The notes beneath the pieces were generated by a model. The model had not been told where the DNA came from and searched no databases. It worked only from the letters and a program-made list of their open reading frames with translations. From NCBI GenBank assembly GCA_028281025.1, contig JANQKR010000049.1:62001-126000 (forward strand): a stretch of DNA of 64,000 nt, given 5' to 3'. Shown piece after piece: positions 1 to 64,000 of the stretch; the first letter of the stretch is position 1; each line of letters starts with the position of its first letter. Made by a program: the position numbers and the translations under genes. The stretch is from Croceivirga sp. (lineage in GTDB: Bacteria > Bacteroidota > Bacteroidia > Flavobacteriales > Flavobacteriaceae).

Positions 1-219
1 CCTAACTTGCAACCTCGTGCTTTCGATCTATCGAAGAACTATTTGTGGCCCATACCACAGAGTGCCATCGATAACCAACCGGATTTTATTACCCAAAACC
101 CTGGGTACTAAAAATTTGCGGAAAGGTGTTTCCCCGTTTTTGGGAAGATATCTTATCTTTAAAGAAAAGGGGGTATGAACATTTCGTACCCCTTTTTCAA
201 TAAGAATAAAACAAATTGC

Positions 220-2193
220 ATGACTATGAAAAAGGAAATAAGATCGACACTGCTCTTTTTTTGCAGCATTGTATTGATAAATGCACCCTGCTACGGGCAA
301 ATTCAGTTTGAAGATGCAACGGAAGAAGCCGGAATCGATCACTACTTCGAGGTTTTTCAAGGTACCTTTGGAGGTGGGGGTACGGTTTTGGATTACGACT
401 TGGACGGTCATGAGGACATTTTTTTGGCCGGTGGTGCTGGAAAAAATATTCTCTACAAGAATAATGGGGACGGCACTTTTACAGACGTTACCGAATCCGC
501 GGGTCTGGATGTAATAAGTCCTGTGGTCTCTCAAGGGGCAGCTTCTGCCGATGTAAACAGGGATGGGTATCCCGACCTGTTCGTTACTACAATTACCAGG
601 GTAGATTCAGATCAAGAAGAATTTGCCAAAACTTCAAATATTTTTTTTATTAACCAAGGGAACGGAACTTTCTCAGATCAATCGGTACGATATGGGTTGG
701 CGGATACCCCTACTTTTTCTACTGGCGCTTCCTTTGGCGACTTTAATAAAGATGGTCTTCCCGATTTGTATGTAAGCAACTACTTCAAGGATTTTTCAGG
801 AAGATTGGACGAATTTGGGGGGCCTACATTGGGTGAAACCGGAGGCCCTGATTCCGATTTGTTGTATATCAATGTAGGAGGAATCGAATTTAGGGAAGTG
901 TCCCAAGAATATGGAATGGCACATACCGGATTGGGTTTTCAGGGGGTTTGGACGGATTTTGATAACGATAATGATTTGGATCTTATAATAGCAAACGATT
1001 TTGGGGATAGGGCAACACCTAACCTGCTTTACAGAAATGAATTTCCTGAGCCGGAATTTACCGAAGTGGGAACTGTTTTTGAAGCAGATTACCAAATGAA
1101 TGCCATGGGTATTGCTATAGGCGATGTCAACATGGATGGATGGTTGGATTATTTTATTACAAACATTAGTGAATCTCCTTTGCTTGTAAATCAAGGAGAT
1201 GACCAGCCCTTCGTAAACCAGTCCAGGGAAAGGGGCACCAGCTTTCGAACACTCTCAACAGATGATGGTTTATCCGTTATTACAGTAAGTTGGGGAGCCA
1301 ATTTTTTTGATGTGGACAATGACATGGATGTGGATCTCTATGTGACCAATGGTTCACTAAATCCAGGTTTGGCCCCTAATCCGAATCTGATGTTGGAAAA
1401 TGAAAATGGGAATTTTGAAAATGTTGCTTTTTTTTCCGATACCAATGATCACTCTTTTGGTAGGGGATCTCTGGTGTTCGATTACGACAGCGATGGAGAC
1501 CTAGATTTATTGATCATTAATCAAACACCCCATACCGGTGAACAACCTGATACATTTGAAGCTAAATCCACAAGGCTGTATAAAAACACAACACAAGGGA
1601 ATAATTGGCTCAGAGTAAAATTAAATGGTGATGAATCAGACACCAATGGAATAGGTACTATGCTAAAAGCTTACGTAGATGGCAAGGTGATGGTTCGTGA
1701 AGTCCATGCAGGTTCCAGTCATGAATCGCAGAATTCCTTGATAGCCCATTTTGGTCTTGGAGATAACGATAAACTTGATTCCCTGAGAATACGATGGAAC
1801 AGGGGCAGGGAGCAATTGTTGGAAAATGTGGAGGCCAATCAGTTGTTACAGATCAATGAAGAAGATGCTGAAGGAAGCTCAAATGAACCATCAGGCCCGA
1901 TTCCGGGTCCAAATGATAAAATTCAAATACAGGTATATCCGGTACCTTTTGATGATCGATTTAAGATTGTTTTGAACGAGCAGGTAGCTGAAGAAGATAT
2001 GAACGAGTTTGTTTATCTGGTCCTGACCAATATTTCAGGACACAGCTTGCAAGCGGTGAGAATATTAAAAAGCCAATTGTTGGGAGAGGGCTATGAAATG
2101 GTGCTTAACAGTAGCATTGCACAGGGCGTATATGTCCTTTTCATTGAAATTGGGGGGGAAACCACAGAAAAGAAGCTTTATGCTGAAAGATAA
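220..2193 (+). CDS. Secreted FG-GAP/VCBS (CRTAC1-like, ASPIC/UnbV) protein with T9SS sorting domain
   Basis: About 657 residues. A signal peptide ending near CYGQ follows the ATG at 220 or 226; the upstream in-frame ATG at 175 would put a polar leader in front of it, so I reject it. At least seven Ca-binding FG-GAP/VCBS loops of the D-x-D/N-x-D-G-x-x-D type fill the first two thirds, as in a beta-propeller. An ASPIC/UnbV domain follows (about residues 465-550), then a C-terminal beta-domain opening with VYPVPF, typical of type A T9SS signals. No catalytic function is known for this family; it is thought to act in adhesion or protein-protein contact. The haloperoxidase-like gene starts 31 bases downstream. 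A homologous pair is fused into one protein at 49258-53016. Confidence 0.85.
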   Translation: MTMKKEIRSTLLFFCSIVLINAPCYGQIQFEDATEEAGIDHYFEVFQGTFGGGGTVLDYDLDGHEDIFLAGGAGKNILYKNNGDGTFTDVTESAGLDVISPVVSQGAASADVNRDGYPDLFVTTITRVDSDQEEFAKTSNIFFINQGNGTFSDQSVRYGLADTPTFSTGASFGDFNKDGLPDLYVSNYFKDFSGRLDEFGGPTLGETGGPDSDLLYINVGGIEFREVSQEYGMAHTGLGFQGVWTDFDNDNDLDLIIANDFGDRATPNLLYRNEFPEPEFTEVGTVFEADYQMNAMGIAIGDVNMDGWLDYFITNISESPLLVNQGDDQPFVNQSRERGTSFRTLSTDDGLSVITVSWGANFFDVDNDMDVDLYVTNGSLNPGLAPNPNLMLENENGNFENVAFFSDTNDHSFGRGSLVFDYDSDGDLDLLIINQTPHTGEQPDTFEAKSTRLYKNTTQGNNWLRVKLNGDESDTNGIGTMLKAYVDGKVMVREVHAGSSHESQNSLIAHFGLGDNDKLDSLRIRWNRGREQLLENVEANQLLQINEEDAEGSSNEPSGPIPGPNDKIQIQVYPVPFDDRFKIVLNEQVAEEDMNEFVYLVLTNISGHSLQAVRILKSQLLGEGYEMVLNSSIAQGVYVLFIEIGGETTEKKLYAER

Positions 2194-2224
2194 AAGGACC
2201 TTTAAAATTTACCAATAATAAATT

Positions 2225-4432
2225 ATGAACAAAGATTACTTAAACCTTACTCTGGTTTTTTTCTTTATCGCCGTCAGTTTCTGTAATGCACAACATTCCG
2301 TTGCGCGATTATGGAACGAGGCTCTTTTAAATGCCATAAGGGGAGATTTTGCTCGACCCACGGTGCACGCTCGAAACCTTTTTCATACATCCATTGCCAT
2401 GTATGATGTATGGGCCGTGTATGATGATACAGCGGAAACCTTTTTCCTGGGAAAATCCTTTGGAGGATTTGCTGCTGAATTTCAGGGTATTGAGGCATCT
2501 TCAGATATTAAGTCACAACGGGAAGAAGCCATAAGCTATGCTGCATACCGGATATTGACCCATAGATTCCGAAGATCGCCCGGAGCAGATGAATCATTGC
2601 CAAGGTTTGAAGCCTTAATGCAGCAATTTGGATATGATATAAATTTTACAAGTACGGATTATTCAACGGGGTCAGCGGCGGCACTGGGTAATTACATTGC
2701 ACAACAGATTATAGAATTCGGTTTGCAGGATGGCTCAAGGGAACAATTCAACTATACCAATGATTATTATTTACCCGTAAATGACCCCATGTTGCCAACG
2801 GAGAGCGGTAGCCAGGATATGACAGACGCCAACAGGTGGCAACCTTTGGCTTTCGACTTCTTTATTGATCAGGCGGGGTTTGAAATTCCTGGGGGCATTC
2901 CAGAGTTTTTAAGCCCCGAATGGGGCAATGTGGTCCCCTTTTCATTAACGGAAAATGATTACCAAATTTTTGAAAGGAATGGGAACGAATATAAAGTCTT
3001 CCATGATCCGGGCCCTCCCAGTTACCTTCAGGATGATGGTGGCGGTACATCGGCGGAATACCAATGGGGACATAGCTTGGTAGCCAAATGGTCGGCACAT
3101 TTGGATCCTGCCGATGGGGTTATGATTGACATTTCACCGGCCTCCATAGGTAACGTCCAAGATTATCCCACCACATTGGAAGGTCTTCGTGATTTTTATA
3201 AGCCGACGGATGGTGGGGATCCCAGTTTGGGACATGACATTAACCCACATACCCAGCAGCCGTATACGCCCCAAATAGTGCCCAGGGCGGACTATGCCCG
3301 GGTCTTGGCCGAGTTTTGGGCGGATGGACCCGATTCAGAGACACCACCAGGGCATTGGTTTACCATATTGAACTATGTGAACGATCATGAACTTTTTGAG
3401 AAGAGGTTTATGGGGGAAAATGAACCCCTTGAGGATTTGGAATGGGATGTGAAGGCCTACTTTGCGCTAGGGGCAGCAATGCACGACTCGGCCATTGCTG
3501 CGTGGAGCATTAAAGGCTGGTACGACTATGTTAGACCTGTTTCAGCAATACGGTATATGGCGGATCAAGGGCAATCTTCCGATCCTCAACTTCCCAATTA
3601 TGCGCCAAATGGTATCCCTTTGGAAGAAGGATTTATCGAATTGGTAGGTCGAGGAGATCCCCTAGTTGGTGATAACAATGAAAATCTGAATAAAATCAAA
3701 CTTTTCGCATGGCGTGGCCCTGAATTCATATTTGACCCAGAGACGGATCTTGGTGGGGTAGGATGGATTTTGGCAGAAAAATGGTGGCCTTATCAAAGAC
3801 CCTCATTTGTTACCCCTCCCTTTGCAGGATATGTTTCAGGACATTCCACTTTTTCTCGCGCTGCCGCAGAAGTAATGACACTGTTGACCGGGGATGCCTT
3901 TTTCCCTGGAGGTGTGGGTGAGTTTTATGCACCACAAAACGAATTTCTTGTTTTCGAAGAGGGACCATCCATCGATATTACCTTGCAATGGGCTACCTAT
4001 CGGGATGCTTCGGATCAAACCAGTTTATCCAGAATTTGGGGCGGTATACACCCTCCCGTAGATGATATCCCTGGCAGGTTGATAGGAGAGAAAATCGGTG
4101 TGACTGCTTTTGGGTTGGCGAGAAGTTATTTTGATGGAACGGTAAATAATTTCGATGATGACATTTCCAGGGATTTGATCGTATACCCTAACCCAATAAA
4201 CGGGAATGACATGCTGTCAATCAATTTAATGAACAGGGGAGAAGAGCCTTCACAGCAGACCGTTGACTGCATTTTGTTTGACTTTTCTGGAAAAACGGTA
4301 GGCGAACAAGCTGTGAATTTTCAAAATTGGTCGGGTCAAATGCAACTGAACAGTGTACAGGACGGAATATACTTTTTGAGCGTTAACACGGGGCAAAAAA
4401 AATATTTAAGAAAGATTGCGGTAAAACGCTAA
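2225..4432 (+). CDS. Secreted vanadium-dependent haloperoxidase-like (PAP2 superfamily) protein with T9SS sorting domain
   Basis: 735 residues with a signal peptide ending at CNAQ. The vanadate-binding signature is complete: K-x6-R-P at residues 430-438, S-G-H at 538-540 (the His being the acid/base candidate) and S-R-x5-H at 602-609. The spacing between the first and second motifs is longer than in the classical algal enzymes. The C-terminus opens with VYPNP and is a T9SS type A sorting domain, so export to the surface or medium is expected. Family knowledge: the fold oxidises halides with peroxide when vanadate is bound, and acts as an acid phosphatase in other members. Which applies here cannot be read from sequence. 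It lies between the CRTAC1-like gene and a GH16 gene in one tight run. Confidence 0.82.
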   Translation: MNKDYLNLTLVFFFIAVSFCNAQHSVARLWNEALLNAIRGDFARPTVHARNLFHTSIAMYDVWAVYDDTAETFFLGKSFGGFAAEFQGIEASSDIKSQREEAISYAAYRILTHRFRRSPGADESLPRFEALMQQFGYDINFTSTDYSTGSAAALGNYIAQQIIEFGLQDGSREQFNYTNDYYLPVNDPMLPTESGSQDMTDANRWQPLAFDFFIDQAGFEIPGGIPEFLSPEWGNVVPFSLTENDYQIFERNGNEYKVFHDPGPPSYLQDDGGGTSAEYQWGHSLVAKWSAHLDPADGVMIDISPASIGNVQDYPTTLEGLRDFYKPTDGGDPSLGHDINPHTQQPYTPQIVPRADYARVLAEFWADGPDSETPPGHWFTILNYVNDHELFEKRFMGENEPLEDLEWDVKAYFALGAAMHDSAIAAWSIKGWYDYVRPVSAIRYMADQGQSSDPQLPNYAPNGIPLEEGFIELVGRGDPLVGDNNENLNKIKLFAWRGPEFIFDPETDLGGVGWILAEKWWPYQRPSFVTPPFAGYVSGHSTFSRAAAEVMTLLTGDAFFPGGVGEFYAPQNEFLVFEEGPSIDITLQWATYRDASDQTSLSRIWGGIHPPVDDIPGRLIGEKIGVTAFGLARSYFDGTVNNFDDDISRDLIVYPNPINGNDMLSINLMNRGEEPSQQTVDCILFDFSGKTVGEQAVNFQNWSGQMQLNSVQDGIYFLSVNTGQKKYLRKIAVKR

Positions 4433-4441
4433 GTATACTAT

Positions 4442-5305
4442 GTGATGATGAAATCAACCTTGTTTTGTTTGTTCGGTATTGTGTTTGTAACATTTGGACA
4501 AGAAAGAATGGATATCGATAATAATAGTGGAGCTGATAGTTTAGAATATCATTTGGTCTGGTCGGATGAATTTGATAAAGACGGTATCCCTGACCCTCAA
4601 AAATGGACCTATGAGACTGGTTTTGTCCGTAATGAGGAATTGCAATGGTATCAGCCCGACAATGCATTTTGTGAAAATGGATTGCTTATTATAGAAGGGG
4701 TAAGGGAAGTGGTTCCGAATCCTGGTTTTGACCCAAACAGTAATGATTGGAGAAAAAGCAGAAAAGAGGCGACCTACACCTCGGCAAGTGTAACGACCAA
4801 GGGCCTGCATGCGTGGACTTATGGTAGATTTGAGGTAAAGGCAAAGATCAAGACACAACCTGGCCTTTGGCCTGCCATATGGACTTTGGGATATGGCCAA
4901 CCATGGCCCGTAGGAGGGGAAATCGATATTATGGAGTATTATGACCATAGTATCTTGGCCAATGTAGCATGGGCGGGAAAGGAAAAGACGATATGGGATG
5001 ACACCAAACGATCCATGTCACATTTTGGTGATGAAAAATGGGATGAACGGTTTCATGTTTGGCGAATGGATTGGGATAGTGAATCTATAAAGTTATATGT
5101 GGACGATGAATTGCTCAACAGTACGAATCTCTCACAAACGTTAAATGAACGGGGCGAAGTCGTCAATCCATTCCATATTCCCCACTTTTTGATTCTCAAT
5201 CTCGCCATAGGGGGCAAAGCGGGTGGCGACCCCTCAAAGACTCCCTTTCCTTCAAGGTATGAAATTGATTATGTTAGGATTTACCAATCCAAACCAAAAC
5301 AGTAA
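4442..5305 (+). CDS. Glycoside hydrolase family 16 (beta-glucanase/laminarinase-like)
   Basis: 287 residues, a single GH16 jelly-roll domain after a short signal peptide ending near TFGQ. The catalytic motif E-I-D-I-M-E spans residues 160-165, with the nucleophile at E160 and acid/base at E165 by family convention. WSDEF near the N-terminus and LWPAIW upstream of the motif are typical of the laminarinase-like branch, but GH16 also contains agarases, carrageenases and porphyranases, so the substrate is open. It starts 9 bases after the haloperoxidase stop; three consecutive in-frame Met codons make the exact start uncertain by two residues. It is the only clear endo-acting enzyme in the window. 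Confidence 0.9.
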   Translation: MMMKSTLFCLFGIVFVTFGQERMDIDNNSGADSLEYHLVWSDEFDKDGIPDPQKWTYETGFVRNEELQWYQPDNAFCENGLLIIEGVREVVPNPGFDPNSNDWRKSRKEATYTSASVTTKGLHAWTYGRFEVKAKIKTQPGLWPAIWTLGYGQPWPVGGEIDIMEYYDHSILANVAWAGKEKTIWDDTKRSMSHFGDEKWDERFHVWRMDWDSESIKLYVDDELLNSTNLSQTLNERGEVVNPFHIPHFLILNLAIGGKAGGDPSKTPFPSRYEIDYVRIYQSKPKQ

Positions 5306-5413
5306 TGGTAATTCCTTTTAAGGCAAAATGGTTTTAAACTTTATGTCGTTGGTACAATCCAATTAATTTTTAATTCAAGGTAAAGTCCTTTTATTAATTT
5401 ATAAAATATAAAT

Positions 5414-6622
5414 ATGCCCCATAAATCAAGAGGTAAGAACCCCTTAAAGCATGACGCTTCAAAACTGTTCATTATCGGTATTGTTCTTTTTTGTTGGGGT
5501 TGTATTGATCCTGTTGAACCCATTTTTGAAGAACGCGAAGGACTAATCTACATAGATGCCTTTTTGTCAACTGATAACACATTTTCAAATGTGCGTCTTT
5601 TTGAGTCCGTTGTTGAGTTCGGCGACTTTAGATTCAAGTTTATAAGCGGTGCCGATGTCAGATATCGAAATATGGATACTGGAAATGAGGTCGTACTTAC
5701 AGAACAAGTTGATGGTTATGATCCTCCCGAAAATTTTACCGCACAGGTGGGAAGTACATGGATTCTAACCATCATCCTACCCGATGGAAGAATGTACCGA
5801 TCATCACCAGAACGTATTAGAAACCCTGTGTCCATTGCCAACATAAGAGCTACCTATAATCCTGAACTTAAATTTGGCGAAGGTCAGAATCGTTTTTTGC
5901 CCGGTCATCGGATTTCGGTAGACTTGAATGATCCGGCCGACGAAGAGAATTTTTATTTATGGAAGTTCCGGTCGTTCGAGAACCTGAAGTTCTGTAAAAC
6001 TTGTGAAGGGAGCACTTACTTCAGGAACGGCGAATGTGTGGACAACCCATATGACCGTAGGTCAGCAGGTGATGCCTTACTTGATTATGAGTGTGGTACG
6101 CCTTGTTGGCAAATACGGTTCAATGAGGAAATTGATTTGTTCTCTGACCAATTTACCAATGGTAGCACTTTGACCAACCTGCCAGCGGGCGATGCCCTTT
6201 TGTATACCCTGGAAAACATGGTGGTCGAATTACAGCAGTTTTCACTTTCGCCACTAGCGTATGAGTATTTTCGGGTGTTGGACGATTTAGTGGACAATAA
6301 TGGGGGACTGAATGCCCCGCCACCCGTAGCCCTTATTGGCAATATATTTAATCCCAATGACAGTGAAGAATTTGTATTGGGCAGGTTTACCGCAGCAGCT
6401 TCTTCGACTAGATCTATCTTCATTGAGCGTAGCGAAATAACCGAAGAGCCCGTAGGAACGTTTAGACCCAGAATCTCGGAAGCTTGTGATTTTGTCTGTG
6501 ATCCAATAAAATGTCAACCAGCCTATATGGGACCTCCATGCATGTTGGTTACTGAAACTGTTTGTGCCGAAGAGAAGTTTAAGACGGGTATACCGCCAGA
6601 AAGTTGGCAGGAATTAAATTGA
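5414..6622 (+). CDS. DUF4249 family outer-membrane lipoprotein
   Basis: 402 residues. A hydrophobic stretch leads to a lipobox with Cys at residue 30 (WGC). The middle and end contain several Cys residues (FCKTC..., CGTPCW and a C-terminal Cys cluster), as is usual for DUF4249. The family is almost always encoded beside a TonB-dependent receptor in Bacteroidota and probably acts as its surface lid or plug partner, by analogy with SusD. Here the receptor gene starts 9 bases after the stop, so the two form an operon. Ligand unknown; DUF4249 systems are less tightly tied to glycans than SusCD. Confidence 0.8.
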   Translation: MPHKSRGKNPLKHDASKLFIIGIVLFCWGCIDPVEPIFEEREGLIYIDAFLSTDNTFSNVRLFESVVEFGDFRFKFISGADVRYRNMDTGNEVVLTEQVDGYDPPENFTAQVGSTWILTIILPDGRMYRSSPERIRNPVSIANIRATYNPELKFGEGQNRFLPGHRISVDLNDPADEENFYLWKFRSFENLKFCKTCEGSTYFRNGECVDNPYDRRSAGDALLDYECGTPCWQIRFNEEIDLFSDQFTNGSTLTNLPAGDALLYTLENMVVELQQFSLSPLAYEYFRVLDDLVDNNGGLNAPPPVALIGNIFNPNDSEEFVLGRFTAAASSTRSIFIERSEITEEPVGTFRPRISEACDFVCDPIKCQPAYMGPPCMLVTETVCAEEKFKTGIPPESWQELN

Positions 6623-6631
6623 AGTCAATTT

Positions 6632-9046
6632 ATGAGGACCACACTATTCATTTTTCTGCTATATCTTAAGCCTTTAGGGTTGATTGCGCAAAACCCTGTA
6701 CAAAAACTGTCAATAAATGTGACAGATAGAGAAACTGGTTCGCCCATTGAGAACGTACAGATTTTTATCACTCCTTGCGAATGCGGAGGGGTGACAGATA
6801 AAGAAGGCATATTGGAACTTGAACTGCCCAAAGGGGCCTACCAAATAGCAGCAACTTTTCTCGGATATATTGCTTATGTCAATACCATTGATTTAAATGG
6901 TAACATAAAGTTGAACATCTTACTTTCTGAGGACCATGAACAGTTATCAGAGGTTATTGTACGGGCCAAAAAGGTTAATGACAATATTGAATCTCCCCAA
7001 ATGGGCATTGTGCAATTGAATGCCCAGACCCTTGAGAAGTTGCCTACGGCACTGGGCGAGTTTGATGTTTTAAGGAGTATGACCCTGATTGCAGGGGTCA
7101 ACAATGGGGGTGATGTGAGCAACGGCCTTTCAGTAAGAGGCAGTACACTGGATCAAAACCTACTATTGTATGAACATGCACCAATATTCAACCCCACCCA
7201 TTTTTTCGGACTTATTTCAGTTTTTACACCCGATGTTTTGTCTTCAGTAGATCTATATCGGGCAAATATTCCATCCCGCTATGGAGGTAGGGTAGCCTCA
7301 GTTCTTGACGTAAAGGTGCGAATTCCCTATGTGGATCAGTTTAAGATGACAGGCGGTCTCGGTATTTTGTCCAGTAGATTGTCCATACAGACTCCTTTGG
7401 TCAAAGATAAATTGATGTTGGAGATGGGGGTTCGAGGTGGGTTTACCGACTTTTTGTTGCCCATTTTTTCGGAACGCCTTAAGGATACCAAGGCCAAATT
7501 TGCTGATGGCACTTTTAAATTGTTGTACTTGCCCACGGATAAGGACCAAATTTCCCTTACAGGTTTCTATAGTAAGGATTTGTACCAATTAGATCTTGTT
7601 TCCAATGTACAGAATATAAATTCATCGAGCAATCAATATGATTTTAAGACCTTGAACGGTACCTTGAAATGGGTACGTTCCATTAACGAAAGGATGGCAC
7701 TGCGAACGATACTTGTCGGTAGTGAATTCACACCAAAGATTATTTTTCCGGAGGTTGATAACCCTAACGAAATCGAGTTTGCGTCCAAGATCAACTATCT
7801 GAGCTTTAATCCCGAGTTGATAATGAATGTCAATGACCAGTTGGATTATTATGTTGGGGTACAGGCCAATCGGTACGATATAGCACCGGGCAGTTTGAAT
7901 CCCGGTTCGTCTACCTCAATAACGCCGGTAGTATTGGAAAATGAAACTTCTTATGAACTATCTGGTTACGGCAATTTAAACTGGAATCCTACCCCCAAAT
8001 TTTCGGTGTCAGCCGGACTTCGTTTTAATCATTTTAGGTTGGTGGGGCCCTATGAAACAGGTAATTTCAATGAGAATGATGGAACTTTGGAAAGTATCAA
8101 CGTTTTTGAAAAAGGTGAAACGGTACAGACCTATAACGGTCTTGAGCCTCGTTTGGGCCTATCGTACCAATTGAGCGCGAATACTTCTATTAAGGCCAGT
8201 TACGCACGAATCAACCAATACCTGCAAAATATCTATAATAGCACGACGCCATTGCCCACATCACGATGGAAGGTGGCTGACTCCAACATAAGGCCACAGA
8301 TTGGAAACACCTATGGCTTAGGACTGTACCACAATTTTAACGAAGGTGCAATCCATGCAAGTCTGGAAGGGTACTATCGAGATGTCCAGAATGTACTGAC
8401 GTACAAACCTGGTGCCAATTTTTTTTTGGAAGAGTTCGTAGATCAAGATATAGTTCAGGGTATGGGAAAGGCATATGGCATAGAGTTGAGTATTGAAAAA
8501 AAGGGAGGCGATATTAATGGATGGTTCAATTATACATGGTCCAGAAGCCTTTTAAGGTCAAACAATGAAGTACTGGCCGATCGTATCAATAATAACCAAT
8601 GGTTCGCGTCTGATTTTGATAGGCCACATGTGCTTAACGGAACCATCAATTTTGAAAAAGATGCCTACAATACTTTCAGTTTTAATTTTACTGGTCAGAC
8701 GGGAAGGCCATATTCCGCCGCAAATGGAGCGGTTACAGTCGATGAGATTGACGTACCCATATTTTTGGAACGCAATAATGCACGGTTGCCCGTTTACCAC
8801 AGACTGGATTTTTCATGGAACGTGCACTTTAGCAAGGGTAAGCAGAACAAACGTTGGCAAAACGACTGGACGTTTACTATTTATAACATATATGGGAGAA
8901 AAAATCCCATAAACGTTTATTATGCACAGCGCCAAAACCCCAACGACAATGCGGCCATTTTCGGAAGCAGTCCTTTAGGTGCCTTTCAACTTACGATATT
9001 GAATAGTCCTTTGTTTTCACTAACGTATAATTTTACGTTTCAATAA
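6632..9046 (+). CDS. TonB-dependent receptor, partner of the DUF4249 lipoprotein
   Basis: 804 residues. Signal peptide ending near LIAQ, a CarboxypepD_reg-like beta-sandwich (about residues 27-105), a plug domain (about 110-230, with the VRGS element) and a long outer-membrane beta-barrel ending in an aromatic-terminated strand (final residues FTFQ). Shorter than a SusC and without the STN signalling domain, so it probably takes up ligand without driving sigma signalling. The gene follows the DUF4249 lipoprotein by 9 bases. Confidence 0.88.
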   Translation: MRTTLFIFLLYLKPLGLIAQNPVQKLSINVTDRETGSPIENVQIFITPCECGGVTDKEGILELELPKGAYQIAATFLGYIAYVNTIDLNGNIKLNILLSEDHEQLSEVIVRAKKVNDNIESPQMGIVQLNAQTLEKLPTALGEFDVLRSMTLIAGVNNGGDVSNGLSVRGSTLDQNLLLYEHAPIFNPTHFFGLISVFTPDVLSSVDLYRANIPSRYGGRVASVLDVKVRIPYVDQFKMTGGLGILSSRLSIQTPLVKDKLMLEMGVRGGFTDFLLPIFSERLKDTKAKFADGTFKLLYLPTDKDQISLTGFYSKDLYQLDLVSNVQNINSSSNQYDFKTLNGTLKWVRSINERMALRTILVGSEFTPKIIFPEVDNPNEIEFASKINYLSFNPELIMNVNDQLDYYVGVQANRYDIAPGSLNPGSSTSITPVVLENETSYELSGYGNLNWNPTPKFSVSAGLRFNHFRLVGPYETGNFNENDGTLESINVFEKGETVQTYNGLEPRLGLSYQLSANTSIKASYARINQYLQNIYNSTTPLPTSRWKVADSNIRPQIGNTYGLGLYHNFNEGAIHASLEGYYRDVQNVLTYKPGANFFLEEFVDQDIVQGMGKAYGIELSIEKKGGDINGWFNYTWSRSLLRSNNEVLADRINNNQWFASDFDRPHVLNGTINFEKDAYNTFSFNFTGQTGRPYSAANGAVTVDEIDVPIFLERNNARLPVYHRLDFSWNVHFSKGKQNKRWQNDWTFTIYNIYGRKNPINVYYAQRQNPNDNAAIFGSSPLGAFQLTILNSPLFSLTYNFTFQ

Positions 9047-9666
9047 AAGGTATCTAACCTTCTTGGGAGATTCACTTTGAATCCATATTGGATAAAATAG
9101 TTGTCTACCTATATGTTCTGTCCTTTTCTTGGGGTGCTTGCAGGAAAGTTGTAGTAAAAAAGGTAAGTAGCCACAGACAAATTCTTATTCTTGATAGCTT
9201 GACAAGTGCTCTGGTAATTTCCTTGAACCTCGCGAATTAAGAATGAATTCAATTAATGGGCTTACACCTATAGGTATGTTTGTTGAATAAATAAAGGTTA
9301 ATGAACCAAATTGCAAAAAAAGTACATCATCTTATCCTTTTTTTGGTGGTCAGGCGAAAGGAGGTCTTTTATATTTCACCTTTTATAAAATGGATTTGTT
9401 TCACTGAATTTTTCCTATCCTAATTTAATGTTTGTTTGCGGGATTGACTTAAAAAACAAATCCGTTTATGTTTTGAAATTGGAAGTTAAAGCTGAAATGA
9501 AAGGTGTTGCCGAGCTACAACCCATTGGTTGCCCGTAATATGTTTAAGGGGGCCTTTCAACATGAATTGCGCCACTTTACTATTTTATTTGATGTCGTTA
9601 GCTTATTCCATGATTTTTTGCATATTGAACTTATTTTAATTGAACAGTCACTTTTTAAAGCCTAAA
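9047..9666 (+). other. Intergenic stretch, no gene recognised
   Basis: About 620 bases between the TonB receptor and the PorV-like gene. AT-rich, with stops in all frames and no convincing coding signal, RNA gene or inverted repeat on either strand. Its length fits a promoter region for the PorV-like gene, but I could not single out one -33/-7 pair with confidence. Confidence 0.6.
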
Positions 9667-10815
9667 ATGAAAAGATTATCGATGCTATTGGTAGTACTTG
9701 TGGTTATCCAAAAAATCAATGCTCAACAAGAAAGGGTAATTACAACGGCGGTTCCATTTTTAACCATTGCTTCTGACGCTAGAGCCTCTGGTATGGGTGA
9801 GATGGGGGTAGCCACTTCCTTTGATGCCTATTCACAACAATGGAACCCGGCCAAGTTTGCATTTGCCGAAAACAAAACAGGAGTAGGAATCAGTTATACG
9901 CCCTATTTGGAAAGCATTGTCAGCGATGTATCTTTATTGAGTGCTAGCTACTACAATAAAATAACGGATAGGAGTGCTTTTGCTTTTAGTGTTCGTTACT
10001 TTGGGCTTGGAGAAATTGAACTACGTACTACACCCGACCCCGATGTGTTTACTTTGGTAAAGCCCAACGAGTTCGCTATAGACGGTTCCTATTCCTTAAA
10101 GCTTGGGCCGACGTTCTCGATGGCAGTTGGCGGTCGTTTTATACGATCGAACCTTAGACTTCAAGAGGGTTCACAGGATTCCCAAGCGGCGAATGCTTTT
10201 GCCGTTGACATAGCGGGGTTCTATCGCTCTAGGGAAATAGCCTACAATAGTTTTGATGGCAGATGGAGGGGAGGATTCAACATTTCCAATCTTGGTGGGA
10301 AAATTCAATACGATGAAGGCGGACAGGAAAATTTTTTGCCGACCAACCTAAAGTTTGGAGCGGGGTTTGATTTTATTTTTGATCAAGACAATGTATTGGG
10401 ACTCCATACTGAATTCAACAAATTCTTGGTGCCCACACCAAGGGATTTTAATGGTGATGGTCTGATTACTTCAGAAGATAATGACGAATACCAGCAGATA
10501 GGGTTCTTTAGTGGGGTCTTTGAATCGTTTGGGGACGCACCAGACGGTTTTAGCGAAGAACTGAAGGAGATAACATGGGCCATTGGGGCGGAGTACACGT
10601 ATAGGGAGGCCTTTATGCTTCGCGGAGGATATTTTAACGAAAGTCAGGAAAAGGGTTCAAGAAGGTTTTTCACTCTTGGGGCGGGATTCCAGTTCAAGTC
10701 GGCCCAAATAGACCTTTCCTATTTGTTCTCGACATCCCAGATTAGCAATCCACTTGAAAACACCCTGCGATTTTCCTTTACGTTCAATTTTGGTGAGGAA
10801 TTGGTCAACGACTGA
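9667..10815 (+). CDS. PorV-like outer-membrane protein (type IX secretion accessory barrel)
   Basis: About 382 residues from the ATG at 9667; an upstream in-frame TTG at 9640 would add nine polar residues before the signal peptide. The mature protein begins with TTAVPFLTIASDARASGMG, the hallmark N-terminal segment of PorV/PorQ proteins (FadL-like barrels). It ends with alternating strands and FTFNF. PorV is the T9SS shuttle that receives cargo by its C-terminal domain and hands it to the PorU sortase. Core porV normally sits next to porU, which is absent here, so this may be a paralogue serving local cargo. Three proteins with T9SS domains lie in the window. Confidence 0.78.
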   Translation: MKRLSMLLVVLVVIQKINAQQERVITTAVPFLTIASDARASGMGEMGVATSFDAYSQQWNPAKFAFAENKTGVGISYTPYLESIVSDVSLLSASYYNKITDRSAFAFSVRYFGLGEIELRTTPDPDVFTLVKPNEFAIDGSYSLKLGPTFSMAVGGRFIRSNLRLQEGSQDSQAANAFAVDIAGFYRSREIAYNSFDGRWRGGFNISNLGGKIQYDEGGQENFLPTNLKFGAGFDFIFDQDNVLGLHTEFNKFLVPTPRDFNGDGLITSEDNDEYQQIGFFSGVFESFGDAPDGFSEELKEITWAIGAEYTYREAFMLRGGYFNESQEKGSRRFFTLGAGFQFKSAQIDLSYLFSTSQISNPLENTLRFSFTFNFGEELVND

Positions 10816-10847
10816 TTTAACCTAAAAACGTTGGATAGCTTGCATAG

Positions 10848-10862
10848 TTTACCAAAGGTAAA
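10848..10862 (+). terminator. Short inverted repeat after the PorV-like gene
   Basis: A perfect 6-bp stem (TTTACC/GGTAAA) with a 3-base loop, 32 bases past the stop. There is no strong T-run after it, so it is only a weak terminator candidate. Confidence 0.25.
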
Positions 10863-10993
10863 GAAGCTTGCCTCAATTGTTTCTTTTAGATGGATTGGTA
10901 AAAATATGATTTCTATATGACCCCTTAATAAGAACTGGGCCATCTAAAATTCAGGGAATCAAAATGTCCATTGCAATTAAAAACAGAAAACCC

Positions 10994-13558
10994 ATGAGGA
11001 ACATAAAAATCATAAAAACCGTAACCCTGTTGCCCTGCCTACTATGGGCAATCACGGTAACCGCCCAAACAGATTGGCCGGTACTCAAAACCTATGACCA
11101 GGACCATATTCGACGTATCGCCATGCCCATGGGCGGTATCGGTACGGGTGCGGTCTATTTAAGCGGAAGGGGCGGGTTACAGGACTGGGCCATCATGAAC
11201 AGGCCAGCCAAGGGGTTCCATCCATCAAAGCGAAGGAAAAGGGCCCCTTTTTTCGCCATCAACGTGCACTATGCCGATACCTCGGTCACAAAATTGATGG
11301 AAGGGCCTCTGGACGACAGTGAATATGAGGGGACAACCGGTTCCAATGCCCCCAACCACGGATTGCCCCGTTTTGCAAAGGCCATATTCGAGACCAGCTA
11401 TCCATTCGGGCGATCCCATCTTATCGACCCAAACATGCCTGTCGATGTCACCGTGACTGGGTTCAATCCCCTGATTCCGGGGGACGCGGACAACAGTAGC
11501 ATCCCTATGGCCGTGTTGACCTACTCGGTTACCAACAAAACCGACCGGCCCATTTCCGTCAGCCTTTGCGGAAACATCAAAAACTTTATCGGATATGATG
11601 GCCTCAAGGGAAAGTCCATCGACAATAAAAATGAGTTCAGGAAGGGGAAGGCCTTCAAGGGAATCTTTTTCAGTAGCAAGGGCGTGGATCCCAAAACGGA
11701 ACAGTGGGGCACCATGGCCTTGGTGTACCTGGGTGACGGGGAGGTCAGCTACCGTACCTCATGGACGGCATACCAATGGGGCAGCGCCACGTTGGATTTT
11801 TGGGACGACTTCAGCGCAGATGGAATCCTGGAAAACCGTCCCGATATCGACGAGGACGACCCCATGGCATCCCTGGCCGCCAAGTCGGATTTGGCACCTA
11901 AGGAAACCAAGGAATTTCGCTTTTTGATAAGCTGGCACTTTCCAAACAGACACGATTGGAATGGTGATGAAAAAAAAACCATTGGAAATTATTACACTAC
12001 GCAATACGGGGATGCCTGGGATGTGGTCAAAAAAACCGTTCCGTTACTCAACGAATTGCAAGCAAAGACGACTACTTTCGTAAATGCATTTGTGGCCAGT
12101 GATTTCCCGACCGTTGTGAAAGAGGCGGCCCTGTTCAATTTGTCCAGCTTGAGAACGCAGTTGGCCTTTAGGACAAAGAAAGGGCATCTTATGGGATGGG
12201 AAGGTCTTTTCGAAAATTCGGGTGCGGGTCCGGGGTCCTGTACCCATGTTTGGAACTATGAACAGACCACTGCCTTTCTTTTTGGTGGATTGGCCAAAAC
12301 CATGCGCGATGTGGAATTCGGATATGCCACGGACGAAAATGGCCTGATGAGCTTCAGGGCGTTCCTGCCGTTGGAAGAAAATGCAAACGCCTTTGGAAAG
12401 GCAGCAGCGGACGGGCAAATGGGCAGCATCATGAAAATGTACCGCGAATGGCAGCTTTCGGGCGATGATGCCTTCCTAAAAAAACACTGGCCCATGGTAA
12501 AAAAAGCACTTGGATTTGCATGGATCCCAGGGGGGTGGGACGCCAATAAAGATGGTATTATGGAAGGGCCACAGCACAATACCATGGATGTGGAGTATTA
12601 TGGCCCCAATCCACAAATGGGTTTCTGGTATTTAGGAGCACTGAGGGCAAGCGAAGAGATGGCCGCCCATTTGGGCGAAAAGGCATTTGCAAGACAATGC
12701 CGCAAACTGTATGAACAAGGGTCCGCTTGGATTGATGCCCACCTGTTCAACGGTGAATACTACGAGCAACAGATTGTACCCCCCAAGGAAAATGTTGCCC
12801 AAAGCCTGATGATCGGGAGAGGTGCCAAGGATCTGGCCCAACCCGACTATCAATTGGGTAATGGTGTTCTGGTGGACCAATTGATAGGACAACTAATGTC
12901 CCATTTTGTGGGATTGGGCTATTTGGCCGGAAAAGACCATATCAAAAAAACACTACAATCCATCATGAGGTACAACTTCAGGAAAAGCCTTAAAGACCAC
13001 ACCAATTTTATGCGCTCCTACGCCCTATCGGATGAATCGGCACTCTTGATGTCCACATATCCAAAAGGAAGGTCCCCAAACCCCTTTTCTTATTTTACAG
13101 AGGTCATGACGGGCTTTGAATATACGGCGGCCATTGGAATGCTCTATGAGAACGATATTGAAAATGGTCTGAAAAGCATTCAAAGTATCCGTGACCGCTA
13201 CGACGGAAAAAAACGAAATCCGTTCGACGAGGCCGAATATGGCAGCCACTATGCCCGGGCGATGATTGCTTGGGGGGGAATCTTGGCGCTATCAGGCTTC
13301 GAATACTCCGCAGTGGACCAATCCATGGCCTTCAACGCCAAAAATGGCACCTATTTCTGGTCCAATGGCCATCAATATGGTACGGTCAGGATAACTGACA
13401 CCAATAAACCAGAAGAGAAAACGATTGAACTAAGCTCCTTGAGTGGAACTCTAAGACTGAACAGGTTTGAGCTAAAAGGTTTTGGCATAAAAAAATTTAG
13501 AAATGGAAAAAACTTCGAAAAAGAAAAATCTGTTCTATTTTCGGTACAGAAGCCTTAG
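10994..13558 (+). CDS. Glycoside hydrolase family 116-like (GBA2/DUF608) enzyme
   Basis: About 854 residues from the ATG at 10994; the ATG at 10964 would add ten residues to the signal-peptide n-region. The signal peptide ends at VTAQ. The N-terminal GBA2-type domain opens with the G-G-I-G-T-G motif, and the C-terminal (alpha/alpha)6 barrel follows. By alignment from memory with human GBA2 and Thermoanaerobacterium GH116, E423 (WNYEQ) is in the nucleophile position and D532 (NTMD) in the acid/base position. Known members cleave beta-glucosides, beta-xylosides or beta-N-acetylglucosaminides. A decayed copy of this gene's 3' end lies at 38162-38486, and a broken GH172 5' end follows at 13935. 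Confidence 0.82.
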   Translation: MRNIKIIKTVTLLPCLLWAITVTAQTDWPVLKTYDQDHIRRIAMPMGGIGTGAVYLSGRGGLQDWAIMNRPAKGFHPSKRRKRAPFFAINVHYADTSVTKLMEGPLDDSEYEGTTGSNAPNHGLPRFAKAIFETSYPFGRSHLIDPNMPVDVTVTGFNPLIPGDADNSSIPMAVLTYSVTNKTDRPISVSLCGNIKNFIGYDGLKGKSIDNKNEFRKGKAFKGIFFSSKGVDPKTEQWGTMALVYLGDGEVSYRTSWTAYQWGSATLDFWDDFSADGILENRPDIDEDDPMASLAAKSDLAPKETKEFRFLISWHFPNRHDWNGDEKKTIGNYYTTQYGDAWDVVKKTVPLLNELQAKTTTFVNAFVASDFPTVVKEAALFNLSSLRTQLAFRTKKGHLMGWEGLFENSGAGPGSCTHVWNYEQTTAFLFGGLAKTMRDVEFGYATDENGLMSFRAFLPLEENANAFGKAAADGQMGSIMKMYREWQLSGDDAFLKKHWPMVKKALGFAWIPGGWDANKDGIMEGPQHNTMDVEYYGPNPQMGFWYLGALRASEEMAAHLGEKAFARQCRKLYEQGSAWIDAHLFNGEYYEQQIVPPKENVAQSLMIGRGAKDLAQPDYQLGNGVLVDQLIGQLMSHFVGLGYLAGKDHIKKTLQSIMRYNFRKSLKDHTNFMRSYALSDESALLMSTYPKGRSPNPFSYFTEVMTGFEYTAAIGMLYENDIENGLKSIQSIRDRYDGKKRNPFDEAEYGSHYARAMIAWGGILALSGFEYSAVDQSMAFNAKNGTYFWSNGHQYGTVRITDTNKPEEKTIELSSLSGTLRLNRFELKGFGIKKFRNGKNFEKEKSVLFSVQKP

Positions 13559-13934
13559 GTGTTCGCTGGAGGCTTTGGATTTTCGGCTGTCGGAACATAG
13601 TATCCATGGTCGAATTTCTGATACTTTTTTCGATTTCGGAGAAAGCTGCTTTTCTAGGCCAACAAAAAAAATGGAACTACCTGTAAGTAGAATTGACAAG
13701 CAGTTATATCCTATTAAAAATGGATTGAGATTCAAAAGTTGGGCAGCCCTCGACGACTATGCAACTTCATATGAAGTGAACAATTCATTTAATCCGAAGG
13801 CATTTGTTGATAAAACCCTTGTAATTTTGAAAGTATATATAAAAAGAAGAGATGTTTATCGTAAGGTAAGTATTCGATAGGTCATACGCCCAAAACGAAA
13901 CCTGACCACAAATTGAATCAATATTTGTAGCATC
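13559..13934 (+). other. Intergenic stretch with no recognised gene
   Basis: 376 bases between the GH116 stop and the truncated GH172. An open frame runs to 13880 (a possible 69-residue product from ATG 13671), but it has no recognisable domain and overlaps the GH116 end if extended upstream. Lying next to a broken gene, it is best read as rearrangement debris. Confidence 0.45.
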
Positions 13935-14114
13935 ATGAAAAAAACCCATTTGGTTATCTTATCCATAGCCCTAATGTTGGTACAGAGCTGCATGGAACAA
14001 CCGCAAAAAGACAGCCCCAAAGTGACCCTGTCCTCCCTTTTACGAGAAATGGTCTCCAGGGATGTCATAGCCAAATTGCCAAAAACAGTCTCTAAAACTA
14101 CTGTTCATCTTTAG
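13935..14114 (+). pseudogene. 5' remnant of a GH172 (DUF2961) lipoprotein gene
   Basis: 59 codons then TAG. The product has a lipoprotein signal peptide (lipobox VQSC) followed by a segment, SLLREMVSRDVIAKLP, nearly the same as in the intact GH172 at 26583 (SLLKEMVSREAIAQLP). Homology stops where the conserved YK-LQ-SSY region should begin, and the rest of the roughly 550-residue protein is missing. It is too short to be an enzyme, though a secreted 59-residue lipopeptide could still be made. Confidence 0.75.
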
Positions 14115-14288
14115 CCTTAATGGATTTATCATATTCTAACTCTTTGAGATAATACGATTTTGCCAGAATAAAGAAGGAGTTAAACAAAATCCAATAATAA
14201 ACCCAAACCGATAATTGAAAAAAAAATGAATTAATTTTTTGTTTATGCTTATCAAGCAAAAAAAGTATTTCCAGGGGTTAATTAAGGA

Positions 14289-14320
14289 TTGAAATTAAGT
14301 GCTGCCCACGATTATATTTA
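14289..14320 (+). promoter_or_regulatory. Candidate Bacteroidetes-type promoter for the fucosidase run
   Basis: TTG at 14289-14291 and TATATTTA at 14313-14320, which fits the TAnnTTTG -7 box at seven of eight positions, separated by 21 bases. It lies about 50 bases upstream of the first GH29 start codon. Spacing is within the reported range; not tested. Confidence 0.35.
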
Positions 14321-14370
14321 TACCGTGACGGTAGTTCTTTTGATCAGTTGGACCAAAAGAGCTTTATGTT

Positions 14371-15789
14371 ATGGATAAAACAGAAAAGACAACCAAAAAA
14401 GAAATGATAAAAAAGATGAAAACAAGTGCTGTAATGGCTTTGGTTTTGGCCATGGCACTTGGACAACTGACCGCCCAGGAAAACGTATGGGATGAAACCG
14501 AGGCCCAAAAGAAAGAACGTATGGCGTGGTGGACACACGACCGTTATGGCATGTTTATCCACTGGGGACTATATGCATTGCCCGCAAGGCACGAATGGGT
14601 ACAGCATTACGAACGCATTCCTGCCCAGGAATACGAAGAAAGGTATTTTGGGCAGTTCAACCCCGATTTGTACAATCCGAAAGAATGGGCAAAAATGGCC
14701 AAGGATGCCGGTATGAAATATGCCGTTATTACCTCAAAACACCATGAGGGCTTCACACTTTTCGATTCTAAGTTCACGGACTATAAGGCGACCAATACCC
14801 CGTATGGCAAGGATTTGTTAAAGGAATGGGTTGAGGCGTTTAGGAACGAAGGAATTAAGATAGGGTTCTACTACTCACTCATAGATTGGCACCACCCCCA
14901 TTTTACGATAGACCGTATCCACCCCCTTCGGCAGGAGAGTGATAAAGCATACGCCAAACTCAACAAGGGCAGGGATATGGCTAAGTACCGCGAATACCTG
15001 CACAACCAAGTGCGCGAGATTTTGACCAACTACGGCAAAGTGGATATGCTCTGGCTGGATTTTTCCTATCCTGATGGAGACCATGGCAAGGATAAGGACG
15101 ACTGGGGTTCCATGGAACTCTTAAAAATGGTGCGCAAACTGCAACCGGAAACTATAGTGAACAACCGTGCCGACCTGGAAGGCGTTAATGGCGGTGGTGA
15201 CTTTGTGACCCCAGAGCAGTTCAAAGTGCCCGAATGGCCCACCATAGATGGTAAAAAGGTGCCTTGGGAAACCTGCCAGACTTTCAGTGGTTCCTGGGGC
15301 TACCACAGGGACGAGAACACTTGGAAGAATACAAAACAGCTCTTGGTACTGCTCATCGAAACTGTGAGCAAGGGCGGTAACCTATTGCTTAATGTAGGCC
15401 CCACCGCGCGTGGCACATTTGACCAAAGGGCGAAGAGCAGTCTGAACAATATGGGAGATTGGATGAAGCTCAATGGCCGTTCCATTTATGGATGTACACA
15501 GGCCCCTGATGAATTTGAGGCCCCTGATCATACATTGTTTACCTATAACAAAAAGACCAACCGCTTGTATGTGCATTTGGTAGACTATCCCATGCAGAAC
15601 TTTGTGATGAAAGGCATGAAAGGTAAGATTAAGTACGCCCAGTTCCTTCACGATGCTTCGGAAATAAAGATAAGCAAGCCCTATGGTCATGCCTTTGACT
15701 TTAAGCTGGGAGAGAACGATGTGAACCTGTCCCTGCCCATTATCAAGCCTAATGTGGAGGTTCCTGTCATAGAATTGATTCTTAACTAA
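14371..15789 (+). CDS. Alpha-L-fucosidase, GH29 (first copy)
   Basis: 472 residues. A charged leader precedes the signal peptide ending LTAQ, so starts at 14404 or 14416 are also possible. The GH29 barrel shows R-Y-G-M-F-I-H-W-G early, the KHHEGF and DWHHP motifs, and the nucleophile at D230 in LWLDF. A short beta-sandwich ends the protein. It removes alpha-L-fucose from glycan ends, most likely in the periplasm. A second GH29 begins 13 bases after the stop. The two differ enough (nucleophile segment WLDF versus WFDG) to suggest different linkages rather than a recent duplication. Confidence 0.92.
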   Translation: MDKTEKTTKKEMIKKMKTSAVMALVLAMALGQLTAQENVWDETEAQKKERMAWWTHDRYGMFIHWGLYALPARHEWVQHYERIPAQEYEERYFGQFNPDLYNPKEWAKMAKDAGMKYAVITSKHHEGFTLFDSKFTDYKATNTPYGKDLLKEWVEAFRNEGIKIGFYYSLIDWHHPHFTIDRIHPLRQESDKAYAKLNKGRDMAKYREYLHNQVREILTNYGKVDMLWLDFSYPDGDHGKDKDDWGSMELLKMVRKLQPETIVNNRADLEGVNGGGDFVTPEQFKVPEWPTIDGKKVPWETCQTFSGSWGYHRDENTWKNTKQLLVLLIETVSKGGNLLLNVGPTARGTFDQRAKSSLNNMGDWMKLNGRSIYGCTQAPDEFEAPDHTLFTYNKKTNRLYVHLVDYPMQNFVMKGMKGKIKYAQFLHDASEIKISKPYGHAFDFKLGENDVNLSLPIIKPNVEVPVIELILN

Positions 15790-15802
15790 AATACAATCTG
15801 CA

Positions 15803-17191
15803 ATGAAAACAAGATATATTGAATCACATGTGTTAGTTGCCGTTTTCGTGTTCAGTGCATTTTTTTGTGCCGCACAGGAAAACTACACCCCTTCTAAGGA
15901 AAATATAGAAGCGAGGAAATGGTTTCAAGATGCCAAGATGGGCATGTTCATCCATTGGGGCGTGTACAGCATTATGGGTGGTGGGGGCGAAGAAGGCATT
16001 GCCGAATGGATCATGCAAAACAAAAAGATTACGGTGGACGCCTATGAAAAACTGCCCAAACTTTTTAATCCTACGGAGTTCGATGCCAAGACGTGGGTGG
16101 CCATGGCCAAAGCGGCTGGCATGAAGTACATCACCATCACTACCAAACACCACGATGGTTTTGCCATGTACGACTCCCAAGTATCCGATTACAATATTGT
16201 CGACAGTTCCCCTTTTGGAAGGGATATCTTCCGCGAGTTGGAACAAGAATGCAAAAAGCAGGGTATCAAACTGTTTGCCTATTATTCCCAATTGGACTGG
16301 CACCATCCAGATTATTTCCCAAGGGGATGGACAGGTCGGCACACAGGACGTCTGGAATCTGGCAATTGGGAAGATTACTTGAAGTATCAGGACGCCCAGA
16401 TTAAGGAACTGGCGGAGAATTATGACATTGCAGGTTTTTGGTTCGATGGCTGGTGGGACCAGGCCGCCCATAAAGAAGATTGGCATCGAGCGGTGGACTA
16501 TCGCTTAAAAAAGGACCAAATCGATTGGAAGCTGGGACGCACCTATAAAATGATCCATGATGTCAAGTCCCACTTGCTCATCGGCAACAACCATCACGAA
16601 GCACCATTTGTGGGTGAGGATTTCCAGATGTTCGAAAAAGACCTGCCGGGAAAAAACACCACAGGTTTTGGTACCGCTGCCGACGATATTGGGGAATTGC
16701 CTTTGGAGACCTGTGAGACCATAAATGGGTCTTGGGGCTTCAACCTGATCGATGACAACCATAAATCCCAAGAGACCTTGGTAAAATACGTGGTCAACGC
16801 GGCGGGCAGAAATTCAAACTTCTTGCTCAACGTGGGTCCCATGCCCAATGGCAAGATACAGGACGAACACGTAAAATCGCTCAAAGCACTGGGGAAATGG
16901 ATGGAAGCCTATGGGGAGACCATCTATGGAACACGGGGCGGGCCTTTTATCAAAGAAGATGCCTATGTGACCACCCAAAAGGGAAACACCATCTTTTTTC
17001 ACGTATTGGACCCCTCTGTAAAAGAGGTGGTCTTCGAACCGGGTGCAAGGGTGCAAAAAGCAACCCGATACGATTCCGGAGCCAAAATCAAGTTCAAAAG
17101 ATCAGGTAAAAAGACGATGCTTACAGTGCCTGTAAAAGAAGGAGACCTTGTGACCACCATCGAAGTGGTTTTAAAAAAGTCAGTCAGATAG
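15803..17191 (+). CDS. Alpha-L-fucosidase, GH29 (second copy)
   Basis: 462 residues with a signal peptide ending at CAAQ. Motifs: MGMFIHWG, TKHHDGF, DWHHPD, and the nucleophile at D215 in FWFDGWW. After the nucleophile come HHEAP and a region holding the E-T-C-E-T-I-N-G-S-W-G segment, where GH29 acid/base residues vary by subfamily. Directly downstream of the first GH29 and certainly co-transcribed. Substrate linkage cannot be read from sequence. Confidence 0.92.
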   Translation: MKTRYIESHVLVAVFVFSAFFCAAQENYTPSKENIEARKWFQDAKMGMFIHWGVYSIMGGGGEEGIAEWIMQNKKITVDAYEKLPKLFNPTEFDAKTWVAMAKAAGMKYITITTKHHDGFAMYDSQVSDYNIVDSSPFGRDIFRELEQECKKQGIKLFAYYSQLDWHHPDYFPRGWTGRHTGRLESGNWEDYLKYQDAQIKELAENYDIAGFWFDGWWDQAAHKEDWHRAVDYRLKKDQIDWKLGRTYKMIHDVKSHLLIGNNHHEAPFVGEDFQMFEKDLPGKNTTGFGTAADDIGELPLETCETINGSWGFNLIDDNHKSQETLVKYVVNAAGRNSNFLLNVGPMPNGKIQDEHVKSLKALGKWMEAYGETIYGTRGGPFIKEDAYVTTQKGNTIFFHVLDPSVKEVVFEPGARVQKATRYDSGAKIKFKRSGKKTMLTVPVKEGDLVTTIEVVLKKSVR

Positions 17192-17294
17192 GAGGTATAA
17201 TGCACAGGACGATGATGCGCAATAAAATAGCTTTTTGTTAATAATTGACTTTGTTAACCATCAATAAACAACGAACAACCATTAACCTAAGACC

Positions 17295-18125
17295 ATGGCC
17301 ACCACAACCATAAAAATGAAGAACCACAAAGCAAGGAAGTTGTCGGGAAGGGGTATCCAAGTACTCGCCTGTTGTCTTTTTTATGGGCTCGTTTCCTGCG
17401 AAAACCAAAAGAATGAATGGCAATCCCTGTTCAATGGTAAAGATCTTGAAGGATGGGCAGCCAAGTTCCACCACCACAAATACGGTGACAACTATGGCGA
17501 TACCTTTAGGGTCGTGGATGAAAAAATTCAGGTCAATTACGATAAGTATACCAAATTCAATAACCGTTTTGGCCATCTGTTTTATAAAGAACCCTTTTCC
17601 TCCTATCACCTAAAATTTGAATACCGTTTTACGGACCAATGGATGGACGATGCCCCAGGTTACGCCTATCGTAACAGCGGGATCATGTTTCATTCACAAG
17701 ACCCAAAGACTATATTGAAGGAACAGGACTGGCCCATTTCCGTGGAATACCAGATGTTGGCCGATGCGGGCGAAGGAGCACGGCCAACGGGCAATATGTG
17801 CTCCCCAGGTACCGAAGTGTTTTACAAAGGGGAAATGGATCCAAGGCACTGCATTAGTTCCAGTTCCGATACTTACGCTTGGGATGAATGGGTAAAAGCA
17901 GATCTTATTGTTTATGGGGATTCCTTGGTTATCCACAAGGTAAATGGAAAAACCGTATTGGAGTATACCCGTCCACAGATTGGGGGCGGTGTGGCCAACG
18001 GCTATGATCTGGCCATTAAAATTGATGGCAAGGCCTTGACCAAAGGCTATATAGCCTTGCAGGCAGAGGGGCAGGGGGTGGAGTTCAAAAACATAAAAAT
18101 CAGAAAAATCAACGATATCCAATAA
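17295..18125 (+). CDS. DUF1080 lipoprotein (3-keto-glycoside hydrolase type)
   Basis: 276 residues. An N-terminal hydrophobic stretch ends in the lipobox LVSC; the start could also be ATG 17316. One concanavalin-like jelly-roll follows: WQSLFNGKDLEGW is the hallmark DUF1080 opening. Members have been shown to act on 3-keto-glycosides or 3-ketodisaccharides, made by a partner oxidoreductase. A paralogue lies at 61410, and Tat-exported oxidoreductases lie at 32332 and 55295, so a complete oxidise-cleave route could operate outside the cytoplasm (inference). Confidence 0.82.
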   Translation: MATTTIKMKNHKARKLSGRGIQVLACCLFYGLVSCENQKNEWQSLFNGKDLEGWAAKFHHHKYGDNYGDTFRVVDEKIQVNYDKYTKFNNRFGHLFYKEPFSSYHLKFEYRFTDQWMDDAPGYAYRNSGIMFHSQDPKTILKEQDWPISVEYQMLADAGEGARPTGNMCSPGTEVFYKGEMDPRHCISSSSDTYAWDEWVKADLIVYGDSLVIHKVNGKTVLEYTRPQIGGGVANGYDLAIKIDGKALTKGYIALQAEGQGVEFKNIKIRKINDIQ

Positions 18126-18184
18126 AACTGACATGATTAAAACGGTCATTGAACATAGAGCGCAATGATTTTTTAATAGTCAAG

Positions 18185-18222
18185 GGTCACATGCGACGGC
18201 CTGAGCCTGTTGCAGGGTGACC
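18185..18222 (+). repeat. REP-like palindrome upstream of GH20
   Basis: A strong hairpin: outer arms GGTCAC (18185-18190) and GTGACC (18217-18222), inner arms TGCGACGGC and GCC-t-GTTGCA around a CTGA loop, with one bulge and one G-T pair. It resembles the CTGAGC...GGGT palindromes scattered between flavobacterial genes. A degenerate relative lies at 53043-53113. It ends 25 bases before the GH20 ATG. Confidence 0.5.
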
Positions 18223-18247
18223 ATTGAAAAACAAGAAAAATGAGCAT

Positions 18248-20344
18248 ATGAAAACAAGAGGTGTTGCCTATCTACTTTTTATAATAGTGTTAAATGCATG
18301 TATCTCTCAAAAAGAAAAAAAACAGGGTGATTTCAAGATTCTTCCCTCCCCCCAAAGTTTTGAAATAACAGGTATCAGTGATTTAAGGGGCGACGGTCTA
18401 AAAACGTTCTTTGCAAAGAACAACGAAAACCTTCCCATTGTAATGGGGGGAGTAAGCCATCTTGAGTCTGTTGAAAGCGCGTCTGAGGCCCATTTGGTTT
18501 TTGGTGTGGACGAAGCCTTGAACCTTCCCCCTGAGGGCTATCTTTTGGAAATTGGGAAAGACCGAATCACCCTGACCGGAAAAGATGGGGCAGGCCTGTT
18601 CTACGCCTTTAAGACCTTGGAGCAATTGGCCATGGATGCCGTGGAACAAGATGTTTATTTGCCACAGTGCAGTATACGGGATTTTCCCCTTTTGGCCTAT
18701 CGGTCGGTGCATTGGGATATGAAGCACCATATGGAAAAGACAGATTACTACTACCGGCTTATCGATAAGTTGGCCGGTTATAAGGTGAACGCAATTATTG
18801 CAGAGGTCGAGGATAAAATCAAGTTTGAACGCCACCCAAAAATCGCTTCCGCCGATGCGTTGAGTATCCCAGAGTGGAAAAAGCTCTCGGACTACGCCCT
18901 AGAGCGCCATATTCAGATAAGCCCCTTGGTGCAGGGGTTGGGGCATTCCTCTTTTGTGCTCAAACACGAAGAATACGAACACCTTCGGGACGACCCCAAA
19001 AGTGATTGGGCCTACAACCCGTTGGATCCCGAGACCTATAAGGTGCAGTTCGACCTTTATGAAGAGGCCATGGCGGCAACCCCGCATGGCAAATACCTGC
19101 ACATTGGAGGCGATGAGGTGCACACCACTGGGCGGGGCAGTGGCCAATCGGCACTTGAACTGCAACTGCACTGGTTGAACAAGGTATGCCAGTTTGCCGA
19201 AAAACATGGCCGTACGCCCATTTTTTGGGACGATATGCCCCTAAAACTTGCAGAGGTATACGGCCCCATGTTCGATATCAATATCAGTAAGGAAGAAGTG
19301 GATGCGATTTGGGAGGAAAACGGGCACAAACTGATGGAGTACCTGGACCTGTTCCCCAAAAACTGCATCTATATGCGCTGGAACTACGAGGCACCGCAGA
19401 CCTATGGCAACAGCAAGGCCATGAATTGGTTCAGCGACCATGGCTTTCAGGTGATGGGAGCCACGGCCGGGCAGACACGCTGGGTGTTGATGCCCCAGAA
19501 CGAAAGCAATATTGGCAACATCAGATCCTTTGCCCTATCCTCCATCGAGAGCGGATTAGATGGACTGCTGTTGACACTTTGGGATGACGATTCGCCCCAT
19601 TTTGAACTGTACATGCGGGGTATCTTGGCCTTTTCAGAATATACCTGGGCGGGGGACAAGAGGACTAAGGACGAGGTAAAATCGGCCTATAGCCATAGGG
19701 AATATTCGAGTTTGCCCTCGAGTGACGAATACGGTTTTATCGATGCCCTGGAGGAACCCGTTGCCCAATGGAAAAACCTCTTTTTGGAAGGGAACAGCAG
19801 AAATTATTTAAAGAGCAATACCGAGGCCTTGGAAAAACTGGTGATAGATATGCCTGACGACGAATCACCGGGGGAGTGGTCCAAAAAATATGCGGACAGA
19901 ATCCAAAACGCCAAGGCAACAATGGGTAGGAGCGACACCATCCAATCCGAAATCGAAACCCTGAAAAAACGGGCCAACCGCAATGCCCACAATCTCGAAG
20001 TGTATGAACAGGTGAACAAATTGCTACGTTTTAGCAATGGTGCGCTCTTAAAATTGCACGCCTATGACAAGGCGGCAGACGAAACCGAGCGAAAAGTGGC
20101 TCTGGGTGATTTGGCCATGCTGAAAGAGGAATTTGACGGTGTGCGAAACGGATTGGAGACGGTATATGGCCAAACCCGAATCTTGACCAAGCCCGATAAT
20201 TACATCCTAGACCAGGATCACCATGTGCATTTGGCCAACCAATCCCTATCGTTCGATTGGCAGTTTAATGCCGAAATTTTGTTTTTGAAAAAACTGGAGG
20301 AAAGCATTATCAAAAAAATCACCGATACCAATATTAAGGATTGA
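18248..20344 (+). CDS. Glycoside hydrolase family 20 (beta-hexosaminidase-like) lipoprotein
   Basis: 698 residues from ATG 18248; a TTG at 18224 in the same frame is less likely because the signal peptide starts at 18248. Lipobox near LNAC. A GH20b-type alpha/beta domain (about residues 35-145) precedes the catalytic barrel. The signature H-I-G-G-D-E is present with the catalytic Asp-Glu pair at D289-E290, which supports substrate-assisted cleavage of N-acetylhexosaminides. The C-terminal 200 residues are helical and charged with no recognised domain. Length is within the family range. With GH29 and GH2 nearby it points to fucosylated, hexosamine-containing glycan. Confidence 0.88.
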   Translation: MKTRGVAYLLFIIVLNACISQKEKKQGDFKILPSPQSFEITGISDLRGDGLKTFFAKNNENLPIVMGGVSHLESVESASEAHLVFGVDEALNLPPEGYLLEIGKDRITLTGKDGAGLFYAFKTLEQLAMDAVEQDVYLPQCSIRDFPLLAYRSVHWDMKHHMEKTDYYYRLIDKLAGYKVNAIIAEVEDKIKFERHPKIASADALSIPEWKKLSDYALERHIQISPLVQGLGHSSFVLKHEEYEHLRDDPKSDWAYNPLDPETYKVQFDLYEEAMAATPHGKYLHIGGDEVHTTGRGSGQSALELQLHWLNKVCQFAEKHGRTPIFWDDMPLKLAEVYGPMFDINISKEEVDAIWEENGHKLMEYLDLFPKNCIYMRWNYEAPQTYGNSKAMNWFSDHGFQVMGATAGQTRWVLMPQNESNIGNIRSFALSSIESGLDGLLLTLWDDDSPHFELYMRGILAFSEYTWAGDKRTKDEVKSAYSHREYSSLPSSDEYGFIDALEEPVAQWKNLFLEGNSRNYLKSNTEALEKLVIDMPDDESPGEWSKKYADRIQNAKATMGRSDTIQSEIETLKKRANRNAHNLEVYEQVNKLLRFSNGALLKLHAYDKAADETERKVALGDLAMLKEEFDGVRNGLETVYGQTRILTKPDNYILDQDHHVHLANQSLSFDWQFNAEILFLKKLEESIIKKITDTNIKD

Positions 20345-20503
20345 TGATTCATAACCGATGGCAAAGACCTTAAATATTAAAATTTTTGCTAAGGCTCAAG
20401 GATAGTATTCTGTTTCATTCTTAGGGCTCTAGTGCCAATTGAGAGGGCATATTAATTTACAACAATACGTTTTCAATGCAATACAACATTATAAGTACAA
20501 AGA

Positions 20504-22648
20504 ATGATGAAGAATAGTAAAAAAAGAGGTTTTGTCAAATTCGTGATGGCTTTTGGGCTGCTCTTAGGATTGTCCTGCGGTACCTCTCAAAAGACTCTTG
20601 AGCAGGGCGTTACGCTCGCCGGTTTGCTCCATGAGATGATCGATCGTGAAACGATTACCCGTTTCCCTGAATCCGAGTATAAGGCCTTGCAGGTCAGTAG
20701 TTATAACCGCGAGTCCGTATCGCCCGATGAACCCGGTTGGTTTGCAGATAGTGACGGGGTCGGATTTATTCGTACCGAGGAGAACAATGGCAAAACCGAA
20801 TGGGTGTTGATGGAAGACGAGGGGCCTGGGGCCATCACCAAAATTTGGGCCGTATGCTTTTATTATGGCTTGGGGAACACTACTGGGGCCAACATCAACA
20901 TTTACCTCGATGGTGAAACCACCCCGACCATTTCTGCCAACTTTTTTAAATTGGTCCAGGGCAAGGATTTTGTCAAGGCGCCCTTTGGCGACGAATCGAC
21001 TCGGGCCGGCAACCTGTACCTGCCAATTCCCTATGCCAAGAGCTGTAAGGTAACCATGGACGACCGTGCCTTTTACAATATCATTAATTACAGGAAGTAC
21101 CCCGAGGGAACTCCGGTAAAGACCTTTACCATGGCCGATTTTAAGGCGACCAAGGCCCTGAGAAAGGAAGTGGGCGATATCCTGGTTTTTACTCCGGATG
21201 CCGAGGGTAAAAAAGCATCACAGACCAAAATCCTGACCATGGAAGATCCGATAGTTGCGCAGGCCTTTGGTAGTGGTGGTGCAATCAAACAGATTGAAAT
21301 CAAATTAAGCGAAATGAAGAATATCGCACAAGCTCTGCGCTCCGTGGTCCTTAGGGCCGAGTTCGATGGGGAGCAGACCGTTTGGGCCCCTGTGGGCGAT
21401 TTTTTCAACAATGTGGGGAAAAGCCATCCCTACCAAATGTGGGAGCGTACCGTAAGGCCCGATGGCACCATGATCTGCCGCTGGACCATGCCCTTTAAGG
21501 ACGGGGCCAAGGTCCATTTGGAAAATATGGGTGCCGAACCCGTGAAGGCGAGTATGGTCATTACAAGGGACGACTATGAATGGACCGATAATTCCATGTA
21601 TTTTCATGCCACTTGGCGCATGGATGACCCAACGGCCACCTTTCCCATTTACGATTGGAATTTTCTGGAGGCCAAGGGCAAGGGCCTGATCGTTGGTGAT
21701 GAATGGGCTGTGTTGAATCCCATAGAGGGCTGGTGGGGCGAAGGCGACGAGAAAATCTACGTGGATGATGATATCGAAGCCAATTTTCCTTCGCACTTTG
21801 GAACCGGTACCGAGGATTATTACGGCTGGGCCGGTGGGGTGGTGCCCACTTCGGCCGATGAGTTTTCCAAACCTTTTCTGGGCAATATTATTGTGGCCGA
21901 TCCCAACTCCAAAGGGTACAATGTCTGTACCCGTACTCGGGTCTTGGATGCCATACCTTTTGAGCGCCAGATCAAGTTTGATATTGAATCGTCCTGCGGT
22001 AAACGGAGCAAGTCACATTTCTTGCAATACGCCCAAACCACCTTTTGGTATGCCATGCCCGGGGCAACCCATAACCGCCCGGCCTTGCCCGAAAAAGCAT
22101 CGGCAAAGGTGCCCACCGTGGCCGATTTGGAAAAACTCATTGAAAAGGCCACCAAGGAAAGCTTTGTGGTGGAAGGGGCCCTCGAAGCTGAAATCCTTTC
22201 GGTATCGGATGAAAGCGATGGGGTAACAACCGCCAACCTGACCAAGGAGGATTGGGACAAGGAACGAAGAAAACACGGATGGAGCTGGGGCGAGATCAGT
22301 GGCGATGCCTATACCATGGTCACTTTTGATAAAGTAGGTAGCCATGTGACCTACAAACTGACGGAACAGTTCGAAAAATCAACCCTTTATTTGGGTGCCA
22401 CCATTGATCAACAAGGCGGATTGTATGATATCTATGTCAATGGCGAGCGTAAGGCGACCTATGATTTTTATTCGGGAACCATCGGCATTACATCGCCGGC
22501 GGTTAACCTTGGTGAGTGCGAACCGGTAAACAATGCCTTTGAGATCAAAATGGTCGCCAAGGTCAAAGAGGGGGTTCCCGCTGATCGTAAAACGGCCTTG
22601 GGGCTGGACTATTTTCGGGTGGAAAACAATTTTCTGAACCGGCAGTAG
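20504..22648 (+). CDS. GH172 (DUF2961) lipoprotein, long form
   Basis: 714 residues. Lipobox LSCG near residue 25. The DUF2961 core runs to about residue 530 and includes the motif pair G-E-G-D-E (E416) and G-T-G-T-E-D-Y-Y (E437); the 21-residue gap equals that between the two catalytic Glu residues I recall for the founding difructose-dianhydride enzyme. Known GH172 enzymes act on alpha-fructofuranose or D-/L-arabinofuranose-type links. A C-terminal beta-rich domain of about 150 residues, possibly carbohydrate-binding, is absent from the copy at 26583. It faces a convergent LacI gene. Confidence 0.85.
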   Translation: MMKNSKKRGFVKFVMAFGLLLGLSCGTSQKTLEQGVTLAGLLHEMIDRETITRFPESEYKALQVSSYNRESVSPDEPGWFADSDGVGFIRTEENNGKTEWVLMEDEGPGAITKIWAVCFYYGLGNTTGANINIYLDGETTPTISANFFKLVQGKDFVKAPFGDESTRAGNLYLPIPYAKSCKVTMDDRAFYNIINYRKYPEGTPVKTFTMADFKATKALRKEVGDILVFTPDAEGKKASQTKILTMEDPIVAQAFGSGGAIKQIEIKLSEMKNIAQALRSVVLRAEFDGEQTVWAPVGDFFNNVGKSHPYQMWERTVRPDGTMICRWTMPFKDGAKVHLENMGAEPVKASMVITRDDYEWTDNSMYFHATWRMDDPTATFPIYDWNFLEAKGKGLIVGDEWAVLNPIEGWWGEGDEKIYVDDDIEANFPSHFGTGTEDYYGWAGGVVPTSADEFSKPFLGNIIVADPNSKGYNVCTRTRVLDAIPFERQIKFDIESSCGKRSKSHFLQYAQTTFWYAMPGATHNRPALPEKASAKVPTVADLEKLIEKATKESFVVEGALEAEILSVSDESDGVTTANLTKEDWDKERRKHGWSWGEISGDAYTMVTFDKVGSHVTYKLTEQFEKSTLYLGATIDQQGGLYDIYVNGERKATYDFYSGTIGITSPAVNLGECEPVNNAFEIKMVAKVKEGVPADRKTALGLDYFRVENNFLNRQ

Positions 22649-22662
22649 GCAGCCTTGGCTGC
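22649..22662 (+). terminator. Hairpin between convergent GH172 and LacI genes
   Basis: GCAGC-CTTG-GCTGC lies directly after the GH172 stop and 17 bases before the end of the convergent lacI-type gene. It could serve both strands, but lacks a clear T-run. Confidence 0.3.
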
Positions 22663-22679
22663 AGGGGTGTGTTCGGGTA

Positions 22680-23711
22680 TTACAGGTAGCTTTTTACGTT
22701 CTCGGAATTAACAATTTCAATGGGAAGCAAGAGCTCTTGCCGCAAATCCTTATTGAACAGTAACTTTTCGATGACAGCACGGAGACATAGGGAAGCTTGA
22801 AGTTTTGGGGCTTGGTGTATAAGGAATTGGATTTTGCCATTTTCCAGATATTCAATGTTTTCGGGTAAAAGGTCATAGCCCACGACGATTTTATCCTTAT
22901 CTGAGCACTCCAGGGCCTTAGTGACCATATAGGCTTTCGAGGTGGTTATAAAAAAGGCATCGATTTCAGGATTGACGTCTAAAAAATCCTTCAAACGATT
23001 GTGTATTTCCGTTGCTTCAAGGGTAAGGGTAAATATGGTTTGTTTTGTTCCTAAATCGCCAAAGAATGATCGGAACCCCTTTTCTTTTTGCTGCATGTGA
23101 ACAGAATTGTTCACGGCCTCATCGATATGCACTATTGCAATTTGTGAAGAATCGGAAATGAGTTTTTGCATTAGTTTAGCAGCAACCCTGCCCGTTAAAA
23201 ATAAATCTTGGCCTACGTGTCCATCAACCTGTTTGCGTGGAGGGCTGCTAAAAGTAGCCGTAAGAATGTTCGTTTTGCGAAGCTTCTTCAACAATTGGTC
23301 GCTTTCTCTATCGAATAAAGGAACAAACAAGAAGGCGTCAGGCCTGCCTTTCAATAGTTTGTTTCCTGATATTGAAAATGATTTAGGTTTTGAGGGATCA
23401 TAAAACTTCAAAGTAAAGTTTAGATCAAAGGCCTTGAATTCCAAAATCAATTTGGATATCCCTTGTTGACATGGAAGCCAAAAGGAATCTTTCTTTGGAT
23501 CTGGAATAAGTACATGTATTTCGTGAACCGTATTGTTTCGTAATGACCGAGCTATAGGGTTTGGGGTATAGTCAAGTTCTTTTATAGCATTGTTGACTTT
23601 TTCCGAAGCCATTTCGGATACCCTACCCCTATTGTGTATTACGCGGTCAACTGTTCCAATGGACACCCCGGCCTTTTCTGCAATATCCTTTAAGGCGGTC
23701 TTCTTTTTCAT
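22680..23711 (-). CDS. LacI-family transcriptional regulator
   Basis: 343 residues. The N-terminal helix-turn-helix (T-L/A-K-D-I-A-E-K-A-G-V-S-I-G-T-V-D-R-V) and hinge region are complete, followed by a full periplasmic-binding-protein-type effector domain. The variant GTVDRVIHNRGRVS marks a branch common in Bacteroidota. It is transcribed away from the sugar kinase operon, and two near-palindromic operators lie in that operon's promoter (23827-23870). Most likely it represses the kinase/nucleotidyltransferase genes until a sugar or sugar phosphate binds; autoregulation is possible. Confidence 0.9.
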   Translation of the reverse strand: MKKKTALKDIAEKAGVSIGTVDRVIHNRGRVSEMASEKVNNAIKELDYTPNPIARSLRNNTVHEIHVLIPDPKKDSFWLPCQQGISKLILEFKAFDLNFTLKFYDPSKPKSFSISGNKLLKGRPDAFLFVPLFDRESDQLLKKLRKTNILTATFSSPPRKQVDGHVGQDLFLTGRVAAKLMQKLISDSSQIAIVHIDEAVNNSVHMQQKEKGFRSFFGDLGTKQTIFTLTLEATEIHNRLKDFLDVNPEIDAFFITTSKAYMVTKALECSDKDKIVVGYDLLPENIEYLENGKIQFLIHQAPKLQASLCLRAVIEKLLFNKDLRQELLLPIEIVNSENVKSYL

Positions 23712-23826
23712 GAAAAAACAAAGATATCAAAAACCATGATCGGTGGAGCAGAATAGCTTGGCCTTACTATATAACGATATGAACGGTTTTTGACGTTGAA
23801 AACCAAATTAAAGACAAAATGAACAT

Positions 23827-23846
23827 TTGCGTTAACCTTAACACTA
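23827..23846 (+). promoter_or_regulatory. LacI-type operator, imperfect copy
   Basis: TTGCGTTAACCTTAACACTA: the same half-site pattern as the next operator, with the central CG changed to CC. The two start 24 bases apart, a little over two helical turns, which allows binding of two dimers or a tetramer on one face. Confidence 0.6.
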
Positions 23847-23850
23847 AATA

Positions 23851-23870
23851 TTGCGTTAACGTTAACACAA
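23851..23870 (+). promoter_or_regulatory. LacI-type operator, near-perfect palindrome
   Basis: TTGCGTTAACGTTAACACAA has the perfect 12-bp core GTTAACGTTAAC with a central CpG, the layout favoured by LacI/GalR proteins. It occupies the spacer between the presumed -33 and -7 boxes of the kinase operon, so repression by occlusion is expected. Confidence 0.7.
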
Positions 23871-23883
23871 TTTTGTATCTTTC
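23851..23883 (+). promoter_or_regulatory. Candidate promoter of the sugar kinase operon
   Basis: TTG at 23851-23853 and TATCTTTC at 23876-23883 (seven of eight matches to TAnnTTTG), 22 bases apart. The start codon at 23927 lies 43 bases downstream. The operator sits between the two boxes. Confidence 0.5.
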
Positions 23884-23926
23884 ACCGAAAATAGGGTTAA
23901 AAATTGGCCTTGGTTCTGCTCAAAAT

Positions 23927-25042
23927 ATGAAAATTCAGGGTTCTCCTAGAAATATCAGCACTATTGCCCCGGGAAGGACATGTCTCTTTGGGGATCACCA
24001 GGATTATTTGGGATTGCCCGTCATAGCCTGTGCCATTGACCGCCATATCCAACTGCATGCCCTTGCCAATGAAACCGGACAATTGATCATAAACAAGCTG
24101 GATCTGGGAGAGGTGAGAGCCATTGACCTTAACGAACCCATTGATAAAGTTGAAAAAGGGGACCATCTTCTTGCCGCCGTTAAAATTTTAAAGGGTCATG
24201 GTGCATGTTTTAATCAGGGGTACGATATCGATATCTCAGGAAATGTGCCGATCAATTCCGGAGTGTCAAGTTCCAGTGCGGTATTGCACGCTTGGATACA
24301 GTTTTTGGTCACGGCCTTTGGGGTTGATGAGAACCCTACACAGGAATTTCTTTCAAAAATCGCATACGAAGCCGAGGTGGCCTTTCATGGAGCACCTGGA
24401 GGAAAAATGGACCAATATAGTATTGGATTGGGTCATATTATGTATTTGGAGACCGATGACAGTGCCCATTACCAACTTTTTGATGAACAGTTACCTGGAT
24501 TGATTATTGCGGAGTCCGGTATTCCAAAAGATACCACTGGAGTTTTGGGAGAGCTAAAGGAAAAGGCATTGTTGGCAATACATCAGGTAAGACAAAAACT
24601 GCCACATTTCAATATTGCTGAGGCTCAAAAAAAAAATCTGCCCAACTTGGTGAACTATGTAAATGATGACCTAGTAGTTTATTTAGAGGCGGCCGTCTTG
24701 AACCATGATATTACCTTGAGAGCTTTGGAGGAGTTTTGCCGCCCTAAGTGGGATGCCAAAAAAATAGGGGCCCTAATGGCCGAACACCACAATATATTGA
24801 AGGAATATCTGAATATTACAGTTCCTAAAATAGATGCCATGATCGATGCGGCAACAACAGCTGGTGCCCTAGGGTCCAAAATTGTGGGTTCAGGTCGGGG
24901 CGGAAGCATTGTGGTTTTGGTAAAGGAAGGCGAACAGGAAAATGTGGTGAATGTCTTAAAGGGGGTTGGTGCGCAAGACGCCTATCCCGTCAATGTGGCC
25001 AAAGGTGCTAGAACAATCCAGTCAAATAAAGACAGTATATAA
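23927..25042 (+). CDS. GHMP-family sugar kinase
   Basis: 371 residues from ATG 23927. The upstream in-frame ATG at 23819 would place the operators and promoter inside the gene, so I reject it. GHMP motifs: APGRTCLFGDHQDYLG near the N-terminus (a galactokinase-like motif, but DHQDY rather than EHTDY), P-I-N-S-G-V-S-S-S-S-A (ATP-binding loop), and KIVGSGRGGS near the C-terminus. Cytoplasmic, no signal peptide. It phosphorylates a sugar at C1 or another position; galactose, fucose, arabinose or another sugar are all possible. The nucleotidyltransferase begins one base after its stop. Confidence 0.85.
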   Translation: MKIQGSPRNISTIAPGRTCLFGDHQDYLGLPVIACAIDRHIQLHALANETGQLIINKLDLGEVRAIDLNEPIDKVEKGDHLLAAVKILKGHGACFNQGYDIDISGNVPINSGVSSSSAVLHAWIQFLVTAFGVDENPTQEFLSKIAYEAEVAFHGAPGGKMDQYSIGLGHIMYLETDDSAHYQLFDEQLPGLIIAESGIPKDTTGVLGELKEKALLAIHQVRQKLPHFNIAEAQKKNLPNLVNYVNDDLVVYLEAAVLNHDITLRALEEFCRPKWDAKKIGALMAEHHNILKEYLNITVPKIDAMIDAATTAGALGSKIVGSGRGGSIVVLVKEGEQENVVNVLKGVGAQDAYPVNVAKGARTIQSNKDSI

Positions 25043-25043
25043 A

Positions 25044-25931
25044 ATGAAAAAAGATGACAATCTGGTCATACTTGCTGGTGGGGCTTCCTCTAGGATGAAA
25101 AAGGCAGCTGTTGCTCCAGAAGGTCTCAGCGAGGAAGAAATCAAACAGGCCAACGAAAGGAATAAAGGGTTGATCAGTGTTAGTGACGACGGGCGTCCTA
25201 TGTTGGATTATGTGCTTTACAATGCAAAAAAAGCAGGATACCGGAATATTTATATCGTTATCAGTGAAAAGGGAGGACTTTTTAAGGAATTTTACGGAAA
25301 TAGGAATAGGGACAACGATTTCCATGGTCTGAAGATATCCTATGCCGTTCAATACATCCCAAAAGACCGGGTAAAGCCCTTTGGCACGGCGGATGCCCTG
25401 TACCAGGCCGTTGAACAGTATCCCGAACTCAATGGAAAAAGTTATACGGTTTGTAACAGCGATAACCTGTATTCGGTGGAAGCCTATCGATTGTTGAGGG
25501 ATTCGGTTTCGCCCCATGCCTTTATTGCTTATGACAGGGACGCGCTACAGTTCCCGGCGGAGCGAATCTCCAGGTTTGCATTGGCCAAATTGGATACTAG
25601 GGGCCACCTGCTTGATATTGTTGAAAAACCGGAACCTGAAAAAGTTGGACTGTACAGGGATGAATATGGAAAACTCAGGGTAAGCATGAATGTTTTCAAG
25701 TTTGATGGGGAACAGTTCCATCCGTACCTCAAAGACTGTCCGGTGAACCCGGAACGGAATGAAAAAGAATTGCCCACCGCACTAATGAACATGTTACAGG
25801 ATTACCCTGGCACCATGTCGGGGATACCCTGTTGCGAACATGTGCCCGATTTAACGTCAAAGGAAGATATTGCCTTGATGAAAAAATACTTGCAAGAGCA
25901 TTATGGTCAATTGAACTGGGAAGCGATTTGA
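25044..25931 (+). CDS. Sugar-1-phosphate nucleotidyltransferase
   Basis: 295 residues from ATG 25044, one base after the kinase stop, so translational coupling is likely. The nucleotide-binding motif L-A-G-G-A-S-S-R-M-K is close to the N-terminus, followed by an insertion before the usual P-M-L-D-Y segment; the core is a RmlA/GalU-like Rossmann fold with the FGTADAL motif. It is not a GalT-type uridylyltransferase, so this is not a standard Leloir pair. Together with the kinase it probably turns a free sugar into an NDP-sugar. Alternative start at 24966 would overlap the kinase by 77 bases and is unlikely. Confidence 0.83.
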   Translation: MKKDDNLVILAGGASSRMKKAAVAPEGLSEEEIKQANERNKGLISVSDDGRPMLDYVLYNAKKAGYRNIYIVISEKGGLFKEFYGNRNRDNDFHGLKISYAVQYIPKDRVKPFGTADALYQAVEQYPELNGKSYTVCNSDNLYSVEAYRLLRDSVSPHAFIAYDRDALQFPAERISRFALAKLDTRGHLLDIVEKPEPEKVGLYRDEYGKLRVSMNVFKFDGEQFHPYLKDCPVNPERNEKELPTALMNMLQDYPGTMSGIPCCEHVPDLTSKEDIALMKKYLQEHYGQLNWEAI

Positions 25932-26004
25932 GAAATTGTGGACAAAAAACTTAGGTGCAGTTATTGAATGTATTGATTTTTGAGAGGAAAAGAATCATAA
26001 GATT

Positions 26005-26565
26005 ATGAATTTAAAAGAGTTGGCGGTGTTGTCAGGGTTTTCAAAATCAACGGTGTCCAAGGCCTTGAACGATAGCAGTGAAATCAGTGTTGCGACCAAG
26101 GAAAAATTAAAGAAAATAGCAGAAGTACATAACTACATGCCCAATAAAAATGCCAGCGCTTTAAGGAAAAAAAGAAAGGATGTCATTTTGGTGTTCCTTC
26201 CCAAGAACGCACTGATTGATTATTCAAGCTTATTGGAAGGAATGGTTGAAGAGTCGCAAAACTCAGGATATGATGTGCAATTGCAGCTCTTTGATGTATC
26301 TGAAGCTTTTGATGTGAACGAAGTGATGAACTATCAAAAAAATGTAGATGGTGTCTTTTTGATTCAACCTTCCTCCACTGAAAGTGGTCGTGGTTGCATT
26401 GAATCCTTTATTGAAAAAGAATTGCCGGTGGTGAAGTACATAGGCGGAAAATGTGCCCGTCGTAATTCAAAAAAAAGCAAGCTTTTGGGAGAGACCATAG
26501 GTAGGACCCTAATAAGAAATATTGAGTATAGGTTGCTTTCCCCGGCTTCTTTTTCCAAGGTATAA
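26005..26565 (+). CDS. Shortened LacI-family regulator
   Basis: 186 residues; family members have about 340. The N-terminal helix-turn-helix (LAVLSGFSKSTVSKALN) and the first part of the effector domain are present, but the protein ends about where the first subdomain crosses to the second. No frame downstream continues the domain, since a GH172 lipoprotein gene starts 17 bases later. It could be a truncated pseudogene, or a constitutive DNA-binding protein that no longer senses a ligand. Confidence 0.7.
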   Translation: MNLKELAVLSGFSKSTVSKALNDSSEISVATKEKLKKIAEVHNYMPNKNASALRKKRKDVILVFLPKNALIDYSSLLEGMVEESQNSGYDVQLQLFDVSEAFDVNEVMNYQKNVDGVFLIQPSSTESGRGCIESFIEKELPVVKYIGGKCARRNSKKSKLLGETIGRTLIRNIEYRLLSPASFSKV

Positions 26566-26582
26566 TTGTAAAAATTTCTATT

Positions 26583-31569
<4,987 letters not shown>

Positions 31570-32157
31570 ATGCAAAAGAATCATTTTTTAGCTATTCGAA
31601 ATAGTTCAAATGAGTTCATAAAGAGAACAGGGCGTTGGCATTATTTGACCAGTTCCTATAAGCTTAAACCGAAAAGATGGGGAGACTTCAACCTAACCAA
31701 CGAATCACCCATTATGACCGTTACCCTTAAAAACGAAAAAACCTGTCAAAAGGTCGACTTTGGCAAAACTGTCAATGAGTGTTATTTCTACTTTGAGGCC
31801 ATTTCTTCGTACGACGAAGAAAAACCTTTTACATCTATGGTGGAACTGCGTCTACTGGGCCAAAATGGTCAAGTACTCCCAGTATTGGATTGGAAGGTGG
31901 TGTATGCGGATAGTGAAGAGATTTTGTGGGTAAGCCATACAACCGATAAGATATTTGATAACCAGGAATCCACTTTTTGGCATACCGATTGGCATTCAAA
32001 CAGGCCCGGGTTTCCTCATCAAGTGATTATCGATTTGGGCACAACTATGGCCATAAGGGGCATGAACAATCTTTCACGTACCGATAACAGTGAGACAGGC
32101 AATATAAAAAACTTTGGCGTCTATGTGAAAGAGCAACCTTTTGTTTTGGGAAACTAG
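31570..32157 (+). pseudogene. F5/8 type C (discoidin) domain fragment
   Basis: 195 residues, no signal peptide. It starts directly after the GH2 stop and in the same frame, so a single TAA separates them. Residues about 40-100 look like the C-terminal half of one F5/8C domain (GKPF-TS-like segment), and about 130-190 like the N-terminal half of another (WHTDWHSNRPGFPHQVIIDLG region), ending mid-domain. So neither domain is whole. It is probably a degraded or swapped C-terminal tail; a free-standing cytoplasmic protein seems unlikely. Confidence 0.5.
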
Positions 32158-32331
32158 TTATAGTTTCAGGGTTCAGGGCTCAAGGCTTGGATAAGTAACA
32201 ACTAGTAATGAGCGGTATGCAGTTCCAATGAACAGTAAGCTGTGAACAGTTGAAAAAAAAATCAAGCCCATTCGTGGAATTCGTCCGGCCAAAGACTATA
32301 AATGCAGCTTAAAAATTAGAACATCAAATAA

Positions 32332-33672
32332 ATGAAACGAAGAACATTTACAAAGAGCACCTCTATGGCGTTGGCCGGAGCCACATTGGCGTCCCCCGCT
32401 ATTTTGAGGGCAGGAAGCAAAAAAGGAAGCGAACTCCGCATAGGTTTTATAGGCACGGGCCTTAGGGGGCGTAACCACGTGCGCAACATGATTGTGGAAG
32501 AAGGGGTGAAGTGTGTCGCTATCTGCGACATTGATCCCAATGCTGTGGAAGAGACGAAAAAACTGTTTGACAAATACAAAGTGGACCAACCAAAAGTATA
32601 TGGCGAACATGAGTATTCGTATCGAGACATGTTGGAAAAGGAAGAGCTGGATGCCGTTATGATCGCGCCAAACTGGAAATGGCATACCCCAATGTGTCTA
32701 GATGCCATGGAAGCCGGTGTTTTTACAGGGGTGGAAGTTTCCGGCGCCTTTTCCTTGGATGAATGTTGGGATTTGGTCAACACTCACGAACGCACGGGAA
32801 CACACCTAATGTTTATGGAAAATGTATGCTACCGAAGGGATGTCATGGCCGTACTCAATATGGTGCGCGACAATGTCTTTGGAGAATTATTGCATTTACG
32901 ATGTGGATATATGCATGATTTACGGCACGTAAAGTTCGATGATGGCAATGGGGGGCTGGCCTTTGGGGAAAAAGGATTTGCAGAGGCCCGTTGGCGTACC
33001 GAGCACAATTTGCGACGGAATGGCGATTTGTACCCAACTCATGGTCTTGGCCCAATAAGTACGATGATTGATATGAACAGGGGCAACCGACTTGTGAGCA
33101 TCAGTACATTTGCCACAAAATCACGCTCGTTGAAAAATTATGTGGCCAATCATCCAAAGGGAGGGGAGAACCACCCCTATACACAATTGGATTGGCAATT
33201 GGGCGATGTAGTGACCTCGACCATTACCACTGCCAATGGGGAAACCATTATGGTTACGCACGATACCAATACTGCCAGGCCCTACTCCTTGGATTTTAGG
33301 GTACATGGTGTTGGAGGCATTATAGATTTTGATTATGGAACACAGCGCATTCATGTTGAAGGTACGACTGAAGCCCACAGTTGGGAAGACGCCAATCCTT
33401 GGTTAAAAAAATATGACCATCCCCTTTGGAAGGAATTTGGCGAGATGGCCCGTGAGGCTGGCCATGGCGGCATGGACTTCTTCTTGGATCGGCAATTTAT
33501 CCAATCGGCCAAAGACGATACCCCGCCAATGATTGATGTGTATGATGCGGCCACCATGCGTTCCATTACCCCCTTGTCGGAAGCGTCGATACGCCAAGGA
33601 GGTGCCGTACAACAAATACCGGATTTTACTGAAGGTAAATGGATGACCAGAAAACCTGTTTTTGCTTTATAA
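32332..33672 (+). CDS. Tat-exported Gfo/Idh/MocA oxidoreductase, GH109-like
   Basis: 446 residues. A twin-arginine signal (KRRTFTK then a hydrophobic, Ala-rich stretch) opens the protein. The Rossmann motif GFIGTGLRGRNH binds NAD(H). The central segments (NVCYRRDVMAVL, GDLYPTHGLGP) match the GH109 alpha-N-acetylgalactosaminidase group, which hydrolyses glycosides by transient NAD oxidation at C3. Tat export agrees with the cofactor being loaded in the cytoplasm. Alternatively it is a 3-hydroxyl glycoside dehydrogenase feeding the DUF1080 proteins. The exact substrate is not clear from sequence. Confidence 0.82.
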   Translation: MKRRTFTKSTSMALAGATLASPAILRAGSKKGSELRIGFIGTGLRGRNHVRNMIVEEGVKCVAICDIDPNAVEETKKLFDKYKVDQPKVYGEHEYSYRDMLEKEELDAVMIAPNWKWHTPMCLDAMEAGVFTGVEVSGAFSLDECWDLVNTHERTGTHLMFMENVCYRRDVMAVLNMVRDNVFGELLHLRCGYMHDLRHVKFDDGNGGLAFGEKGFAEARWRTEHNLRRNGDLYPTHGLGPISTMIDMNRGNRLVSISTFATKSRSLKNYVANHPKGGENHPYTQLDWQLGDVVTSTITTANGETIMVTHDTNTARPYSLDFRVHGVGGIIDFDYGTQRIHVEGTTEAHSWEDANPWLKKYDHPLWKEFGEMAREAGHGGMDFFLDRQFIQSAKDDTPPMIDVYDAATMRSITPLSEASIRQGGAVQQIPDFTEGKWMTRKPVFAL

Positions 33673-33704
33673 TATGTAACAATAATATTTTTGAAAATGA
33701 AAAA

Positions 33705-35126
33705 ATGAAAATAAATAAGCAGTGGATGTCTTTATTTTTGATGGTAAATATGTTTATTGTCAATGCGCAAAAGACAGATGAAGTTTCCAATGTTAGTGAG
33801 GAGCGAATCGCTTGGCATAGAGAGGCTCGTTTTGGGGTAATGGTACATTTTTCTCCCGATGGGATTGGAAAATTATACCATTATGATGGGAAAGAGCAAT
33901 GGGATCCCTATAGGGGTGTGCCCATTCCTGCCGAAGAATTTGATAGGTACTATACAAAAATGACCTTACAGAATTTCGATGCCGAGCAATGGGTAAAGAC
34001 CTTTGCCGATGCTGGGATGAAGTATTTCGTATTTGTGGCCAAGCACCATAATGGCTTCTGCATGTGGGATTCAAAGTATACCAATTATGACATCTACGCC
34101 GTAACAGGTAGAGACGTGGTAGCAGAATTAGCCGAGGCATGTAAAAAGTACAACATTACATTTTGCCTGTATTATTCAATTATGGATTGGTATCATCCGC
34201 ATGCAACGGGAATCACACATGGTGGACGTGGTTATGAACTTCCACCGGACATAAAACCAAATCTTGAAAACTACATTTCTTATATGAATGCACAGTTAAA
34301 GGAACTCACGACCAAATATGGTAAAATAGGCCTGCTTTGGTACGACGGTGCATGGATGAGCGGTGGTATAGACGACCCCAACCTCCAATGGACGGAAAAA
34401 CATGCCAAAGACTTGTATGAATTGAGCCATAGCCTTCAAGAAGGAATGATTACCAATAACAGAATGCAAAAGAAGCACTATGTGGCCACAGAGTTAGGGG
34501 ATTATTATACTCCTGAAAACTTTATTGCCAATTTTGACAGGGATAACCATTGGGAGTCAATCATGAAATTGGGTATTTCTTGGCATTGGGTACCTAACGA
34601 ACCTATCAAGGATCTAAAGGAATTGCAGACAATGCTCAGTAGAACAGTGGCTAATGATGGTAATCTGCTGTTGAATACCGGTCCCCATCCCGATGGATTT
34701 ATCGAACCTGAACAGGTAGTACGGTTCAAAGAATTGGGTGATTGGGTCAAAGCCAACAGTGACGCTATTTACGGAACTCGGGGAGGTCCATACTTGCCCA
34801 CAAAGGCAGTGGTGAGTACCAACAAGGACAAAAATATCTACATCCACATCTTGGATGATGAGATAAAAGGAACCTTGGTGTTAAAGAATATTGACGCAAA
34901 GATTAAGTCTTGTGCTACCATGCAAGGTGAACCTTTGAAACACGAAGTAAAAGATGGGAAGGTTTATATTCAACTGAAAGACAATAAGCCTGGAGTGGAT
35001 ATTATAAAAATGACCATCAACAAAAATGCCTTTGAGCTACCTTTGATAGAAAATGGGGAAGAATTCAAACATTCCGTTGAGACGGACAGAGAGATATTGA
35101 TAGAGAACATCAAGGAAGACCATTAG
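33705..35126 (+). CDS. Alpha-L-fucosidase, GH29 (third copy)
   Basis: 473 residues from ATG 33705; the upstream ATG at 33639 overlaps the preceding gene and lacks a signal peptide at its start. Signal peptide ends IVNAQ. Motifs FGVMVHFSPDG, AKHHNGF, DWYHPH; nucleophile D214 in LWYDGAW. The HFS in place of the HWG seen in the other two copies marks a different subfamily. Same strand as, and 32 bases after, the GH109-like gene, so probably in one operon. Confidence 0.9.
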   Translation: MKINKQWMSLFLMVNMFIVNAQKTDEVSNVSEERIAWHREARFGVMVHFSPDGIGKLYHYDGKEQWDPYRGVPIPAEEFDRYYTKMTLQNFDAEQWVKTFADAGMKYFVFVAKHHNGFCMWDSKYTNYDIYAVTGRDVVAELAEACKKYNITFCLYYSIMDWYHPHATGITHGGRGYELPPDIKPNLENYISYMNAQLKELTTKYGKIGLLWYDGAWMSGGIDDPNLQWTEKHAKDLYELSHSLQEGMITNNRMQKKHYVATELGDYYTPENFIANFDRDNHWESIMKLGISWHWVPNEPIKDLKELQTMLSRTVANDGNLLLNTGPHPDGFIEPEQVVRFKELGDWVKANSDAIYGTRGGPYLPTKAVVSTNKDKNIYIHILDDEIKGTLVLKNIDAKIKSCATMQGEPLKHEVKDGKVYIQLKDNKPGVDIIKMTINKNAFELPLIENGEEFKHSVETDREILIENIKEDH

Positions 35127-35178
35127 TTTCTTCTTGATGTTCCAACTATCCCAATTTTAAACAAACTTTATAAAACCG

Positions 35179-35217
35179 ACCCATACGACTTTTCATTAAA
35201 TGAGAATTTGTATGGGT
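35179..35217 (+). terminator. Hairpin after the third GH29
   Basis: An 8-bp outer stem (ACCCATAC/GTATGGGT) encloses an inner stem formed by TTTTCAT and ATGAGAA, with a G-T pair. It lies 53 bases past the fucosidase stop and 37 before the next gene, followed by TTTA. Plausible as a terminator or processing structure. Confidence 0.4.
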
Positions 35218-35254
35218 TTATCATCAAAAACGAACAACACGATACTTCATTTAA

Positions 35255-37888
35255 ATGAAACGATTTTTATCGATTAGTTGTTTCCTCCTCATGGGAAATA
35301 GCATAACCGCCCAAGAATGGTACAATGCCATTCAAGAGCCTGGACATAGGAACTATTTGTCGTTGGAAGAAACGTTTCTGTCCGACAGCACGGCCCACGT
35401 AAGGGGCAAGGAAAAAGAGTATCTAAAATGGTCTCGTACCAGTGCCAATGAGCTGGATGAACAAGGTTTTATACTTCCTGAAGAAATACGGTTCAAAAAG
35501 GTGTTGGCTATTCAGAAAGAAAAGTCAAAAGCCAAGTTTAACCCCAATTGGGAACCTTTTGCAGAGAACAAGATTGCACCAAAAGGGTTTAAGGTGAAAG
35601 CCAATAAAGGTTTGGCAAGGTTAAATCGTATCTATGTTTCCCAAAAGAACAGGCAGACCATTTATGCAGCGACAAGTTTGGCTGGTTTGTGGAAAAGTGA
35701 GGACAATGGAATCACATGGAACGATCTAACGACTTCAAAAATTCCTGTGACATCAGTTTGGGCAGTTGCAGAGCACCCCAAAAATCCGAAGCTTATAATT
35801 TTGGGAGATCGATACACCATGTACCGAAGCAAAAATGCAGGCAAAACGTGGGAGCAAGTTACGGACACCACCCTTTTGGTAAGAGATATTTATTTTGATG
35901 CCGAAGATCCAAAGAAAGTCTACGCAGCATCGGAAAAAGGGATTTATAAAAGTGTGGATTCGGGAAAAACATGGAATAAAATATTGGAAATAAAAGCCAA
36001 TGCCATGCGTGTGCACCCATCAAACCCCAATATCTTGTATGCTACGGAAATTGTGGACAATGATGTGAAAATATGGGTGACCGAAGATGCAGGCAAGTCT
36101 TTTTCGGAACATACTTTGCCCGAATACGAAGGCCGAAAAGTAGGCAGAACCCGTCTTGACGTGAGCAGGGCGGCTCCCGACAAGGTGTTCTTGGTGACCA
36201 ACAATACGGACAGTCGTGGCTTTGGTGCCCTCTATGTTTCCCATAATAGGGGCAAAGACTGGAAATTTGCCTCCAATAAGGTTGATGGCAAACCGTATGG
36301 CGTAGAAAACCCCAATGTACTTGGCTATTCGGAAAAAGGTGACAAACCCGGAGGGCAGATAAACTACTGTTTTGCCTTTGGGGTTTCGCAGACCAATGCG
36401 GACGAAATGTACGTGGCCGGCATCAGCATGTGGAAATCCAAAGATGGCGGTAAAACATGGCAGAACCACAGTCCATGGTACGCCACGGACGAAAATTTGA
36501 ACCACCATCTCCATGCCGACATCCATGATATTTATGCTGAAGGAAAACGTGTTTGGGTCGCGCATGACGGCGGTATCAGTTTTTCTGGTGACGGTTCAAA
36601 GACGTTTGCAGACCGGACTGGAGGCATCAATGCACTCGAAATTTTAGGCTTCGATATCAATTTTCATCGCCCTGAAGAAATGGTCAATGCATCCATGCAT
36701 GTAGGGAGCATGTTTTATGAACCAAATGCCAAAGGATGGTATTCGACCGGAGGGGCAGACGATAATTATTGCGGTTTTGGTATAAACAGCACCAAACATT
36801 TTATACATGGAGCCGGATATATCCACAATCTGGCACATTGGGAAAATGGACTTGAAGCTATGGACAATATAGCCGTATTGCCCCACAAAGAGCCCAATGG
36901 TGCTTTGGGAATCCATACGCAAAACCACCAAGTCTTTTTTCAAGGGCTCATCAAATACAACGGTACGGTGGACAATAACGGAAGCACATTGTACCGAAGC
37001 CTGGATTTTGGGAAAACTTGGCATTTGGTGTTGAAAGATGATTTGCACAGTGATGATGGGAGAGGGCACAATGCAAGGGGATATGCCTCCAAGAGCAAAG
37101 TGGTTTCGTGTTGGAACAATACAGACCACCTCTATTACAAAAACGGAGGAAGAATTTATGAAAGTATGGACATGGGTCAAAACTGGAAGATTGTCCATGA
37201 TTTCAATACAACCGATAACGAAGAATGGCAAAAAAGCCGAATTTATAAGTCACGATTATTGGATATCATCGTTGACCCTCAAAACGACAATACCCTTTAT
37301 GTGACCATGCGCAACATGTTCGACAGCAAAACGGTACTCAAATCTACAGATGCAGGAAGAACATGGGAAGACTTTTCGCAAGGCATCCCAGAAGAAGCAG
37401 GGAGGGTCAATTCCATAGTAATGCAACGGGGAACCAACAAGTCCATGTATGTCGGAACCTATCGAGGCGTGTACTATCGAGACAATACCATGGATAAATG
37501 GGAGCCTTATCATAACGGACTTCCAGTTTGTGATGTGGTCAAAGTAAAACTGGACTATAAAAACCATAAATTGGTAGTAGGTACCTTTGGTAGGGGGATT
37601 TGGAAAGCCGATTTGATGGAGAAAAGCAACCCAGACCTTCGTATTGCGTATAACAAGACAGTCTTAGATCAAGGGGAGTCCCTAAAATTGGTGGATTATT
37701 CCGTTTATCCATTTGTTCCAACAAAATATGAATGGAAGGTTGAAGGAACTGAAGCTTTTACTTCAAATGAAAAACACCCTGAAATCGAACTTCAAAAGAA
37801 AGGGGATTATAAGGTTTCTTTATTTGCCTGGGATGATAATGGAAAGGAATGGTCCACGGTTTTGGGAAAGATGATAATGGTTCGATAA
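35255..37888 (+). CDS. Secreted BNR/Asp-box repeat protein (VPS10/sortilin-like) with PKD-like tail
   Basis: 877 residues with a signal peptide ending TAQ. At least eight Asp-box motifs of the S-x-D-x-G-x-T-W form (for example SEDNGITW, SVDSGKTW, SKDGGKTW, STDAGRTW) indicate one or two beta-propellers. The last 80 residues resemble a PKD/Ig-like domain; there is no clear T9SS sorting signal. Such propellers occur in GH74, sialidases and sortilin-like receptors. I see no defined catalytic pair, so a glycan-binding or protein-binding role is as likely as hydrolysis. Confidence 0.72.
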   Translation: MKRFLSISCFLLMGNSITAQEWYNAIQEPGHRNYLSLEETFLSDSTAHVRGKEKEYLKWSRTSANELDEQGFILPEEIRFKKVLAIQKEKSKAKFNPNWEPFAENKIAPKGFKVKANKGLARLNRIYVSQKNRQTIYAATSLAGLWKSEDNGITWNDLTTSKIPVTSVWAVAEHPKNPKLIILGDRYTMYRSKNAGKTWEQVTDTTLLVRDIYFDAEDPKKVYAASEKGIYKSVDSGKTWNKILEIKANAMRVHPSNPNILYATEIVDNDVKIWVTEDAGKSFSEHTLPEYEGRKVGRTRLDVSRAAPDKVFLVTNNTDSRGFGALYVSHNRGKDWKFASNKVDGKPYGVENPNVLGYSEKGDKPGGQINYCFAFGVSQTNADEMYVAGISMWKSKDGGKTWQNHSPWYATDENLNHHLHADIHDIYAEGKRVWVAHDGGISFSGDGSKTFADRTGGINALEILGFDINFHRPEEMVNASMHVGSMFYEPNAKGWYSTGGADDNYCGFGINSTKHFIHGAGYIHNLAHWENGLEAMDNIAVLPHKEPNGALGIHTQNHQVFFQGLIKYNGTVDNNGSTLYRSLDFGKTWHLVLKDDLHSDDGRGHNARGYASKSKVVSCWNNTDHLYYKNGGRIYESMDMGQNWKIVHDFNTTDNEEWQKSRIYKSRLLDIIVDPQNDNTLYVTMRNMFDSKTVLKSTDAGRTWEDFSQGIPEEAGRVNSIVMQRGTNKSMYVGTYRGVYYRDNTMDKWEPYHNGLPVCDVVKVKLDYKNHKLVVGTFGRGIWKADLMEKSNPDLRIAYNKTVLDQGESLKLVDYSVYPFVPTKYEWKVEGTEAFTSNEKHPEIELQKKGDYKVSLFAWDDNGKEWSTVLGKMIMVR

Positions 37889-38161
37889 AAAAGAAATAAG
37901 AAAACCCGTTGTGCATTTTGACAAAAATTGGTCAATTCCATTTTTTTCATATACCAAAACCAATCCTTTAGGCTTGTAATGTGAGTTTATATTCAAGAAA
38001 AAGAGCAGAACCCTGGTAGACTATTTTCACTCAGAAACAATGATTCCATAGTTCGATTCAGACTAAGAAAGACATTTCAATTATCGGTTTGTATATTAAA
38101 AAATCCTCTACGGTAATTTAAATCAATGACTCTTTCGAATTGGTTGGGTGTTTGTTCTGCA

Positions 38162-38486
38162 GAGAAAAAACAAAATCCGTTTGACGACACCGAGTACGGC
38201 AGCCATTATGCCAGGGAAATGATTGTTTGGGGAGTATTTTGAATACTCGGCAGTGGACAAATCCATGGCATTCAATGCCAAAAACGGCACCTATTTCTGA
38301 TTCAATGGTTATCAATACGGCATGGTCACCATAACCGATGTGAAGAATCCAAAAGTGAAGGAAATCGAGCTCAGTTCTCCGAACGGCACTTTGACATTGA
38401 GTTCCTTTACATTAAAGGGATTTGGCACAAAGAAATTCAGAAAAGGGAAAATCCTGAAAAAAGGGCAAAACCTTGTTTTGATATGA
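38162..38486 (+). pseudogene. Decayed 3' end of a GH116 gene
   Basis: Translation gives NPFDDTEYGSHYAR then a stop/frameshift, then FEYSAVDKSMAFNAKNGTYF, a TGA in place of the Trp codon, and FNGYQYG... to GFGTKKFRKGK, ending at TGA 38484. Each block matches the last 120 residues of the GH116 protein encoded at 10994-13558, in order, with a small deletion where LALSG should be. At least two inactivating changes are visible. The 5' part is absent. Confidence 0.85.
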
Positions 38487-38597
38487 TGGGGGCAGGTCGC
38501 AATATGTTCCGCAAAAAGTTTTTTTTAAAGCTGCGAATTGATCGGGGATGCAGTACTTTACTAAGCTTATGACGGGATGACAAAAATAAAAAGATGG

Positions 38598-39254
38598 CTA
38601 CCAAAAAAAGGACAGCAACATTGTGGCAATAGTTTTGATAAGAAGATCGGTCCTTGTTTTTTGCGAACTGTTTGAATCCTTGCCCTGATGCCTTTTTTGG
38701 AAACCTATATGCGTTCCTTCAACAGAGGCAAAGCCCTCCCGTATTTTTTTATACGCGATTCGCATCTGTGACTCGACCGTCTTTACCGAAATTTCCATAC
38801 GGTCGGCAATTTGTTGGTATTTAAGCCCCTCAAATTTGTTCAGCACCAAAATTTCCCTGCACCTTGGTGGTAAGGTTTCCATGATTTCCCGTAACCTTTT
38901 CAAGCGTTTCTCTAAATTATCAGGGTCTTCCAAGGCCTTGTTTATCTCCTGCAGTTTTAATTCCTCCAAAAAAGAATCCCTTTTGCGGAGTTCCCGGTGT
39001 TTCTTCTTAAAAAGGTTTTGGGCTATGGCGAACAAATAGTGTCTGGGAGATTGGGCTGCGTCCAAAAGTTCCCGTTTTTCCCAGAGTGTTACAAAGGCCT
39101 GTTGAACCATCTCCTCCGCTACGTTCCTGTTGCCCGTATAGGTGGTCATATAAGCCAAAAGCAATGAATGGTATTTGTCAAAAAATTGAGCAAATGCCTG
39201 TTCTTTTCCTTCTTTTATGCCAATACCCAATACTACATCGTCCATACTATTCAT
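38598..39254 (-). CDS. ECF RNA polymerase sigma factor
   Basis: 218 residues. Region 2 (about residues 22-65: FFDKYHSLLLAYM, AEEMVQQAFVTLWE) and region 4 (about 125-172: LPPRCREILVLNKFEGLKYQQIADRM, then the HTH) are complete. Length and layout are typical of FecI-like sigma factors of Bacteroidota PULs. The last 15 residues are unusually hydrophobic (LLIKTIATMLLSFFW). Divergent from the FecR-type gene, 201 bases away. It probably directs RNA polymerase to the susCD operon when released by FecR. Confidence 0.92.
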   Translation of the reverse strand: MNSMDDVVLGIGIKEGKEQAFAQFFDKYHSLLLAYMTTYTGNRNVAEEMVQQAFVTLWEKRELLDAAQSPRHYLFAIAQNLFKKKHRELRKRDSFLEELKLQEINKALEDPDNLEKRLKRLREIMETLPPRCREILVLNKFEGLKYQQIADRMEISVKTVESQMRIAYKKIREGFASVEGTHIGFQKRHQGKDSNSSQKTRTDLLIKTIATMLLSFFW

Positions 39255-39455
39255 TCTTAACCATAGATTCTGATTACGAACCGGTTAAAGTGGGTACGCA
39301 ACAAATTTCCTTCTAAGTAGTTGGATAAGGCTTTTCTTTTTAATAAAGGAAATCTATCGCGAAAACAGATTAAAATTATAAAAAAATAAATTATTAAGTT
39401 TTTTTTAAGGGTTTTTTAAATTTTTGACTATTGATAATAAGATTATACCAATAAA

Positions 39456-40610
39456 ATGTCCAGCAATCACTTAGAGTCACTCATTTTAAAATTCTTGGAA
39501 GGCACTATTTCGGAAAAGGAAACGGCCATATTAAAGGAATGGTTGCACAAATCGGAATACCGAAAAACGTTCGAGGCCTACATAAAACAACATTTTGAGC
39601 TTCAGCTTTTACTGCAAGATTCCGATAAAGCAAAAGACTATAGCAACATTTTGGCATCCATCCAAAAGGGACAGGCTACCCGAAAACAACCGGTTATAGC
39701 TTTCGTTTTGCGCTACGCGGCCATTTTTGCAGGAATCACAGTGGGTGCCCTATTTGCATATTATCAACTTATTGATCCAAAAAAGCACCAATCCGCACAA
39801 GAGAGCAAAGTCACCCTGCAATTGCAGGATGGTAGCATCAAGGTACTGGAAGAAGGGGCATCGGGCAGTATCATCACTGCCGAGGGTCAAAAGGTAGTCC
39901 AACAACAAAAAAACGTTTTGTTGTATGCCGATACCGTACCACATATCGCAGGGCCCGAAATCATGGCCTACAATGAACTTACAGTACCCTACGGCAAAAA
40001 ATTCGAACTGAAACTGTCTGACGGTACCCATGTATATCTCAATTCAGGTTCCAGTCTCAAATACCCGGTGCGCTTCTTGGTGGATGGCAATCGGGAAGTG
40101 TTTCTTGATGGCGAGGCCTATTTTGAAGTGGAAAAGAACGACGGTAATCCCTTTGTGGTTAATGCCCAAGGGTTCAATACCGTAGTATTGGGCACCAAAT
40201 TTAATGTATCGAGTTACAAAAACGAATACAATACCTCGACCGTTTTGGTAGAAGGTGCCGTTAGAGTAGAGGGCAATGGTAAGGCTACTGAAATAAGGCC
40301 GGGTGAAAGGGCGACCTTTGAAAATGGAAATATTGCCGTGGACAGGGTAAACGTGGAAAAGCATATCGCTTGGACCAAAGGGCAACTTTATTTTGTGGAT
40401 GACAGTTTTGCACTTATTCTGAAAGAACTTGAGCGCCATTTTGATATGGAAGTACAGGGCAACCACAAAGATCTGGATTCAATTCCGTTTACGGGAACCT
40501 TTGAAACAGAGACCCTGGAAGATATTTTGACCACGTTTCAGTTGCACTCGGATTTTAGCTATAAGGTGAGCGAAAACGGAAAAATCGTATTTATTAACCA
40601 ACTACAATAA
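39456..40610 (+). CDS. FecR-type anti-sigma factor
   Basis: 384 residues. A cytoplasmic N-terminal segment of about 80 residues (sigma-binding), one transmembrane helix at about 85-106, then a periplasmic FecR domain (about 170-265, with L-S-D-G-x-x-V-x-L-N-S-G-S) and a C-terminal DUF4974 domain. This is the standard partner of the STN domain of signalling SusC proteins: the receptor at 40729 carries one. It is divergent from the sigma factor and upstream of susC in the same direction. Confidence 0.92.
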   Translation: MSSNHLESLILKFLEGTISEKETAILKEWLHKSEYRKTFEAYIKQHFELQLLLQDSDKAKDYSNILASIQKGQATRKQPVIAFVLRYAAIFAGITVGALFAYYQLIDPKKHQSAQESKVTLQLQDGSIKVLEEGASGSIITAEGQKVVQQQKNVLLYADTVPHIAGPEIMAYNELTVPYGKKFELKLSDGTHVYLNSGSSLKYPVRFLVDGNREVFLDGEAYFEVEKNDGNPFVVNAQGFNTVVLGTKFNVSSYKNEYNTSTVLVEGAVRVEGNGKATEIRPGERATFENGNIAVDRVNVEKHIAWTKGQLYFVDDSFALILKELERHFDMEVQGNHKDLDSIPFTGTFETETLEDILTTFQLHSDFSYKVSENGKIVFINQLQ

Positions 40611-40653
40611 CCTAAAAATCAAAGCTTATGTAAAAATCAAAAAAGACCAAAAA

Positions 40654-40685
40654 AAATCGGGAAATGCTGGCACAAATCCCGATTT
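40654..40685 (+). promoter_or_regulatory. Hairpin between fecR and susC
   Basis: A perfect 9-bp stem (AAATCGGGA at 40654-40662 and TCCCGATTT at 40677-40685) with a 14-base loop. On the minus strand it is followed by a run of T. It may limit read-through from fecR into susC or protect the susC leader. Confidence 0.5.
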
Positions 40686-40728
40686 ATACAAACTGATTAA
40701 AGCAAATAACTAAAATCAAATTAAAGAT

Positions 40729-43700
40729 ATGAAAATAATAACTCAATGTAGAGGGCAACTCCCTTTGCAGAAGCTGAAGTTTGACCTAAAGATGAAACTT
40801 TCCGCCATGTTTATAGCCATTGTCCTTTTTCAGGTCAATGCGAACGAAAGCTACTCCCAAGGTGCCAAAATAACCATGGATTTGGAAGGTGCCACGGTCG
40901 GGGAGGCCATGGAAAAGATTGAAGACATTACAGACTTTCGTTTTCTTTATAGCCGTCCCGAGATCGACTTAGATCGCAAAGTGACCCTAAAGGCGCAAAA
41001 GAAATCCATCCAATACATTTTGCGCAGCTTGTTCAGAAGCACGGGCACCACCTTTGCCATCAATGCCAACCAGATTGTGCTAAGAACAAAGAGCGGTAAA
41101 AAACTGGCCATTGCTGCGGAAATGCCCCCACCCGCCCCAGACATCGTTCAACGTACCATAACGGGTACGGTCACCGATGAAAATGGCGCCCCTTTGCCCG
41201 GTGCCAGTATTGTGGAGAAGGGAACTTCCAATGGGACACAGACTGATTTTGATGGGAATTTTTCCATAGATGTCACGGATGATAATGCGGTTTTGGTCAT
41301 TTCCTATATCGGTTTTGCCACCAAGGAAATAGCTGTCAACAACCAAAGCAATATTGGCGTAACCTTACAGGCAGATACGGCCGGTCTTGACGAAGTTGTG
41401 GTTATCGGTTATGGCTCGGTGAAAAGAAGGGACCTTACCGGATCGGTGGCCTCAGTGCAGGCAGAGGAAATTGTCAAAGTGCCCACGGCCAGGATTGATG
41501 ATGCCCTGCGGGGCCGGGTGGCAGGTTTGCAAATTGTTTCTTCAGGAGGAAACCCAGGGGCAAACAATACCATACGAATCAGAGGAAGCAATTCACTGGC
41601 GGCCAACAATGAGCCCTTGGTGGTCATTGATGGTTTTATAGGCGGGGGCGACATCAACAGTATCAATACCAACGATATCCAATCGGTTGATGTGCTCAAA
41701 GATGCTTCTGCGCTGGCCATATATGGTGCCAGGGGTGCCAATGGTGTCATTGTCATCACCACAAAGAGGGGAAGGGTCAATCAGGAGCCCCAGATCACCT
41801 ATTCAAGTTATGTGAGTTCAGAACAGATTGCCGACCAAATAGATCCCTTAAGTAGGGAAGAGTACATAGCCGTTCAAGATATCGCCAATCCCGGGCGTAA
41901 TTACGGTGATGCAAACACTGATTGGGCCGATTTGATTCTTAAAAACGGCTTTACCACAGAAAATACGGTAAGTGTTGCTGGAGGAAGTGAAAAAACACAG
42001 TATTACCTATCGGCCAATTATTTTAGGAGAGAAGGCAATGTAGTCAATGATCTGTTCAAAAGGTATCAAGTTCGGTTGAATCTGGATACCAAAATTGGCA
42101 ATCACATTAAGATAGGAACGACTACCTCCTTGAGCCGTATTGAAAGCGATGGTGCGGGTATAGGAACAGGTGACGTATTCTATGATCCAACCATTCCCGT
42201 TCGAGATGAAAACGGCGATTTTTTCATCCAAGACTTTACCAATTCAAATCCGGACAATCCCGTTAGCCGCACTTCTCAGCTTATAAGGGACAATAGGACC
42301 AATAGGGTTTTGACCAATCTGTTTGCTGAAATCGATTTGTTCGATGGTCTTTCTTTTAAGGCTAGTGCTGCTGTCGATGCAACCTTTTTCAAAGAGATTG
42401 AATTTACACCAAGTACCCTAGGTTCCCAAATCTTGCTCAACAGAACCGGTGAGGCCAATTTACGGTCAGACGAAACATTTAACTTTTTAACGGAATACAC
42501 CCTTAACTACAACAAAACCTTTGGGGACCACAGTATCAATGCGGTTTTGGGGTACACCCAGCAGACCAATGAATACGAGCGTCTAGACGCTGATGGAAGA
42601 AACTTTGTTAGCGATATTTTTACCTACAACGATCTTGGTGGTGCCCAAAATCAACCTGTTCTCGATGATGAGGGAAACCTGCAATCGATTATTGATAACA
42701 GTATTGTAGATTCAGCGGGCAACGATTGGGCCATTGAGTCCTTTCTGGCCAGGGCAAACTATACCTATAAGAACAAGTATTTGTTTACGTTTTCCGGAAG
42801 ATACGATGGATCGTCACGATTTGCGGCCAACAACAAACGGGCCTTTTTTCCATCGGGAGCCTTTTCCTGGAGGGTTTCCGAAGAACCGTTTATGAAAGAT
42901 TCCCCCATTAAAAATCTAAAATTCAGGGCTTCTTATGGCTCCATTGGTAACCAGGCGATTGGTCTATTCCAGTCTTTGGCACGTTTGGGCACCTCGAATT
43001 CCATTGGGGTACTAGGTTTGAATAGGGATTTCGGTTATATATTTGATGGGGCAGTTCAGACAGGGTTTGGGCCTACTTCCATTGACAATCCTGATTTGAC
43101 TTGGGAAACAACCACCTCCTTGGATTTGGGGGTTGATTTTGGACTGTTCAACAACGCTTTGAACGTCACCTTTGATTATTATAATAAAAAGACGACAGAT
43201 TTGCTGGTAGTCGTTCCTATTGCTGATTTTACAGGATTTACAAGTACGTTAAGAAATTTTGGGAGTATCCGCAACACCGGATTTGAACTGGTATTGAACT
43301 CCTTGAATGTAAATACGGAGAATTTTACATGGGAAACTACCCTTAACATTTCCCGAAATAGAAATGAGGTGTTGACACTTGCAAATCCAGAAGGTGAAAT
43401 ACCAGTGCTTCAAGGCTATAATGGGCTTGGCCAGCAGACATTTGGTCTGCTTCGGGTAGGAGAACCCATAGGGGTATTTTATGGTCTTACCAGGGATGGG
43501 ATCTGGAATGATCAAGCAGAAATCGATGCTGCACCCAACGAACTTGGTACGAACACAGGGGCCCAACCCGGTTTTAAACGCTATGTTGATGTCAATGAAG
43601 ATGGCTTTATAGATGATGAAGACAGGGACATTATTGGGGATCCCAATCCAGATTTTTTTGGGGGAATCGATAACACCTTTACCTACAAAGATTTTGACCT

Positions 43701-44124
43701 GTCCGTATTTTTTCAATTCTCAGTAGGAAACGATATCAACAACTACGGGGCGAATAGTAGTTTAGATAGGAGAGAACTGGTTTTGGACGCTTGGAGTGAG
43801 ACAAATACCACCAGTAATTCCCCTTCCATAAGGGATTTACAGAACACTAGTTTTTTTCCTGATGATACTTGGATTGAAGATGGGTCTTTCCTAAGGTTGA
43901 GAACCTTGTCATTAGGGTATAACCTGCCAGTGGAAACCATAAATTTTGTAAGAAATGCGAGGATATACGCCACGGCTACCAATTTGTTTACCATCACAGG
44001 CTATTCGGGCATAAACCCGGATGTGAGCTCAGATGGGGCGGATAGCAATTTGGCCAGGGGATTTGATAGAAATGACTTCCCATTCATAAGAACATTCACG
44101 CTCGGTATAAATGTTAACTTTTAA
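40729..44124 (+). CDS. SusC/RagA-type TonB-linked outer-membrane receptor with STN domain
   Basis: 1131 residues. Signal peptide ending near SYSQ, an STN signalling domain (about 50-118), a CarboxypepD_reg domain (about 140-215, GTVTDENGAPLPGASI), a plug beginning after VVVIGYGSVKRRDLTGSV, and a full 22-strand-type barrel ending NVNF. Imports oligosaccharides with the SusD encoded next. The STN domain contacts FecR and so links uptake to the ECF sigma factor. The susD start at 44135 is 10 bases beyond the stop. Confidence 0.95.
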   Translation: MKIITQCRGQLPLQKLKFDLKMKLSAMFIAIVLFQVNANESYSQGAKITMDLEGATVGEAMEKIEDITDFRFLYSRPEIDLDRKVTLKAQKKSIQYILRSLFRSTGTTFAINANQIVLRTKSGKKLAIAAEMPPPAPDIVQRTITGTVTDENGAPLPGASIVEKGTSNGTQTDFDGNFSIDVTDDNAVLVISYIGFATKEIAVNNQSNIGVTLQADTAGLDEVVVIGYGSVKRRDLTGSVASVQAEEIVKVPTARIDDALRGRVAGLQIVSSGGNPGANNTIRIRGSNSLAANNEPLVVIDGFIGGGDINSINTNDIQSVDVLKDASALAIYGARGANGVIVITTKRGRVNQEPQITYSSYVSSEQIADQIDPLSREEYIAVQDIANPGRNYGDANTDWADLILKNGFTTENTVSVAGGSEKTQYYLSANYFRREGNVVNDLFKRYQVRLNLDTKIGNHIKIGTTTSLSRIESDGAGIGTGDVFYDPTIPVRDENGDFFIQDFTNSNPDNPVSRTSQLIRDNRTNRVLTNLFAEIDLFDGLSFKASAAVDATFFKEIEFTPSTLGSQILLNRTGEANLRSDETFNFLTEYTLNYNKTFGDHSINAVLGYTQQTNEYERLDADGRNFVSDIFTYNDLGGAQNQPVLDDEGNLQSIIDNSIVDSAGNDWAIESFLARANYTYKNKYLFTFSGRYDGSSRFAANNKRAFFPSGAFSWRVSEEPFMKDSPIKNLKFRASYGSIGNQAIGLFQSLARLGTSNSIGVLGLNRDFGYIFDGAVQTGFGPTSIDNPDLTWETTTSLDLGVDFGLFNNALNVTFDYYNKKTTDLLVVVPIADFTGFTSTLRNFGSIRNTGFELVLNSLNVNTENFTWETTLNISRNRNEVLTLANPEGEIPVLQGYNGLGQQTFGLLRVGEPIGVFYGLTRDGIWNDQAEIDAAPNELGTNTGAQPGFKRYVDVNEDGFIDDEDRDIIGDPNPDFFGGIDNTFTYKDFDLSVFFQFSVGNDINNYGANSSLDRRELVLDAWSETNTTSNSPSIRDLQNTSFFPDDTWIEDGSFLRLRTLSLGYNLPVETINFVRNARIYATATNLFTITGYSGINPDVSSDGADSNLARGFDRNDFPFIRTFTLGINVNF

Positions 44125-44134
44125 AAAAAAGACT

Positions 44135-45622
44135 ATGAAAAACACATTTTTAAAACGTAGTGCACTATTTGGATTCTTATCTCTATTACTGGCATCTTGC
44201 ACGGATTTAGATGAGATTCCAAGGGATGAGTTCACTCCATCCAATTTTTTTCTAACCGAAGCTGATGCAGAAGCTGCTGTAACTTCTGCATATGCAGGGG
44301 TGGCAGCAGATGAGGTGTGGAATTTTGGAATAGGTTGGGGAGGAACGGATATTTGCTTTTACCGTTGGCAAGATCCGTTTTCAAGTTATGTAGGATTGAA
44401 TGCCGATTTTACCATTACATCATTAATTTATACAGATTTATATTCTGGGGTAGGTAGGGCCAATACTGCGATTATTGGAATTACTGGAATGGAGAATATT
44501 GATGAGTCCTTGAGGGTACAGTTATTGGCCGAGGCTAAGTTTTTAAGGGCCTATTTTTACTATAATTTGACCAACTTATTTGGTGACCTGCCACTTCTTA
44601 CAGAGCCCGTAACAAGTTTTGAAGAAACTGAAGCGTTGGCCGTACGTACCCCTGTAGCCGATATTTACAATGAATTGATTATTCCTGATTTACAACAGGC
44701 TGTAGCCGATTTGCCCACTCTGGAACGTAGACAGGGAACGGTTACTACCTACGCGGCATCTTTGTTGTTGGCCAAAGCTTATATGTATAGGGGAGACTAT
44801 CAAAATGCCAATACGGCACTTGATGGTGTAATAGGGCAAGCGAATTTAGGATTGGCCGCAGATTATTTTGACTTATTTAGAGTAGGCAATGAATTTCAAT
44901 CGGTACCCGGCTTGGATGGTGGTATGGTACGAGAAGATATTTTTGATGCCCAGTTTTCCCAAGACTTCAATGGTAATGCCATGGTACATTGGATGGGTTC
45001 GGAATCCTTTAATCCTCTTAGTAATGGCGGTGCTGGTTGGAGCAACATCTTGCCTACGGTCGATTATGTAAATATGTTCGACCAAACCAACGATGTAAGG
45101 TTTCAACAAATCTATACGGACGCATTTGGAGACCGGGATCTAAGGGACGAAGATTTGACCAATGAATGGTTGTACAATGTGCGAAAATATATGGATGATT
45201 CCGGTGCCGCGCCTAACAATGAAGGCGGTATGAACATTCATATATTAAGGTATGCCGATGCTCTTCTTCTAAAAGCGGAAGCGGTGAATGAACTCAATGG
45301 GCCTGATGCTGCCTATCAATATATCAACCCTGTAAGACGAAGGGCGGGGATAAGTGAATTAAGTGGCTTATCCAAAGACCAGCTATTGGATTCCATTAAA
45401 GTAGAAAGAGCTAGGGAATTGGGCTTTGAAGATAATAGGCGGTTCGATCTTCTACGATGGGGAGACTTAGTTACTGCAGTAAGGGGCTTATCTGAAGATA
45501 GAACAGATGGTCCTGCGAATATACAAGAGCATAATGTATTGATGCCCATACCACAGTCTGAAATAGATGCTACCAATGGAAAATTGGGACAAAACCCGGG
45601 TTATGCCGCAGGAGGTAATTAA
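44135..45622 (+). CDS. SusD/RagB-type surface glycan-binding lipoprotein
   Basis: 495 residues from ATG 44135; the earlier ATG at 44111 overlaps the susC end and would add eight residues. Lipobox LASC, then TDLDEIPRDEFTPSNFF, as usual for SusD. Helical TPR-like core and the C-terminal segment (RRAGI, RARELGFEDNRRFDLLRWG) are typical. It caps SusC and captures glycan at the cell surface. A terminator-like structure follows. Confidence 0.95.
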   Translation: MKNTFLKRSALFGFLSLLLASCTDLDEIPRDEFTPSNFFLTEADAEAAVTSAYAGVAADEVWNFGIGWGGTDICFYRWQDPFSSYVGLNADFTITSLIYTDLYSGVGRANTAIIGITGMENIDESLRVQLLAEAKFLRAYFYYNLTNLFGDLPLLTEPVTSFEETEALAVRTPVADIYNELIIPDLQQAVADLPTLERRQGTVTTYAASLLLAKAYMYRGDYQNANTALDGVIGQANLGLAADYFDLFRVGNEFQSVPGLDGGMVREDIFDAQFSQDFNGNAMVHWMGSESFNPLSNGGAGWSNILPTVDYVNMFDQTNDVRFQQIYTDAFGDRDLRDEDLTNEWLYNVRKYMDDSGAAPNNEGGMNIHILRYADALLLKAEAVNELNGPDAAYQYINPVRRRAGISELSGLSKDQLLDSIKVERARELGFEDNRRFDLLRWGDLVTAVRGLSEDRTDGPANIQEHNVLMPIPQSEIDATNGKLGQNPGYAAGGN

Positions 45623-45670
45623 AGATGTTCCTTGGCAGGAATATTTGAGTTAGTTAGTTTTTTCTAGAGT

Positions 45671-45707
45671 AAGCCAAGGGACACTTTCCAATAGTTCCTT
45701 GGCTTTT
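45671..45707 (+). terminator. Terminator-like hairpin after susD, with a competing upstream repeat
   Basis: A 12-bp stem (AAGCCAAGGGAC at 45671-45682 with GTTCCTTGGCTT at 45694-45705, one G-T pair) and an 11-base loop end in TTTT. A second copy of GTTCCTTGGC at 45627-45636 can pair with the same middle arm and so compete with the terminator stem. Confidence 0.65.
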
Positions 45708-45818
45708 GAAATAGCAGTGCTGTTGGGCCAATTTATATGTATGACTTTTTATGCAGTTGGAATCGAGTCAAAGAGGAACCCTACGGACCTTTTTTGCAAA
45801 AATTAAATTCTAAAGGGT

Positions 45819-48800
45819 ATGCAGGGTAGGAATAATCATTTTTTTCACTCCATTGTTTTTGGAGTATTACTCATTTCCGCTTGTTCCGAGCGAAAGGCGC
45901 CTGAATCTATAGCCGAAAAGAAGAATCATAAAATGTTTGAAATTCTATCACCGAAGGAATCAGGGATAAACTTTGCCAATAAGTTGCCCGAATCCACACG
46001 GATGAACGGCCTGTTTTATGAATACTACTACAATGGCAGTGGTGTGGCCACGGGCGATTTTGACAATGATGGGCTCGTGGACATCTACTTTGTGTCCACC
46101 TTGGACAAAAATAAACTTTACCTTAATACGGGCGACCTCAACTTTAAGGACAGCGGGCCCCAAACAAGCGTAGGAGGCAAAGCACTTTTTCAAACCGGGG
46201 TGACCACCGTGGACATCAATAATGATGGCTGGTTGGATATTTACGTATGTGCTTCCGGAAAGTTTGAAGACCCCAATAAAAGAAAAAACGAGTTGTACGT
46301 CAATCAAGGGCTGAACGAAAACAATGAGGTGTTTTTTGAAGAAAAAGCTGCGGATTATGGGTTGGACCTTCCCAACTTCTCCACCCAGGCCGCTTTTTTT
46401 GACTATGACCGTGATGGCGACTTGGATATGTTCCTTATCAACCATGATGTGAATGTGTACCAAAACGAATTGTTGGAAGTGTATGCCAATAGCACCTCCA
46501 ACTTGAGTGGGGATGCCTTGTTCAAAAATGAAAACGGTTTTTTTGTGGATGTTACCACCGATGCAGGTATTGTGAACAATCGATTGAGTTTTGGGTTGGG
46601 CCTGGCCACGGGAGATGTGAACAACGATGGATGGCCCGACGTTTACGTAAGTCACGATTTTTCTGGAAGGGACCATCTCTACCTAAATGCCAAAGATGGC
46701 ACATTTAAAGAAACCACCCTGGCATCGTTGAACCATATTTCCAACTTCTCCATGGGCAACGACATGGCTGATTTTAACAATGATGGCTGGTTGGACGTTG
46801 TGACCTTGGATATGATGTCCGAGGACAATTATGGAATAAAGACCAGCATGAGCAGTATGAACCCCGAACAGTTTTATAAGGTAGTGGGCGCGGACCAGCA
46901 TTATCAATATATGTTCAATGCACTCCAAATGAACAATGGGGTGACCGATACAAACCAACCGCCCCAATTTTCGGATATCGCCCAAATGGCGGGAATTTCC
47001 AGTACCGATTGGAGTTGGGCACCCTTGATGTTCGATATGGATTTGGATGGTCTTAAAGACATGTTTGTCTCCAATGGGATAAAAAGGGATTTTAGAAATA
47101 ATGACTTTGTCAATTTCCATAAAGAGTTAAGGGCACAACTATCGCAGCAAAAAACACTGGACGAAAGGGCTTATGTGGCCACGGTCATGGCCAGGATTCC
47201 CACCAGGAACAAACCCAACTATTTTTATAGGAACAAGGGTGACCTGACCTTTGAAAACAAAAATGAGGTTTGGGCCGATGGCAATCCTACAAGTTCAAAC
47301 GGGGCCGCCATAGCAGATTTTGACAATGATGGCGATATGGATTTGGTGGTCAACAATACGGACAGTCTCTCCTATATACAAAAGAATTTGGCCCGTGAAT
47401 TTGAACAGGGCAATTACCTTAAGGTCGCCTTCAAGGGGAGTTCAAAAAACAGTTTGGGGATTGGTGCCAAAGTTATGGTCACCACGCCCAACGAAAACCA
47501 AATGCATGAACATTACGTAACCAGGGGCTTTCAATCGGCCGTTGCTCCAGGCCTGCATTTTGGTTTGGATAATGAAAAAACTGTTGAAAAACTAAAGGTG
47601 ATTTGGCCCGACGGCAAAGTACAGCTCCTCAAAAAAATAAAGACCAACCAAACCCTTACGATGGATTATCGGGATGCAGTTGCTGTTACTGCCAAAACGG
47701 ATGAAGGTGACGAAAACAAAAGATGGTTCAAAACTATGGATGTTGGGACCGCCATAGCCTATAAGCATATGGAGAACGAGTTTGACGACTTTGAAAGGGA
47801 AAGCCTGTTGCCGCATAGAATGTCGCAATTCGGTCCCGCTTTGGCCACAGCCGATGTCAATGGTGACGGTCTGGACGATATCTATGTAGGGGGAAGTGCC
47901 GGGAATAAGGGCCATTTGTTTTTGCAAAATAGCGATGGCAGCTTCGTCTCCGTTCAAGAAAAGCTGTTTAAAGCGGAAAAAAAATACGAAGATGTTGGGG
48001 CCACCTTTTTTGATGCCGACAACGATGGCGATTTGGATCTATATGTGGTCAGTGGCGGCAATGAAGCCGAGGCCCAATCCAACAAATATGAAGACCGATT
48101 TTACGAGAATAAAAATGGCACTTTTGGGAGAACTACAGGAGTTTTGCCAAAATTATATGAAAGTGGCTCATGTGTAAGGCCCCATGATTATGACGGCGAT
48201 GGCGATATGGACCTCTTTGTTGGCGGCAGGCAAGTCCCGGGAAAATACCCCATTTCCCCGAACAGCTACCTATTACAAAATAGCTATAGCGAAACAGCAG
48301 ACCTGTCCTTTACCGATGTTACTCCCCAAGTGGCACCGGCCATGGAGAAAATGGGCATGGTCACCGATGCCGTATGGGTCGATATTGATAATGACGGGTT
48401 AACGGATCTTGCCGTAACCGGGGAGTGGATGCCCATTACCATACTGAAGAACACGGGCACCTTATTTGAGGATAAAACCCAGGAATACGGCTTGTCGGAA
48501 GATACAGGATGGTGGTTCAGTGTAGCGGCGGCCGATTTTGACAACGATGGTGATATGGATTTGATGGGAGGAAATCTGGGACTTAATTATAAATACAAGG
48601 CCAGCAAGGAAGAACCTTTTGAAATCTATGCCACCGATTTTGACGATAGTGGGGATTTGGATATTGTTTTGGGCTATTACAACGGCGGGGATTTGTTCCC
48701 GCTGCGTGGCAGGGAATGTTCCTCCAACCAAATGCCGTTTATCAAAGAAAAGTTTCCCTCATACGATGCCTTCGGAAAAGCGACCTTAATCGATGTTTAT

Positions 48801-49211
48801 GGAGGTGAAAAGTTGGAGGGGGCAACACATTATGCAGCCAAAAACTTCGCCAGCAGCTATTTTGAAAACAAAGAAGGGAAGCGTTTTGAAGTAGTAAAAT
48901 TGCCGATGGAAGTGCAATTGTCGTCGGTCAACGTCATCCTGCCCCAAGACTTTGATCAAGATGGGAACATGGATGTTGTTGTCGCGGGCAACCTATACGG
49001 TTCCGAAGTGGAAACCCCTAGGAATGATGCCGGTTTTGGCCTATTCCTAAAAGGGGATGGCATAGGCGGGTTTGTCCCAATACCGGCACACCAGAGTGGC
49101 ATAAGCATCAGTGGTGAGGTACGGCAAACGGCGGCATTGCGGGTATCAGGACAGAAAATGTATGTCATGGCCATCAATCAAGGGCCGCTTGTCGCAATCA
49201 AAAAAATGTAA
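45819..49211 (+). CDS. CRTAC1-like FG-GAP/UnbV lipoprotein
   Basis: 1130 residues, lipobox LLISAC near residue 22. Two blocks of VCBS/FG-GAP Ca-binding loops (DFDNDGLVDIYF, DYDRDGDLDMF, DFNNDGWLDVV and many more) flank an ASPIC/UnbV domain at about residues 525-605. Large CRTAC1 lipoproteins of this size are often found just after SusCD in Bacteroidota; their role is unknown but surface adhesion or substrate binding is likely. No T9SS domain. The next gene follows, encoding CRTAC1 fused to haloperoxidase. Confidence 0.85.
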   Translation: MQGRNNHFFHSIVFGVLLISACSERKAPESIAEKKNHKMFEILSPKESGINFANKLPESTRMNGLFYEYYYNGSGVATGDFDNDGLVDIYFVSTLDKNKLYLNTGDLNFKDSGPQTSVGGKALFQTGVTTVDINNDGWLDIYVCASGKFEDPNKRKNELYVNQGLNENNEVFFEEKAADYGLDLPNFSTQAAFFDYDRDGDLDMFLINHDVNVYQNELLEVYANSTSNLSGDALFKNENGFFVDVTTDAGIVNNRLSFGLGLATGDVNNDGWPDVYVSHDFSGRDHLYLNAKDGTFKETTLASLNHISNFSMGNDMADFNNDGWLDVVTLDMMSEDNYGIKTSMSSMNPEQFYKVVGADQHYQYMFNALQMNNGVTDTNQPPQFSDIAQMAGISSTDWSWAPLMFDMDLDGLKDMFVSNGIKRDFRNNDFVNFHKELRAQLSQQKTLDERAYVATVMARIPTRNKPNYFYRNKGDLTFENKNEVWADGNPTSSNGAAIADFDNDGDMDLVVNNTDSLSYIQKNLAREFEQGNYLKVAFKGSSKNSLGIGAKVMVTTPNENQMHEHYVTRGFQSAVAPGLHFGLDNEKTVEKLKVIWPDGKVQLLKKIKTNQTLTMDYRDAVAVTAKTDEGDENKRWFKTMDVGTAIAYKHMENEFDDFERESLLPHRMSQFGPALATADVNGDGLDDIYVGGSAGNKGHLFLQNSDGSFVSVQEKLFKAEKKYEDVGATFFDADNDGDLDLYVVSGGNEAEAQSNKYEDRFYENKNGTFGRTTGVLPKLYESGSCVRPHDYDGDGDMDLFVGGRQVPGKYPISPNSYLLQNSYSETADLSFTDVTPQVAPAMEKMGMVTDAVWVDIDNDGLTDLAVTGEWMPITILKNTGTLFEDKTQEYGLSEDTGWWFSVAAADFDNDGDMDLMGGNLGLNYKYKASKEEPFEIYATDFDDSGDLDIVLGYYNGGDLFPLRGRECSSNQMPFIKEKFPSYDAFGKATLIDVYGGEKLEGATHYAAKNFASSYFENKEGKRFEVVKLPMEVQLSSVNVILPQDFDQDGNMDVVVAGNLYGSEVETPRNDAGFGLFLKGDGIGGFVPIPAHQSGISISGEVRQTAALRVSGQKMYVMAINQGPLVAIKKM

Positions 49212-49257
49212 CTATGAATTGATCTCCAATATTCGAGATTGGATAATTGCTTATGAA

Positions 49258-52200
49258 TTGAAAAATTACACTAACATACCAATTTGTACGGCCATCGGTA
49301 TTCTTATGTTTTCCATATCCACCAGTCATGGCCAGGAATTCCAGGAAATTTCGGCAAATGTAAATATTCACCAATCCAGTGAACTTAGCAGCAGTGCGGT
49401 TGCCGATTATGACAAAGATGGGGATTTGGACATCTTTATGGTGGCCTTAAACTCCTTCGATGAAAACAATCCCAATACCTGGAGCCGCCTGCTAAAGAAC
49501 AATGGGGATGCCGGTTATGAAGATGTTACCCTAGCCGCCGGTTTTGGCCAGCAATACGCCCGGACAGGTACGGCCAGCGAAATGTGGGACAAGATGGGGG
49601 CCAGTTGGGGCGATTATGACAATGATGGATACCCCGACCTCCTATTGACCCACTTTAGGAAAGTGGAACTGTACCACAACCAAGGCGATGGTACCTTTAT
49701 CGATGTGACCGAAGACTCTGGGATAGAAGACTGTTACGAATGCCACGGCAGTAGTGCTTTATGGTGGGATTACGACAACGATGGCGATTTGGACCTTTAC
49801 ATTAGTGACTGGTCGCTGGCCAACCGCCTGTTCCGCAATGATGGAAACAATTCCTTTACCAATGTAAGCTCGGAAACCGGTTTGGGTGATGAAGGGCAAA
49901 CATGGGCAAGTGTGCCCATAGATGTCAACAAAGATGGCTGGCTGGACTTATATGTTGTCAATGATTTTAGGGTGGCCAACCGTCTTTATGTCAGTGTTGA
50001 AGGCGAGTTTTTTATTGAATCTACCAAGGAATATGGTTTGGAGGACTACGGTGATGGCATGGGCATAACCATCGGAGATTACAACAACGATGGCCGGTTC
50101 GACATCTATTTGACCAATATCTTTAGGAACAAATACAACCCTTTTTTCGTGGGAACGCCTTCAGGGATGTTCAACGAACGCGCGAAAGAATTGGGGGTGG
50201 ACAATGCCGATTGGGCCTGGGGCACACATTTTTTTGATTATGACCATGATGGCGATGAAGATTTATATGTAGTCAACGGTTTTGGGGCCGACCAAAATAC
50301 CAACAGGCTGTTCAAGAATATGTTCGCTGAGGGCATCAATGGATTCAATGATTTATCCGAAACTTCAGGCTTGAACAGCATCGCCAGTGCCGTAGGGATG
50401 GAGGTGTTTGACCATGACAATGACGGGGATCTGGACATTTTGGTCTCCAACACCCATACGGTGGCAGATTTTTACGAAAATGAAGTCATTTCCGAGGATA
50501 AAACCGTGGCGCCAGGTTGGTTAAAGGTAGCCTTGGAAGGCGTAATCTCCAACAAAGATGCCATAGGCACCACCTTGGAAATTACGGTTTCAGGAAGAAA
50601 ATTGCACCGATACCATCATGGGGCGGCCATAATGGCACAAAGCCTTAAACCCGTGCATTTTGGGTTTGAACAAGTAGAAAAAATTGACCGCCTGCTGGTC
50701 AAATGGCCAAGTGGAATCATCAATGCTTTTTTTGACATCCCGGCAAATCAAACCATAACTATTGTTGAAGACGAAGACAGTTCATTACCCCCTGATGACA
50801 TCCCTACCGAAGCCGTTTCCCATTCCGTGGCCAGAAAGTGGAACGAGCTTTTGTTGGAATCCATACGAAATGACTTTGCCAGGCCAACCGTGCACGCCCG
50901 TAACCTGTTTCATACCTCCATGGCCATGTACGATGCCTGGGCCACCTTTAATGCCGAGGCTCAGACCATTTTCTTGGGAAAGACTTTTGGGAATTATACC
51001 AGCACGTTCAATGGTGCACCAAATGTTGAAGATATACAGGCGGCCCAAGAGGAGGCCATTAGTTTTGCCGCTTTTCGAATATTGAGCCATCGTTTTAATA
51101 ATTCTCCGGGAGGTACCATGATGCTAAACCGTTATGTGAAACTCATGGAAGATTTGGGGTACGATACCAATATCACTTCCGTGGATTATACCGCTGATGG
51201 GGCAGCGGCTTTGGGAAATTCCATCGCCCAACAGCTTATTGAATTCGGCCTGCAAGATGGTTCCAATGAGCAGAACGATTATGCCAACATCCATTATTTG
51301 CCCAGCAATGAGCCTTTAATTGTCGATGGGCCGGGTAATCCCACGTTGACGGAACCCAATTTATGGCAACCGTTGACCTTGAGCACCTTTATTGACCAAA
51401 GTGGCAATGTGCTGGAGCAATCCACTCCAGATTTTCTGAGCCCTGAATGGGGACAGGTGGTTCCTTTTGCCCTTAGTGACGAAAACCTTGAAACACACAC
51501 TAAGAACGGTTTTAACTATAAGGTGTACTACGATCCGGGAGCCCCCGTAAAAATCCTTTCGGACGGCACATTGGGGCTGGACGATCCCTATAAATGGGGC
51601 TTTGCCCTGGTGGCGGTATGGTCGGCACATCTGGATCCCAGGGATGGGGTAATGATGGACATATCCCCGGCTTCTTTGGGAAATACGGCCTTAAGGGACT
51701 TTCCCAAAACTTTTGAGGAATACAAATCGTACTATAAATTTTTTGAGGGGGGCGATTTGGGAACAGGCCATGACGTCAACCCCATTACAGGTCAACCCTA
51801 TGCGCCACAAATTGTGCCCAAGGGAGATTATGCCCGTGTTTTGGCCGAGTTTTGGGCCGATGGTCCCGATTCCGAAACCCCACCGGGACATTGGTATACC
51901 ATACTAAATTATGTGAGCGACCATCCATTGACCGAAAAGCGGTTTATGGGGAAAGGGGAAGTTTTGGACGATTTGGAATGGGATGTCAAATCCTACCTTA
52001 CCCTTGGCGGTGCCATGCACGATGTAGCCATATCGGCCTGGGGCATAAAAGGCTATTATGACTATATACGCCCCATTTCCGCCATTCGCTACATGGCCTC
52101 GAAAGGACAAAGTACCGATAGGGGCCTGCCCAGCTACCATCCAGAGGGCATTCCTTTGATTCCCGGTTACATTGAGGTAATTGAAGCTGGGGATCCGCTT

Positions 52201-53016
52201 GCCGGGGACAATAACGAAAACCTAGGGCACATTAAACTATATGCATGGAAGGGAACGCACTTTGTCAAGAATCCGGATGCCGATGTGGCGGGTGTCGATT
52301 GGATTTTGGCAGAAAATTGGGTTCCCTACCAGCGCCCCTCATTTGTGACCCCTCCTTTTGCCGGTTATGTGTCCGGGCATTCCACTTTTTCAAGGGCGGC
52401 GGCAGAGGTGCTCACCAAGCTCACTGGAAGCAATTTTTTTCCGGGGGGAATGGGGATATTCAATGCCGGAAAAAATAGGTTTTTGGTATTTGAAGATGGG
52501 CCAAGCCAAGATTTGGCCCTACAATGGGCCACCTACCAAGATGCCTCCGACCAAACAAGCCTGTCACGGATATGGGGAGGTATCCACCCGCCAATCGATG
52601 ATATTCCAGGGAGACTGATAGGGGAAGATATTGGGAAACTGGCTTTTGAAACAACCTTGGACTATTTCTACAAAGATGAAGATAACGACGGTGTATACAG
52701 CTTTGAGGATTGCGACGATAATAATGATCAGGTTGGGGATTGTCCGGAAGAGGATAACGATAGGAACAAATCACCGGAGTTTGCGGTATATCCCGTTCCG
52801 GTAGAAGATGAAGTGACCCTGAATATCGATTTCAACGGCTCCCTGACCTACCGGGTATATAACTTATATGGAGCCATCGTATTGAGCGGTGAGGTGGTTG
52901 TCCAGAACAAGGAATGCTTCATGAATCTTGGTAGTTTATCCACTGGGATGTATGTGATGGTCTGTACAAATGAAAATGGAAGCAGATTAGTAAGTCAAAA
53001 AATCATCAAAAAGTGA
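49258..53016 (+). CDS. Fusion of CRTAC1-like FG-GAP/UnbV protein to vanadium-haloperoxidase-like domain, T9SS-secreted
   Basis: About 1252 residues from a TTG at 49258, which places a hydrophobic signal sequence ending TSHGQ at the N-terminus; the in-frame ATG at 49111 lies inside the preceding gene. Residues about 30-500 are FG-GAP/UnbV (like the 220-2193 protein). A linker with LPPDD follows, then a PAP2/haloperoxidase part closely similar to the 2225-4432 protein. Vanadate motifs are intact: K931 and R938, S-G-H at 1039-1041, R1104 and H1110. An acidic, Ca-binding-like linker (DEDNDGVYSFEDCDD) precedes a T9SS type A domain. Two genes of the other locus are thus one polypeptide here. Confidence 0.87.
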   Translation: MKNYTNIPICTAIGILMFSISTSHGQEFQEISANVNIHQSSELSSSAVADYDKDGDLDIFMVALNSFDENNPNTWSRLLKNNGDAGYEDVTLAAGFGQQYARTGTASEMWDKMGASWGDYDNDGYPDLLLTHFRKVELYHNQGDGTFIDVTEDSGIEDCYECHGSSALWWDYDNDGDLDLYISDWSLANRLFRNDGNNSFTNVSSETGLGDEGQTWASVPIDVNKDGWLDLYVVNDFRVANRLYVSVEGEFFIESTKEYGLEDYGDGMGITIGDYNNDGRFDIYLTNIFRNKYNPFFVGTPSGMFNERAKELGVDNADWAWGTHFFDYDHDGDEDLYVVNGFGADQNTNRLFKNMFAEGINGFNDLSETSGLNSIASAVGMEVFDHDNDGDLDILVSNTHTVADFYENEVISEDKTVAPGWLKVALEGVISNKDAIGTTLEITVSGRKLHRYHHGAAIMAQSLKPVHFGFEQVEKIDRLLVKWPSGIINAFFDIPANQTITIVEDEDSSLPPDDIPTEAVSHSVARKWNELLLESIRNDFARPTVHARNLFHTSMAMYDAWATFNAEAQTIFLGKTFGNYTSTFNGAPNVEDIQAAQEEAISFAAFRILSHRFNNSPGGTMMLNRYVKLMEDLGYDTNITSVDYTADGAAALGNSIAQQLIEFGLQDGSNEQNDYANIHYLPSNEPLIVDGPGNPTLTEPNLWQPLTLSTFIDQSGNVLEQSTPDFLSPEWGQVVPFALSDENLETHTKNGFNYKVYYDPGAPVKILSDGTLGLDDPYKWGFALVAVWSAHLDPRDGVMMDISPASLGNTALRDFPKTFEEYKSYYKFFEGGDLGTGHDVNPITGQPYAPQIVPKGDYARVLAEFWADGPDSETPPGHWYTILNYVSDHPLTEKRFMGKGEVLDDLEWDVKSYLTLGGAMHDVAISAWGIKGYYDYIRPISAIRYMASKGQSTDRGLPSYHPEGIPLIPGYIEVIEAGDPLAGDNNENLGHIKLYAWKGTHFVKNPDADVAGVDWILAENWVPYQRPSFVTPPFAGYVSGHSTFSRAAAEVLTKLTGSNFFPGGMGIFNAGKNRFLVFEDGPSQDLALQWATYQDASDQTSLSRIWGGIHPPIDDIPGRLIGEDIGKLAFETTLDYFYKDEDNDGVYSFEDCDDNNDQVGDCPEEDNDRNKSPEFAVYPVPVEDEVTLNIDFNGSLTYRVYNLYGAIVLSGEVVVQNKECFMNLGSLSTGMYVMVCTNENGSRLVSQKIIKK

Positions 53017-53042
53017 CCGATAAATAGCTCCACAAACTTGTG

Positions 53043-53113
53043 CTGAGCGACTTGCACTGAGCCTGCCTGTCCTGAGCATATACAAAGGGTCAAAAGGTCG
53101 AAATGAGTCGAAG
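53043..53113 (+). repeat. Degenerate CTGAGC-type intergenic repeat
   Basis: CTGAGC occurs three times in 35 bases (53043, 53057, 53072), then AAAGGGTC and GTCGAAG. This resembles the palindromic intergenic repeats of flavobacteria and, loosely, the element at 18185. It is too decayed to fold as a single clean hairpin. Confidence 0.35.
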
Positions 53114-53158
53114 TAAGGAGATATTTAAAAATCAACCTGTTGGGTTAAACTTAAACGT

Positions 53159-55198
53159 GTGAAACAAAGCAATTTTTTTTTATTAGGGTTAATCTTAAGT
53201 GCCTGTAATCAAACAGTACAAAAAGAAACCGTTCCCTTTACGGAAAACAATTCGGGAATCCATCAGGCAATTGCCCTAGAGCAATTGCCCTATCGCAAAA
53301 CGGGGGTTATCAGCAAGCAGACCTCTTCTATGAACAAGGACGGAGGCAACAATGACAGGCGTTGCTATCCCTACATCAATGCCACCAATGATGAAGCTGT
53401 TTTGATGGAAGAATACGGCCCTGGTTGTATTCATCGTATTCAAACCAGTTCGTCCTGGGACAAAGGTGCCCATATTAGAATAAATATTGATGGAAACGAA
53501 GTGGTGTACATGTCCTGTGACGATTTTTTCTCCATGAAAAAACCTGGATTTCCAGCTCCATTGGTGGCCGATAAACGCACCTCCAGCGGCACGAGCTTTT
53601 CGTATGTACCGATGGTATTTCACAGCTACTGTAAAGTAAGTCTGTCCAAATACAAAGGTAAAAACCACTTTCAAGTGCAATACCACAAATATGCCGATGT
53701 ACCTGCAGTACCCGCTTATTCAAAAGACCAGGATGTAACGGCCTTGCAAAAGCTTTGGAACAATGGTGGGAAACTGTTGCCTTATTTTTCAGATACAGAA
53801 GCAATAGAAGGCAGCAAAAAAATTCGGGAAGGTACCAACGAACTCTTGGCCCATACAGGACCTGGAACCATCGCGGGAATCAGGATTCAGTTGCCCGAAA
53901 GCTACAAAACCGTCCAACAATGCCGCATTCAAATGACCTGGGATGGTGCAAAAAAGCCACAAGTCGACGTTCCCTTGGGCCTATTTTTTTCCGGGGCCAT
54001 AGGCTACAAACCCTACAAAAGCATCTTGGTGGGCATCGGCCCGGACAAAACCGCCTACCTCAACTATCCCATGCCCTTCTGGAAATCCGTCAAAATCGTA
54101 CTGAAAAACGATAGCGGCACCTCCTTTGATTTGAACTACCGTTTTTATATTTCCGAAAAAGTATATGCCGACCATGCCGGATATTTCAACGCTTGGTACC
54201 ACGAAGAAAAACCGACCACGGCATATCAGGATTATACTCTGTTGAAAACAGGCGGTTGGGGCCATTGGGTGGCCACGCACCACCTCCTGGAGGGAAGGGA
54301 AAATCTCGGTTTCCTCGAAGGTGATGAACGCATTTATTACGATGGCATGCAAACACCGGCATTGCAGGGCAGTGGCTATGAGGACTTCTATAATGGGTCG
54401 TACTACTTTCAGTATGGGGAATACAACCTGCCCATTAGCGGCGTACAAATGATGCGGCACATCTATGAAAGTACGGATGGTTGGGAAGACCGTGTAATTT
54501 CGGAACGCATCGAAGAAGGCAGTTCCCACCTGATGCTGTACCGTCATCTGGTCACAGATTGGATTCCCTTTAACGATGGCATTAAAGCGGGAGCAGAAGT
54601 GGGCCCGGAAGGCAACCAGGAACGGATGTACGAAAGCGTCTCCTTTTTCTACGGAAAGCCCGAAAGCAAGCTCGTACAGACCGATGAAATCAATGTGGGC
54701 GATGCAGTATCGGAAAAAGCACATGACTATCAAGTAAAACAAGCAAAGGCTATTGCATTGACCTCCACCTACGAAGGTGACCATGACGATGTGGAGTTCT
54801 CCGATGATGGAAATAGTATCGAACCAGGGGGCAGTTCAACATTTAAGGTGAACATTGATGAAAGAAACATCGGAGTAAAATTGAGAAGACGTTTGGACTA
54901 TTCCAAACTCAACCAAAAAGCCAAAGTAATGGTGGATGGCGAAGAAGCAGGAATTTGGTTTACCGTAGGAAACAACGAACACCACAGCATGCGGGAAGAT
55001 GAATTTTTGATTCCCACAGCCCTGACCAAGGGAAAAAAAGAAATTAGAGTAAGTATAGAACCCATGCCTTCTAGCGGGGACCAAATGAAAGACGGACAAC
55101 AGCCAAACCCAGAAAACAATACCTATATGGAACGAAAAACAATCCCGGAAGGCCCTTGGACGGAACTTCACTATGGGGTGCATTGTGTTTTGGAATAG
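53159..55198 (+). CDS. GH172 (DUF2961)-type lipoprotein, divergent copy
   Basis: 679 residues from a GTG at 53159; lipobox LSAC lies at residue 16, which fixes this start. DUF2961 core with L-E-G-D-E (E390) and G-S-G-Y-E-D-F-Y (E408), an 18-residue gap, so the catalytic pair is present. Little similarity to the 20504 and 26583 copies outside these motifs. A long C-terminal beta-rich region (about 470-679) follows. It opens the last enzyme block of the window. Confidence 0.8.
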   Translation: MKQSNFFLLGLILSACNQTVQKETVPFTENNSGIHQAIALEQLPYRKTGVISKQTSSMNKDGGNNDRRCYPYINATNDEAVLMEEYGPGCIHRIQTSSSWDKGAHIRINIDGNEVVYMSCDDFFSMKKPGFPAPLVADKRTSSGTSFSYVPMVFHSYCKVSLSKYKGKNHFQVQYHKYADVPAVPAYSKDQDVTALQKLWNNGGKLLPYFSDTEAIEGSKKIREGTNELLAHTGPGTIAGIRIQLPESYKTVQQCRIQMTWDGAKKPQVDVPLGLFFSGAIGYKPYKSILVGIGPDKTAYLNYPMPFWKSVKIVLKNDSGTSFDLNYRFYISEKVYADHAGYFNAWYHEEKPTTAYQDYTLLKTGGWGHWVATHHLLEGRENLGFLEGDERIYYDGMQTPALQGSGYEDFYNGSYYFQYGEYNLPISGVQMMRHIYESTDGWEDRVISERIEEGSSHLMLYRHLVTDWIPFNDGIKAGAEVGPEGNQERMYESVSFFYGKPESKLVQTDEINVGDAVSEKAHDYQVKQAKAIALTSTYEGDHDDVEFSDDGNSIEPGGSSTFKVNIDERNIGVKLRRRLDYSKLNQKAKVMVDGEEAGIWFTVGNNEHHSMREDEFLIPTALTKGKKEIRVSIEPMPSSGDQMKDGQQPNPENNTYMERKTIPEGPWTELHYGVHCVLE

Positions 55199-55294
55199 TC
55201 GCATAAGTCTATTTCGTTCAGGAATATGGTGTAGTCACAGGTTTTGAATCGGTTTTACTCTATTTAATGCAAAAACGAAAAATAGAGGGAAAAA

Positions 55295-56245
55295 ATGAAA
55301 ACACAAGAAAAAAACAGCGGTATCAACCGCAGAAAATTCATGCTAGCGGGAGTATGGGTTACTGCCTCTGCCTTGCTTTCTACTATGTCTGGTCTCAAGG
55401 TTTTTGCAGCTCCTGGCGACACTGCACCCACAATGGGGAACATTCCGGATGTGAAGCTCAATAACGGCCTTGCTATGCCATGCCTCGGTTTTGGCACCTA
55501 TCCCTTCCGGGGAGAAGAATGCGCACAACATGTGGCAGACGCCATTGCTTTGGGCTATCGTTTATTCGATACCGCCACCGTCTATGGCAATGAAGAAAGT
55601 GTGGGGGAAGGCATGAGGCGAAGTGGGATTGACCGGAAAGAGCTATTTCTAACCACCAAGCTATGGATAGACGATTTGGGTTATGAAAGTGCCAAGAACG
55701 CCGTGGCTGTATCCTTGGAAAAACTCGGAACGGATTATCTGGATCTCTACCTGATCCACAGACCTAGAAAGGGCAAAAAAGAATCTTGGAGGGCCATGGA
55801 AGAAATGTATGAAGTGGGAAAAATCAGGGCTATTGGCGTGAGCAACTATGAGCCCCATCAATTGGCCGATTTACTGAGTTATGCCAAGGTAAAGCCCGTC
55901 ATCAACCAAATCGAAAGCCATATTTACTTCCAGCAGCCCAGCGCTCAAAAACTGTTGGAAAAGCACAATATACAGATGGAAGCCTGGGCGCCATTTGCCG
56001 AAGGAAGAAACAAGCTCTTCAGCGATGAAGCCTTGGAGGGTATTGGCGAAAAATATGGTAAAACAGCAGCACAAGTGAGCTTGAGATGGCATTTTCAAGG
56101 AGGTATTGTAACTATTCCCAGAACCTCACAAAAAGCACATATGGCCGAAAACCTCAACATTTTTGACTTTAAATTGACCAAAACCGAAATGAACCGGATA
56201 AGAAGGCAAGACCTTGACAAAAGCCTTTTTCCTGAGTGGACGTAA
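55295..56245 (+). CDS. Tat-exported aldo/keto reductase
   Basis: 316 residues. A twin-arginine motif (NRRKFM) and a hydrophobic stretch precede the barrel. The catalytic tetrad can be seen: Asp and Tyr in FDTATVYGNEE, Lys in TTKLW, and His in YLIHRP. An NADP(H)-binding loop lies near the C-terminus (PRTSQKAH). Aldo/keto reductases are mostly cytoplasmic, so export by Tat is unusual and fits cofactor loading before export. A partner for keto-sugars made by GH109/DUF1080-type chemistry is one possibility. Confidence 0.85.
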   Translation: MKTQEKNSGINRRKFMLAGVWVTASALLSTMSGLKVFAAPGDTAPTMGNIPDVKLNNGLAMPCLGFGTYPFRGEECAQHVADAIALGYRLFDTATVYGNEESVGEGMRRSGIDRKELFLTTKLWIDDLGYESAKNAVAVSLEKLGTDYLDLYLIHRPRKGKKESWRAMEEMYEVGKIRAIGVSNYEPHQLADLLSYAKVKPVINQIESHIYFQQPSAQKLLEKHNIQMEAWAPFAEGRNKLFSDEALEGIGEKYGKTAAQVSLRWHFQGGIVTIPRTSQKAHMAENLNIFDFKLTKTEMNRIRRQDLDKSLFPEWT

Positions 56246-56383
56246 CAGGAATGGCATCCTGCGATATGTTCCACGGCAAATGTGGTTCACCTGATTTTAG
56301 GGAGGAAGCATGAAAAAAAGGGATTTCCAAGCCGTGCTGCAAAATACAATAACAAATAACCCAATTACCCAGATAACGAATAA

Positions 56384-59188
56384 ATGAATTCACTAAAAAG
56401 CATTCAAAGAACCCTCTGCTTGCTGGCCATAATGGCTACAGGGAACTACTGTGCCACGGCTCAAGTGGCAGAAATCCAAGAACTGCAAATAGCTTTGGGT
56501 CAGCAGTCCTATGCCGCCCCCGCCAAGAATAAATCCGTATCGGGAGAACCCATTTCCATTGCAGGTGTTCCCTACAAAAAAGGAGTGGGGGTCCATGCCA
56601 CCTCCAACCTTCGTTTGCGCCTGAACAACAGCCGCAGGTTTACCGCCAAAGTAGGCGTCAACGACAATGCCATCGACTACGGCATGAACACCATCAAGTC
56701 CGTACCACTATTGGACGGCAAGCAGGTGTTTTACAACATCGTTCGCTCCAGCAAACAATTTTTGGGGGTAGAAGGCAGCGAACGCGGCAGCCTGGACAAA
56801 GGCAGTGTCATCTTCCGTTTGGTGCACAACAACGAGGAAATCTTCAACAGTGGCCTGATGCGCCAAGGCGATAAGGCCAAGGAAATCGATGTGAAAATTG
56901 GGGGCGGGGTATTGGAAATGATTGTGGAAGATGCCGGGGATGGTGTCAGCGGGGACCATGCCGTATGGGTAGACCCTATCATCGAGTACTTTGAAATAGG
57001 CCCGGCAATAGCCGAGGCGGACTACCTGGGGGAAAAACTGGAACTGCCCGAAGACATCAGCCGTAGGCTACAGGAAAAAATAGAGGCATTGCCCCTGGCC
57101 AAAATGCCCCTGCCCCGACCGGATTACGATTGGCTGATAGACAATGAACAAGCCAAGGCAGAGGTGTACAAAACCGCCAACAAAAAGGAAGTAGTTATTT
57201 CCAATGGATTAATATCAAGGGTCTTTCGCGTTGTCCCCAATCTGGCCACTATCGATTATGTTAATCAAATGACCGGCGAGAGCATCCTACGGGCCGTATC
57301 CAATGAAGGTACAGTGGTCATTGATGGAAAGGAATACGCTATTGGCGGTCTCACCAAACAGCCCGAATATGGCTACACCATGACCAAATGGATAGAGCAA
57401 ATGTCCATTGACCCCAAGGCATTTATCGTCAGCGACTTTGAAGTAAAGCCCATTACCGACCGGATACAATGGAAGCAAGTGCGATGGGCATCCAACAAAA
57501 AAATGCCCGAAGGTAAGGAAATTGTATTCACCCTGATGAAAAATGGTATAGAGGCCAAAGTGCATATCGAACTCTACGATGGCCTTCCCACCCTCTCCAA
57601 ATGGATGGAATTTACCAACAAAAGTAATCTACTGGTACAAATCAACTCCTTCAAATTGGAGCAATTGGCGATGGTGGAAGGCGAAAACCTCGTAGGCACG
57701 CCCAAACATTGGAAAAAGCCCAACATCCATATCGAAACCGACTTTGCCTTCCCCGGCATGCAGCAACGCAATGCCGACCGTACCACCTATTGGGAAAAAG
57801 ACCCTCGATACACTTCCCAGACAAATTATCCATTAAATCTCCCGTGTATGTTGGAAGTGAGACCCCCGTTGGGTCCGGAAACGGGCATTGACGTAAACGA
57901 GACCCTTACTACCTTTCGTGTTTGGGAAACCCCTATGGACACCCGTGACGAAGAGCGCAGGGGGCTGTTCATCAGAAAAATGTACCGCACCATCTCACCC
58001 TGGGCGACAGAAAATCCCATCTTCCTGCACCTCGTTTCCACAGACCCCAAAGTCGTTAGAAACGCCATAGACCAGTGTGCCGAAACAGGCTATGAAATGA
58101 TCATCCTCAGCTTTGGAAGTGGTCTGAACATGGAAGACGAATCAGAAGAAAACTATGCCAAATTTAGAAAACTGCGCGAATACGCCAATTCAAAAGGCAT
58201 CGAGCTCGGGGGCTACTCCCTATTGGGAAGCCGGTGGATAAGCGAAGAAGTGGATATCATCAATCCCATAACCGGCAAACGGGGCGGGAACCACCCCGGA
58301 TTTTCCTCCCCATGCGTGTGCAGTGATTGGGGCTATGACTATGTACGGAAAATAAAAAGGTTCTTTACTGAAACGGGCATGCAGGTCTTTGAAAATGACG
58401 GCTCTTATGCAGGGCAGGTCTGTGCCTCTACCAAACATGCCCACCACAACGGACTGGGTGATTCACAATGGAAACAATACTTCAAAATCCAGGGCATGTA
58501 CCAATGGATGCGTGCAGAGGGCATCTACATGAACGTGCCTGTGTTTTACATGAATTCAGGAGTGAACAAGACCGGTATCGGCTACCGCGAAGTGAACTGG
58601 TCATTGCCCCGCGAACGCCAGACAGTATTGGGCCGGACCAATATCTATGATGCCATGTGGACGAGTATCCCCAGCATGTGCTGGACCTTCGTGCCCCTCA
58701 CCCAATACCACGGCGGAGGCGCAGCAGCCACTATGGAACCCCTGAAAGACCACCTACGCGACTATGAAAACCACATGGTTCAAAACTACGGCTCAGGAGT
58801 ACAGGCCTGTTACAGGGGTCCACGCCTGTACGATGCGCCCGAAACCAAAGAGCTTGTCATCAACTCCATCCAATGGTATAAAAAATATCGCCAAATACTC
58901 AATGGCGACATCATACACCTTAAACGCCCTAATGGCAAAGACTGGGACGGCATATTGCACGTGGACCCCAAGCTAAAGGAAAAAGGCTTTCTTATGGTAT
59001 ACAATCCTACCGAAGAAGATATGGTACGCGAAATAAAACTGCCCCTCTACTACACCGGGCTTACGCAAAAAGCCTCCATCCGTGAAAAAGAAGGGAAGCC
59101 ACAAACCTATACCCTCGATAGGGAGTACAGCATTAAAATGACCGTTGTCATACCTGCCAATTCGTACAACTGGTATGTGATTCAGTAA
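56384..59188 (+). CDS. NPCBM-domain protein, probable glycoside hydrolase of unassigned family
   Basis: 934 residues, signal peptide ending TAQ. Residues about 35-185 are an NPCBM/NEW2 galactose-binding-like domain (opening with the KGVGVHATSN motif). A beta-sandwich region (about 260-480) and a probable TIM barrel (about 500-830) follow, then a C-terminal beta-domain. This order recalls the GH27/GH36 alpha-galactosidase clan. D672 in FENDGSY is a candidate nucleophile. No family signature I know matches closely. GH172 starts 6 bases after the stop. Confidence 0.6.
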   Translation: MNSLKSIQRTLCLLAIMATGNYCATAQVAEIQELQIALGQQSYAAPAKNKSVSGEPISIAGVPYKKGVGVHATSNLRLRLNNSRRFTAKVGVNDNAIDYGMNTIKSVPLLDGKQVFYNIVRSSKQFLGVEGSERGSLDKGSVIFRLVHNNEEIFNSGLMRQGDKAKEIDVKIGGGVLEMIVEDAGDGVSGDHAVWVDPIIEYFEIGPAIAEADYLGEKLELPEDISRRLQEKIEALPLAKMPLPRPDYDWLIDNEQAKAEVYKTANKKEVVISNGLISRVFRVVPNLATIDYVNQMTGESILRAVSNEGTVVIDGKEYAIGGLTKQPEYGYTMTKWIEQMSIDPKAFIVSDFEVKPITDRIQWKQVRWASNKKMPEGKEIVFTLMKNGIEAKVHIELYDGLPTLSKWMEFTNKSNLLVQINSFKLEQLAMVEGENLVGTPKHWKKPNIHIETDFAFPGMQQRNADRTTYWEKDPRYTSQTNYPLNLPCMLEVRPPLGPETGIDVNETLTTFRVWETPMDTRDEERRGLFIRKMYRTISPWATENPIFLHLVSTDPKVVRNAIDQCAETGYEMIILSFGSGLNMEDESEENYAKFRKLREYANSKGIELGGYSLLGSRWISEEVDIINPITGKRGGNHPGFSSPCVCSDWGYDYVRKIKRFFTETGMQVFENDGSYAGQVCASTKHAHHNGLGDSQWKQYFKIQGMYQWMRAEGIYMNVPVFYMNSGVNKTGIGYREVNWSLPRERQTVLGRTNIYDAMWTSIPSMCWTFVPLTQYHGGGAAATMEPLKDHLRDYENHMVQNYGSGVQACYRGPRLYDAPETKELVINSIQWYKKYRQILNGDIIHLKRPNGKDWDGILHVDPKLKEKGFLMVYNPTEEDMVREIKLPLYYTGLTQKASIREKEGKPQTYTLDREYSIKMTVVIPANSYNWYVIQ

Positions 59189-59194
59189 AAAACA

Positions 59195-61390
59195 ATGACC
59201 ATGTTTATGAAGCTTCCAATACCAATGTTATTATTTCTGACAATTATTGTCTGTGCGCAGAAAAGCAACCAAAGCGCGACCCTTCCCCCGGTTATTCCCA
59301 TAGGGCTGGATGCCTATCTGCAATGGCACAAACTACCGCAGCACCGAATAGGCGTGAGAGCCTACATGAGGGGCACTTACGATCGTAATGGAGGTAATCC
59401 GGATGCCGGTAACTTTTTGTACCAGGAATCCGACACCTTCAACGTGACCCTGGACGTTCATGGGCCTGGTATTGTTTACTTCAAACGTACCAACCACTGG
59501 CACGGCTCGCCTTGGCACTATGAAATAGATGGTACGGACCACATCGTCCAAGAAACCGCTACGGCCAACCCGGTAGACGCCAAACAGAAATTTGGAAAGA
59601 CCACCTTTATCCCCGAAAAACTATTTCCCAACCCACTCACCTGGACATGGTCTATCACCAAAGGAGCCGATTTAATGTGGGTACCCCTAACCTTTGAAAA
59701 CCGCCTTCGCTTTGCTTACAGCCGTACCTTTTATGGTACGGGCTACTATATATACCACCTTTACCAGCCCGGTATCAAACACCTGTCAAAACCCCTAAAA
59801 ACCTGGAGAAAAACCCCGCCTGAGCCCAGTATATTGGCCCTCATCAAAAAATCGGGGACGGACATAGCCCCCAAAGGCAAAGGTGTAAGCACTATTGGCA
59901 AAAAAGTTCAATTGCCAAAAAACCAGTGGACCACCTTGGCCGAGATAGAGGGTCCAGGGAATATACGGGCACTCAAGTTCACCATTCCCCGTGACCAGGC
60001 CATGGACTTTGGAAAAGCCCGCCTGCGCATTATCTGGGACGACAGATGGCACGCCTCGATAGATGCCCCGGTAGCCCTTTTTTATGGAGCAGGCCTGCTC
60101 CACAACAGCAACAACCGGGAATACCTTGTAAAAGGATTTCCCCTCTCCATACGCTATTCGAAAGATGAGGTATACCTTGATTGCTACTGGCCCATGCCCT
60201 TCTTTAAAAATGCCCGCATCGAAATACAACCTAGAGGAGCAAAGGAAAGGCTGCAAGCCAATTATGAAATCCGCTATACCGATCTGGAAGGCTCCCCAAA
60301 AGATTACACTTACTTTCACGCCACCTATACCGATATCCCCAATCCCGTACTCGGACAAGACAATACCTTTCTCGATACCCGAAACGTAGAAGGAGGCGGA
60401 CACTGGTCCGGTAGTTTTGTTGGCATGAGCTGGATTTTTAGTCGCAATGGTAAGCTGAACACCCTCGAAGGAGACCCTCGCTTCTTCTTTGACGACTCCC
60501 AAACCCCGCAGGGCTGGGGCACAGGAACCGAAGAATGGGGCGGAGGCGGAGATTACTGGGGCGGTGAAAACATGACCCTACCCTTTGCCGGGTACCCCGT
60601 AGGCAAAGAACTCAAAGACATACAAACAGAACATGACAAGGTGAACTCCGCGTACCGCTTCCTTATAGCAGACTATTTCCCTTTTGGGAAGAATGCGAAA
60701 ATCAACCTCGAACACGGAGGTCTGAACGACCACAACGAACACTACTCGGGAGTCGTCTATTGGTACGGCATAGACCAGCCTACCTTGGTACTCACTGATG
60801 AGTTGGACGTATGCAATGAGGGCTCCATCCGAAATCATACATACAATAACCCCACGGCAGAAAAACCATACACCCTCGCATCGCGCTATGAACTGGGTGT
60901 AGACCATCTCTGGGGGAAAGAAACTTACCCACCACAAGTAGGTAAAGTGCGCAGCATGAGCGGTACCAGCACTTTTACAATGAAGCTAGACCCCAATAAC
61001 CATGGAGCACTACTAAGGCGTAAATTCGATTATCAATACCCCAATCAAAAGGCAAAAGTATTTGTGCGGCCCGCAGATGGAGGAGACTGGCAAGAAGTAG
61101 GTACTTGGTACTGTGCCGGAGCAAATACATGGGTACACAGCTACCCCCGCGAAGAAGGGGAATTGGGCCAAACCCAGCACAACGTAAGAACCTCCAGCAG
61201 GCGTTGGCGCGAAGAAGAATTTCTCTTGCCGGCCAGTGCCACCCAAGGGCATGATGCAATAGAAGTGCGCATTGAGCACATCCCCAACCGTAACGAGCTG
61301 TTTCCTGGAAATCCCTTTCCGGAAAAGTCCGTTTGGTCAGCATCAAAATATTGGCTATACTGCTATAAACTGCCCTATAAAAAAATATGA
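59195..61390 (+). CDS. GH172 (DUF2961)-type protein lacking one conserved Glu
   Basis: 731 residues, signal peptide ending VCAQ. DUF2961 core, but the motif that reads E-G-D-E in the other copies is E-G-D-P here (Pro at 428). The second motif, G-T-G-T-E-E, is present (E446). If the lost Glu is catalytic, the protein may use a neighbour (E425) or have become a binding or scaffolding protein. Starts 6 bases after the NPCBM gene, in an operon. Confidence 0.75.
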   Translation: MTMFMKLPIPMLLFLTIIVCAQKSNQSATLPPVIPIGLDAYLQWHKLPQHRIGVRAYMRGTYDRNGGNPDAGNFLYQESDTFNVTLDVHGPGIVYFKRTNHWHGSPWHYEIDGTDHIVQETATANPVDAKQKFGKTTFIPEKLFPNPLTWTWSITKGADLMWVPLTFENRLRFAYSRTFYGTGYYIYHLYQPGIKHLSKPLKTWRKTPPEPSILALIKKSGTDIAPKGKGVSTIGKKVQLPKNQWTTLAEIEGPGNIRALKFTIPRDQAMDFGKARLRIIWDDRWHASIDAPVALFYGAGLLHNSNNREYLVKGFPLSIRYSKDEVYLDCYWPMPFFKNARIEIQPRGAKERLQANYEIRYTDLEGSPKDYTYFHATYTDIPNPVLGQDNTFLDTRNVEGGGHWSGSFVGMSWIFSRNGKLNTLEGDPRFFFDDSQTPQGWGTGTEEWGGGGDYWGGENMTLPFAGYPVGKELKDIQTEHDKVNSAYRFLIADYFPFGKNAKINLEHGGLNDHNEHYSGVVYWYGIDQPTLVLTDELDVCNEGSIRNHTYNNPTAEKPYTLASRYELGVDHLWGKETYPPQVGKVRSMSGTSTFTMKLDPNNHGALLRRKFDYQYPNQKAKVFVRPADGGDWQEVGTWYCAGANTWVHSYPREEGELGQTQHNVRTSSRRWREEEFLLPASATQGHDAIEVRIEHIPNRNELFPGNPFPEKSVWSASKYWLYCYKLPYKKI

Positions 61391-61409
61391 ACAACAAAAT
61401 AGTAAAACG

Positions 61410-62273
61410 ATGAGCGACTACAATCACATTTCATTCTTCATTTTTTTAGGTTGTATTTCTTTGTTCTTGAGTTGTACGGATGGTAAAAAAAAAGGTAAAG
61501 AGGACTGGCAGCCCTTGTTCAATGGAAAAAACATGGAGGGATGGACACCTAAGTTCAGAGGATTTCCTTTAGGGGAAAATTACAAGAATACCTTTAGGGT
61601 CACAGATGGAATCCTTCAGGCATCTTACAGTGAGTACGACGATTTCAAGGGTGAGTTCGGTCATCTTTTCCATAAAGACAAATTTTCATACTATAAAATA
61701 CGGACAGAATATCGAATGGTGGGTGAACAAGTAAAAAATGGACCGGGTTGGGCCTATGCCAATAATGGGTTGATGTTGCATAGCCAATCGCCGGAAAGCA
61801 TGTCCTTGGACCAGTCTTTTCCACTTTCCATTGAATACCAATTGTTGGGGGGTAATGGTACGGATGAAAGACAGACCGGAAATTTATGCACACCAGGATG
61901 CCATGTGACATTAAATGGGGAAGTTTTTACGCCCCACTGTGTCAATTCAACCAGTAAGACATATCATGGACATAAATGGGTTACAGCAGAAGCTGTTGTT
62001 CTGGGGGATTCCATTGTTCACCATATTATTGAAGGTGATACGGTAATGACCTATACCAAACCTGTTATCGGTGGTGGATTGGACGGACTGGATTCCCAAG
62101 TCTTTAAAGAGGGTACCCCAATGACCGAAGGATATATTGCCATACAAGCTGAATCCCATGGAACCGATTTTAGAAAAATAGAAGTGTTGGATTTATGTGG
62201 TTGTATGGATGAAAATGCAAAGAACTACAAATCGTATTATGTTAAGTCCAAACCTTCTAGCTGTATATACTAG
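61410..62273 (+). CDS. DUF1080 lipoprotein (3-keto-glycoside hydrolase type), second copy
   Basis: 287 residues from ATG 61410; the earlier ATG at 61272 lies within GH172. Lipobox FLSC. DUF1080 opening WQPLFNGKNMEGW, and a layout close to the 17295 protein. It carries an extra C-terminal tail of about 25 residues with three Cys (CGCMD ... SSC), which could form a disulphide knot. The sulfatase start is 16 bases downstream. Confidence 0.82.
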   Translation: MSDYNHISFFIFLGCISLFLSCTDGKKKGKEDWQPLFNGKNMEGWTPKFRGFPLGENYKNTFRVTDGILQASYSEYDDFKGEFGHLFHKDKFSYYKIRTEYRMVGEQVKNGPGWAYANNGLMLHSQSPESMSLDQSFPLSIEYQLLGGNGTDERQTGNLCTPGCHVTLNGEVFTPHCVNSTSKTYHGHKWVTAEAVVLGDSIVHHIIEGDTVMTYTKPVIGGGLDGLDSQVFKEGTPMTEGYIAIQAESHGTDFRKIEVLDLCGCMDENAKNYKSYYVKSKPSSCIY

Positions 62274-62289
62274 TAATTATTCACAAGAT

Positions 62290-63870
62290 ATGTCGCGTAT
62301 GGCCATATTTAAACATAGACTTTTCCTTTTATTGATTTTAGGGCTTTTTATATTTCAAAGTTGCGAAAAGCCAGAATCGCTCCCACCTCCAAACATCATC
62401 TATATTTTAGCCGATGATTTGGGTTATGGTGAATTGGGGGTGTATGGTCAGGAAAAGATAGAAACCCCGAATATTGATGCGCTTGCCAGAAATGGAATGT
62501 TGTTTACCCAGCATTATACGGGAGCTCCTGTTTGTGCGCCGGCCAGATATATGCTTATGACGGGCAAACATGCCGGACATTCATATGTTCGCGCAAACGA
62601 CGAATGGATTGAACGAGGAAATGTATGGGACTATAGAGAGGCTATTTTAGATTCTACTCTGGAAGGTCAACGCCCTATACCTGCCCATACAGTTTTGTTG
62701 CCCCAATTATTGAAAAAAGCAGGATATGCCACGGGGATGGTTGGAAAATGGGGGCTTGGCGCACCCCATACCGATGCAATTCCCACAAAAATGGGATTTG
62801 ATTTTTTCTTTGGGTATAACTGCCAACGACAAGCGCATACCTATTATCCAGTACACTTATACAAAAATGAAAACCGGGTTCATCTTAATAATGATACCAT
62901 ACCCCCAAGCAGGCGATTGACTCAAGGCACTGACCCCAGAAATCCCAAAAGCTACGGTGATTACGCTCAAAACGAATATGCACCCGATTTGATGTTCGAT
63001 GAGATGATTGGCTTTATAGACAAAAGTAAAAACGACCCTTTCTTTTTTTATTGGGCAACACCTATACCACATGCACCTATTCAAGTACCTCAACGCTGGC
63101 TTGACCATTACAAAGAAAAATTTGGAGAGGAAGAACCGTATTTAGGTCAGATGAGCTATTATCCGCATCAAAATCCGAGAGCGGGTTATGCTGCAATGAT
63201 TTCCTATTTAGATGAAAACATAGGCAAATTAATCGCTTATTTGAAAGAAAATGGATTGTATGAAAATACCCTTATCATGTTTACTTCGGACAATGGGGTT
63301 ACCTATGCTGGGGGTGTGGATGCGGGATTTTTTAATAGTTCGGGAATATTTGGTGAGGAATATGGTAAAGGTAAAGGATTTGTATATGAAGGAGGCATCC
63401 GGGTGCCAATGATTGCTTCCTGGCCCGCTCATATTCAACGCGGCAGCAAAACGAATCATATTTCTGCGCATTATGATGTTATGGCGACTTTGTTGGATTT
63501 GCTGGACAAGAAAAGTCCAATGGGTACCGATGGTATTAGCTTTCTACCTACCCTTTTGGGCAATCAAGACCAACGCAAACATGAGTTTCTTTACTGGGAA
63601 TTTCCAGCCTATGATGGTCAGGTGGCCGTTCGGATGGGAGATTGGAAATTGGTAAGGCAGAACTTGAACAACCCAGAAAAAGAGTCCACAATAGAGCTGT
63701 ACAACCTGGAACGGGACCTTGTCGAGAATCATAATATAGCCGATGAAAATCCGGAAATTGTAGAGCGAATGATAAAAATCATAGCGGAGGAACATGAGCC
63801 TTCCAAAATTAGGTTATTTAGAATCCGTGAACTGGATGGCCCCACTGGCGATATCACCAACAGAAAGTAA
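62290..63870 (+). CDS. Sulfatase, S1 family (formylglycine type)
   Basis: 526 residues from ATG 62290 (or 62299); the earlier ATG at 62197 overlaps DUF1080. Lipobox FQSC. The maturation motif C-A-P-A-R (C82 as the formylglycine precursor) and ADDLGYGE at the N-terminus, then the TGKHAGH segment, are as in S1 sulfatases. It removes sulfate from a sulfated glycan; it is the only sulfatase in the window, so the glycan is presumably lightly sulfated. No maturase gene is present here. Confidence 0.92.
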   Translation: MSRMAIFKHRLFLLLILGLFIFQSCEKPESLPPPNIIYILADDLGYGELGVYGQEKIETPNIDALARNGMLFTQHYTGAPVCAPARYMLMTGKHAGHSYVRANDEWIERGNVWDYREAILDSTLEGQRPIPAHTVLLPQLLKKAGYATGMVGKWGLGAPHTDAIPTKMGFDFFFGYNCQRQAHTYYPVHLYKNENRVHLNNDTIPPSRRLTQGTDPRNPKSYGDYAQNEYAPDLMFDEMIGFIDKSKNDPFFFYWATPIPHAPIQVPQRWLDHYKEKFGEEEPYLGQMSYYPHQNPRAGYAAMISYLDENIGKLIAYLKENGLYENTLIMFTSDNGVTYAGGVDAGFFNSSGIFGEEYGKGKGFVYEGGIRVPMIASWPAHIQRGSKTNHISAHYDVMATLLDLLDKKSPMGTDGISFLPTLLGNQDQRKHEFLYWEFPAYDGQVAVRMGDWKLVRQNLNNPEKESTIELYNLERDLVENHNIADENPEIVERMIKIIAEEHEPSKIRLFRIRELDGPTGDITNRK

Positions 63871-63944
63871 AGAAAGTACATGTCATTAAAAGAGTATAGT
63901 AGGGGCATTAAAAGTTAACCTTATCCAAAAGTCTACACAGATCA

Positions 63945-64000
63945 ATGAAGAAAATGAAAGTATGCTACCAAAATAATATTCTGACTTTTCATATCGTATT
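63945..64000 (+). CDS. Possible start of the next gene, cut by the window edge
   Basis: ATG 63945 opens a frame that stays clear of stops to the end of the window, beginning MKKMKVCYQNN. Only 18 codons are seen, so neither family nor reality can be settled. Confidence 0.3.
   Translation, partial: MKKMKVCYQNNILTFHIV

Follow-up and report, generated by a model that had tools for sequence, protein, structure and literature searches.

Recurrent pairing of CRTAC1-type propellers with vanadium haloperoxidases points to a possible oxidative module at the cell surface of Bacteroidota that has so far gone unrecognised

Among vanadium haloperoxidases (vHPOs), the iodoperoxidase of Zobellia galactanivorans has been characterised, and XhnO11, NapH3 and the bacterial chloroperoxidase are natural-product enzymes; we know of no CRTAC1 fusion in any of the latter three. 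To our knowledge, no physiological partner has been assigned to secreted bacterial vHPOs outside natural-product clusters, no function to bacterial CRTAC1 proteins and no vHPO partner to vertebrate CRTAC1. SusCD importers usually take up a glycan or a peptide. In the literature searched, no paper was found that treats CRTAC1 or FG-GAP together with a haloperoxidase, nor any report of a CRTAC1/SusCD setting for the Zobellia iodoperoxidase, the original 2014 enzyme paper lying outside that literature.

The window analysed here is a stretch of 64,000 nucleotides from Croceivirga sp. (Flavobacteriaceae) that starts at C29:62001; the segment L001 (C29:44001-62300) covers its left edge. It contains a left and a right locus with the following features.

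L001:13335-16448 = C29:57335-60448, upstream of the window: SusC gene of the left operon (TonB_dep_Rec_b-barrel/Plug)
1..111, + strand: 3' end of the SusD gene of the left operon (SusD_RagB; L001:16507-18111 = C29:60507-62111)
220..2193, + strand: P0002, separate small CRTAC1-type protein with a signal-peptide-like N-terminus (Pfam)
2225..4432, + strand: P0003, separate large vHPO with a T9SS type A tail (Pfam, NCBIfam, fold match)
38598..39254, - strand: ECF sigma factor (Pfam Sigma70_r2/r4_2)
39456..40610, + strand: FecR-type anti-sigma factor (Pfam FecR, FecR_C)
40729..44124, + strand: SusC-type TonB-dependent transporter of the right operon
44111..45622, + strand: SusD-type protein of the right operon
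45819..49211, + strand: long CRTAC1-type protein of 1130 aa, with FG-GAP repeats flanking UnbV on both sides
49258..53016, + strand: P0001, CRTAC1-vHPO fusion of 1252 aa with a T9SS type A tail (Pfam, NCBIfam)
49330..50790, + strand: CRTAC1 part of P0001, FG-GAP propeller and UnbV, the latter at 50560-50760 (Pfam, fold match)
50815..52662, + strand: vHPO part of P0001 (Pfam, motifs, alignment)
52786..53013, + strand: T9SS type A sorting domain of P0001 (Por_Secre_tail, residues 1177-1249; TIGR04183)
53159..55198, + strand: DUF2961 protein 3' of the fusion in the right locus, presumably of the GH172 type

The first-pass annotation had described the 49258 protein as a CRTAC1-type and a haloperoxidase-type part fused in one polypeptide with a T9SS domain, and every part was matched by Pfam or NCBIfam: FG-GAP_3 (E 3e-35), UnbV_ASPIC (8e-12), DUF6851 (6e-11), VCPO_2nd (3e-7) and Por_Secre_tail (4e-8), with the NCBIfam model TIGR04183 for the T9SS type A sorting domain above its cut-off. 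TTG at 49258 is a plausible start, being followed by a signal-peptide-like stretch; an in-frame GTG at 49111 is an alternative. The same annotation had the genes at 220-2193 and 2225-4432 carry these two parts as separate neighbours, each with its own T9SS domain. The two parts were indeed recovered, FG-GAP_3 and UnbV in P0002 (open frame from 175) and DUF6851, VCPO_2nd and Por_Secre_tail in P0003. The sorting domain held for P0003, where it is of type A and above cut-off in both Pfam and NCBIfam; in P0002 it is sub-threshold (20.6 bits vs a Pfam cut-off of 27, no NCBIfam match), the C-terminus resembling one by eye. Identity is 64% between the vHPO domains of P0001 and P0003 (611 aligned columns) and 31% between the CRTAC1 parts of P0001 and P0002.

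In both P0001 and P0002, FG-GAP repeats followed by UnbV scored above the curated cut-offs, which places them with the CRTAC1/ASPIC-UnbV proteins. The best fold match of the CRTAC1 part of P0001 was murine CRTAC1 (9ETN; TM 0.73 by target length, E 1e-24), and further matches included integrin alpha and the GlcNAc-binding PVL-type lectin propellers. Seven calcium-site motifs of the DxDxDGxxD type were counted in the N-terminal half of P0001; the propeller is probably calcium-dependent. UnbV also occurs in enediyne clusters; this was considered as a link to iodine and dropped, no paper naming both having been found. The model of the fused P0001 (AlphaFold2 on nine rows) showed no visible domain interface at a pLDDT of 57.6, with much of the vHPO half below 50, a quality too poor for contacts between the CRTAC1 and vHPO domains to be read from it.

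The SusC and SusD genes just 5' of the window's left edge mean that the left pair 220/2225, like the fusion, is preceded by SusCD. Three of the four vHPO genes found in this genome lie in the order SusC-SusD-CRTAC1-(CRTAC1)-vHPO, the third such locus being on C26, so that the proposed tie between the oxidative module and an uptake system was supported by SusCD in all three CRTAC1-vHPO loci. Both window loci combine the SusC/SusD pair with carbohydrate-active enzymes, as expected of SusCD polysaccharide utilisation loci, and carry fucosidases, GH16, GH20, GH116, DUF2961 and sulfatase genes for glycan degradation. The ECF sigma factor at 38598..39254 is a probable regulator of the right operon.

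Recurrence of the pairing across genomes, the check proposed in the first-pass annotation, gave a positive result for both forms. Among 60 same-family genomes, 14 of the 23 large vHPOs outside this genome were confirmed CRTAC1 fusions (G008:C71, with a frame of 1341 aa, was left out of this count) and 8 were standalone. For the shorter, iodoperoxidase-type genes, CRTAC1 was the immediate same-strand neighbour in 16/22 cases in the family, these 22 being the places found with the large-type query (a short-type query might find more), and in 41/79 loci of the phylum sample. CRTAC1 was located upstream of the vHPO in 14 of 17 pairs in the family and 41 of 42 in the phylum sample, with gaps of no more than 50 bp in 17/17 and 36/42 pairs, respectively; as a background, 1029 ORFs flanking large vHPOs contained one UnbV. 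Immediate adjacency was lacking in 6/22 family loci and in 38/79 phylum loci, 8 of the 38 having UnbV within two genes, and a vHPO type of 484-500 aa had a CRTAC1 neighbour in 0 of 4 cases. The phylum sample derives from 102 places, 3 of them already in the set; 80 of the other 99 were read, comprising all 74 with at least 299 bits and 6 of the 25 weaker ones. L165, in which a spurious antisense frame hid the vHPO, was left out, and as a same-strand UnbV ends 1.75 kb before its vHPO match, this omission probably lowers the count.

The separate arrangement seen at 220/2225 did not recur among the large-vHPO loci of the best 80 of 572 relatives, many on short contigs. UnbV was the immediate neighbour in 0/80 loci, so that we rejected this pair as a common arrangement, and it occurred anywhere in the flanks once (L076, four ORFs distant). 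As 67 of the 80 also lacked a large N-terminal extension, the propeller is not obligatory beside a large vHPO. Three of the 80 represent a second kind of propeller fusion, with FG-GAP and no UnbV match. The phylum search with the large type also gave four places beyond this genome whose frames, 1080-1350 aa long, were left unread.

Fusion may have occurred several times, or once with losses. A quick-method tree of 105 vHPO rows requires 6 changes in the CRTAC1-fused label, and starred branches force no fewer than 5 of them; one of these is probably an artefact, L014 being on a contig that starts 97 bases before the match (L014, L022 and L055 belong to one MAG). In the same tree, L095 is a standalone row within a fused clade. 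For 121 CRTAC1 parts, sampled only from loci chosen for their vHPOs or from this genome, FastTree gave a tree in which the fused CRTAC1s need 3 changes and fall, together with P0002, in one starred set of 19 rows.

Combined, these results suggest that in this phylum CRTAC1 and vHPO are conserved partners, encoded as an operon or as a fused T9SS polypeptide, and that they act at the cell surface as an oxidative module docked onto SusCD; we give this reading roughly an even chance of being right. In this genome the operon form lies behind the SusC-SusD importer. Most likely, the vHPO would draw on vanadate, H2O2 and a halide, which would be iodide in the Zobellia-type enzyme and either iodide or bromide in the large type, and generate hypohalous species at the cell's outer surface. 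As a docking or substrate-binding partner, the propeller would hold the reaction at the SusCD complex or its cargo, and the oxidant would be consumed, or the cargo oxidised, next to the importer. The first-pass interpretation, in which the propeller positions or tethers the oxidising enzyme within a module attached to glycan uptake, thus stood in part: adjacency and fusion recur and SusCD accompanies all three such loci of this genome, whereas the separate 220/2225 arrangement was not repeated in the 80 loci compared. A positioning or tethering role for the propeller is our inference.

The two proteins could instead each be accessory to SusCD loci or to one lifestyle, and be adjacent without working together, which we consider unlikely. 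This genome has two loci (C44, C6) with SusCD and CRTAC1 and no vHPO, and ordinary sugar-use genes are found in some flanks of the iodoperoxidase operons. UnbV was present in 34/34 vHPO-bearing genomes of the family, and in the phylum in 59/60 with the iodoperoxidase type and 18/18 with the large type, vs 8/26, 82/236 and 123/278 of the genomes in which no vHPO was found (Fisher p 2e-9, 1e-21 and 9e-7, with kinship ignored); the 296 phylum genomes were taken as the same set across searches, with a partial list of those without a match. Shared ecology could explain this co-occurrence; however, it persists in the 7 family genomes in which a standalone large vHPO was the only one found (G005, G017, G029, G039, G040, G054, G058). 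Against mere proximity, in-frame fusions recur, and where SusCD was visible near a short vHPO, CRTAC1 was there too in 23 of 24 loci, even though UnbV (208 matches) is much rarer in the 60 same-family genomes than SusD (at least 559, with up to 32 candidates scored per genome). Of 102 short-vHPO loci, 49 had CRTAC1 and no SusCD in the stretch read and 29 had neither, so that the SusCD link holds for 23; the SusCD of the remaining loci may often lie outside the stretch read.

A second alternative, in line with the first-pass proposal, is that the propeller is a calcium-dependent lectin which, like a carbohydrate-binding module, brings the vHPO to a polysaccharide, where halide oxidation would attack or loosen the glycan or attached phenolics. 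The glycan genes of both window loci and the match to GlcNAc-binding lectins are consistent with it. However, N-termini in the commoner operon form are lipobox-like by a loose pattern in 71/96 long CRTAC1 proteins and 70/106 vHPOs, which fits a fixed surface complex better than a free glycan-seeking enzyme, and genes for small alpha-glucosides, trehalase among them, are found in the operon flanks. We regard glycan targeting as improbable too, to much the same degree as mere proximity.

It is still less probable that the module captures iodine, with iodide being oxidised at the surface and the oxidised or organically bound iodine imported by SusCD. Residues 12-443 of the 450 in the C26 vHPO match 4cit, the characterised Zobellia iodoperoxidase (E 5.6e-224, 747 bits), and CRTAC1 propellers carry calcium-site motifs. 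Iodine uptake by Arenibacter C-21, also of the Flavobacteriaceae, reportedly requires glucose, oxygen and calcium, a haloperoxidase has been proposed for it and the genome encodes at least 5 homologues of the Zobellia enzyme (PMC5064120). Nevertheless, no genetic link came up in the organisms considered, the window loci are flanked by glycan genes and SusCD usually imports glycans or peptides.

The catalytic residues bear on the assumed chemistry. The motifs W-x2-K-x6-RP, F-x4-SGH and SR-x5-H-x3-D are all present in P0001 and P0003 (W928, K931, R938, F1034, S1039-H1041, R1104 and H1110 in P0001 numbering), bearing out the earlier statement that both haloperoxidase parts keep the full vanadate site (K-x6-R, SGH, R-x5-H). 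Across 43 aligned rows of the large type, all ten columns that were checked are invariant save for one ambiguous X, and W406 and F512, which we take to correspond to the Trp and Phe at the VCPO halide site, are invariant in 43/43. The model of the P0003 vHPO domain (AlphaFold2 pLDDT 87.4, pTM 0.92) has the alpha-helical bundle fold of the family: each of the 17 PDB entries that it matches at E ≤0.001 is a vHPO or a homologue of one. That the fold serves as a phosphatase or in other vanadate-free chemistry is very doubtful: PAP2 phosphatases share the K-x6-RP, SGH and SR-x5-H-x3-D motifs, the C26 protein matches Pfam PAP2 and the close fold match NapH3 is titled a rearrangement-catalysing vHPO homologue, but the Trp and Phe are kept in all 43 large vHPOs aligned and, with the three motif patterns, in 98/106 short vHPOs, acid and lipid phosphatases appear among the fold matches solely at E >1, and a characterised iodoperoxidase is among the relatives of the short type.

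The recurrent operon and fusion link across the phylum sample provides a candidate partner for both the vHPO and bacterial CRTAC1, and in this genome an enzyme of a characterised iodoperoxidase family is placed beside a nutrient importer. Two questions thereby become directly testable, the purpose of marine iodoperoxidases and the role of bacterial CRTAC1. A wider proposal, to which we attach a low probability, is that CRTAC1 is a dedicated vHPO partner throughout the phylum and that, with SusC-SusD, it builds an outer-membrane machine of a new class in which import is coupled to the oxidation of halide; a single site would both make and take up oxidised or halogenated cargo, or iodine itself, and the fused protein would be its single-chain, T9SS-exported form.

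Set against the known systems, the Zobellia iodoperoxidase (PDB 4CIT, 4USZ) is a close relative of the C26 vHPO over almost its full length and shares its catalytic motifs, whereas it is distant from the large window enzymes (Foldseek 16% identity); P0003 matches 4cit over residues 525-610 only (E 1.5e-4), close full-length similarity was found for neither P0001 nor P0003, and the spacing from motif Lys to motif Ser is 108 residues in P0001 (K931 to S1039) vs 34 in the C26 protein. By sequence, the large type is a subfamily separate from the Zobellia-type iodoperoxidase. The best fold matches of P0003 are XhnO11 (9L8X), NapH3 (8CXL) and the bacterial chloroperoxidase (3W35/3W36), with E 3e-17 to 4e-15 and an identity of just 16-18%. 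Murine CRTAC1 and the ASPIC/UnbV family have the FG-GAP propeller plus UnbV in common with the N-terminal part of the fusion. Finally, the loci follow the order of SusCD polysaccharide utilisation loci, SusC-SusD-accessory proteins-enzymes, but where these typically carry a glycosidase as accessory enzyme, a haloperoxidase-type protein is found here instead.

The protein encoded at 49258-53016 begins with a signal-peptide-like sequence, followed by FG-GAP repeats and a UnbV_ASPIC domain (the CRTAC1-type propeller), the DUF6851 and VCPO_2nd domains of a large vanadium-haloperoxidase-type protein (vHPO) and a type A sorting tail of the type 9 secretion system (T9SS). These profile matches confirm the proposal of the first-pass annotation that the two parts are joined in one chain here and are carried by separate genes at the other end of the window. 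The active-site residues are retained in sequence and alignment, so the vanadate motifs are intact in both vHPO parts, as had been claimed. A T9SS domain had been ascribed to each separate protein; this holds for the vHPO, whereas in the CRTAC1 protein the sorting domain fell under the cut-off. The genes are as follows.

220-2193: CRTAC1 protein (P0002), left locus
2225-4432: large vHPO (P0003), left locus, in the order SusC-SusD-CRTAC1-vHPO with SusC and SusD mostly beyond the window edge
45819-49211: long CRTAC1 protein, right locus, preceded by ECF sigma, FecR, SusC and SusD
49258-53016: CRTAC1-vHPO fusion (P0001), right locus, following the long CRTAC1 gene

In pairwise comparisons, the fused and separate vHPO domains are 64% identical and the CRTAC1 parts 31% identical. 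The domain model of P0003 gave a confident fold (pLDDT 87.4) matching XhnO11, NapH3, a bacterial chloroperoxidase, Curvularia chloroperoxidase and the Zobellia iodoperoxidase. For the fusion, the best structural match of the model was murine CRTAC1, ahead of integrin alpha chains, lectins of the PVL type and further propellers; the model did not resolve the vHPO half.

The genome (5.1 Mb) encodes seven UnbV proteins, spread over five loci, and four vHPO genes (search with P0005 as query). The third vHPO, a short, iodoperoxidase-type protein on another contig (E 6e-224 to the Zobellia iodoperoxidase 4cit), lies in the order SusC-SusD-CRTAC1-CRTAC1-vHPO with a gap of 2 bp from the second CRTAC1; the fourth does not adjoin CRTAC1. 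As there are at least 31 SusD matches, the presence of three of the four vHPOs in the five CRTAC1-bearing loci is unlike what SusCD placement alone would lead one to expect. CRTAC1 and vHPO make up the core that the loci share, accompanied by SusCD at each of the three loci in this genome, irrespective of cargo. The window loci carry fucosidase, GH16, GH20, GH116, DUF2961 and sulfatase genes. Three fucosidases and two 3-keto-disaccharide hydrolases are present, and DUF2961 occurs four times (20504-22648, 26583-28262, 53159-55198 and 59195-61390); these proteins we take to be GH172-type. A PorV-type T9SS protein (9640-10815) is encoded within the glycan locus, 3' of TonB-receptor and DUF4249 genes.

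Recurrent adjacency across genomes, the check named by the first-pass annotation, gave a strongly positive result for the operon and a moderately positive one for the fusion. In 60 Flavobacteriaceae genomes, own genome included, all 22 listed places of short vHPOs outside the own genome were taken in, and 16 of the 22 had an immediate same-strand UnbV neighbour. Gaps in CRTAC1/short-vHPO pairs were within 50 bp or overlapping in 17/17 cases, although mechanically called gene starts may understate them. In the Bacteroidota sample the short type was found in 60/296 genomes (E 1e-20 or better); CRTAC1 adjoined it in 41 of the 79 loci analysed, UnbV lay at most two genes away in 8 further loci, and CRTAC1 was 5' of the vHPO in 41/42 pairs. 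As controls, only 1 of 1029 ORFs around large vHPOs, mostly in other genomes, was UnbV, and adjacency to CRTAC1 was 0/4 for a vHPO type of 484-500 aa.

For co-occurrence, the Fisher p values ignore phylogeny and lifestyle and so overstate the certainty. UnbV was present in 34/34 family genomes in which a vHPO was found compared to 8/26 without, in 59/60 phylum genomes with the iodoperoxidase type compared to 82/236 (the exception, G304, having a weak match), and in 18/18 with the large type compared to 123/278. In fusion-bearing genomes co-occurrence is built in; UnbV was also present in all seven family genomes in which a standalone large vHPO was the only vHPO found.

Fusions were assessed among the best 80 of at least 572 large-vHPO relatives found by contig search: 8 were CRTAC1 fusions with UnbV, 3 were fused to FG-GAP repeats without a UnbV match, 2 had an N-terminal extension and 67 had no large one. 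In the family sample, own genome excluded, 14 of 23 full-length large vHPOs were confirmed UnbV fusions and 8 standalone; the remaining one, known by its 1341-aa frame length, stays outside the confirmed count. In the phylum the large type occurred in 18/296 genomes, and 4 of 21 places outside the own genome had frames of 1080-1350 aa, fusion-sized by length alone. The fusion thus seems to be most frequent in the family to which the window belongs. Among the fused loci are some from organisms named or labelled Muricauda, Allomuricauda, Aestuariivivens, Eudoraea and Roseivirga. One fusion (L008) is on a contig labelled Rhodobiaceae, likely a binning error; its tail is Bacteroidota-like. By eye, the extension of L013:8666-12154 and L072:102-3566 (one starred clade) looks LRR plus Ig-like, in place of the propeller. 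The three FG-GAP fusions without a UnbV match (L042, L083, L085) form another starred clade with a DxDxDGxxDxCDxCP-like linker (by eye).

In a quick-method tree of 105 vHPO rows, the fused label appeared in several separate places. Starred branches force at least five changes, of which one (L014) is probably artefactual, its contig being cut. In the CRTAC1 tree (121 rows, FastTree), a single starred set of 19 rows held the fused propellers together with P0002; the row nearest to P0002 was a 572-aa CRTAC1 (L133, genome G037) adjoining an iodoperoxidase-type vHPO.

In the operon form, lipobox-like starts (loose pattern) were seen in 71/96 long CRTAC1 proteins and 70/106 vHPOs. Same-strand SusCD was at most six genes away in 24/102 loci, 23 of which also had CRTAC1; 49/102 had CRTAC1 without SusCD in the stretch examined and 29/102 had neither. 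Our inference is that the proteins form a complex at the surface, where the propeller would dock the oxidising enzyme.

Searches confined to open-access literature retrieved no paper combining CRTAC1 or FG-GAP with haloperoxidase, nor any three of UnbV, SusD, CRTAC1, TonB-dependent and VCBS repeat; with this scope, novelty is provisional. Two of haloperoxidase, SusD and VCBS are co-mentioned in an Arenibacter genome note and in a Rhizobium genome paper. The available text of vHPO papers on Bacteroidetes, Zobellia or secretion (including PMC9296495, PMC11871015, PMC8407465 and PMC13198595) does not mention the CRTAC1-vHPO setting, nor does that of PMC12188728, where vHPO appears in the reference list only. 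A published physiological clue comes from Arenibacter C-21, which encodes at least five homologues of the Zobellia iodoperoxidase and whose iodine uptake reportedly needs glucose, oxygen and calcium (PMC5064120). Zobellia vIPO3 reportedly showed higher expression on fresh Ascophyllum than on alginate (PMC9296495).

Flanking genes were surveyed downstream of 18 chosen CRTAC1-adjacent family loci. The 78 proteins included 15 MFS transporters, 9 GyrI-like proteins, 6 of the alpha-amylase family, 5 trehalases and 4 PfkB kinases. Many family loci encode, directly 3' of the iodoperoxidase gene, a protein of ~300 aa with a weak GyrI-like domain (L005:15615-16514 in the own genome, and relatives). HD-domain and PycTM (Pycsar effector-type) matches, 5/78 each, recur 3' of the operon (L157:260-1471 and similar) and are probably the same ~400-aa proteins. 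Some loci (L176:1712-3614, L182:11795-13168, L188:3824-6973) add a thioredoxin-like protein, proteins with sub-threshold haem or Cu-monooxygenase matches or, by eye, FG-GAP proteins with CxxCH motifs (L182 and L188:3824-5374 lying outside the scan), hinting at further redox parts. In several family operons (L157-L164, L122-L138) the genes that follow are of the trehalase, GH13, PfkB and sugar MFS kinds, and in L172 the vHPO has a GH65 gene next to it; such flanks link alpha-glucoside use to the haloperoxidase. The window loci differ from these flanks in having fucosidases, GH16, GH20, GH116, DUF2961 and a sulfatase.
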